Virus record (IMG/VR): IMGVR_UViG_3300030060_005321
Coordinates: 1-37,811 of that record
From: a virus
Direction: 5' to 3' (one strand)
Length of the DNA stretch: 37,811 nucleotides
Below, piece by piece: positions 1 to 37,811 of the stretch. Every line of letters begins with the position of its first letter. Position 1 is the stretch's first letter. A model generated the notes under the pieces. It was not told the DNA's origin and searched no databases. It saw nothing but the letters and a program-made list of their open reading frames with translations. The translations under genes and the position numbers were made by a program.

Positions 1-1184
1 ACGTTGAAGAAGTTCAAGGCGTAGAGCCTGTTGAAGAACAAGTGGAGCAACCGCAAGACGAGCAACCGCAAAGCGAGCAGCCACAAGAAGAAACAGTAGA
101 ACAAGATTCTCCAGTGTCTTATAAAGATGATGGAACTATTGTTCTTGATATGAACAAAATAAATGAATTAGAAAATGCCGTTCAGGAGCAAAACACAGAT
201 GAGGTACCTGTTCGCGACGAATCCGGAGCTAGCGAAGAAGTACGCGAAGAAAACGTCGAAGCAACAAATGAAGAAGTTGCCGAACAAAGTGTCCAAGAAG
301 AAGTAAGTAACACTGTTGATGCAGCTAACGCAGCTATAGATAAAGCTGAAGCTACTGGTCAAGCATTACCAGAAAATATACAAAAGCTAGTTGACTTTGT
401 AAATGATACTGGCGGAAGTGTTGAAGATTATGTTAAGTTAAATCGTAATTACGATGAAATGGATAACTTAACGGCTCTCAACGAATATTATAGATCTACT
501 AAACCTCATTTAGACGAAGAGGAAAGACAGTTTTTAATGGATGAAAACTTTTCGTTTGATGAAGAAGTAGACGAAGAAAAAGAAATACGTAAAAAGAAAA
601 TAGCCTTAAAAGAGCAGGTTGCGGAGGCTAAAGCCTATTTAGACGGGCAAAAGTCTAAGTATTATGATGAGATTAAAGCTGGATCAAACCTTACTGCCGA
701 GCAGCAAGAAGCGATACAGTTCTTTAATCAATATAACGAAGACGCGGAAACACAACAGCAATTAGCGAAAGAACGTTCTGATTATTTTATCAACGAAACT
801 AATCAAGTTTTAAACGACAATTTCAAAGGTTTTGAATACAATGTCGATGGTAAAAAATTAAATGTTAAAGTACCTAATCCAAATGAAGTTGCAAGAAAAC
901 AAAGTAACATCAATAATTTTATTAATAAGTTTTTAAACAAAGACAATACTATTAAAGATGTTGAAGGTTATCACAAAGCTTTATATGCTGCTATGAATCC
1001 AGATGTTATCGCTAGACACTTTTACGAACAAGGTAAAGCTGATGCTATACAAAGTTCTGTCGCTAACGCAAAAAATGTAAACATGGATGCTAGACAGTCT
1101 TTTAGTAATGAAAGCACAAGTGGAATTAAAGTAAGAGTTTTAGGTGATGATACGCCTTCGTTTAGAATTAAAAAAAGAAATTAA
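1..1184 (+). CDS. Scaffold-like acidic protein, 5' end outside window
   Basis: The reading frame is open from base 3 to the TAA at 1182-1184, so the gene starts left of the window; the GTG at 42 is only an internal codon. The N-terminal ~110 visible residues are low-complexity and rich in Glu, Gln, Val and Pro (EQPQDEQPQ-type repeats). The middle (roughly 130-250) is charged and predicted helical, with EEVDEEKEIRKKKIALKEQ-like coiled-coil stretches, and the C-terminus is basic (SFRIKKRN). A long acidic coiled-coil protein with a basic tail, ending 20 nt before the major capsid gene, is the usual form and position of a phage capsid scaffolding protein. There is no visible protease motif. The function is inferred from position and composition, not from recognised homology; a minor head protein is the alternative. 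Confidence 0.6.
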   Translation, partial: VEEVQGVEPVEEQVEQPQDEQPQSEQPQEETVEQDSPVSYKDDGTIVLDMNKINELENAVQEQNTDEVPVRDESGASEEVREENVEATNEEVAEQSVQEEVSNTVDAANAAIDKAEATGQALPENIQKLVDFVNDTGGSVEDYVKLNRNYDEMDNLTALNEYYRSTKPHLDEEERQFLMDENFSFDEEVDEEKEIRKKKIALKEQVAEAKAYLDGQKSKYYDEIKAGSNLTAEQQEAIQFFNQYNEDAETQQQLAKERSDYFINETNQVLNDNFKGFEYNVDGKKLNVKVPNPNEVARKQSNINNFINKFLNKDNTIKDVEGYHKALYAAMNPDVIARHFYEQGKADAIQSSVANAKNVNMDARQSFSNESTSGIKVRVLGDDTPSFRIKKRN

Positions 1185-1204
1185 CAATTTAAAAACTATT
1201 TATT

Positions 1205-2704
1205 ATGGCAATTACTGCAGGTGGTAGTTTGAATAGCGTTCCTGCTCCACAAAAGCAAACACTAAACTCAAATTACCTAGATTTTACAGGTACTACTGAC
1301 ACAACATGGGCTCAGCAGTATCTACCAGATCTAATGGAGAAAGAAGCTGAAGTATTTGGTCCTCGTACCATTTCAGGTTTCTTATCAAAAATTGGAGCTG
1401 AAGAGGCTATGACATCCGATCAGGTTGTTTGGTCTGAACAAGGTAGATTACACCTTTCTTACAAATGTTCTATGATTGACCACGACGCTGGTATTTCTGG
1501 AAACTTAGGTTGTAAGATTGAAATATTAACCGATATTGATGGACAAGATCCAGGCAATAATCACGGTGTTCGTCTTAACGATACTGTTATTGTCGCTGGT
1601 GAAGGTAAAACTTTTAAAGGTATTGTTACTGAAGTTTCTACTGTTTTCATTGAAGTTATTCCTTATGATGCTAATGATTCTGTTATAGCTAACGGTACTG
1701 ATAACTGTACTGTATTAGTTTATGGTTCTGAATTTAGAAAAGGAGTATCTTATCCTGGCGCTTTAGCTGATGCAGGTGGTTCTAACGCTGCTTCAACTGA
1801 ATCAAGAGGTGCTAATGAACCTAAGTTTCAAACATTTACTAACAAGCCAATTATTTTAAAAGATTACTACGAAGTATCAGGTTCTGATACATCTCGTATT
1901 GGTTGGGTTGAAATTACTGGTGAAGAAGGACAATCAGGCTACTTATGGTATTTAAAAGCTGAAGCTGATACTAGAGCTCGTTTTACTGACTACTTAGAAA
2001 TGTCTATGATTGAAGGTGTTAGAGCTTCTGGTACTAATGACGCTGACTTAGCTGTACATAATTCTGACGGTGCTGCTACAGGTACTGAAGGTTTATTTGC
2101 TGCTATTGAAAGTAGAGGTAATCTTACTTCTGGTGTTACAGGTGTTAACGCTGCTACTGATTTAGCTGAGTTTGATGCAATACTTGCTGAATTTGACAAG
2201 CAAGGTGCTATTGAAGAAAACATGCTTTTCGTTAATCGTGCTACATCTTTAGCATTTGACGATATGTTAGCTTCAATGAACTCTTACGGTGCTGGTGGTA
2301 CATCTTACGGTGTATTTGAAAATGACGAGGATATGGCGTTAAATTTAGGTTTCTCTGGATTTAGAAGAGGTTCTTATGACTTCTATAAGTCTGACTTCCG
2401 TTATTTAAATGATTTAGCTACTCGTGGTGGTATTAATGCTGCTGCTGGTGCTAGTGCTATCCGTGGAGTTATTATTCCAGCTGGTACTTCTACTGTATAC
2501 GATCAGCAATTAGGAAAGAACCTTAAGCGTCCTTTCTTACATGTTCGATACAGAGCTTCTCAAACAGATGATCGTAGAATGAAGACTTGGACTACTGGTT
2601 CAGTTGGAGCTGCTACATCTGCTTTAGATGCGATGCAAATTCACTTCTTATCTGAAAGATGTTTGATTACTCAAGGTGCAAACAACTTTATGTTAATGAA
2701 GTAA
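1205..2704 (+). CDS. Major capsid protein
   Basis: This 499-aa protein starts at an ATG behind an A/T-rich leader without Shine-Dalgarno. It would form the icosahedral shell. The N-terminal part, with LNSNYLDFTGTTDTTWAQQY and then LPDLMEKEAEVFGPRTISGF, is a stretch I recognise from major capsid proteins of uncultured marine phages. Length is normal for an HK97-fold capsid protein. The C-terminal part has the expected mix of helices and strands (MQIHFLSERCLITQGANNF). Codons favour GCT, GGT and TCT more than its neighbours, as expected for a very highly expressed gene, and it is followed immediately by a strong intrinsic terminator. The preceding gene is the scaffold candidate and the following ones are head/connector genes. 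I am confident in the role, less so in the exact family. Confidence 0.9.
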   Translation: MAITAGGSLNSVPAPQKQTLNSNYLDFTGTTDTTWAQQYLPDLMEKEAEVFGPRTISGFLSKIGAEEAMTSDQVVWSEQGRLHLSYKCSMIDHDAGISGNLGCKIEILTDIDGQDPGNNHGVRLNDTVIVAGEGKTFKGIVTEVSTVFIEVIPYDANDSVIANGTDNCTVLVYGSEFRKGVSYPGALADAGGSNAASTESRGANEPKFQTFTNKPIILKDYYEVSGSDTSRIGWVEITGEEGQSGYLWYLKAEADTRARFTDYLEMSMIEGVRASGTNDADLAVHNSDGAATGTEGLFAAIESRGNLTSGVTGVNAATDLAEFDAILAEFDKQGAIEENMLFVNRATSLAFDDMLASMNSYGAGGTSYGVFENDEDMALNLGFSGFRRGSYDFYKSDFRYLNDLATRGGINAAAGASAIRGVIIPAGTSTVYDQQLGKNLKRPFLHVRYRASQTDDRRMKTWTTGSVGAATSALDAMQIHFLSERCLITQGANNFMLMK

Positions 2705-2712
2705 ATCATTTT

Positions 2713-2745
2713 AAGCTACCCTGCCTTCGGGTGGGGTAGTTTTTT
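2713..2745 (+). terminator. Intrinsic terminator after the capsid gene
   Basis: A 10-bp stem (2716-2725 with 2730-2739: CTACCCTGCC and GGTGGGGTAG, two G-U wobbles) closes a UUCG tetraloop with a C-G closing pair and is followed by six T residues at 2740-2745. The flanking AAG/TTT can extend the stem. It lies 11 nt after the capsid stop codon. It probably ends most capsid transcripts while letting some polymerase continue into the tail genes. Confidence 0.9.
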
Positions 2746-2769
2746 ATTAATTTTTTATTATATTATATT

Positions 2770-3609
2770 ATGGCAAAGAAACAAGCCGCAGCAAAAGCTG
2801 CACCAAAAGTTGAAGTAGCACAACCAGAAATTAAAGCTACAAATGAAATGGTAGAAGTAGTTATTGAAAAACCTCAACCTAAAAAACCTGAATGGGAGAT
2901 AAAAGATAGAGTATATTATTTAAAAGGTAATAAAAAACCATTAAGTAGATCAATACGATCTTCAAATATATACTGGTTTGACGAAAAAAAAGGTTACGAA
3001 AGAGAACTAAAGTATTGTGAAAATCAAAGAACACCTTTTGTCGATGAAATGAAAGGCGATCAAAGGCTTTCTCATGTAATATTTAGAAATGGAGCTTTGT
3101 TTGTTGAAAAAACAAAAACAGTTTTACAAAAGTTTTTATCTTTATATCACCCTCAAAAAGATATTTTATACTACGAGTATAAACCTGTACAAGTTGCTGG
3201 AGATCAATTAGACTGGCTAGAGTTTGAGGTACAAGCTTTAATGATAGCTAAAGAAATGGATATTGATATGGCTGAAGCTATTATGAGAGTAGAAGTAGGA
3301 TCTAAAGTAAACGACTTAAGTTCTAAAGAGCTTAAACGAGATTTGTTACTATTTGCTAAGAAAAATCCTAAACTGTTCTTAGAACTCACTACAGACGATA
3401 ACGTGCAGCTTAGAAACTTTGGTATTAAAGCTGTAGAAGCTAAGATAATTAAATTATCAAACGATCAACGTTACTTTAAGTGGGCTTCAAATGATAGAAA
3501 AATTATGACAATACCATTTGACGAACACCCATATTCTGCTTTAGCCGCTTGGTTTAAAACAGATGAAGGTATGGAGATTTACTCCAATATTGAAAAACGA
3601 TTGAATTAA
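2770..3609 (+). CDS. Conserved head-associated protein of unknown function
   Basis: This 279-aa protein starts with a Lys/Ala/Pro-rich tail (MAKKQAAAKAAPKVEV, to about residue 40). A compact domain follows (about 42-279) beginning PEWEIKDRVYYLKGNKKPL, with FDEKKGYERELKY and ending DEHPYSALAAWFKTDEG. I recognise this arrangement from unannotated proteins beside the capsid gene in other Bacteroidota and marine phages; no enzymatic motif is visible. It sits between two UNCG hairpins, downstream of the capsid terminator, so its transcript level is probably lower than that of the capsid gene. A head-completion, capsid-auxiliary or connector-linked structural role is the most reasonable inference from position. 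The start ATG at 2770 follows a very A/T-rich leader. Confidence 0.75.
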   Translation: MAKKQAAAKAAPKVEVAQPEIKATNEMVEVVIEKPQPKKPEWEIKDRVYYLKGNKKPLSRSIRSSNIYWFDEKKGYERELKYCENQRTPFVDEMKGDQRLSHVIFRNGALFVEKTKTVLQKFLSLYHPQKDILYYEYKPVQVAGDQLDWLEFEVQALMIAKEMDIDMAEAIMRVEVGSKVNDLSSKELKRDLLLFAKKNPKLFLELTTDDNVQLRNFGIKAVEAKIIKLSNDQRYFKWASNDRKIMTIPFDEHPYSALAAWFKTDEGMEIYSNIEKRLN

Positions 3610-3621
3610 TCACATAGTAGA

Positions 3622-3645
3622 GCAGCCACTCTACGGGGTGGTTGC
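3622..3645 (+). other. UNCG-tetraloop hairpin without U-tract
   Basis: Bases 3622-3631 (GCAGCCACTC) pair with 3636-3645 (GGGTGGTTGC) in a 10-bp stem with two G-U wobbles, closing a UACG tetraloop on a C-G pair. The next bases are TTAACTATAAAAATATAAC, so there is no T-run for termination on the + strand. It starts 12 nt after one stop codon and ends 20 nt before the next ATG (3666). It could be an mRNA processing or stabilising structure, or a weak terminator. Confidence 0.65.
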
Positions 3646-3665
3646 TTAACTATAAAAATATAACA

Positions 3666-4418
3666 ATGGCAGTAAGTATAGACACAGTATATCAAAAAGT
3701 TTTAGCAATAGCTAACAAAGAACAAAGAGGTTATATTACGCCGATAGAATTTAACTTATTTGCAGAGCAAGCTCAGTTAGATATATTTGAAAACTACTTC
3801 GCGGATTTAGATCAAGCACAGTTAACTAAAGGTATATCTACAGAATACGGTGATATGGTAGATACGTTAGCTTCTAAAATAGCACCGTTTCAACAGTTTA
3901 AAGTACAAATGTCTGCTGTTGCAAATACAAATGAATTAACACTTCCAACGTCTACAGCTGTACATAGATTAGGTACAGTATTTTTTAATCAAAGTGGTAC
4001 TACTTACGATGTTGAAGTAGAGCGTGTAGAGATTAACGACTTACACATGATGGAGCGTACAGCTTTGTTAAAGCCTACAGAGTCTCGGCCTGTATACGTT
4101 TATAAATCAAACTCAGTTATAAAGCTTTTTCCAGCTAGTGTTACTGGCAACTATTCTACATCTAATGTTACGTGTAATTATATAGCTAAACCTACTACAC
4201 CTTACTGGAATTATGTTGTTGTACCACAGTCTGCTGGAGGTAACGAATACCCTTTGCATGATTCAACTAATACAGTAGACTTTGAGTTACATCCGTCTGA
4301 AGAAGACACATTAGTATTTAAAATACTAGAACTTGCAGGTATATTATTAAACAAACCAGGTTTAGTACAAATAGCCGCAGGTAAAGATAAAGATAATAGA
4401 AACGTACAAGTAACATAA
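3666..4418 (+). CDS. Head-tail connector/ring protein
   Basis: This is a 250-aa protein. I use the ATG at 3666 (MAVSIDTVYQ...) because an upstream in-frame start at 3642 would run into the hairpin leader and add eight residues that do not look conserved. The N-terminal stretch IANKEQRGYITPIEFNLFAE followed by AQLDIFENYF is a recognisable signature of ring/connector-type virion proteins in crAss-like and uncultured marine podoviruses. The middle is beta-rich (residues ~90-190) and the C-terminus helical (LVFKILELAGILLNKPGLV). It would form part of the ring stack under the portal. It is followed one base later by the second connector gene (TAATATG), which implies co-translation. Exact ring position is not determinable here. 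Confidence 0.75.
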   Translation: MAVSIDTVYQKVLAIANKEQRGYITPIEFNLFAEQAQLDIFENYFADLDQAQLTKGISTEYGDMVDTLASKIAPFQQFKVQMSAVANTNELTLPTSTAVHRLGTVFFNQSGTTYDVEVERVEINDLHMMERTALLKPTESRPVYVYKSNSVIKLFPASVTGNYSTSNVTCNYIAKPTTPYWNYVVVPQSAGGNEYPLHDSTNTVDFELHPSEEDTLVFKILELAGILLNKPGLVQIAAGKDKDNRNVQVT

Positions 4419-4419
4419 T

Positions 4420-5322
4420 ATGGGATTATTTGAAGGAACAACAGGAAATTATTATCAAGGAACAGATAATACTCAAAATACAGCTGATGATACTCAATAC
4501 GGGAATTATCAGTTTACTTCATTAGAGCATATTATAAATCAATTTATATTAGCATATGTTGGTGAAGAAAAATTAATAAGTAAAATAAGAAGAGCTGATG
4601 TAGCTTTTCATGCGCAAAGAGCATTACAAGAATTTAGCTTTGACGTTTTTAAATCTACTAAAGCGCAAGAAATAGAAGTACCTGCAACTCTGCAAATGGT
4701 GTTACCACACGATTATGTTAACTACGTTAAGGTATCATTTTCTGACAGCGCTGGTATTAAAAGAGTAATATATCCAACTAGACTCACTAGTAATCCAGAT
4801 GCTATAACTCAAGCAGCTGACGGTAGTTACACACTTGATACTGATGAAATACAAACATCAGACTCTGATACTTGGACTGCTTATAAAGGAGAAACTCCTG
4901 CAGAAAATGAATCAGCTAATTACGATTATGACGACGATATATATAATGATATTGTTGGTCAGCGCTACGGTATAGATCCAAGTGAAGCTCAAGTTAATGG
5001 TAGCTTTTATATAGATGAGAAAAAAGGTAAAATACACTTTAGTTCTAATTTATCTGGTCAAACAATTATACTAGATTATATTAGCGATAGCTTAGGTACA
5101 GACGCTGAAATGAAAGTGCACAAGTTTGCTGAAGAAGCAATGTACAAAAATATAGCTTATGCTGTATTAACTACTAGAGCTAATGTACCTGAGTTTATAA
5201 TACAAAGATTTAGACGTGAAGCTTTTGCTACAAAAAGAACTGCTAAGCTTAGATTATCAAATATTAAGTTACAAGAAATAGTACAACAATTAAGAGGTAA
5301 AGCTAAACATATAAAACACTAA
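4420..5322 (+). CDS. Tail tubular / head-tail connector protein
   Basis: This 300-aa protein has the features of podovirus tubular (gp4/gp11-like) proteins. An N-terminal helical bundle contains LEHIINQFILAYVGEEKLI and VAFHAQRALQEFSFDVFKS. A central beta domain follows (EIEVPATLQMVLPHDYVNYV, then KIHFSSNLSGQTIILDYIS), and a C-terminal helix pair ends in RLSNIKLQEIVQQLRGKAKH. A variable Asp-rich insertion lies at about residues 145-190. The same order of elements is conserved in marine and crAss-like phage connectors that I recognise. It lies between the ring protein and the giant hub protein, fitting assembly in gene order. There is no enzymatic motif. Confidence 0.8.
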   Translation: MGLFEGTTGNYYQGTDNTQNTADDTQYGNYQFTSLEHIINQFILAYVGEEKLISKIRRADVAFHAQRALQEFSFDVFKSTKAQEIEVPATLQMVLPHDYVNYVKVSFSDSAGIKRVIYPTRLTSNPDAITQAADGSYTLDTDEIQTSDSDTWTAYKGETPAENESANYDYDDDIYNDIVGQRYGIDPSEAQVNGSFYIDEKKGKIHFSSNLSGQTIILDYISDSLGTDAEMKVHKFAEEAMYKNIAYAVLTTRANVPEFIIQRFRREAFATKRTAKLRLSNIKLQEIVQQLRGKAKHIKH

Positions 5323-5325
5323 TAC

Positions 5326-8300
5326 ATGCCTGAATTAAATAGAAGTTTTATTAAAGGCAAAATGAATAAAGACCTTGATGAAAGGTTATTGCCACCTAAT
5401 GAGTATAGAGATGCTATGAATATTGCCGTGTCTAGTTCAGAAGGATCTGATGTCGGCGCTATTGAAAATATATTAAGTAATAACTTTTTAGACAACAATA
5501 CTTTTAAAAAGCCTAAGCATTTTAAAGATTTAAACGGAGCAGCTGACGAAGGTAATAATAGGTTTGAATTTGATAGTTCTACAAAGCATCTTTACAGAGG
5601 AATTAAAAACAGTAGTGGTACTGATTTTTTATTTCCACCTGCCGAAGTAGTTGGAACTACTGTAGATTACAAAGAAGATAGAATTTATTATTTAGTAAAA
5701 GATCACGTAGGCTTTACTCAAAGCACGGCTTCTGGTGGTAACACAATATATACTGGTGAACGCGGTGACGCTATATTTGAAGTAACCCCTGAAGAATCAC
5801 TTCGTAGATATAGTGGTCAATCGATAATACCAGTACTAGTAGACATACACGAAGTAAGAAGAGCTTTTGTGCATTACTCTAGTGGCAACGTTATTGGTGG
5901 TACAGCTGGCAACTCAGATATGCATGGCACAGCAATTGATATAAATGGTATAGAAGTTGGTATGACTGTTGAAGCTATAGATTCGAGTGAAAATGTTATT
6001 TCATCTTTTGCTTCTGAAGAAGTTATAGTAACGAAAGTCGAAGTTGTAGACGGTAATCATGCTACTAATAACGCTGCTAAAATAACTACTAATATAAACA
6101 CTGTTTTAAGTGATGTTCAAGTTGCTGCAGGAGCAGTTTTAGTATTTAAAAAGTCTAAAGTATTAAAGTTTGAAACAGGTCAAGCTGCTACTTATACAGA
6201 CGCTAACAACGAATCTGTTTTATCATCAACACCTTATTTAGATTCAAGTAAAACTGAAACAAGTATTATAACTGCTATAGATGTTTTTGATGGTATGCTT
6301 TTTTTTACTGATGGAAGAAACGAGCCTAAAAAAATAAACATTGAAAGATGTATTAAAGGAACTACAGGCGGTAATAATTTTATAAATCCTGGAGGTATAT
6401 TTAATACTACGCATCTTAGAATACCTAAAAACGAAAGTGCTAATTTAAACAGCGCGGAAGATCAATGGAATACTTCAAATACAACTTACGATCCTAACTA
6501 TATTGAAGAGTCTCATGTTACAGTTATGAGACCTTCGCCTAAATTTGCGCCTAAGCTTTACATGCTTAACGAACCGAAGTTGCAAGGTACAATAGAAGGA
6601 ACTAGTGACATAACAGATATTAACACTGGTAATATAAATCTACATGCTAATGGCTTAAACCCTGTAGTAGGTGTAAATATTACAATACCTTTTGCTGCCG
6701 CTAACGGTTTTGAAGTAAATGATAGAATTAGTGTGTTATTAACTAGCGATGAAAGTAAAGGTATTAGAGGTGTTATAATACAAACACCTGACGCTGGAAG
6801 TTCTTCTGGTGATCTTTTAGTCGAAGTTACTTCTATAGTTGGAACAAACTCAGACGCTTCTGCTGCACATAATATAACTAGAATATCTAGTGAAACTGAA
6901 AAGTTTTATAAAGATAATTTTGTTAGATTTGCATATAGATATAAATATTTAGACGGCGAAGCTTCTACGTTATCGCCTTTTTCTGAGCCAGCTTTTTTAC
7001 CTAGATCTTACAGCTACGATCCAAAAGAAGCTTTTAATAAAGGTATGGAAAATGATTTATCTTTTTTAAAAGTTCAAAATTTTGCTCCTGGAAATATACC
7101 TAAAGATGTAATTGGTGTTGATATACTTTTCAAACAAGAAAACTCAACTAATATATATTACATTAGAACTGTTAGAGGCAACAGAATACTGTTAGGCAGC
7201 GGAACTTCTAGTATAAACGAAAACGCTACAGACTCAGAGTTTTCTGCTCACGGTTTTATAAACGAAACATTAAGCAAAGATTCAGATTATATAGCTACAA
7301 TTAGCGCGACTCAACCTTTTGGTTGGGCTACAAGCGACACTTTAGAAACAACAGATACAGGATTATCAGGAAACATGTTGTTAAATAGAGGGTCTATAGA
7401 AATAACATCTGAACAATTTGGATCTGCAATACAGTCTAATCAGTTATTAAGAACTTGGGACGGTGTGCCTAAAACAGCTAAAGGTCAAGCTATAAGTGCT
7501 AATAGATTAATATACGCAAACTATAGTCAAAACTACAACTTAACATCTATAGATGGTTCTGGAAATGAAATATCGATAAATCCAGAGTTAGGATTATCTT
7601 ATCATGTTTTAACCGGTCCTACCGCTGGAACACCTAAACAATCAGTTAAGTCAAATAGAACATATCAAGTAGGTGTAGTATATCAAGATAATCTTGGAAG
7701 ACAAACACCTGTACTATTAGACAAAAGCGCTTCAATAGATATACCTATAGATATATCAGATCAATATATAAAGATAAGAGCTGAAATAAGAAATCAAGCG
7801 CCTAGTTGGGCTACACATTATAAGTTTTATATTAAAGAAAACTCAAATGAATATCATAATTTAGTTTTACATAAATCATACGACTTTGCTGGCGCGCCAA
7901 CTGGTGAAAACGATACCGATCCTCCTATAGCTAATCAATTTGTTTATTTAGCGTTTCAATCTCTTGATAGAAATAAAGTTCAAGAAGGTGATTACTTGTC
8001 TATTAAAAAAGGAAGAGATTCTAACGCTACTACTTATAAAACTGTAGAAAATAAAATAAAAGTTCTTGAAATAAAAAATGAAGCGCCAGAAGGTATTGCT
8101 ACAGATCAAACTGAAAGAGAAGGTAAATTTTTTGTTAAAGTTAGAAATATAACTAATCTTTTATCAGGTACAGCTGGAGAATTAAAAAGCGGTAGTACTA
8201 GCGCAGCTAGCCCTGTAACAACAGACGCGGCGGTATTTGAAGTGTTGCCTAGTGAATCTATAGACGTACCATTATTTTATGAAGCTAGTCAATGTTTTCC

Positions 8301-11300
8301 TATAGAGCTAACGTACGAAACTATTTGTGAGTGGGTAAATCCTGGTGATAAAATAGAACTATTTGATTTTACAGCCGGTAATACTTCACAAGGAGTTACT
8401 ACAGAAGTTTCTGATAGCGCAGATATATTATTTGTTAACACAATAGTATACGAGCATGCTGCTCAAGCTTGGGCTATTACTATGAAAGATGACGCTGGTA
8501 ATGATGGTACAGCTACTTTTCAAAATACTCTTGTAGGCGCAACAGCACATTTTGTACAAGCTAACGGCGCTAGAGTTGTATCTGAAATAGTAGCTCCAGC
8601 TAACGACACTGATTATTACGACACAGATGATGTAACTAAATTTTACATAAAATCTTTTACGCATCCATTAGCCACTGGTGGAAATCAATCACCTTCAGTA
8701 ACTGTTATACATTTAGATTGGTCAAACTGTTTTTCTTTTGCTAACGGCGTTGAATCTAATAGAATTAGGGACGATTTTAATGCAGCAACTATAGCTAATG
8801 GCGTTAAAGCTTCTACAACTTTATCTGATTATGCTGAAGAAAAAAGAGAGCATGGTATGATATTTTCAGGAATATACAACTCTACATCAGGTGTAAATAG
8901 ACTTAATCAATTTATTGTCGCAGAACCTATAACAAAAGATTTAAATCCTATATACGGCGGAATACAAAAGCTAGTTGCAAGAGATACTGATGTTTTAGCT
9001 ATGTGCGAAGATAAAATATTAAAAGTTCTTGCTAATAAAAACGCTTTATTTAACGCAGATGGCAATACTAATGTAACTTCTAATACCGCTGTTTTAGGTA
9101 CAGCTATACCTTTTAGCGGTGAGTATGGTGTTTCAAAAAATCCAGAGTCTGTAGTTGTTAGTGGATTTAGAGTTTATTTTACAGATAAATTTAGAGGAGC
9201 AGTTTTAAGGCTTTCTAACGACGGTTTAACAGACATATCAGCTTACGGCATGAGAGATTATTTTCAAGATAATCTTAAAAACGCTGTGGCTTGTATAGGC
9301 TCTTTTAATGATAGACTTCAAGAATACGATTTAACTATACATAGTAGACCTAGCTCTGCGTTAACTAAAACAGCTCAAAACGTATCTTTCAACGAAACTT
9401 CAAACGGCTGGAGTAGTTTTAAAGCGTATATACCTGAAGCTGGCGAAAGTTTAAACGGAGAATACTACACGTTTAAAAAAGGTAATATATTTCAACACTC
9501 TGTTGAAAGCTATAGAAATACATTTTACCCATCAATACTAACTATTAGAGCAGCTATGAGTGCTGGTGATACTATTTTAGATGTTGTCGGACCTTTAGAT
9601 GAAAGTGTAAAAGTTGGTGATGAAATATTTCACTCTACAGCACAGTCAAGTGCAGAGTTTACTGATAGTGGATTTATATCTGCAGGTACAAAAATTACAG
9701 CTATTGGGGGCACGGCAACAGCTCCTACTATAACCATAGATCAAGCTAGTACTAACACAAGCAATATTAGTACAGGTGTTTTTATTGTTAAAGGTAGATT
9801 TTACAACAGCACAGTGACTACGATATTTAACGGTGCGCCAAGTTCTGTTAAAAGTTTTATGTATTTAAAATATGAAGGTACTCAATCAAGAGTGTTAAAG
9901 CCTGATGTTACAGTTTTAAATAGTGGCGCTGCTGTAAGTAGTGGCACAAGCATTACGCTAGCAGCTTCAAACGATGCTATTGCTACTGGTCAAACTGTAT
10001 TTTTAACAACTACTGGTGTTGAAGTAGGTACAGTGCAAGCAATAAGTGGTACAACTTTAACTTTAACAGCTGCAGTAGCTACTATAGTAGGTGGTGGTGC
10101 TAGTTTAACTTTTGCAGATCAAGAATATTATAACAATTTTGCTAAAGATGGTTGGTTTGTTTCTTCTGTAGAAACAGACTTACAAAGCGCTAAAGTTTTA
10201 GAATTTATTAAAAAAGAAGGCAAATGGTTTAATTATTTTAAAGGTATTAACTCGTCTTTTACAAATGCTAAAACAAATCAAGACGCTGTAGGAAATATTG
10301 ATTCTAAAGAGTTCTCTGTTCAAGGTATAGCTAGAGTTTCTTCTACTGCTTTAACTTCTGGAGGAACTACTCCAGGAACTTTTTTTGACATGACTTTTGA
10401 ACATGATGGTCAAACAGACGTGGTTGGTCAAGCAGATTTTTATACTATAGATTCTGTTGTTAAAACTGATATATTAAATATATTAAATTCTAACGATGGT
10501 GTAGATGGAACTATAACTTTTGATGGAGTTACAACAGAAACGTTTTTAACTATAACTCCTGCTGAAGGAGCTAGTGTTTCTGCTGCAGACTTTTTTATTG
10601 GTGGAGGTTCTGCTGGAACAATAGCAGATGCAGCTTCAGGAACAACATTTACACATGGAACTAATGGTATAACACTTAATGACACATCTGGAAGTAACAA
10701 CTTATTAGCTGTTACTTTTGAAGATACTGATACAGCTGCTTCAGCTACAAATACAGTGAAAGTTAAAATTATTTTTCCAGATAGAACTTTAAGTTCTAAC
10801 TTAACTTACTCACTAGATATAAGAATGACTCAGCCTGTAGCAACTAGTGGTGAAGGAACTAATACGTCAAGCGCACCTCCTATTCAAGGTAGACCTCATA
10901 CAGTTTTAATTAAAGCCTTATTAGTTAACGATGCTCATAACACTCAAGCTGGAGCTGCTGAATTTTATCCGTTTTTAACTAGCTCTCAAGATGTAAGTGG
11001 ATCAACTGCAACTGCTAGCAACGACGCTACTGTTGAGTTAGCTGCTAATAGAGCTTTTGAGTTTAATCAAGCTTCTAGAGTTTCTGGCACAGGTATAGCC
11101 GCTGGTATAACTGTAGCTAGTGTAACAGATAATAATACTTTTGAAATGTCTGCTAACAATGCAGTTTCTACAGGAACTACTTTAAGTTTTAAAAACTTTA
11201 CACCTGGAACTAATTATACTTTAAACAATGATGAAATAGTATATGATGGAAAAAGTTTAGGGCCTACTCAAGAAACTGCAACAAGTACAGCTACTTTAAT

Positions 11301-11637
11301 AGGTTCGCCAGGTGTTAACGATGAAAATAATATTATAAATATAGTGTTTTGTGCAGGACAAAATAAAAAGTTTACTGATGAATTTGTAAGTTTCGGAGGA
11401 TTTAATAATGTTCAAGCTGAATTTACAGATGACTCTACTGACGCTACATCTTTTATTAATGTTTCTCAAACTTTTTTAGTTGATGCAGCTAGTAAAAATA
11501 GAGCGCTTGTTGTTAAAATATTATTTACACCAACAGACTTAACTATGGCTCAAAAATCTATAGCAATAACATTAATTCATTTAAAAACTAAAATAGATCC
11601 TGCAGTTACAGCACCTGGGATATTAACAACATTATAA
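5326..11637 (+). CDS. Giant tail hub/stabilisation (muzzle-like) protein
   Basis: This is a 2103-aa protein. The N-terminus, with NRSFIKGKMNKDLDERLLPP and NEYRDAMNIAVS, is the conserved opening of the tail stabilisation/hub proteins of crAss-like and uncultured marine podoviruses. The segment near residue 1284, VYFTDKFRGAVLRLSNDGL, is a second family hallmark. The body (about 1-1400) is a long series of beta strands that could form propeller-like blades. Residues ~1400-2103 look like several Ser/Thr/Gly-rich beta modules (for example ITLAASNDAIATGQTVFLTT and VELAANRAFEFNQASRVSG), which may be surface-exposed appendages. It is several times larger than P22 gp10, the classical comparison. Placement directly after the connectors supports a role at the tail tip or tube. 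Division between hub and fibre-like parts is inferred. Confidence 0.8.
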   Translation: MPELNRSFIKGKMNKDLDERLLPPNEYRDAMNIAVSSSEGSDVGAIENILSNNFLDNNTFKKPKHFKDLNGAADEGNNRFEFDSSTKHLYRGIKNSSGTDFLFPPAEVVGTTVDYKEDRIYYLVKDHVGFTQSTASGGNTIYTGERGDAIFEVTPEESLRRYSGQSIIPVLVDIHEVRRAFVHYSSGNVIGGTAGNSDMHGTAIDINGIEVGMTVEAIDSSENVISSFASEEVIVTKVEVVDGNHATNNAAKITTNINTVLSDVQVAAGAVLVFKKSKVLKFETGQAATYTDANNESVLSSTPYLDSSKTETSIITAIDVFDGMLFFTDGRNEPKKINIERCIKGTTGGNNFINPGGIFNTTHLRIPKNESANLNSAEDQWNTSNTTYDPNYIEESHVTVMRPSPKFAPKLYMLNEPKLQGTIEGTSDITDINTGNINLHANGLNPVVGVNITIPFAAANGFEVNDRISVLLTSDESKGIRGVIIQTPDAGSSSGDLLVEVTSIVGTNSDASAAHNITRISSETEKFYKDNFVRFAYRYKYLDGEASTLSPFSEPAFLPRSYSYDPKEAFNKGMENDLSFLKVQNFAPGNIPKDVIGVDILFKQENSTNIYYIRTVRGNRILLGSGTSSINENATDSEFSAHGFINETLSKDSDYIATISATQPFGWATSDTLETTDTGLSGNMLLNRGSIEITSEQFGSAIQSNQLLRTWDGVPKTAKGQAISANRLIYANYSQNYNLTSIDGSGNEISINPELGLSYHVLTGPTAGTPKQSVKSNRTYQVGVVYQDNLGRQTPVLLDKSASIDIPIDISDQYIKIRAEIRNQAPSWATHYKFYIKENSNEYHNLVLHKSYDFAGAPTGENDTDPPIANQFVYLAFQSLDRNKVQEGDYLSIKKGRDSNATTYKTVENKIKVLEIKNEAPEGIATDQTEREGKFFVKVRNITNLLSGTAGELKSGSTSAASPVTTDAAVFEVLPSESIDVPLFYEASQCFPIELTYETICEWVNPGDKIELFDFTAGNTSQGVTTEVSDSADILFVNTIVYEHAAQAWAITMKDDAGNDGTATFQNTLVGATAHFVQANGARVVSEIVAPANDTDYYDTDDVTKFYIKSFTHPLATGGNQSPSVTVIHLDWSNCFSFANGVESNRIRDDFNAATIANGVKASTTLSDYAEEKREHGMIFSGIYNSTSGVNRLNQFIVAEPITKDLNPIYGGIQKLVARDTDVLAMCEDKILKVLANKNALFNADGNTNVTSNTAVLGTAIPFSGEYGVSKNPESVVVSGFRVYFTDKFRGAVLRLSNDGLTDISAYGMRDYFQDNLKNAVACIGSFNDRLQEYDLTIHSRPSSALTKTAQNVSFNETSNGWSSFKAYIPEAGESLNGEYYTFKKGNIFQHSVESYRNTFYPSILTIRAAMSAGDTILDVVGPLDESVKVGDEIFHSTAQSSAEFTDSGFISAGTKITAIGGTATAPTITIDQASTNTSNISTGVFIVKGRFYNSTVTTIFNGAPSSVKSFMYLKYEGTQSRVLKPDVTVLNSGAAVSSGTSITLAASNDAIATGQTVFLTTTGVEVGTVQAISGTTLTLTAAVATIVGGGASLTFADQEYYNNFAKDGWFVSSVETDLQSAKVLEFIKKEGKWFNYFKGINSSFTNAKTNQDAVGNIDSKEFSVQGIARVSSTALTSGGTTPGTFFDMTFEHDGQTDVVGQADFYTIDSVVKTDILNILNSNDGVDGTITFDGVTTETFLTITPAEGASVSAADFFIGGGSAGTIADAASGTTFTHGTNGITLNDTSGSNNLLAVTFEDTDTAASATNTVKVKIIFPDRTLSSNLTYSLDIRMTQPVATSGEGTNTSSAPPIQGRPHTVLIKALLVNDAHNTQAGAAEFYPFLTSSQDVSGSTATASNDATVELAANRAFEFNQASRVSGTGIAAGITVASVTDNNTFEMSANNAVSTGTTLSFKNFTPGTNYTLNNDEIVYDGKSLGPTQETATSTATLIGSPGVNDENNIINIVFCAGQNKKFTDEFVSFGGFNNVQAEFTDDSTDATSFINVSQTFLVDAASKNRALVVKILFTPTDLTMAQKSIAITLIHLKTKIDPAVTAPGILTTL

Positions 11638-11638
11638 T

Positions 11639-12013
11639 ATGGCAACAGTATCATGCACATATACATTTACAACATCTATAAATAGATCTGTACAAGTAAA
11701 CGATATTTTATATTACGCGCCAGCTAGCGTAACTACACATCCTGTAGATACTGTTTTGTTGTATAACAATATAGTTAGAGTTGGTGTTATAACAGCTGTA
11801 AATAGAACTTCTAGCGGAGGCACTATAATAGTTGATCAAGACAATACTGTATCTTTTCCAAACGACGGTGATTTTATATTTTTTAATAAAGAAGCATCTG
11901 CAAACAATTCTCATATAATAGGTTATTTTGCAGAAACTAAGTTTGAAAACAGTAGTAATGAAAAAATAGAGCTGTTTAACATATCTGCTGAAGTGTTTGA
12001 AAGTAGCAAATAA
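11639..12013 (+). CDS. Small beta-rich virion protein
   Basis: This 124-aa protein starts one base after the hub stop (TAATATG junction). It is almost entirely predicted beta strand: CTYTFTTSINRSVQVNDILY, then IVRVGVITAVNRTSSGGTII, then DGDFIFFNKEAS. It ends in a conserved-looking GYFAETKFENSSNEKIELF segment. I recognise the ending from small unannotated proteins that follow hub genes in related phages. Position and fold type suggest an accessory tail or capsid component. No catalytic motif, signal peptide or membrane segment is seen. Confidence 0.75.
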   Translation: MATVSCTYTFTTSINRSVQVNDILYYAPASVTTHPVDTVLLYNNIVRVGVITAVNRTSSGGTIIVDQDNTVSFPNDGDFIFFNKEASANNSHIIGYFAETKFENSSNEKIELFNISAEVFESSK

Positions 12014-12043
12014 GTGTAATAGTAAACATATAAATTTAATTAA

Positions 12044-12517
12044 ATGAGTAAATTACAAAAAGCTGAACATGTATTAGCCATGCGAAGTAAAATACAAAAG
12101 CTTGAAAAAGCCTTGTTATCTGCGGCTGACGATAAAAATATTGTAGCTGGTGATAATAACGGCCTTGGTAATAAGCTAGCGCCGCTAGAGCATACTTTTG
12201 CAGACGGCGTGTATGTTAGACAAATGTATATGCCTAAAGACACTGCCGTTATAGGTAAGATACATAAAAGAGAACATGTTTGGTTTTTACTAGAAGGTTA
12301 CATTAGCGTAGCTACAGAAAATAAAACAGAAGAATACGAAGCTCCTTGCTACGTAGTTTCACCCGGCGGTAGTAAAAGAGTTATATTAGCTCTTGAAGAT
12401 ACTATATTTGTTAATATACATCCAAATCCTAATAACACTCAAGACTTGATAGAACTAGAAAAATATAACGTAGCTAAAGACTACGAAGAATACGAACAAT
12501 ACATTAAAAAACAATAA
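12044..12517 (+). CDS. Cupin-fold protein
   Basis: This is a 157-aa protein. Residues ~1-50 are helical and charged; residues ~55-128 match a small cupin barrel. Motif 1 is recognisable as HKREHVWFLLEGYISV (His74, His78, Glu84), the H-x(3)-H-x(5)-E spacing being a variant of the usual HxH-E. Motif 2 is present as VSPGGSKRVILALEDTIFVN, where the usual metal-binding His is not obvious. Many small phage cupins bind sugars or act as structural beta barrels; which applies here is unknown. It sits between virion genes, 30 nt after a beta-protein gene and two bases before an ejection-protein candidate, so a virion or glycan-recognition role is plausible but unproven. Confidence 0.75.
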   Translation: MSKLQKAEHVLAMRSKIQKLEKALLSAADDKNIVAGDNNGLGNKLAPLEHTFADGVYVRQMYMPKDTAVIGKIHKREHVWFLLEGYISVATENKTEEYEAPCYVVSPGGSKRVILALEDTIFVNIHPNPNNTQDLIELEKYNVAKDYEEYEQYIKKQ

Positions 12518-12518
12518 T

Positions 12519-13163
12519 ATGTCATTTGCAACAGTAGCAATAATAGGTGCAGCAGCTGGTTTAGCACAAGTAGGTATAGGCTTAGGCAGAAAAAGAAATG
12601 CTAAAAAAAAGCTTAAAAATGCTAAGAAAAGACAAAAGCGTGCTATGCAAGATTTTAAAAATCAAGAAATAACTAATCCATACGAAAACTTAGAAAATAC
12701 TTTTGAAGACTTACAAGTAAACACGCAGCAAGCAGAGTTTCAAGCTAGACAAAGCCAACAAGCTCAAGCAGATATTATGGGTAATCTTCAAGGCGCTGCT
12801 GGTGGCTCTGGTATTGCAGGGCTTGCACAAGCTATGGCTAATAAAGCTACTCAAGACGCAGCTAGATCTTCTGCTAGTATAGGTCAACAAGAAGCTGCTA
12901 ATCAACGTGCAGCTGCACAAGGTGCTGCTAGTGTACAGTCGCAAAGAGCTGCAGGTGAAGCGCAGCGTCAACAAAGAGAGTTAGCTAGAGATGAAGCTAT
13001 GTTAGGTATGCGTATGGGTCAAACAGCTGCTCAGCAAGAACAAATGGGTCAAGCTAACGAAATGATAATGGGTGGTATTGGTGCTGTAGCTGGTGCTGGT
13101 ATGCAATATTTTGGTGGCGGTGGTAGTCCAGCAACAATGAAAAAACAAAATAAAAAGAAATAA
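12519..13163 (+). CDS. Internal virion / ejection protein candidate
   Basis: This 214-aa protein begins with a hydrophobic Gly/Ala segment (VAIIGAAAGLAQVGIGLG, residues ~6-24) and a very basic patch (GRKRNAKKKLKNAKKRQKR). A long Ala/Gln-rich helix follows (about 60-175) and a second Gly-rich hydrophobic segment near the end (IMGGIGAVAGAGMQYFGGGG). Two hydrophobic ends around an Ala/Gln coiled coil is the pattern of T7 gp14-like and P22 gp7-like ejection proteins, which enter the host envelope with the DNA. It precedes the two other helical candidates (504 aa and 2913 aa), matching a three-gene ejection set. The identification rests on composition and order, not motif identity. Confidence 0.7.
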   Translation: MSFATVAIIGAAAGLAQVGIGLGRKRNAKKKLKNAKKRQKRAMQDFKNQEITNPYENLENTFEDLQVNTQQAEFQARQSQQAQADIMGNLQGAAGGSGIAGLAQAMANKATQDAARSSASIGQQEAANQRAAAQGAASVQSQRAAGEAQRQQRELARDEAMLGMRMGQTAAQQEQMGQANEMIMGGIGAVAGAGMQYFGGGGSPATMKKQNKKK

Positions 13164-13165
13164 GT

Positions 13166-14680
13166 ATGGCAGACGAAAAAAATACAGGACCAAGTTTAAG
13201 AGATATGGCTTATCGCGCTGCTGGCGGTGGAAGAGAAAGTAATAACAACGCTTTAGTCGATGCTGCTAACAAAGTATTTGAAACTTACGCTGATCAAATG
13301 GCTATTGCTGCTGCTCAACGTAGAGCACTTAGACAAGACGCTAAAGAAGCAGGTTTAAGCGTTAAAGAAATGAAAAAAAATAAAGAAGAGCTTGATAAGC
13401 AACTTGAAGGCTTTGATCCTAACAAAAAAAATACTACATCAGAAGAAGCTCAAGATACTATTACTTCTGGTATGTACCCTAGTGACGCTGAAGTAAATGT
13501 AGATAATGATCCTAGCATGAATTATCAACTAAATACACAGCCTTTGTTTAATGTGAATGCAACATCAAGCGCAAAAATGCGTAGCCCAATAAAACAAAGT
13601 TTGTTTGGCGCCGCAAAAGCAGCTGCAGGTAGTAGTAGAAAAGATACTAAAAATATTAGTAAATTTATAGATGATTTAGCTGGTGCTGCTATAGAAGCTA
13701 GAAGAACTACACAAAGAGTTCTTAGAGATAAAGTTGTAAAAGAGTTAGAAGACTTTTCGCCAGAAGTTGTAGACTTAGAAGGTTTTAACGGTTTTATGAA
13801 CGGTAAAAATGCTGTTACAAACTTTGGTATTGATTTAAAACAAAAAATAGCAGAAAAAAGAGATGCAGCGTTAAAGCTCAATCCATACTCTATGAAGTAC
13901 AAAGAAACTATGGCAGAAATAAACTCATTAGTTGAAAGTACTAAAAACTTAAATTTAGAACAAACACGTCTTAAAAATTTAAAAAAAGAGTGGGGCAATA
14001 GTAGTGCTGAAAGTTTGTACTCAAAAGGCTCTTCTAAAACTACAATGCATTACTTAAATCAAGTGATGAGTAAAACCGCTGGCATGGAGCTAGACGAAAA
14101 CGGTCAAGTTGTATTTAACGTTGCTACATTAGATGATCCGACGCAAACAACGCAAGTAAGATTTGATGATTTAAATAAAAATTTATTTTTAAAAGTAGAC
14201 GAATCAAGTACTATAGCAGATTATCATAGAAGAATATATAAAGATATAATAGATAAAAAAGAGTTTAATAAAGGTGAAGCTCAAAGTTTTTGGAACACAC
14301 TTATTGCTCCTGACGACGAAGACGCGCTTAACGATGGCGAGTTATTGTCTTGGATTCATGATAAGCCTTACAATATATATACTAAAAATTCTTTTTACGA
14401 TGAGTTTAAATCTTATTTTTTAAACAAAGAGCTTGCTATAACTTCAGACGGTGAGCCTTTAGTGATGACTCAAGAAGCTATAGATATATTGTTTGATCCT
14501 GACACTAAAGACTGGGACGCTACAACTCAAGATGGTAAAACAGTTAGAGAATATATACGCGAAGAGCTTATTAACTACTACGCTAGAACTAGTGAGCAAT
14601 ACTATTACTATACATCTAGAAAACAAGATCCTACAAGCAATACTATTGGTAATGCTATCAATGAAGTAAAACTACCTTAA
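13166..14680 (+). CDS. Helical internal virion protein candidate
   Basis: This 504-aa, mostly helical, highly charged protein lies between two ejection-protein candidates. Residues ~1-90 are rich in Ala, Lys, Glu and Gln. A linker with the short motif KMRSPIKQ lies near residue 135. Residues ~155-290 form long helices (ARRTTQRVLRDKVVKELEDF, then LNLEQTRLKNLKKEWG), and the C-terminal 200 residues contain more mixed structure. No signal peptide, membrane segment or catalytic motif is visible. By position it resembles the second member of podovirus internal-core protein sets (as T7 gp15 lies between gp14 and gp16). I do not recognise a family; the role is inference. Confidence 0.65.
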   Translation: MADEKNTGPSLRDMAYRAAGGGRESNNNALVDAANKVFETYADQMAIAAAQRRALRQDAKEAGLSVKEMKKNKEELDKQLEGFDPNKKNTTSEEAQDTITSGMYPSDAEVNVDNDPSMNYQLNTQPLFNVNATSSAKMRSPIKQSLFGAAKAAAGSSRKDTKNISKFIDDLAGAAIEARRTTQRVLRDKVVKELEDFSPEVVDLEGFNGFMNGKNAVTNFGIDLKQKIAEKRDAALKLNPYSMKYKETMAEINSLVESTKNLNLEQTRLKNLKKEWGNSSAESLYSKGSSKTTMHYLNQVMSKTAGMELDENGQVVFNVATLDDPTQTTQVRFDDLNKNLFLKVDESSTIADYHRRIYKDIIDKKEFNKGEAQSFWNTLIAPDDEDALNDGELLSWIHDKPYNIYTKNSFYDEFKSYFLNKELAITSDGEPLVMTQEAIDILFDPDTKDWDATTQDGKTVREYIREELINYYARTSEQYYYYTSRKQDPTSNTIGNAINEVKLP

Positions 14681-14691
14681 TTATATAAAAT

Positions 14692-17600
14692 ATGTTTGAA
14701 TACGAGTTTGAAGACACAATGTTCACTCAAGAACAAATTGACAATAGAGCTAAAGAAAAAGGCCTGTCAACAGAGCAATATTTAACTAATAATCCTTCTA
14801 TAAACAAGATAGAAGTGGAAAAGACACTCGACGTTGCGACGCAGGATGCCCCTGTAGCGTCGGAAGTAGATACGGCATCCAGCTTGGAAGATACTTCTTC
14901 GGAGTTTGTGTTTGAGCGTCATGATTTTTTAAAAGATAAAGATAAAGAAGGAAATGTAGTAGGATATAGTCTTTTTGAAAAAAAATCTAGTGATATTGTT
15001 AAAGCTTTAGAACAGTATTATCCAAACTTTAATTTTAGAACATCTAACTATGGGTTTAGAGCTATAGCGCCAGACGGAACTGAATCTGTAGAAATATCTG
15101 ACAATTTAGGCCCACAAGTATTAACAGGGCTTACTCCTAGTATTGATCCAGAAACTGGCGTAGTTACTAAGGTAGATACTAATTCACCTGAGTACATGTT
15201 TAAGCGTCAGCAAGATCAATTTGAAAAATTAACTTCTTTTATAGATAATAAATCTACAGAAAAAGATTTACAAGCTTATCAAGAAAAGGCTAAATCTGAT
15301 GAGTTTCAATACAAACTATTTAGTGCTCGTTTAGAAGAAGAAATAGATAAGCAAGGTATAGAAGACGAATATCTTATTGATAATATTAACTTTGATTTTA
15401 ATAAACCAGAAAGCAAAGATAATCCTAGAAAAATAACTAATAGAGACATATTTAAGCCTCAAACTAATATTGTAAATACAATTAGTAATACAGGTGGCGT
15501 GTTATCTGGCACAGGCGTAACGTCAAGATCAGTAACAACAATTCCTTACGAAAAAGAACTAGCTGAAGCTCGCAAAGCTCTTGGTGATAAAGCTACTGAA
15601 GAGCAAGCTCAAGATTATGTAGTACAAAAGTTAATACAAAAAGATATAATAGCTCAAAGAGAGCAAGTAGCTGACGCTATAATAGAGAGTAGTGAAGAGT
15701 ATCAATTTTTACTAGACAGAGGTGCTAAAGAGTTTGCGAATAAATATTCGTCTAAAATAAAACTTTATGACACTTTAAAAAATGAACTAACAGATGGTGA
15801 AGCTTTAAAAAGATTACAAGATATTCAAAGCAAAATAAATGATACTGAATATAATTTTGAAGCTAGAGAAGAAGAACCTATAGTGTACTTGCAAGACGGA
15901 AGATACGTGCCTGTTAGAATACTAAACGAATTTGATGAACTACAAAAGCAGTATAATATTAGTATATCACATTTTAATTCGTTACAACAGGATATATCTG
16001 ATAACATATCTGGTTTAACTGATGTTGGTTTAAAAATGGATTTGCTTAGAAGAAACTACGATGGAGTACATAAGTTTTTTACAACTACTGGTCTTAGAAC
16101 AGTTGAGTTGTTAGACAACATGCAGTACGGTATACGGCAAATGAATAATCCTCATGCTTCTGCTTTAAGTTATGTAGATTTTAATAAACGAAAACAAAGG
16201 TATCAAGAAATAAGAGATAAATTTGAAAAAGACGTAGACTTTGATGACGCTTTTTCTTCTTTAGAAAATTTTGGTACTTTTTTAGCTCAAGAAACAGCTA
16301 ATCAGCTTCCTATATTTGCCGCGTTAGCTCTTCCAGGTGGAGCTGGTTTTGGAATAATAGGCATGTCTGGCTTTGGTGAGCAATACTACAATATGACTAC
16401 TAGGCAATTAGATCCTAAAATTAGAGCAGAGTACAGTGATATGGAAAAGTTTTTTGCTTCTCTAGGCTACGGTGGTGCTGAGGTAGTCTTTGGATCTTTA
16501 CCTACATACTTTTTATTAAAAGGTATAACTAGAAGTACAGCTACAAAAGCTATAATAAGAAACAAGTTTAGAGAGTGGAACACTAAAGAAATAGCTGTAG
16601 GTGTAGCTGGTGCTAGCGCAGAAAGTATTGGTGAAGGATTAACTATAGTTACTCAAAATGCAATAAACGGAATTGACTTAATGGAAAACGTAGATCATGC
16701 TATGTTTTCTGGTCTTTTATTTGGTACTACTTTTGCTAGTGTACCTATTATAAAAGGTCAAGTTCTTAGATATTATTCAACGGCTGATCAATTTAAAAAT
16801 ATTGATGTTAAAAATGCTGAAATTGAAAAATTAGAACAAATTAATTTAACTTTACAATCAAAAATAGATAATCAAGGTCGTAGAGGCATACTTCCAGATG
16901 CTGTAGTAGGCGTTGAAGTTGATTTACAAAATAGAAATACACAGAGAATAGAAGAGCTTCAAAAAGAAATTATAGATGAAGTAGCAGAGATTGAATTAAA
17001 AACAACTAAAATATATGGGCAAGTATCAGAGCAATTTGTAGGTGCTATAAATGACTTGTCTAAAATTAGAGTTGAATATCAAAAAATATATGATAGCGAT
17101 ATAAATAATAAAGAAGTTGTATTAAAACAGTTAGAAGCTGAATATATTGGTTTAGAACAAGGTATAAGAGAGTTTAAAAAATCTAAAGATTTTGATAATC
17201 AGTGGGCTTTATATAGTGCTAAAAGAAAAAATAAATCTGACGTAAAAAGAATTAAAAATTTAGCAGAGCAACAGTTAGAGCAAGAAGGAGATAAAATAGA
17301 TATTAGTAAGATAGAAAATAGAGCTAGGCTTATATATAACACTGAACAAATACAAGCAGATATAAAACTAAATAGATCTAGAGGGACTAATTTAAGTAGA
17401 ACTTTAGTAGATTTTAATACTGTAGAACAAGCTACAGAATATCTAAATAAAGTAGCTGATGCTAAAATACAGCAAGATCCAAACAACGCTGATGCTATAA
17501 ATGCTAAAAGAGATGCAGACATACAGACTTTAAAGAACGGCGGACACGGTCTTAATTTAAACACTGTGCAAGGTAGAAAATCTTTAGTAGTTATAGAAAA

Positions 17601-20600
17601 TATGGCTAAAGATGATAGGCTTGAAATAAGAACTCACGAATTAAAACATCAAGTTTTTGTTGATATACTAGGAACTGATCCTGACGCTTATCAAGACATG
17701 GCTGATCAAGTTATGAAATGGCTTGAAGTTAATAATAAATCTGCTTTTAAACGAGTTAACACTTTTGCAGAAAGAAACGCTGAAGGCAATTTGTTATCTT
17801 ACGAAGTACTAGCGGTGTTTTTTGAAGAAGTTGCAGCAGGTAAAATAAACTTAAACAATGATGGTAGATTTGCTGGTTTATTAGGGTATTTTGTTAGAGA
17901 CGGCGCTAAAAAGAAAGGCATGAACATAGACTTAGCAGGCGAACAAGATGCTGTTAAATTTTTAATAGGTTTAGCTACAAAAATAAAACAAGGTGCGCTT
18001 ACTCTTAAAGATACTCAAACTGCTAAAAAAAGATTACAAGAAGATTTTGCTGATCGTAATGAATTTTTATCTACCGTATTACTAGAAAAGTCTACTTTAA
18101 AATCTAGTAGAAACCAACAAGGCGTATTTAAAGATAGCAACGATGCTTTGATAGAAGGCTTACAAATGTTAGGTTTAGAAAACGCTGACTTGTTTGCTTT
18201 AGATGCTGAAGGTTTAACCAACATAAGAGAAACTCAGCCAGAAGTTTTTAATAAAATGGTTAAAGACTGGAACAATTTAGGTGACTCAAGACTTTGGCTT
18301 GGAAGTTCGCTAGGCCCTGTATGGAGAACTTTCTCTGAAGTAAACTACTTAAGCAAAAGAGACAAAGCTACAAACTACGGCTTATTAAAAGATGATATAC
18401 TTGACGTGTTAACTATAGGTGTACAGCCTGGCGACAACGGAATACCTTACATTGTAAGATCTTGGTTAGACGAAGACATGTCGTCTGGCAACATAAGATC
18501 TTTAAACTCACATATTTTTGGCTTAATAAATACTAGACTTATGGCTAAAGACGGTATTATAGACCGTAAGTTTCCAAGGTTAGGTATGAAAACTGTAGCG
18601 CTAGACGCAGAAACAGAAACTGGTCGAGTTTTAGAATTAACAAGCGATCAAGATGTAGATGCTATATTAGCTAAACAAAAACAAAAGCAAACTCTATTAG
18701 AGAAAGCTACAGAATATAACTCAAGAAAAGCTATAGGCATTGATGATAACTTTGCTGCAGAAATAGAAAATGTAGTAGAAGAAATATTAATTGAATCTGA
18801 TATAACTGATATATCTAAGTTTGAGTTTACGCAGAAGTTTAAAAGCAAAGTTGAAGACGCTCTTTATAAAAAGATAAAGTCTATGATGGGTAAAGGCGTT
18901 AAAGGTAGAGAGCAGTTTTTACGAAAACATAAGAACGATATAATGCGTATTGTTAATACAGCTGCTTTTGTTCAGTTTGAAAAACGTGAAACAAACAAAA
19001 TATTCGCAGATTTAGTTTCTACTAACCAAGGCCCAGAAGTAATAAAGCAGGCTATTAACGACGGGTTAATACAACCGTTTGAAGTAGAAAACTTAGAGGC
19101 TGGAAACAATATATACAAAAAGAAAACAGATATTAATGAAGATCAGTTTGTAGAATTCTTTTCAGTAAGAGGTAGAGAAAACGCTTTAGCAAGAGCTTTA
19201 GCTTTTAATATATCTAGAGACGCTGTATTTCCTGTAGTCAATAAAAATGATAAAGTTAAAAAAGCTATTGGTGGTGAAGCTGGCATTAAAGCTTTAAAAG
19301 CTAGGATAAATACAAATCAAGATGTAACTTTATTTAGTAAAAGAATAAGTAACTTAGATGTTTTTGGTCAAACATATTTAGCTAATGGATTAGATCAACT
19401 AGTAAGCCGAATACAAGCAGGTGTAAACTTTGACGAAGCTTTTGATTTTGTCTATCCAAAAGGCAATAACGCTTATAATTTTGAAGGCCAAAGAAAAGGT
19501 GTTAAGCAAGATATTAGCAAAATACTAGGAGATTATGATGATGTAGTTGTTATAAGAAAGTCTCAAGGCATATCAGACGAAACTACACTGTTAGATTATT
19601 TTAACGAACAAACACAACCTACAGCTGAGTTTGCCTCAACAAGCGCTAAAGCTATATTTGACTTAGATGAAGGCATGGGTGACTTTAGCAATAAAGATCA
19701 AATAATTAGTGGTAGAAAAGCTCTTCTTGAACTTGTTAAAGTTTTAGGTAGAAGTAAAGCTAATAGATTTTTAAGAGGTTTAACTACTTCTTCTCAAATA
19801 GGCTCTACAGATCTTATAGCTAGAGGTGTTGATATTTTAGAGGTCGGTTTAACACAAAGAAGACTAGATGCTTTACTAGCTAAACCAAAAAAGAAAAGAA
19901 CAAGTAGAGACAAAAGAAAAATAGAAGACTATAAAACTAGAATAGCTGAAAAAGTTACAAAGCTTGATAAAAGATATGGTTTACTTGATGGCGTCAGTGA
20001 TTTTGAAAACAACTTTTTATCTAATGAAGACGTAGCTCAAGATAATATAAGTTTTTTAGAGTCTAACTCACAGACTGTTGGGCCGTACATAAGAAATAAA
20101 GCTAATTTAGATTATAACGACATATCTTCAAAAGCTAAAGCTGAGCAAGATTTTTTATTAGAGCTTTCTGATATTTTAATAAATTTAGTAAAAGATCCGC
20201 AGTCGCGAGTAAGTAGAAACGATGCTGCAATGATTGTGATGTCTATGGCTAACGCTGGCATGAATACAGCAATAGCTAAAGCAGCACCAGTAAGATATGT
20301 TCCAGCTGCAGATATAAAAGGTCCGTTTAGATACGAGCATACTATACCTAGAAAAATAATAGCAAGCTATATGGCTGCTTATATAAATGGTAAAGTAAGT
20401 AGAAAAGATTTTGAAAAATTACTTGACAATTATCATGTAGCAATAATACCACAGTCTACAGATAATGGATTAACTAAGGCTGGTCTTCAATCAAGTATGC
20501 AAGCAGACTGGAATTTAGACAATATCAACGATATAAATAGATATGCTAACAATAAGACTTTAGGTTTTTGGGACACAGCTCTTTTTGATTTGAAAACAAA

Positions 20601-23433
20601 AGCTATTGAGCCAAAAACATTTGAGTGGGCTAGAGTTAATTCTATAATAACTGACACTGAGCAAGAGTTCAACTATAACATATTAAATAGTCAAATTGCG
20701 TTAAACGCTAGATCAACAACGTTAAAATCAGCTAGAGGTATGTCTACGTTTGATTTTGATGAAACATTAATTGTTGATGGCGAAAACTTTATAGTAGCTA
20801 GAAAAGGTGACGAAGAAATAAAGATAAGTTCGGGTAGATGGCCTATTGACGGGCCAACACTAGCAGCTGAAGGCTACAGCTTTGACTTTACAGACTTTGT
20901 AAACGTTAGAGGCGGAGTTAATGGACCATTACTAACTAAGTTTAGAGAGCGACTAGAAAAGTTTGGTCCTGAGAATATGTTTGTACTAACAGCTAGACCT
21001 CAACAGTCTGCTGAAGCTATACACGGTTGGTTAAAATCTAAAGGCTTAACAATACCTTTAGCAAATATAACAGGCCTTGGTAATAGCACAGGTGAAGCTA
21101 AAGCAGAGTGGATGCTTAAAAAGTTTGAAGAAGGCTACAACGATATGTATTTTGTTGATGACGCTCTGCCTAACGTAGACGCTGTTAAGAACGTTCTAGA
21201 TCAACTAGATATTAAATCTGATGTTCAGCAAGCTATAACGCTAAAAAGTGAAAGAAACAGCATAGAATTTAACAAAATGCTTGAGAGAACTAAAGGTGTT
21301 GGAGCTCAAAAGACGTTTTCTAGAGTTGAAGCCATGAAGCGTGGTAAAAATGTAGGTGGCTTTAAGCTTTTTGTTCCGCCTTCAGCTGAAGACTTTACAG
21401 GTTTATTAAGATATTTTGTTGGCACAGGCACTCAAGGTGATGCTGATATAAAGTTTTTTGAAGAAGCTTTAGTTAAGCCTTTCGCTAGAGCTGATCGTGA
21501 GATGGCAGAGATGAAACAAAAAATTAGAGACGAGTATAAAGCTATTAACAAACAGTTTCCTGATGTTAAAAAGAAACTTGGTAAACTTACAGCGCTAAAA
21601 GGTTTTACACTAGATAACGCTATACGTGTATATTTATTTGATAAAGCTGGCTATGAAATACCAGGATTATCAAAATCAGCTAAAGCTAAGCTTGTAAATA
21701 TAGTTAAATCAGATCCTCAAGCGCTTGCTTACGCAGAGTCTGTTAGTCGTATAACAAAACAAAAAGAAGGTTATATAGCTCCTGACGAGTACTGGAACGT
21801 TGGAAACATAGCTCAAGATCTTCAAAACGTAGTAAATAAAGTTAGTAGAAAGCAGTATTTAGCTGAGTGGAAAAATAATGTTGAAGTAATATTTTCAGAA
21901 ACAAACTTAAATAAAGTAGAAGCTGTTTACGGTAGTGATTTTAGATCTGCTTTAGAAGATATACTTTATCGTATGGAAAGCGGGCAAAACCGTAGGCGTG
22001 GTGCTACTAAGTTTGAGAATCAATGGAACAACTGGGTTAACAACTCTGTTGGTGCTATTATGTTCTTTAACGCTAGATCAGCTGTATTACAGACAATGTC
22101 TACTGTAAACTTTGTAAACTTTGAAGACAATAATATATTTGCTGCTAGTAGAGCTTTTGCTAATCAAAAACAATATTGGTCTGATTTTAGCTTTTTGTTT
22201 AATTCTAGCTTTTTAAGAAACAGAAGAGCTGGTCTTGCTACTAATATAAACGAAGCTGAACTCGCTAGTGCTGTAGCTGGCGCTAAAAATAAAGCTAAAG
22301 CAGCCTTAGGTTATTTGTTAAAAATAGGTTTTACACCAACACAAATAGCAGATAGCTTTGCTATTGCTTCTGGTGGTGCTACGTTTTATAGAAATAGAAT
22401 AAAAAGATATGTTGACTCTGGCTTATCGCAAACTGAAGCAGAAGCTCAAGCTATGTTAGACTTTCAAGAAATAGCAGAAGAAACACAGCAGTCTGCAAGA
22501 CCTGATCGTATATCACAGCAACAAGCTTCAAACCTAGGCCGTATAATACTTGCTTTTGCTAACACGCCAATGCAGTATAACAGACTTATTAAAAAGGCAG
22601 CTGGTGACTTGATAAACAGACGTGGTGATTGGAGAGCTAATATGTCTCGTATAGTTTATTATGGTGCCGTGCAAAACTTTATATTTGCTTCGTTACAAAA
22701 CGCATTATTTGCTATGGCATTTGAAGAAGAAGGTGATGAAGAAAAAGAAGAAGTAAAACAAATGAGAGTACTTAACAGTATGCTAGATTCTTTGCTTAGA
22801 GGCTCTGGTATAGGTGGGGCTGCCCTTGCTACCGTTAAAAATGCCATACTTGAATATATGGAGCAGAGTGAAAAAGGTGGAAGAGCTGACTACAACGAAG
22901 TTGTTCTTGAAGCTTTACAAGTATCACCGCCACTAGGTTCTAAAGCTAGAAAATTATCTAGTGCTGGTAAAACTATAAAGTACAACAAAGAAGTTATCAA
23001 GCGCATGGATTTGTTAGACTACGATAATCCTGTTTGGACAGCTGTAGGTAACACTGTTGAAGCTACTACAAATATACCTATGGCTAGAGCTATACGTAAA
23101 ATAGATAACTTACGTGAAGCTATGAATCAAGATAATACTAATATGCAAAGGTTGTTTTTAACTTTAGGTTGGAGCAGTTGGGATTTAAATGTAGGTGAGC
23201 GTGTAATTAGAAATCCAGGTAGACAAAACGAATATGTTGTATTTTTAGATAAAAAACGTAAAGCAATACAAGATGCTAAAGATGAAATAAAGCAAGAGAA
23301 AAAAGAAGAGAGAGCGAAGCAAAGAGAAGAAAAGAAAAAGAATCAACAGAGGTGTACAGCTATTAAGTCTGATGGTGAAAGATGTAAGATGATGATTGAC
23401 AAGCCAAAGAAAAGGTGTCATTATCACGATTAA
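14692..23433 (+). CDS. Giant multidomain virion protein with metallopeptidase and HAD domains
   Basis: This 2913-aa protein is the largest in the window. The N-terminus (FTQEQIDNRAKEKGLSTEQY) is a motif I have seen at the start of large marine phage virion proteins. Hydrophobic segments around residues 535-565, 600-625 and 665-690 suggest membrane insertion. A gluzincin-like site HELKH lies at 982-986, with a candidate third ligand Glu1038 in SYEVLAVFFEE. A HAD phosphatase domain spans ~2015-2175: DFDET at 2021-2025, LTARP at 2099-2103, a conserved Lys in GEAKAEWMLKK, and VDDALPNVD from 2155. Two C-terminal hydrophobic segments flank the conserved FANTPMQYNRLIKKA. The last 28 residues form a CTAIKSDGERCK...RCHYH knuckle. 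It is probably an ejected cargo protein (large polyvalent-type); substrates are unknown. No RNA-polymerase motif was found. Confidence 0.8.
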   Translation: MFEYEFEDTMFTQEQIDNRAKEKGLSTEQYLTNNPSINKIEVEKTLDVATQDAPVASEVDTASSLEDTSSEFVFERHDFLKDKDKEGNVVGYSLFEKKSSDIVKALEQYYPNFNFRTSNYGFRAIAPDGTESVEISDNLGPQVLTGLTPSIDPETGVVTKVDTNSPEYMFKRQQDQFEKLTSFIDNKSTEKDLQAYQEKAKSDEFQYKLFSARLEEEIDKQGIEDEYLIDNINFDFNKPESKDNPRKITNRDIFKPQTNIVNTISNTGGVLSGTGVTSRSVTTIPYEKELAEARKALGDKATEEQAQDYVVQKLIQKDIIAQREQVADAIIESSEEYQFLLDRGAKEFANKYSSKIKLYDTLKNELTDGEALKRLQDIQSKINDTEYNFEAREEEPIVYLQDGRYVPVRILNEFDELQKQYNISISHFNSLQQDISDNISGLTDVGLKMDLLRRNYDGVHKFFTTTGLRTVELLDNMQYGIRQMNNPHASALSYVDFNKRKQRYQEIRDKFEKDVDFDDAFSSLENFGTFLAQETANQLPIFAALALPGGAGFGIIGMSGFGEQYYNMTTRQLDPKIRAEYSDMEKFFASLGYGGAEVVFGSLPTYFLLKGITRSTATKAIIRNKFREWNTKEIAVGVAGASAESIGEGLTIVTQNAINGIDLMENVDHAMFSGLLFGTTFASVPIIKGQVLRYYSTADQFKNIDVKNAEIEKLEQINLTLQSKIDNQGRRGILPDAVVGVEVDLQNRNTQRIEELQKEIIDEVAEIELKTTKIYGQVSEQFVGAINDLSKIRVEYQKIYDSDINNKEVVLKQLEAEYIGLEQGIREFKKSKDFDNQWALYSAKRKNKSDVKRIKNLAEQQLEQEGDKIDISKIENRARLIYNTEQIQADIKLNRSRGTNLSRTLVDFNTVEQATEYLNKVADAKIQQDPNNADAINAKRDADIQTLKNGGHGLNLNTVQGRKSLVVIENMAKDDRLEIRTHELKHQVFVDILGTDPDAYQDMADQVMKWLEVNNKSAFKRVNTFAERNAEGNLLSYEVLAVFFEEVAAGKINLNNDGRFAGLLGYFVRDGAKKKGMNIDLAGEQDAVKFLIGLATKIKQGALTLKDTQTAKKRLQEDFADRNEFLSTVLLEKSTLKSSRNQQGVFKDSNDALIEGLQMLGLENADLFALDAEGLTNIRETQPEVFNKMVKDWNNLGDSRLWLGSSLGPVWRTFSEVNYLSKRDKATNYGLLKDDILDVLTIGVQPGDNGIPYIVRSWLDEDMSSGNIRSLNSHIFGLINTRLMAKDGIIDRKFPRLGMKTVALDAETETGRVLELTSDQDVDAILAKQKQKQTLLEKATEYNSRKAIGIDDNFAAEIENVVEEILIESDITDISKFEFTQKFKSKVEDALYKKIKSMMGKGVKGREQFLRKHKNDIMRIVNTAAFVQFEKRETNKIFADLVSTNQGPEVIKQAINDGLIQPFEVENLEAGNNIYKKKTDINEDQFVEFFSVRGRENALARALAFNISRDAVFPVVNKNDKVKKAIGGEAGIKALKARINTNQDVTLFSKRISNLDVFGQTYLANGLDQLVSRIQAGVNFDEAFDFVYPKGNNAYNFEGQRKGVKQDISKILGDYDDVVVIRKSQGISDETTLLDYFNEQTQPTAEFASTSAKAIFDLDEGMGDFSNKDQIISGRKALLELVKVLGRSKANRFLRGLTTSSQIGSTDLIARGVDILEVGLTQRRLDALLAKPKKKRTSRDKRKIEDYKTRIAEKVTKLDKRYGLLDGVSDFENNFLSNEDVAQDNISFLESNSQTVGPYIRNKANLDYNDISSKAKAEQDFLLELSDILINLVKDPQSRVSRNDAAMIVMSMANAGMNTAIAKAAPVRYVPAADIKGPFRYEHTIPRKIIASYMAAYINGKVSRKDFEKLLDNYHVAIIPQSTDNGLTKAGLQSSMQADWNLDNINDINRYANNKTLGFWDTALFDLKTKAIEPKTFEWARVNSIITDTEQEFNYNILNSQIALNARSTTLKSARGMSTFDFDETLIVDGENFIVARKGDEEIKISSGRWPIDGPTLAAEGYSFDFTDFVNVRGGVNGPLLTKFRERLEKFGPENMFVLTARPQQSAEAIHGWLKSKGLTIPLANITGLGNSTGEAKAEWMLKKFEEGYNDMYFVDDALPNVDAVKNVLDQLDIKSDVQQAITLKSERNSIEFNKMLERTKGVGAQKTFSRVEAMKRGKNVGGFKLFVPPSAEDFTGLLRYFVGTGTQGDADIKFFEEALVKPFARADREMAEMKQKIRDEYKAINKQFPDVKKKLGKLTALKGFTLDNAIRVYLFDKAGYEIPGLSKSAKAKLVNIVKSDPQALAYAESVSRITKQKEGYIAPDEYWNVGNIAQDLQNVVNKVSRKQYLAEWKNNVEVIFSETNLNKVEAVYGSDFRSALEDILYRMESGQNRRRGATKFENQWNNWVNNSVGAIMFFNARSAVLQTMSTVNFVNFEDNNIFAASRAFANQKQYWSDFSFLFNSSFLRNRRAGLATNINEAELASAVAGAKNKAKAALGYLLKIGFTPTQIADSFAIASGGATFYRNRIKRYVDSGLSQTEAEAQAMLDFQEIAEETQQSARPDRISQQQASNLGRIILAFANTPMQYNRLIKKAAGDLINRRGDWRANMSRIVYYGAVQNFIFASLQNALFAMAFEEEGDEEKEEVKQMRVLNSMLDSLLRGSGIGGAALATVKNAILEYMEQSEKGGRADYNEVVLEALQVSPPLGSKARKLSSAGKTIKYNKEVIKRMDLLDYDNPVWTAVGNTVEATTNIPMARAIRKIDNLREAMNQDNTNMQRLFLTLGWSSWDLNVGERVIRNPGRQNEYVVFLDKKRKAIQDAKDEIKQEKKEERAKQREEKKKNQQRCTAIKSDGERCKMMIDKPKKRCHYHD

Positions 23434-23450
23434 CGTGTAATAATTTACTT
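23430..23450 (+). promoter_or_regulatory. Repeated TTAACGTGTAATA leader, copy 1
   Basis: The 13-nt string TTAACGTGTAATA at 23430-23442 is repeated exactly at 30723-30735. In both places its TAA is the stop codon of the preceding gene, and in both a start codon follows 8 nt after the string. It may be a promoter element or initiation leader, or the likeness may be chance in AT-rich DNA. Confidence 0.3.
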
Positions 23451-24494
23451 ATGAAGTATATAATTTTAATACTAATTTTTATAACATCGTGTGTAACGCC
23501 TAAAGAGTGTTGCTCACAGATTAAAAAAGCTTTTAAGTTTTCTACGTTTTATGTAGCTACAAACGGTGGTACATCATTGTCTGATCAAGATATTTACTCT
23601 GTTGACGGTAGCTCGTTAGACTACGATACTATATTAACGCCTTACGATTATTCGTTAACAATGGGTATACGTAAAATACAAAGGTTTCAATACGAAGGTA
23701 GCACGCCATTTAAAGACGGTACTGAAACATCGTTTTCAGATGCTGCGAACGTTGGTAGATCACCGTTTGAGTATTTGTTTGAAGTAGATTACAAAAGACA
23801 AGAAGGTGTTGAATACTTTGATCAACATCATTTTTTAAGATATGTTAAGCCAAAATGGTTTACAAAAGTAGAATATATTAAAGATGGTTTTGCAGACATA
23901 GAATATTACGAAGCCACGCAAAGATTTAGATTAAACGGTAAAAAGAAGTTATCGTTTAACTTTGGTGGCGTTACTAGACTTGCAGAGCCATACGGCTACG
24001 ATCCGCTAGAAGAGTGGACAATGGCCACAGGCGATATACATTATACGCAACTAGCAATACAAGAAGGTTATAGTGTAGACGTATATAACAATGAGTATAA
24101 AGATCCAAACGGTGATGTAGTAGCTACAAGCTCAGATGTTTGGAATCAAGTAGTAATACCTACAGTTTTAGAAAACTACGTAGATAAAAAGCGTAATGAG
24201 TTAGATAATCAATGGCAAAATAGTATTGTCGTTGGTTTTGACTTTTATCACTACACCAAAAGCTTCTGGCTACACAGCTGGGGTAATTTTATGCCTTACC
24301 ACTACGATGATGGTGGTAGGTTTTCATATCATAACTTTAACAACGGCGAACAGTGGTACGACTACTCAGGTGGTTTGATATTTGGTTACAAACTAAATAG
24401 AAACTTAGGTGTGTTTGCTGAAGGTAAGTATAACAAATATTGGAATCGTGAGTGGTACGACTTTAAAGCAGGTATAAACTACATTATATTTTAA
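23451..24494 (+). CDS. Exported lipoprotein with barrel-like C-terminus
   Basis: I choose ATG 23451 because it begins a textbook lipoprotein signal, MKYIILILIFITSC (lipobox I-T-S-C14); the GTG at 23415 overlaps the previous gene and would bury the signal. The mature protein (347 aa total) is rich in Tyr, Trp, Phe and Asp and is made of short amphipathic strands, for example SIVVGFDFYHYTKSFWLHSW, LIFGYKLNRNLGVFAEGKY and the final FKAGINYIIF. Ending in Phe after alternating residues is the classical outer-membrane beta-barrel signal recognised by BamA. The protein is thus likely delivered to the host outer membrane during infection. Known phage outer-membrane lipoproteins act in superinfection exclusion or receptor blocking; that is inference here, and a virion role cannot be excluded. 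Confidence 0.7.
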   Translation: MKYIILILIFITSCVTPKECCSQIKKAFKFSTFYVATNGGTSLSDQDIYSVDGSSLDYDTILTPYDYSLTMGIRKIQRFQYEGSTPFKDGTETSFSDAANVGRSPFEYLFEVDYKRQEGVEYFDQHHFLRYVKPKWFTKVEYIKDGFADIEYYEATQRFRLNGKKKLSFNFGGVTRLAEPYGYDPLEEWTMATGDIHYTQLAIQEGYSVDVYNNEYKDPNGDVVATSSDVWNQVVIPTVLENYVDKKRNELDNQWQNSIVVGFDFYHYTKSFWLHSWGNFMPYHYDDGGRFSYHNFNNGEQWYDYSGGLIFGYKLNRNLGVFAEGKYNKYWNREWYDFKAGINYIIF

Positions 24495-24496
24495 CA

Positions 24497-24775
24497 ATGG
24501 CAACTGAAATAGGTAAAGACACAAAAGTAAAACTAAGCTTAGAAACAATAATATCACTAGGTATTGTATTAGTAACAATGACTGGTATGTGGTTTACTTT
24601 GCAAGCAGATATTGCTGATGCAAAAGAACTTCCAGAACCACCAGCACCAGAAGTTACACGCATGGAGTTTCAAATGAAAGATGAAATGATACGTAACACT
24701 ATTATGAATACTCAAGAAGATGTTAAAGAGATTAAAGTAACTCTTGAAAAAATTGAAGATAAATTATATAAGTAA
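24497..24775 (+). CDS. Single-TM coiled-coil protein, holin/spanin-like candidate
   Basis: This 92-aa protein has a short charged N-terminus, one transmembrane helix (about residues 16-35, IISLGIVLVTMTGMWFTLQ), a Pro-rich link (LPEPPAPEV) and a C-terminal coiled coil (NTQEDVKEIKVTLEKIEDKL). There is no cleavable signal. Small one-TM proteins with a periplasmic coiled coil occur in phage lysis modules, but no lysis function is shown by sequence. It starts two bases after the lipoprotein gene and its stop shares a base with the next start (TAATG), so translation is probably coupled with the exported thioredoxin-like protein. Confidence 0.65.
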   Translation: MATEIGKDTKVKLSLETIISLGIVLVTMTGMWFTLQADIADAKELPEPPAPEVTRMEFQMKDEMIRNTIMNTQEDVKEIKVTLEKIEDKLYK

Positions 24776-25098
24776 TGAAAATATTTACAACACTACTACT
24801 TAGTTTAATAAGCTTAGTAGCTTTCAGTCAAGTAAAAGTAATACACTTTAACGCAGGCTGGAACGAAGCAAATGACGTTGAGTGGTTTGATAAATTATCA
24901 GACGCTGGTAAAAAAAATTTAAGTATAGACGACACAGAAATACAAAAGAAATATGCTATTGCTATTGTACCTACTATCATTGTGTTTGATGAAGGCGAAG
25001 AAGTAAAACGCTTTCAAGCAGATCTTAGTTTTAAAATGGCTGCTACTAGAGAAGAAATACAAGAATACATCGATGAACTTATAATAAGTAAATTTTAA
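24775..25098 (+). CDS. Secreted thioredoxin-fold protein lacking CxxC
   Basis: This 107-aa protein starts with a signal peptide MKIFTTLLLSLISLVAFSQ, with the FSQ site frequent in Bacteroidota. The mature part follows the thioredoxin order: strand VKVIHFNAGW, helix, strand, then AIVPTIIVFDEGEEV with the cis-Pro at residue 66, then a final helix (TREEIQEYIDELI). At the place of the WCGPC active site it reads W29-N-E-A-N, so both cysteines are missing and it cannot do classical disulfide exchange. It may act as a binding or chaperone-like periplasmic protein. It is only about 88 residues when mature, short for the family. Confidence 0.75.
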   Translation: MKIFTTLLLSLISLVAFSQVKVIHFNAGWNEANDVEWFDKLSDAGKKNLSIDDTEIQKKYAIAIVPTIIVFDEGEEVKRFQADLSFKMAATREEIQEYIDELIISKF

Positions 25099-25102
25099 GA
25101 AC

Positions 25103-25324
25103 ATGGCATTTAAAATGAAAGGATTTTCAGGGTTTAAGCAAACTAAAGACAAAAAAGAAATAAAAGATGACATTCGCTTTTTACCAGGAGACAGTGACTC
25201 GGACTTTTCAAAGCCTTATAATATAGATGTAATAAAGCAACATATACTCAATAGGCCTAAAAGACGTTTTAAAAAGAGTCGAGAAGAAATAAAATTTGAA
25301 AAAAATAGAGACAGACTTATATGA
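25103..25324 (+). CDS. Small basic protein with MAFKMK start
   Basis: This 73-aa basic protein begins MAFKMKGFSGFKQTKDKKE and ends in a Lys/Arg cluster (NRPKRRFKKSREEIKFEKNR). The start resembles the MAYxQKNNPFK signature of the small-protein cassette downstream at 31365-33436. It overlaps the next start by ATGA (25321-25324), so it is translationally coupled to the T9SS-type protein gene. There is no signal peptide or known domain. Such small Lys-rich proteins in phages of this kind are generally unannotated; a DNA- or virion-associated role is only a guess. Confidence 0.65.
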   Translation: MAFKMKGFSGFKQTKDKKEIKDDIRFLPGDSDSDFSKPYNIDVIKQHILNRPKRRFKKSREEIKFEKNRDRLI

Positions 25325-27156
25325 AATATTTAATTACACTATTGCTATGTATTAACATTGCTTTTGCACAATGCCCTCCAGGCACTTGGGGTTTAGATGT
25401 TATTATTAATCCTGATCAATATCCAGAAGAAACATCTTTTGCAGTTCTTAACACTGAAGGCGATACGCTTATGCAAGGTGGACCTTTTCTTGATATTATA
25501 GATTATCAACCGCAATATATATCAACATGCTCACCTGTAGATACTTTTATACTAGTTTTAAATGACGACTATGGCGATGGTGTTGCTGGCAGCTTGTGGG
25601 GCGGTGAAGATGGCTCAGTATACATAGAGCAATGCGGTGATACAATATGGCAACTAGATTCTGCTGACTTTGGCTTTCAGCTTATAGATACTTTAATAAC
25701 CACTAATTGTCCGCCACCACCACCTATATTTGGTTGTATGGATAGTAGCTATGTTGAGTTTGACTTTACAGCTACAGTAGATACTAGTATGTGCTACACA
25801 CCTATTGTTTATGGTTGTACAGACTCATTAGCTTACAATTATGTTGATAGCGCTAATACAGATATAAATATATCTAGCTGTACGCATTACTTAGAATTAA
25901 CTGACTTAGCTGGTAACGGTTGGGCAGGTTCTATCTTAATTGTATCACAAGCTACAAACCTATCACCGCCTTATGGTTACGCAGTAATAGATACTTTTAC
26001 TTTAACTAATGGCTTTGATACCACATATACATTAAACTTAGAGGCAGGTTATTTAGTTAAAGCAATATTTGAAATAAACTTTCAATCAGACTTTACAGCA
26101 GTGCAGTGTGGTTACACTTTATATTCTGATGACTATATAGCTATAGAACAAGAAGGCGGTTTTGCAGATCCAATACCACCGTTTATGCACATTACAGGTG
26201 AAACATACTGTGGCAATGAGTGTGTTGATAGAACTTATGGTTGTATAGATACATTAGCAATTAACTACAACGATAGTGTTAATACAGATGATGGCAGCTG
26301 CTATTATAATCCTGGTTGTACTAATCCTTTATACTTAGAATATGACGCAGCTTATGACTATGATGATAACTCGTGCGCTACACTTATTACGTATGGATGT
26401 ATGGACACTACAGCATTTAACTATGATCCACTGGCTAACGTTGAAATACCTGGCTCTTGTATTGCTGTCGTAGAAGGTTGCATGGACGACGATGCTTTTA
26501 ATTATAATATAAATGCTAATGTAGATAATGGTAGCTGTATACCTGTGATATTTGGTTGTATCGATGCTACTGCTTTTAATTATTGCGATACATGTAATAC
26601 AGACAATGGTAGCTGTATTGAGGTTATTAACGGTTGTACTGACAGTACAGCACTAAACTATTACGCCTTTGCAAATACTGATAATGGCTCTTGTATTTAT
26701 CCTGTGTATGGCTGCAACGATCCGTCTGCTATTAACTACGATCCGTTTGTTAATGTGCCTGACTCGTCGTGTGAGTATTCTGCTGGTTGCTTTGTTGGTG
26801 ATGTCTATACTTTACCTAATGCTTGTTTCGAGTGGGTGATACAAGTTGATCCGTACTGTTGTAATGATAACTGGGATAATACTTGCTATGAGCTTTATAA
26901 CTACTGCGAAGAAGGCTGGACAGGCCCTGTTGATATAAGTATGTACAAAAGAACTGTATATATACCATATCCAAATCCAACAAAAGATTATATAAACTTT
27001 AACGAAACTGTAGATGTTTTAGTCATAGATAACTACGGTAGAAAACATAAACTATACTTAGATACTAAAAGAATAAAGTTAGATAAAGGTATTAACTATA
27101 TTAAAGTATCAAACGACAACGGAGTTAACTTTACAACTATAATAATTGTACAATGA
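25321..27156 (+). CDS. Secreted surface protein with T9SS sorting domain and GC-D repeats
   Basis: This is a 611-aa protein. It has a signal peptide MKYLITLLLCINIAFA cleaved before Gln-Cys. The N-terminal beta domain contains NDDYGDGVAGSLWGG, a Bacteroidota secreted-protein motif; a related AGNGWAGSILIV lies near residue 200. Nine repeats of the form GC[MIT]D...NY...N[TV]DxGSC run from about 138 to 490, broken after the second by a beta insertion. A Cys-rich YCCNDNWDNTCYELYNYC segment follows. The last 66 residues are a type-A T9SS sorting domain: YPNPTKDYINF from 550, VLVIDNYGRK, then INYIKVSNDNG. Start and stop both overlap neighbours by ATGA, so it belongs to the phage operon. It was probably acquired from a host and may be shown on the infected-cell surface or carried on the tail. 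Confidence 0.85.
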   Translation: MKYLITLLLCINIAFAQCPPGTWGLDVIINPDQYPEETSFAVLNTEGDTLMQGGPFLDIIDYQPQYISTCSPVDTFILVLNDDYGDGVAGSLWGGEDGSVYIEQCGDTIWQLDSADFGFQLIDTLITTNCPPPPPIFGCMDSSYVEFDFTATVDTSMCYTPIVYGCTDSLAYNYVDSANTDINISSCTHYLELTDLAGNGWAGSILIVSQATNLSPPYGYAVIDTFTLTNGFDTTYTLNLEAGYLVKAIFEINFQSDFTAVQCGYTLYSDDYIAIEQEGGFADPIPPFMHITGETYCGNECVDRTYGCIDTLAINYNDSVNTDDGSCYYNPGCTNPLYLEYDAAYDYDDNSCATLITYGCMDTTAFNYDPLANVEIPGSCIAVVEGCMDDDAFNYNINANVDNGSCIPVIFGCIDATAFNYCDTCNTDNGSCIEVINGCTDSTALNYYAFANTDNGSCIYPVYGCNDPSAINYDPFVNVPDSSCEYSAGCFVGDVYTLPNACFEWVIQVDPYCCNDNWDNTCYELYNYCEEGWTGPVDISMYKRTVYIPYPNPTKDYINFNETVDVLVIDNYGRKHKLYLDTKRIKLDKGINYIKVSNDNGVNFTTIIIVQ

Positions 27157-30100
27157 AGTTTTTAGGCGAGTTTATACAACACTTCGTCTCAAGGTTTCGT
27201 AACGATATATTTCTTGAAGACGTAAGTTCTGGCACTATTGCTAGTGGCGGCTACTTAGGTGTTGACTCAAACAATAAGATAGTTAAAGCTTCGACTGTTG
27301 GTAGTAGTGTAGATTTAACTAGTGAAGTTACAGGTGTTCTACCTGTATCTAACGGCGGCACAGGCGCTAGTACTTTAGCTTCAGACTCTGTGTTAACAGG
27401 CAACGGTACGTCTGCTGTTCAAGCAGAAACTCATTTAACTTGGAGCGCTAGTACTGAAACATTAAGTGTGGAAGGTGAAAGCTCTTCAAAACCTATAGTT
27501 AAAATTCAAAACAACAATACAGACGCAACGCCAGGTGAGTTAAAGTTTAGAAAATTATCTAATGTAGCAGATGGCGATCATCTTGGTAAAATAACTTTTG
27601 TTGGCTTTGCGCCTAGTGGCTCTCCTACCGACGTAGAGTTTGCTACTATACTAGGTGAAGTAAACGAAGCTGACGACGGTGATGAAGAAGGAAAATTAAC
27701 GTTAAGTGTAGCTAGTCATGATGGCGAAAGTCAGCCCGGCGTAACAATAGTTAGTGGTAATGCAGAAGATGAGGTAGATGTTACTATAGCTAACGGAGCC
27801 ACGTCACTGACAACAATAGCTGGTAGTTTAACTGTAACTAGTGATTTAACTGTTAGCGGCACTACAACCACTATAGATACTACAAATTTAAATGTTGAAG
27901 ATAAAAACATAACATTAAACTATAACGCTAGTAGCGATACTTCTTCTTCGGCTGATGGTGCTGGTATTACTATTCAAGATGGTGTAGATGCTTCCAACGA
28001 TGCTACTATATTGTGGACTGCAGCTTCTGATACTTTTACTTTTTCACATCCTGTTAACGCTACTATAGCTACTGCTACGCAAGGAACTATTGACCATGAT
28101 TCGCTTGCTAATTTCGTAGCAGCAGAACATTATCGTTGGGACACAGATATAAGTAGCACAGCTACAATACATACAAATAATATAACTGACTTACACGGAG
28201 CTGGTGTTGATGGTAGCGCTAATCAACTACTAACAGACGATGGCGACGGTACAGTAACATCAGAGGCAAATCTTACTTTTGACTCTGGAACTCTTCAAGT
28301 TATAAATTCTGGTAGTCCTCTGCTTGTTTTAAAAAGAACTTCAACTGGTAGCGATAGTGATAATGTTGGGGTTATTAGATTTACAGGAAATGATGACGCA
28401 GATAATCCTCTTAGATACGCAAGTATTAATGCTAGAATAATAGACGCTAGTGATGGGGCAGAAGAGGGTCAGCTCAACCTTATAGTGGCTAGCCATGACG
28501 GTGAAGAAGCAACTGGGCTAAGCATAACAAGTGGTGATGCTGAAGATGAAGTTGATGTTACGATAGGCAATGGTGCTACATCTTTAACAACAGTAGCTGG
28601 AACATTAACAATGGGTAGCACTGCTTTTGTTAACAACAGTGGTGTTATACAGGTTGCAACTCAAGGTACTATTGACCACGATTCATTAGCAAACTTTGTT
28701 GCAGCTGAACATTACAGGTGGGATAATGATATAAGCTCTACAGCAACTATAAATGCTGCCAATATACCTACATTAAATCAAAGTACAACAGGTAACGCTG
28801 CAACTGCTACAGCTTTAACTTCTGGCGATAAAACAATAGAAGGTAATTTAAGAATAGGTGGTAGTGGTGATACATCTAACAACTGGATTAGTATCGATGC
28901 TCAAGATGGTGATGACGCTAGTGGTGGTGGTATTACGTTTTATGAAACAGGTACATATAGTGTAAGCGCACCACAGTATGGTGCTAAAATAGTATTTAAC
29001 GAAGACGATGATGAGTTTGCTATAGGTACTATGCACAACAATACTTTCATGCGTCAAATGCACATGGACAGAGGTAGCTCAACTGTTGTGATGAAAAACG
29101 TAAACGTTGCTACTACTTCAACTGATGGTCCTTTTACAATGTTTACTAACGAAGACACGTCTATAACAGATGGGCAAAGTTTATGTAGAATAATAGTTAG
29201 AAATTCTGACAGAGGAACAAGCACTAATAATAGTCAAATACAATGGCTTGCTACGGAAGATCATGATAGTAATAGTTGCGGTACTAAAATAAACTTTACA
29301 GTAACACCTAACGGTAATAGTCAGTCTGAAACTACGGCTATGACTATAGACCAAGATAGTAGCGTAACTATAAATGGTGATTTAACTGTTACTTCTGGAA
29401 CTTCTGGTGACGCAACACTTATAATATCTGCTGACACAGATAATAACGATGAAAGTGATAATGCTAGGCTTTGGCTTAAGCAAGACGGTGATATTACTGA
29501 AGGGGCCATACAAATGACTAGCAATGTTCTTAATATTATAAATAATGTTAGTGGTTCTGGTGGTATAAGTTTTCAAACAGGTACTACAAATAATACGGGC
29601 ACAACAGATCCTTCTACAGGCGCTACAGAGAGAATGTCTATAGCTTCTGGCGGTACTGTTACTGTAGCAGGAGCGTTACAACCAAACACTATAGAGCTTG
29701 GTCACGCTTCAGATACTACAATATCTAGAATTGCAGCTGGGTATGCACAGGTAGAAGGTGAAACAATAGTTACTACAATAACCCCTAGTATTTCAAGCAC
29801 ACAAGTTGCTCAGCCTATAGCTACTTTGATGGCTAGAAGAACTTTAACTACAGCAGAAATGAACGACCTGCATAATACACCTATAGGAATAATACCAGCT
29901 CCAGGTGCAAATATAGTAGCTTTACCTACTGGTGGTATGGTTAGAGTTGATAGAGCTAGCACAAACAGTAGTAGTGGCACTATGGATTTTCATTATGAAG
30001 GATTAGAACCTGTTTCTTTCGGTACAGATTCTTTAGTACACATAAGACGTTTTCATTTTAACAAAACAACTGATGGTGTTTATAATTTATCAGGCGCTAT

Positions 30101-30242
30101 TCCCGCGTCAACCATGTGTGCTGATAGCTTAACTGAAGACGTTAATAAAGCAATAGAAGTTAGTCTTAGCGCTGCTGCAACGACAGATTGTTTTACAAGT
30201 GTAGATATATATTTAACATATCAATTAATTAAAATAGCATAA
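27153..30242 (+). CDS. Modular tail fibre / receptor-binding candidate
   Basis: This 1029-aa protein has the usual opening of marine phage fibres: a short helix (FLGEFIQHFVSRFRNDIF), then GYLGVDSNNKIVKAS and VLPVSNGGTGASTLASDSVL. The shaft is made of Ser/Thr/Asp/Gly-rich beta repeats, including the widespread module LTVSGTTTTIDTTNLNVEDK (residues ~228-305). Residues ~95-340 and ~350-535 are duplicated blocks. The C-terminal ~150 residues (TLTTAEMNDLHNTPIGIIPA onward) form a distinct compact domain with two Cys, possibly the attachment or receptor-binding head. It begins on an ATGA overlap with the T9SS-type gene. No hydrolase or chaperone domain is visible. Role as fibre is well supported by composition and repeats; receptor is unknown. 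Confidence 0.8.
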   Translation: MKFLGEFIQHFVSRFRNDIFLEDVSSGTIASGGYLGVDSNNKIVKASTVGSSVDLTSEVTGVLPVSNGGTGASTLASDSVLTGNGTSAVQAETHLTWSASTETLSVEGESSSKPIVKIQNNNTDATPGELKFRKLSNVADGDHLGKITFVGFAPSGSPTDVEFATILGEVNEADDGDEEGKLTLSVASHDGESQPGVTIVSGNAEDEVDVTIANGATSLTTIAGSLTVTSDLTVSGTTTTIDTTNLNVEDKNITLNYNASSDTSSSADGAGITIQDGVDASNDATILWTAASDTFTFSHPVNATIATATQGTIDHDSLANFVAAEHYRWDTDISSTATIHTNNITDLHGAGVDGSANQLLTDDGDGTVTSEANLTFDSGTLQVINSGSPLLVLKRTSTGSDSDNVGVIRFTGNDDADNPLRYASINARIIDASDGAEEGQLNLIVASHDGEEATGLSITSGDAEDEVDVTIGNGATSLTTVAGTLTMGSTAFVNNSGVIQVATQGTIDHDSLANFVAAEHYRWDNDISSTATINAANIPTLNQSTTGNAATATALTSGDKTIEGNLRIGGSGDTSNNWISIDAQDGDDASGGGITFYETGTYSVSAPQYGAKIVFNEDDDEFAIGTMHNNTFMRQMHMDRGSSTVVMKNVNVATTSTDGPFTMFTNEDTSITDGQSLCRIIVRNSDRGTSTNNSQIQWLATEDHDSNSCGTKINFTVTPNGNSQSETTAMTIDQDSSVTINGDLTVTSGTSGDATLIISADTDNNDESDNARLWLKQDGDITEGAIQMTSNVLNIINNVSGSGGISFQTGTTNNTGTTDPSTGATERMSIASGGTVTVAGALQPNTIELGHASDTTISRIAAGYAQVEGETIVTTITPSISSTQVAQPIATLMARRTLTTAEMNDLHNTPIGIIPAPGANIVALPTGGMVRVDRASTNSSSGTMDFHYEGLEPVSFGTDSLVHIRRFHFNKTTDGVYNLSGAIPASTMCADSLTEDVNKAIEVSLSAAATTDCFTSVDIYLTYQLIKIA
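27681..28760 (+). repeat. Protein-level duplicated modules in the fibre gene
   Basis: Two blocks recur in the same order. Block A (VASHDGE...AEDEVDVTI.NGATSLTT) lies at residues ~178-229 and ~437-488; block B (TQGTIDHDSLANFVAAEHYR, then WD.DISSTATI) lies at ~308-342 and ~502-536. The copy spacing is 259 residues for A and 194 for B. The 65-residue difference corresponds to the LTVSGTTTTI module present only between A1 and B1. Third-codon positions have diverged widely, so the duplication is old and kept at the protein level. Confidence 0.8.
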
Positions 30243-30243
30243 C

Positions 30244-30726
30244 ATGGCTTTAGCAAGTAAAAAATACGAAAAGTTTTATGAAACTACAGGAACAGGTAAA
30301 GATAAAATTGATGCCACAAAGCTTACTACAGCAGAAAACGCTTGGGCTGCAGAAAAAGCTGAAGGCTGTAAAAACTATATGGCTGATCCTATACTTGCAC
30401 CTTTAGTATATCAACTCCAGCAAATGCAAGATGAGCTTGATGCTTTGAGATCTGAGATAAGTACAAACAAAGATAAAGCTACTTTTCCCGGCTTTGGCAC
30501 TAGCAGCACGACAGCTTTAGCAGGTGATACTACAACTATATCAACAGCGCAAGCCAGCGCTATAACAGCTAACACAGCAAAAGTAAGTCAAGGTTTAAAT
30601 ACAGCTAACACGACAATGCAGTTTGATGTTACTGAATCAAAAGGTACTTATTTTTTAACTATAACAGTTGTTGCTGGAACTGGTAAAGCAGCTGTAACTA
30701 AAACAGTAACTTTAACATTGAGTTAA
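30244..30726 (+). CDS. Fibre-associated small structural protein
   Basis: This 160-aa protein starts one base after the fibre stop. Residues ~1-80 are helical, with a coiled-coil stretch LVYQLQQMQDELDALRSEI. A Thr/Ser/Ala-rich link with STAQASAITANTAKVSQGLN follows, a motif common in phage fibres, and then a short beta tail (YFLTITVVAGTGKAAVTKTV). It could be a fibre adaptor or trimeric accessory fibre, judged from composition and position next to the fibre gene. No homologue is named with confidence. Confidence 0.7.
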   Translation: MALASKKYEKFYETTGTGKDKIDATKLTTAENAWAAEKAEGCKNYMADPILAPLVYQLQQMQDELDALRSEISTNKDKATFPGFGTSSTTALAGDTTTISTAQASAITANTAKVSQGLNTANTTMQFDVTESKGTYFLTITVVAGTGKAAVTKTVTLTLS

Positions 30727-30743
30727 CGTGTAATACTATTACT
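30723..30743 (+). promoter_or_regulatory. Repeated TTAACGTGTAATA leader, copy 2
   Basis: This is the second exact copy of the 13-nt string found at 23430. Here it overlaps a perfect 13-nt palindrome, GTAATA-C-TATTAC (30730-30742), ending one base before the ATG at 30744. This could be an operator, promoter part or leader structure; a functional role is unproven. Confidence 0.3.
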
Positions 30744-31025
30744 ATGGCAAAAACACTTACATTAAACTCATTTAACGGCACAGACGCTCAGTCATTAGTT
30801 AAAGGCACTAAGCTTTTAAATATGACTATTAGTAATATACATGCTAGTAGTGTGCCTGAAGTTGAAGTTAAGTTTGGATCTGTACATATAGTAAAAGATT
30901 TATTGTTGCCAGTAAAAACGTCTGTAGTGTTGTTTGATACATACCCGCTTAACTGTGACACGAGCACTATAACAGTTAACACTAATACAGCTAGTACAAT
31001 AGAAGTTGTTTATACTATAGACTAA
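30744..31025 (+). CDS. Small beta-sandwich-like protein
   Basis: This is a 93-aa protein of alternating beta strands: MAKTLTLNSFNGTDAQSLV, then SVPEVEVKFGSVHIVKDLLL, then TSVVLFDTYPLNCDTSTITV, and a final TIEVVYTID. No membrane segment, signal or catalytic motif is present. Its stop shares a base with the next start (TAATG). Small all-beta proteins beside fibre genes are often capsid-decoration or fibre-tip proteins; that is the best inference. It is preceded by the palindromic leader, which suggests separate control. Confidence 0.65.
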   Translation: MAKTLTLNSFNGTDAQSLVKGTKLLNMTISNIHASSVPEVEVKFGSVHIVKDLLLPVKTSVVLFDTYPLNCDTSTITVNTNTASTIEVVYTID

Positions 31026-31354
31026 TGAGAAGAAGAAGAATAAACGGACATTTACGTAGAAAATCTGCATTAAAAAAGGCAGATCCAAAAAGAACTATAG
31101 GGCCCGGCAAGAATTTTAATAAAGCTAAACCAACTGGAACTGGTGGAAAAGCCGGTGGTGGCATGACGCAGAAAGGTGTTGACGAATATAAAAGAAATAA
31201 TCCAGGTAGCAAATTAAAAACAGCTGTAACAACTAAACCATCTAAATTAAAACCAGGAAGTAAAGACGCAAAAAGAAGAAAATCGTTCTGCGCTAGATCA
31301 AGAAGCTGGAAAAGTGAAAGAGGTCTTGCGGCTAGACGCAGATGGAACTGTTAA
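31025..31354 (+). CDS. Small basic protein with FCARSRSW/RRWNC C-terminus
   Basis: This is a 109-aa, very basic protein. It starts MRRRRINGHLRRKSALKK, has a Gly/Lys-rich middle (GGKAGGGMTQKGVDEYKRNN), and ends with the pattern LKPGSKDAKRRKSFCARSRS followed by WKSERGLAARRRWNC. This C-terminal Cys/Arg/Trp pattern is a short module I recognise from many T4-like and marine phage proteins of unknown function. Two cysteines separated by Arg-rich sequence suggest a metal- or nucleic-acid-binding knuckle, but this is not proved. It opens the coupled small-protein cassette by overlapping the preceding stop by one base. Confidence 0.7.
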   Translation: MRRRRINGHLRRKSALKKADPKRTIGPGKNFNKAKPTGTGGKAGGGMTQKGVDEYKRNNPGSKLKTAVTTKPSKLKPGSKDAKRRKSFCARSRSWKSERGLAARRRWNC

Positions 31355-31364
31355 AAAAATAATT

Positions 31365-31736
31365 ATGGCATATATACAAAAAAATAATCCGTTTAAATCT
31401 CGTAAAGATTTAAGAGCTGCTAAAAAAGAAAAGAAAAACTTTCCGCAAGAAAATCTTACTGATAGCGACATGATGGGCTTTATGACTGGGCCCAGCGTAA
31501 AATCTGCTAGAAAAGAGCGCAGACAGTTAAAAAAATCTATTAGAAAAGGAACTTACAAACCTACTGAAACACAAAGTACGTTTGGTACTATAAAAAGCAC
31601 GCCAGGACAAGATCTTTCTGAGGCTGATAGAAAAGTTAGAATAGCTAAAGTAAATAAAAAAGCTAGAAAACAATTTAAGCCAAAGAGTAAGAATAAGTCT
31701 AAAGATGGATTAACTATTAATTTATTAGGAAAATAA
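31365..31736 (+). CDS. Small basic protein, MAYIQKNNPFK family member
   Basis: The gene is taken from ATG 31365 (123 aa), not the in-frame ATG at 31314, because the peptide MAYIQKNNPFKS is shared with the starts at 31745 and 32837. The longer version would overlap the previous gene by 41 nt. It is Lys-rich throughout, with an internal SDMMGFMTGPSVKSARKER and a basic C-terminus. No known domain or signal. The shared start suggests a common property of the group, such as virion packaging or DNA association (inference). Confidence 0.65.
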   Translation: MAYIQKNNPFKSRKDLRAAKKEKKNFPQENLTDSDMMGFMTGPSVKSARKERRQLKKSIRKGTYKPTETQSTFGTIKSTPGQDLSEADRKVRIAKVNKKARKQFKPKSKNKSKDGLTINLLGK

Positions 31737-31744
31737 GATAAACA

Positions 31745-32050
31745 ATGGCATACGTACAAAAAAATAATCCTGTACCTAAGACAGGGTGTGGTAGAAGAAG
31801 ATTATCAGGCATGAAAAATCCTTTTAAAAGTAAAGAATTAAAGTCTGTATCAAAAGAACTTAAAAAAGCTAGTAACACGCATGCTGGTCAAGCTGAAAAG
31901 ATAGATAAGTATTTAGAGTCTTCACCTAATAAAATGAAGTCACCTATGAAAGGTAAGTTAAAGCCTTGTCAAAAAGCTGCAGCTAAAAGAAAATTTAAAG
32001 TATATCCTAGCGCTTACGCTAATATGTGGGCTTCTAATCATAAATGCTAG
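31745..32050 (+). CDS. Small basic protein with VYPSAYAN module, MAYVQKNNP start
   Basis: This is a 101-aa protein that starts MAYVQKNNPVPKTGCGRRRL and has a second copy-like segment MKNPFKSKELKS, an SP-K stretch (SSPNKMKSPMKGK), and ends in KPCQKAAAKRKFKVYPSAYA followed by NMWASNHKC. The Cys...KVYPSAYAN...C ending is a small module I recognise from many phage structural-type proteins. Lys makes up a large part of the protein. Two bases separate its stop from the PAP2 gene start. Function is unknown; basic, Cys-bearing virion-associated protein is the description I can support. Confidence 0.7.
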   Translation: MAYVQKNNPVPKTGCGRRRLSGMKNPFKSKELKSVSKELKKASNTHAGQAEKIDKYLESSPNKMKSPMKGKLKPCQKAAAKRKFKVYPSAYANMWASNHKC

Positions 32051-32051
32051 T

Positions 32052-32837
32052 ATGTTTAAAAACTTTGACATACAAAAGTATTTAAATAAAAAGCCGCCTA
32101 GTAACGGCTCTTTTACTACAACTCAAGAAATAAAAGAGTTGAATAGAATACCTATTAACGAAAGGTTTGTAAAAGAGAAAGATGATGTTAAAGGTAGTTT
32201 TTTAAAACTAGCCAAGAAAAAAGGTTTAGAAGTTAGTGGCGAAGCTATAGATAAAATAATAGATGAGTCTTCTAAAATAATATTAAAAATAAAAAAGCAT
32301 CACAACAGGCCAAGACCAAAAGTATTAGCAAAGAAAAATAATATTAAGTTTGACGACAAAGAGTTAGATTCAATGAAGACGCCATCATACCCATCGGGGC
32401 ACTCAGCGCAAGGTATATTAATAGCAAAGTTATTGGCAGATAAGTTTCCTAAACATGCTAAAGACTTTATGAAAGTTGGTAAAGATATATCTTACAGTAG
32501 AAACGTAGCGCATGCTCACTATAAATCTGATAGTAAGTTTGGTGAACAATTAGGCAAAGATATGTTTGATCATTTAAAGTCTGATAGTCCTTTCGCTAAA
32601 CGTATGGGTGAGTTTAAACACTCAGATGCGCCTGATGCTAAAGGTAAATTTAAAACAATGTCATCTTCATCATTAGCATCGTGGTTGATTAAAACTCGTA
32701 AAAGTAATTTATCTAAAATTATTAGTAGTTTAAATCAACAGTATGTTTTTAATAGAGGTAAAAACCCTAGCTATGCTAAGAAGATGAAAGCTACCATGAA
32801 TATAGTTAGAAAAAGATTAAATAAAAACAAGAAGTAA
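32052..32837 (+). CDS. PAP2-family phosphatase
   Basis: This 261-aa protein has all three PAP2/acid phosphatase motifs with correct spacing: K81-x6-R88-P89, PSGH at 114-117, and S149-R150-x5-H156-x3-D160. His156 would be the nucleophile and His117 the acid. These enzymes remove phosphate from lipids, isoprenoid pyrophosphates, nucleotides or sugars. Unlike membrane lipid phosphatases it has no transmembrane helices and no signal peptide, so it resembles soluble class A acid phosphatases, but is Lys-rich. A C-terminal module (SSLASWLIKTRKSNLSKIIS to the end) is a short helical unit also seen in other phage proteins. It lies in the small-basic cassette after the fibre genes; its substrate is unknown. 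Confidence 0.85.
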   Translation: MFKNFDIQKYLNKKPPSNGSFTTTQEIKELNRIPINERFVKEKDDVKGSFLKLAKKKGLEVSGEAIDKIIDESSKIILKIKKHHNRPRPKVLAKKNNIKFDDKELDSMKTPSYPSGHSAQGILIAKLLADKFPKHAKDFMKVGKDISYSRNVAHAHYKSDSKFGEQLGKDMFDHLKSDSPFAKRMGEFKHSDAPDAKGKFKTMSSSSLASWLIKTRKSNLSKIISSLNQQYVFNRGKNPSYAKKMKATMNIVRKRLNKNKK

Positions 32838-33436
32838 TGGCATATAAGCAAAAAAATAATCCGTTTAAGAAAAAAAATGCAGAAAAAGAAATTTTAACTT
32901 TCCATGAGCAAGTAGCTAGATCAGGTACAGATCCATACGCGCCAAAAGGCGATTTAGGTTCAACTGGATTTGACGATAGAAGCATAGTTAATCCAAGAAC
33001 TTATGACGCTTTAGAAAAATTACAAGATACAACTAGTTATGGTGATCTTATACGCAGCCAACTTATAAGTTCAGAGTTTCAATCAGATGCTGAAAAACGT
33101 AGAAAAAAATATACACCAGATCAAGAAACTAGACTTACTGATTTTGATAGAGCAAAACAAGATATAATTGATAAAACAAACAAGATGGATGCAGATCAAT
33201 TTAACTCTATAGTTACTGAGCTTTCTAATTTTGGTAGTCAGTTTAAAGGCAAAAGCAATATTAAAAAGCTAACAACTTTATTAGACGCTGATTTAAGTGG
33301 CATGAAAAGAGTTGCAGGTGAACTAGGTATTAGTAAAAATCAAATAATGGATTTAGTTAAAGCGCCAGAAAACGCTAGTCTTGGAGATAAATTAAAAGTT
33401 AAAGCTATTAGAGCTTATTTAAATGCTAAATTATGA
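32837..33436 (+). CDS. MAYKQKNNPFK-start protein of unknown function
   Basis: This 199-aa protein starts on a one-base overlap with the PAP2 stop (TAATG). It opens MAYKQKNNPFKKKNAEKE, the third instance of the shared start in this cassette. The rest is charged and largely helical: FDRAKQDIIDKTNKMDADQF, then KLTTLLDADLSGMKRVAGEL and GISKNQIMDLVKAPENASLG. The latter resembles a helix-turn-helix order (AGELGISKNQI), but no DNA-binding family is recognised. It overlaps the next gene by ATGA. Role unknown. Confidence 0.65.
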   Translation: MAYKQKNNPFKKKNAEKEILTFHEQVARSGTDPYAPKGDLGSTGFDDRSIVNPRTYDALEKLQDTTSYGDLIRSQLISSEFQSDAEKRRKKYTPDQETRLTDFDRAKQDIIDKTNKMDADQFNSIVTELSNFGSQFKGKSNIKKLTTLLDADLSGMKRVAGELGISKNQIMDLVKAPENASLGDKLKVKAIRAYLNAKL

Positions 33437-34119
33437 AAGCTTATCGTGGCGTTTTAAAAGCTCGTATATCAAAATTGTACGGCGGCGAAGTTACAATTGC
33501 CAAAGCTCGTAAGCTTAAAGCTAGAAAAGATGCCACACCAAGAGACAAACAATTAGCAAATTGGTTTATAAATATGCAAACAAATCGACCATTAAAAAAA
33601 CGTAAAGATCCTGTAGTTGGTACAGGTAAAAAGCCTAAAGGCTCAGGTAGACGTCTATATACAGACGAAGATCCTACTGATACAGTACCTATTAAATTTG
33701 CTACAGTAGCTGATGCTAGAAAAACAATAGCTAAGGTTATGAAGATAAATAAACCTTACGCTAGAAAAGTACAGATACTAACTGTATTAGAACAGCGAGC
33801 TAAAGTGATGGGTAAAATGGAACAAGCAAGACTTGCTAAGTCTGCTAAGGCTACATTAAAAGCTAAAAATAAAAAGTCTAGTCCTGTAAAAGCTACACGT
33901 AAAGTTTGTTTGCCTAAAGCTAAAATAGCTAGCATGAGTCAAGCTGAAAGACAAAAAGTTATCAGAGCTAAAAGAACTGCAGCTTCTCAAGGTAAAAAAG
34001 TTAGAAGCTCTAAAAGTTTTATTAGAGATGGTAGCACTAGAAGTAAAGGTTTAAGAGACTGGGTTAAGCAAGACTGGAGACAAGTTGGTAACCCAAGTAA
34101 AAAATGTGGAGAAAAATGA
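33433..34119 (+). CDS. Basic protein with DUF5872-like C-terminus
   Basis: This is a 228-aa protein with strong positive charge. An N-terminal domain reads MKAYRGVLKARISKLYGG... ARKLKARKDATPRDKQLANW. A middle section reads PIKFATVADARKTIAKVMKI and NKPYARKVQILTVLEQRAKV. A C-terminal segment has KVCLPKAKIASMSQAERQKV, an Arg/Lys/Ser stretch, then GLRDWVKQDWRQVGNPSKKC, which I recognise as similar to DUF5872-type endings of phage proteins. Cys152 and Cys225 (approximate) and the GLRDW motif are typical. It starts and ends on ATGA overlaps, so it is coupled to both neighbours. Function unknown; a virion-associated nucleic-acid-binding role is possible. Confidence 0.7.
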   Translation: MKAYRGVLKARISKLYGGEVTIAKARKLKARKDATPRDKQLANWFINMQTNRPLKKRKDPVVGTGKKPKGSGRRLYTDEDPTDTVPIKFATVADARKTIAKVMKINKPYARKVQILTVLEQRAKVMGKMEQARLAKSAKATLKAKNKKSSPVKATRKVCLPKAKIASMSQAERQKVIRAKRTAASQGKKVRSSKSFIRDGSTRSKGLRDWVKQDWRQVGNPSKKCGEK

Positions 34120-34583
34120 AACTACAAGTATTAAGATTTAGTTCACAAGTGGACTGCACACATGGTTTGTTATTTGAAGTAAGCGAATTAAAAAAACATT
34201 TTTTATGCTATACGCTAGAAGATGAAGCTAGAGTTTTAAAAGTAAAAGGTGAGACTAGAATACCAGCTGGCACTTATAATATTAAGTTAAGAAAAGAAGG
34301 AGGCTTTCATGCGCGTTATGATAAAAAATATCCTGGTATACATCGTGGTATGTTGCATATCGTTGATGTTCCTGGTTTTGAGTATATTCTTATTCATACT
34401 GGAAACACTGATGAGCATACTGCTGGCTGTCTTATCGTCGGTGATAGTCAAGAAAATAATCTTATACTTAGAGACGGGTTTGTTGGTAAATCTGTTAACG
34501 CGTATAAGCGTATTTATCCGAGCATTGCTAAAGCTATTGAACAAGGCGAAGAAGTAACAATTGAATATATAGACTTCGGTTGA
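34116..34583 (+). CDS. DUF5675-like protein, possible lysis enzyme
   Basis: I use ATG 34116 (155 aa) because it overlaps the upstream stop as ATGA; ATG 34104 would overlap by 16 nt. The protein has the DUF5675 pattern: CYTLEDEAR, TRIPAGTYNIKLRKEGGFHA, IHRGMLHIVDVPGFEYILIH and GNTDEHTAGCLIVGDSQ. The His...T-A-G-C arrangement resembles the catalytic His/Cys of YkuD L,D-transpeptidases, so peptidoglycan cleavage or remodelling is plausible but not established for the family. No signal peptide. It is the last gene of the rightward operon, a common place for lysis genes, and no other endolysin was found in the window. Confidence 0.75.
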   Translation: MKLQVLRFSSQVDCTHGLLFEVSELKKHFLCYTLEDEARVLKVKGETRIPAGTYNIKLRKEGGFHARYDKKYPGIHRGMLHIVDVPGFEYILIHTGNTDEHTAGCLIVGDSQENNLILRDGFVGKSVNAYKRIYPSIAKAIEQGEEVTIEYIDFG

Positions 34584-34608
34584 TAATAACTTAACAATTG
34601 CTTAATAT

Positions 34609-34648
34609 AAAAAACGACCCATAAGGTAATTATAACCTCATGGATCGT
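34609..34648 (-). terminator. Minus-strand intrinsic terminator of the convergent operon
   Basis: Bases 34614-34627 and 34635-34648 form a 14-bp stem with a 7-nt loop. The two mismatches on the + strand (C/A at 34618/34644 and A/C at 34623/34639) become G-U wobbles on the - strand, so the hairpin is fully paired only as minus-strand RNA. The stem is then followed by five U residues (A-run 34609-34613 on +) and UAUAUUAAG. It lies 63 nt past the stop of the last minus-strand gene. On the + strand there is no T-run after it. Confidence 0.85.
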
Positions 34649-34714
34649 AAAATTGACATCAGCAAAGCTGTTTACGTAGCGATAATGATTATCGTTTACG
34701 TTATTGCTATTTAA
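34640..34714 (+). CDS. Possible 24-aa membrane peptide
   Basis: A short ORF encodes MDRKIDISKAVYVAIMIIVY followed by VIAI: a charged head and then one hydrophobic helix. It fits the 127-nt strip between convergent operons. Against it: the ATG lies inside the stem of the minus-strand terminator, there is no clear initiation signal, and the hydrophobic part coincides with a palindrome and direct repeats. I give it low weight. Confidence 0.22.
   Translation: MDRKIDISKAVYVAIMIIVYVIAI
34671..34701. repeat. Palindrome flanked by direct repeats
   Basis: A perfect 7-1-7 palindrome, CGATAAT-G-ATTATCG (34680-34694), is flanked by direct repeats TTTACGT at 34671-34677 and 34695-34701. It lies just past the end of the minus-strand operon in otherwise non-coding sequence. 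It could be a protein-binding site, or partly reflect coding of the possible 24-aa peptide. Confidence 0.5.
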
Positions 34715-34902
34715 TTAGCTACAGCGTTCTTCTGTTCTTGAACAGCAACTCTAGTTTTTTGAGCAAGCTCTTTAACTGTTTGCATAGTCTTGCGGACTCT
34801 AGTTCCAGCTGACATATTGCCATCTTCAAACTTTTCAAGATCATTAATACCTTTTTCTAAAGTCACTAACATCTCATTGTACATTCTTTGTAATTCAGTC
34901 AT
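34711..34902 (-). CDS. Hc1-family histone H1-like protein
   Basis: This gene encodes 63 aa starting at 34902 (MTELQRMYNEMLVTLEKGIN); longer in-frame starts would overlap the reductase gene. The sequence NDLEKFEDGNMSAGTRVRKT followed by MQTVKELAQKTRVAVQEQKN closely follows the Bacteroidota Hc1 histone H1-like pattern (...FEKF...GN.AAGTRVRKGMQ.LK.LAQ.IR...). It is a short helical DNA-binding protein, without the Lys-rich tail found in Chlamydia Hc1. It may coat phage DNA or change host nucleoid structure (inference). It is the last gene of the leftward operon, 16 nt after the reductase stop and just before the terminator. Confidence 0.8.
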   Translation of the reverse strand: MTELQRMYNEMLVTLEKGINDLEKFEDGNMSAGTRVRKTMQTVKELAQKTRVAVQEQKNAVAN

Positions 34903-34918
34903 AGTAAATAAAATTAAA

Positions 34919-36772
34919 TTAAACAACTTCACAGCTACCACCAGCACAAGCAAGCTCACCTGATAGATCTGTGTTATCATCAGTCTCAATAACTTTAGTT
35001 AAATCAACTTCAGATAATACTTTGGACATTTTATTAAACTCAGCCTCGCTAATGTCCTCAAACGGAGCTTGAGTATATGTACCGCCATTGTAAGGTAGTA
35101 CAGATAAACCGTTATAATAATCTTTATTTAACCACATCCACTCACCAGCGGCTTCCCACTCATTATCTTTTAACGATATTGTTGCAGATACATTATGTGT
35201 ATTACTGCCAGCTCTATGACCTGGTTTAACCCACTCAGTAGCTACACGCTTAACACGATCAAGCGTATCAAACGGTGATTCAGTTCTAAGTATAGAGTTA
35301 CTAGGTGCTTTTTGTGGTACAGATATAACGGCTGTGTCATGAGGCCTGAAGTACTCATCTTCGATTAATTCAGGGTGATTAATATTAAGATACGTATATA
35401 TAGCCTCGTTCTTTCCTACGCGCATCCTACGGACATAATAATCATTATGCCATGCATGAATACCAGATGATGTTCCTAGCACCAGAGAAGTCGTCCCTGC
35501 AGGTTTTACAGTTGTACATCTAGCGCTTTTGTTTATGCCTAATAGCTTTGCTACTCTTGTGTTCTCTCTCTTTACGATACTTGCAGCTGCCTTCATATCC
35601 AGCTGGAGCACAGCGGCACTCCCTATCCCTGTCATTGACACACCGATAAGCGCGTCTTTTTCTGTTGTCTCTTTCCATATTTCTCTTAGATAATGAAAGT
35701 CAGTATAGCTGGCTTGTAGTGTGCCTATAAACGCTGCAGCTTTAACTCTTTCGTTTAAATCATCTTGACCTTCAAGATCAGATACATTTACTTCACATAA
35801 GTTACAAAACTGGAACGGGCGCAATGCTATTTCACAGCATGGGTTTGTACCCCAGTCTTTATCATTGTTTAGATATATGCCAGGTTCGCCTGCACCAGAC
35901 AACTCAACACGTTTCCATAAATCCATAAAAAAGTCTTTAGTTATTTTATGTCTCATAAGTACAGCTGAGTTGTTAGCTCTACCGCGCTGTGGATTTAACT
36001 CCCACCAATTACCAGACTTACAAGCTATCATATCTTCATCGTAAGCTGAGAACAAAGCAATTAAAGCTGCGCGGCGTATGCCACCAGCAAGAACAGCGTC
36101 AGCGATATGGCAAATAATATCATGGACCTCAAGGGAGGTAAGTATTGTACTATCTTCTTTATCATTTAATATTCCTTCTATTTTAGTTAAACACTCTTTT
36201 AATGGCTGTGGACCTGGCGCTTTACCACCAGAAGTTACAAGTCTTGCGCCTTTAGGCCTTATGTCTGTGTAGTCAAATATTATTTTAGACGTACGCTTAT
36301 CACCTAAATAAGATTTAATTAATACTTTAACAGCATCAGACCAACCTTCAATACTATCGCCAATAACAAAACGTCTACTACGTTTGTCAAATGGTTTAGT
36401 AATAGCAGGTAACTTTTTAATATGATGTTGTTGTACTGAGTAGCCAACGCCACAGCCAGACAAAAGCAAGAACATTATTTCGTTAAAAGCATCAACACTA
36501 TCAGCAGGCAAATAGCTACAGTTATATAAGCGGTTAGGTGATATTTCAATGGGCTTGCCTGCGAATTGTAATGATCGCATGCTTGGCAAAACTTTTTTAC
36601 TATATACAAACTTATATGCTTCATCTATTTGGTCTATTAGGTTAGGGTATTTCTTTTTGTGCATTGCTACATTACGATCAACAAGCTCTTCCCAAGTTTC
36701 ACGGCGATTAAGCTCTGGAATATACTTGGCATACTTCATGTGAACAGTAATGTCTGATAGTATGTTATTCAT
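34919..36772 (-). CDS. nrdJ: Class II (B12-dependent) ribonucleotide reductase
   Basis: This 617-aa protein reduces ribonucleotides to deoxyribonucleotides for phage DNA synthesis, using adenosylcobalamin for radical generation. It matches the monomeric Lactobacillus-type RTPR. Cys85 lies in RLYNCSYLPAD. The thiyl cysteine region NPCCEIALRPFQFCNL has Cys312, Glu314 and Cys323, the same spacing as RTPR Cys408, Glu410, Cys419. The C-terminal redox pair is CAGGSC (609 and 614), spaced as Cys731/736. It is about 120 residues shorter than RTPR. There is no separate small subunit nearby, as expected for class II. It begins 6 nt after the stop of the upstream 45-aa gene. The host or habitat must supply B12. 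Confidence 0.95.
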   Translation of the reverse strand: MNNILSDITVHMKYAKYIPELNRRETWEELVDRNVAMHKKKYPNLIDQIDEAYKFVYSKKVLPSMRSLQFAGKPIEISPNRLYNCSYLPADSVDAFNEIMFLLLSGCGVGYSVQQHHIKKLPAITKPFDKRSRRFVIGDSIEGWSDAVKVLIKSYLGDKRTSKIIFDYTDIRPKGARLVTSGGKAPGPQPLKECLTKIEGILNDKEDSTILTSLEVHDIICHIADAVLAGGIRRAALIALFSAYDEDMIACKSGNWWELNPQRGRANNSAVLMRHKITKDFFMDLWKRVELSGAGEPGIYLNNDKDWGTNPCCEIALRPFQFCNLCEVNVSDLEGQDDLNERVKAAAFIGTLQASYTDFHYLREIWKETTEKDALIGVSMTGIGSAAVLQLDMKAAASIVKRENTRVAKLLGINKSARCTTVKPAGTTSLVLGTSSGIHAWHNDYYVRRMRVGKNEAIYTYLNINHPELIEDEYFRPHDTAVISVPQKAPSNSILRTESPFDTLDRVKRVATEWVKPGHRAGSNTHNVSATISLKDNEWEAAGEWMWLNKDYYNGLSVLPYNGGTYTQAPFEDISEAEFNKMSKVLSEVDLTKVIETDDNTDLSGELACAGGSCEVV

Positions 36773-36778
36773 TAGTTA

Positions 36779-36916
36779 TTATTTATATATTGTTAAACAA
36801 ATGTCTAAGAAACCTAAATATAATACGTGGTTGTCTCTTAGCTCTTCTTTATATGTTCTCACGCCGAACAGTAGCCCTGGAAAAGTTCCAAAGCTTAATT
36901 CCCAATCATTTTTCAT
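36779..36916 (-). CDS. Conserved 45-aa phage protein
   Basis: This short gene starts at 36916 (MKNDWELSFGTFPGLLFGVR) and ends with YLGFLDICLTIYK before the TAA at 36779. I recognise the pattern DWE...G..PG.LFG.R.Y......DHVLY..F.DICLTIY as a widespread small phage protein of unknown function. The local DN-HVLYLGFLDICLTIYK stretch fits it well. Its start overlaps the endonuclease stop by 11 nt (ATGAAAAATGA) and it ends 6 nt before the reductase start, so it fills the only gap in the operon. The + strand ORF over the same place is a shadow. Confidence 0.8.
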   Translation of the reverse strand: MKNDWELSFGTFPGLLFGVRTYKEELRDNHVLYLGFLDICLTIYK

Positions 36917-37352
36917 TTTGAATAATTTTAATTGTTTCGTCGCAGTCTTTTTGATTTTGAGGCTTATATAAAGTTACATGAGGCATGTTTTCTTTTACGT
37001 ACTTTTTAAACATTTTCCATCGCATTGGAAAACTTTCATTTGCTCGGCCTTTACACTCTATAATAAAGTTTTTGCCAACAAAGTCTGGTGTATATTTAAC
37101 TGGTAGTATTTTTTTATTTCCTCTGTTTTTATATTCGCCTTTACCATTGCTTTGCTTTTCGTACGCAGATTGTGTAAACTCAAAACCTTCTTGCACAACA
37201 TACGTTGCACCTTCGTAATCAGCTTTGATCTTTGCTTTTTTCAGAGCTAGATACATATATCGTTCTAGCCCTGAAGCAAAGTTAATACCGTCTTGTCTTA
37301 CGCGTTTAGCTCTGACTGGACCTCTTTTTTTAGAACGTTTCTTCTTCATCAT
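36906..37352 (-). CDS. T7 endonuclease I-type Holliday junction resolvase
   Basis: This 148-aa protein is nearly the length of T7 endonuclease I (149 aa). It has the PD-(D/E)xK nuclease layout: Glu30 in ASGLERYMY, Asp90 in YTPDFVG, and Glu99-x-Lys101 in IIECKG. These correspond to T7 Glu20, Asp55, Glu65 and Lys67. The N-terminus is strongly basic (MMKKKRSKKRGPVRAKRVRQ). It would resolve branched recombination intermediates and may help degrade host DNA. It overlaps the upstream gene by 23 nt; the second Met (37349) is an equally possible start. It sits with nucleotide-metabolism genes, as in many podoviruses. A DUF1064-type nuclease is a close alternative name. Confidence 0.88.
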   Translation of the reverse strand: MMKKKRSKKRGPVRAKRVRQDGINFASGLERYMYLALKKAKIKADYEGATYVVQEGFEFTQSAYEKQSNGKGEYKNRGNKKILPVKYTPDFVGKNFIIECKGRANESFPMRWKMFKKYVKENMPHVTLYKPQNQKDCDETIKIIQNEK

Positions 37353-37641
37353 CGTTAAACTTGTTAATTAAAGCTTCTTCAGATAAGTCTTGAAGTTCTT
37401 CACGTGCTGCTTGTATGTACAATATAGCATCCATAAGCTCTTCTTGAACGTCTTTTAAATATCCCTGCAGGTTTTTCACACCAAGTCTACGCTCGTCATC
37501 AAGTGTTGAACCGTACTTTTTGTAGCCAGCATCAGATCGTTTAACAAACTCTCTACACACGTTGTCGACTACAGGGTCTCTGAATTTGAACGTACGTGTT
37601 GTTACGCCGTCCATACCGTCATATATTTCTCTACTACTCAT
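37330..37641 (-). CDS. MazG-like / all-alpha NTP pyrophosphatase-like protein
   Basis: This 103-aa helical protein contains REFVKRSDAGYKKYGSTLDD and then LQGYLKDVQEELMDAILYIQ. The EELMDAILYI helix with an upstream KKYG...L pattern is typical of small phage MazG-like proteins; acidic residues in this helix bind metal in that superfamily. It starts within the last bases of the upstream partial MazG gene (ATGAGTAG overlap) and overlaps the endonuclease by 23 nt. The catalytic set is less complete than in full MazG proteins, so pyrophosphatase activity is inferred. It would act in nucleotide-pool or (p)ppGpp control. Confidence 0.6.
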   Translation of the reverse strand: MSSREIYDGMDGVTTRTFKFRDPVVDNVCREFVKRSDAGYKKYGSTLDDERRLGVKNLQGYLKDVQEELMDAILYIQAAREELQDLSEEALINKFNDDEEETF

Positions 37642-37811
37642 CTTTTACAAATGTTCCGTTAATCATTTTACCTTTACGCTTATTAATAACATTATAAGCT
37701 TCTTGTATACACTCTTCAATAGGTACACCACATAGTTCAGCTAGATTAGTTAATACAACTACAGCATCGCCAATACCGTCGATTATTTCAGCTGTATCAT
37801 CTTTTAATATA
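37634..37811 (-). CDS. mazG: MazG-type nucleotide pyrophosphohydrolase, N-terminus outside window
   Basis: A minus-strand frame runs from the right edge to the TAG at 37634-37636, giving 58 visible residues. It reads KDDTAEIIDGIGDAVVVLTN, then LAELCGVPIEECIQEAYNVI, and ends NKRKGKMINGTFVKDE. This is the C-terminal half of phage MazG proteins: EIIDGIGD holds the metal-binding acidic residues and NVINKRKGKM is the conserved closing segment. MazG hydrolyses nucleoside triphosphates, and in phages is proposed to alter host nucleotide or alarmone pools. Its stop overlaps the next start, consistent with a single operon. Confidence 0.85.
   Translation of the reverse strand, partial: ILKDDTAEIIDGIGDAVVVLTNLAELCGVPIEECIQEAYNVINKRKGKMINGTFVKDE

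Follow-up and report, generated by a model that had tools for sequence, protein, structure and literature searches.

T9SS-type sorting domains (CTDs), the C-terminal signals recognised by the type IX secretion system, have been described in proteins of Cryophage and of crAss-BACON phages. Three such genes are found in Cryophage (Bellas et al. 2020; PMC7468147); they vary between genomes and encode an endoglucanase, a GH39 protein and a PA14 protein. The crAss-BACON cluster 2 phages carry T9SS-CTD proteins that are BACON-associated (PMC6949934). According to the excerpts of these two reports, the CTDs of these Bacteroidota phage genes are of type A and their products are thought to use host secretion, as is the product of the gene described here; its architecture is different, and the excerpts report no obligate β-barrel, transmembrane (TM) or thioredoxin-fold partners. 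Exported proteins of Porphyromonas gingivalis phages (PMC10367356) share with it a Bacteroidota signal peptide of the Q-rule type, and the excerpt of that report leaves T9SS unmentioned and reports no conserved cassette. Host cargos of type A (gingipains, RemA and surface proteins of Flavobacteriales; TIGR04183/PF18962) likewise combine a signal peptide with an immunoglobulin-like CTD, and proteins of Flavobacteriales also have Cys-bead repeats; unlike these, the cargo described here is encoded in a phage late operon, has phage-specific partners and belongs to a family in which CTDs are exchanged between similar bodies.

The locus lies in a stretch of 37,811 nucleotides (the window), part of the 63,755-base virus record IMGVR_UViG_3300030060_005321. 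In the original prediction one gene of this stretch was singled out as encoding a full T9SS substrate, and the use of the host T9SS by a phage was called unusual. With Cryophage and crAss-BACON as precedents (PMC7468147, PMC6949934), such use is less unprecedented than supposed. What had been missed is that the gene belongs to an obligate four-gene envelope cassette. None of the open-access papers searched (subscription papers and preprints lie outside that scope) reports the linkage of the four genes, the thioredoxin-fold partner without redox cysteines or the CTD exchange; the obligate module and the exchange appear to be new, and phage T9SS cargo as such is already known.

The cargo gene, the fourth of the cassette (25321..27156, + strand), encodes 611 residues, as predicted, and is flanked by ATGA overlaps on both sides (the open reading frame (ORF) 25103–25324 with 25321, and 27156 with 27153); gene calls were mechanical. 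At its N-terminus is a typical Bacteroidota signal peptide, MKYLITLLLCINIAFA|Q (residues 1–16, 25321..25368), hydrophobic and with cleavage predicted before Q17 by the Q-rule for Bacteroidota signal peptides (PMC5837995). The Q-rule pattern is present in 63 of 64 cargo relatives, compared with 34% of background ORFs. Following the signal peptide is a β-sandwich domain (25378..25710; model secondary structure, pLDDT 81–90) that contains the predicted DYGDG element within the motif DDYGDGVAGS, in which D82, G85, D86, G87 and G90 are invariant in the family. A second, similar β-sandwich, absent from the earlier description, is modelled at 25876..26205; its motif DLAGNGWAGS is related to the first, and D195, G200 and W201 are invariant.

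Between the two β-sandwiches are Cys-bead repeats 1–2 (25732..25881), and beyond the second is a stalk-like array of repeats 3–9 (26239..26772). The count of nine Cys repeats stands, but the strict form proposed for them, GC[MIT]D...GSC, is matched by only five; the other beads end in SMC, SSC or NSC, or begin with GCTN or GCND. By pattern count, the copy number among cargo relatives ranges from 3 to 27 (median 11), which would suit a stalk of variable length. The CCNDNWDNTC module is found at residues 513–522 (26857..26886), and its cysteines are invariant. A model of the whole cargo (pTM 0.28) gave no meaningful global match to known structures (Foldseek), and the CTD match alone was used from it. 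Beads of the form GCTDPxAxNYN..DDGSC also occur in a large protein encoded a few kilobases upstream of the barrel gene at five loci (L162:2845–7311, L190:3275–7645, L195:3522–7127, L172:3358–7332 and L197:2270–5725). This protein has neither signal peptide nor sorting domain, no PHROG match and a weak match to the SprB repeat, and may be a virion fibre sharing its bead module with the exported cargo.

Forming the end of the cargo is a type A-like sorting domain of 65 residues (residues 547–611, 26959..27153). Taken alone, the window CTD scores 15 bits (hmmscan, E = 0.019) or 18.6 bits against TIGR04183, below the curated cut-off of 23 bits. Within the family, 41 of 51 aligned members match the same model (best E = 6e-13), and the cut-off is exceeded in 38 of 50 related records. 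The family profile matches the T9SS CTDs of PDB 8glj/8glk and gingipain CTDs, and in a structure comparison the predicted window CTD aligns over 74 columns with the CTD of RemA in its complex with the T9SS translocon (8gl6_D, probability 1.00). The anticipated match to sorting-domain models is secure at the level of the family, with the window copy remaining under the curated score.

Of 182 distinct complete cargo ORFs, 181 have a sorting domain at their very end, 166 of them one of type A and 15 one of type B. The type B terminus (DLLGRP..LLFIYDDG..KK), which takes the place of type A in about 15 relatives, also ends proteins of Flavobacteriales. Across the 51 family members one CTD residue is invariant, Gly573, which by its position in the sequence probably corresponds to the conserved glycine of the Lβ3–β4 motif, a motif described as functionally relevant (PMC11285876). 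The divergent CTD of the window type is common to L059, L008, L006, L040 and L064, with dN far below dS (for example, 0.06 versus 1.56 with L059), many dS values being near saturation; judged by a dN/dS ratio well below 1, the CTD is under purifying selection. Taken together with the profile and fold matches, this supports the view that the phage encodes a complete T9SS-type substrate with a type A-like sorting signal, its export by the host being predicted. A search for a donor of the window CTD among 295 class members found no close relative at E ≤ 1e-6 (the search had no positive control), and generic CTD queries matched a few uncultured phage records and no isolates.

Upstream of the cargo gene, on the same strand, are the three other genes of the cassette. 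The first (23451..24494; the ORF opens at 23415, with 23451 the likely start) encodes a predicted outer-membrane β-barrel with a Q-rule signal peptide, a pattern present in 67 of 67 barrel sequences. The model is a closed barrel of 12 amphipathic strands (mean pLDDT 70) and matches NanC, porins and autotransporter barrels (Foldseek, probability about 1.0); by sequence, no match was found among known families and solved structures. The barrel is conserved and its C-terminus reads ..NYIIF. The product of the second gene (24497..24775) is small; its hydropathy peaks near residue 17, in a single TM helix, and according to the family alignment it ends in a coiled coil. Pfam and PDB profile searches with this protein gave nothing informative.

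The third gene (24775..25098) encodes an exported protein with a thioredoxin fold (profile match to thioredoxin 2vim, E = 2e-7), and all 69 such proteins have the Q-rule pattern. The fold and its cis-proline (P66, invariant) are those of thioredoxin; the cassette protein differs in being exported and in having asparagine in place of both active-site cysteines (N30 and N33, invariant, with NxxN in all 31 members). A CxxC motif occurs anywhere in only 6 of 69 relatives. As both active-site cysteines are replaced, the protein is not a usual thiol oxidoreductase. An ORF of 73 residues between the third gene and the cargo gene (25103..25324) is present at this locus only, has no relative and is outside the conserved module. 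From their sequences and models, we infer that the four proteins occupy the inner membrane, the periplasm, the outer membrane and the cell surface.

The four genes were found together in 124 of 125 fully flanked loci, counted over overlapping sets. With both flanks complete, all four were present in 32 of 32 loci found through the thioredoxin-fold protein, 25 of 26 found through the barrel and 22 of 22 found through the cargo, and two further scans starting from divergent barrels gave 45 of 45; these sets overlap and comprise the best 80 matches of each scan, more remote relatives being outside the sample. The genes share one strand wherever checked, and the order TM protein, thioredoxin-fold protein, cargo is nearly constant, with the barrel mostly before them and sometimes after. 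A search of IMG/VR with the cargo found 79 loci, and the barrel and the thioredoxin-fold protein have more than 580 and more than 550 relatives there, respectively; at least 213 distinct barrel sequences accompany a cargo, on contigs ranging from a few kilobases to 245 kb. Pairwise distances co-vary moderately between parts of the cassette, a result that by itself did not show which parts interact. One 245,646-base, jumbo-sized record (IMGVR_UViG_3300030098_004828) has two barrel copies, L391 and L392, about 119 kb apart, each in a fully flanked locus with all four genes.

A chimeric contig had been named beforehand as something that would undo the prediction; in its wider form this explanation includes host DNA joined to a phage contig, and nothing was seen in its favour. 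Many independent contigs keep the gene order around 25321–27156, the same linkage recurs in more than 200 distinct loci, and capsid and cassette genes share a contig in many records, which excludes this explanation for practical purposes. None of the four proteins was detected in 50,697 GenBank phage records (tblastn), among which a ribonucleotide reductase used as a control matched 1185. Among 248 Flavobacteriales genomes a single one has the barrel, and since that copy sits on a T4-like phage contig (L084), the barrel is a phage gene. The L084 contig (NZWA01000061.1), deposited in a Flavobacteriales metagenome-assembled genome (MAG), matches the IMG/VR phage record L315; both have 43,296 bases and the matched barrels are 100% identical. 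As its bin also holds five gp23-type capsid genes, the MAG is contaminated by a T4-like phage.

The cargo of the window and that of L004 are 93% identical in the body and 32% in the CTD, whereas the window and L008 cargos are 70% identical in the body and 88% in the CTD. For pairs with bodies 85–95% identical, the median CTD identity is 43%. Between the window and L004, DNA identity stays near 0.9 as far as position 26836 and drops from there to 0.68 and below. When all parts of the cassette are compared over 180 loci, the CTD is on average the most distant, and it is only weakly correlated with the cargo body. Fast divergence as the sole cause of this pattern was rejected, as some pairs have CTDs more alike than their bodies. 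Read from these alignments, relatives trade sorting domains on a body that is otherwise retained. A Tannerella CTD is reported not to work properly in Porphyromonas (PMC11285876). CTDs are not interchangeable between species, and a new one could thus make the cargo compatible with another host; matching to different hosts is therefore a reasonable reading of what the exchange may serve.

The capsid protein of the window (1205–2704) is 40–47% identical to those of the Flavobacterium elemo phages, Maribacter phage Panino and an uncultured podovirus, with further matches in Cellulophaga phages, which places the virus near marine flavobacterial podoviruses. Among Flavobacteriales, 206 of 248 genomes encode TIGR04183 proteins. 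Capsid proteins of the elemo type were found in 24 of 50 cassette records and not in the rest, some of which are fragments; in the 26 records without one, a search for T4-type capsid protein found it only in the MAG bin of L084. Genes for T4-like gp32, UvsX, DnaB and NrdAB surround the cassette of L084. With the elemo-type capsid in about half of the records and T4-like genes in L084, the cassette is carried on different phage backbones; L083 and L084 derive from metagenome bins that hold phage contigs.

Starting from the domain layout, the linkage and the CTD exchange established above, the following course of events can be proposed. Three of the proteins, the cargo, the barrel and the thioredoxin-fold protein, would leave the cytoplasm through host Sec and be cut by signal peptidase I, so that each begins with glutamine. 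The barrel would then insert into the outer membrane, and the one-TM protein would lie in the inner one. The redox-dead thioredoxin-fold protein would remain periplasmic and might serve the Cys-rich cargo as a chaperone or adaptor. Recognised by the host T9SS through its CTD, the cargo would be placed on the cell surface, where a disulphide-rich stalk of variable length would hold out the two β-sandwich domains. Displayed late in infection, cargo and barrel would most likely shield or alter the phage receptor, which would guard against superinfection and keep progeny from being lost on cell debris. Exchange of the sorting domain would adapt a given cargo body to the T9SS of one host or another.

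We favour, tentatively and just short of calling it probable, the reading that the cargo is the surface part of a late four-gene module remodelling the envelope of the infected Bacteroidota cell, probably for receptor shielding. Shielding is preferred because it makes use of both an outer-membrane and a surface protein, and because phage T5 offers a precedent in Llp (PMC9586334): by analogy, the cassette would supply a phage-made envelope protein blocking the phage receptor, although Llp is a small lipoprotein acting on FhuA and has no homology to the cassette proteins. Superinfection-exclusion proteins are often made early (PMC9586334), and the place of the cargo gene among late genes speaks against shielding; nothing in the cargo sequence ties it to a receptor. 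The cassette sits near fibre-like and lysis genes, and its closeness to endolysins would suit a role in lysis equally well. Such a module for lysis or exit, in which the one-TM coiled-coil protein would act like a spanin or holin of the inner membrane and the other three proteins would disrupt the outer membrane and the T9SS-built coat at release, would account for the coverage of four envelope compartments. A DUF5675/Tlde1-like protein, possibly a peptidoglycan enzyme (34104..34583, + strand; PF18925, E = 8e-27), is encoded outside the obligate four in 86 of 160 cassette loci, an amidase endolysin gene lies directly 3' of the cassette in L084, and holin-like and M15-like genes are nearby in other loci. 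Several loci have separate holin-like genes, however, a stalked T9SS surface protein with two β-sandwich heads would be an unexpected spanin part, and the cassette also adjoins fibre genes, which leaves lysis an unlikely reading, though with the adhesin role it is one of the two main rivals.

A role as a secreted adhesin, with the cargo sticking infected cells, debris or virions to new hosts or particles and the barrel and thioredoxin-fold protein aiding its assembly, would be in keeping with the stalked Cys-bead architecture and its variable repeat number; the same repeats occur in surface proteins of Flavobacteriales and in the signal-less, probably virion, protein of some related phages. 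We regard it as improbable though worth keeping in view, for it leaves the obligatory phage barrel unexplained and no binding domain was recognised in the cargo. Less probable still is an auxiliary module altering nutrient uptake or another surface function of the host, for example as a pore with a capture protein in the manner of a SusCD-type pair: the pairing of a porin-like barrel with a surface protein and the constant linkage agree with it, but there is no similarity to SusC/SusD or any transporter family, and the neighbourhood is one of late genes. The location of the cargo gene among structural genes, and the signal-less repeat protein of related phages, might instead point to a virion component made in the cytoplasm, its signal peptide and CTD being inherited leftovers. 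The retention of both signals in nearly all relatives and the purifying selection on the CTD led us to reject the vestigial reading of these signals, and make a cytoplasmic virion component very improbable.

Beyond receptor shielding, it is quite possible, if somewhat less likely than not, that the four proteins work as one trans-envelope device with a part in each layer, which spreads as a unit between unrelated marine Bacteroidota phages and is retargeted to new hosts by CTD swaps; if so, phages would have an envelope-control system of a previously undescribed kind. Among these marine Bacteroidota phages, a large group that is apparently uncultured, use of the host T9SS is a fixed trait under selection rather than the occasional capture of a gene. 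The joint carriage of four genes apparently addressed to four envelope layers suggests that many uncultivated marine Bacteroidota viruses rebuild the outside of the infected cell. The cassette also names three partner genes for joint testing. By exchanging the CTD on a constant body, nature has in effect run an experiment on the pairing of CTDs with host T9SS, a compatibility so far studied mainly with laboratory chimaeras.

Scans for promoters and terminators, including the Bacteroidota −33/−7 pattern, were uninformative for this AT-rich sequence. Directly downstream, the neighbouring gene taken for a fibre gene (27153–30242) has a fibre-like look and relatives in about 26–31 loci, but no family model names it as such. 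Just upstream of the cassette, a protein of 2913 residues (14692–23433) has a HAD-like DFDET motif, recognised by eye, and relatives adjoining the cassette in about 54 loci. A protein of the PAP2 superfamily (phosphatidic acid phosphatase-like; 32052–32837) is also encoded in the late region and recurs in relatives. A GroEL-type chaperonin is encoded in another cassette record (L003:2736–4310); the elemo phages and MW202828 likewise have annotated GroEL and GroES, and Panino has GroES. On the minus strand of the window is a ribonucleotide reductase gene (34919–36772) with a class II (B12) insertion domain, whose product is 66% identical to that of Microcystis phage Mel-JY01 and about 61–62% identical to those of Vibrio and Oceanospirillum phages; as these phages infect hosts far from Bacteroidota, transfer between distant phages is suggested.
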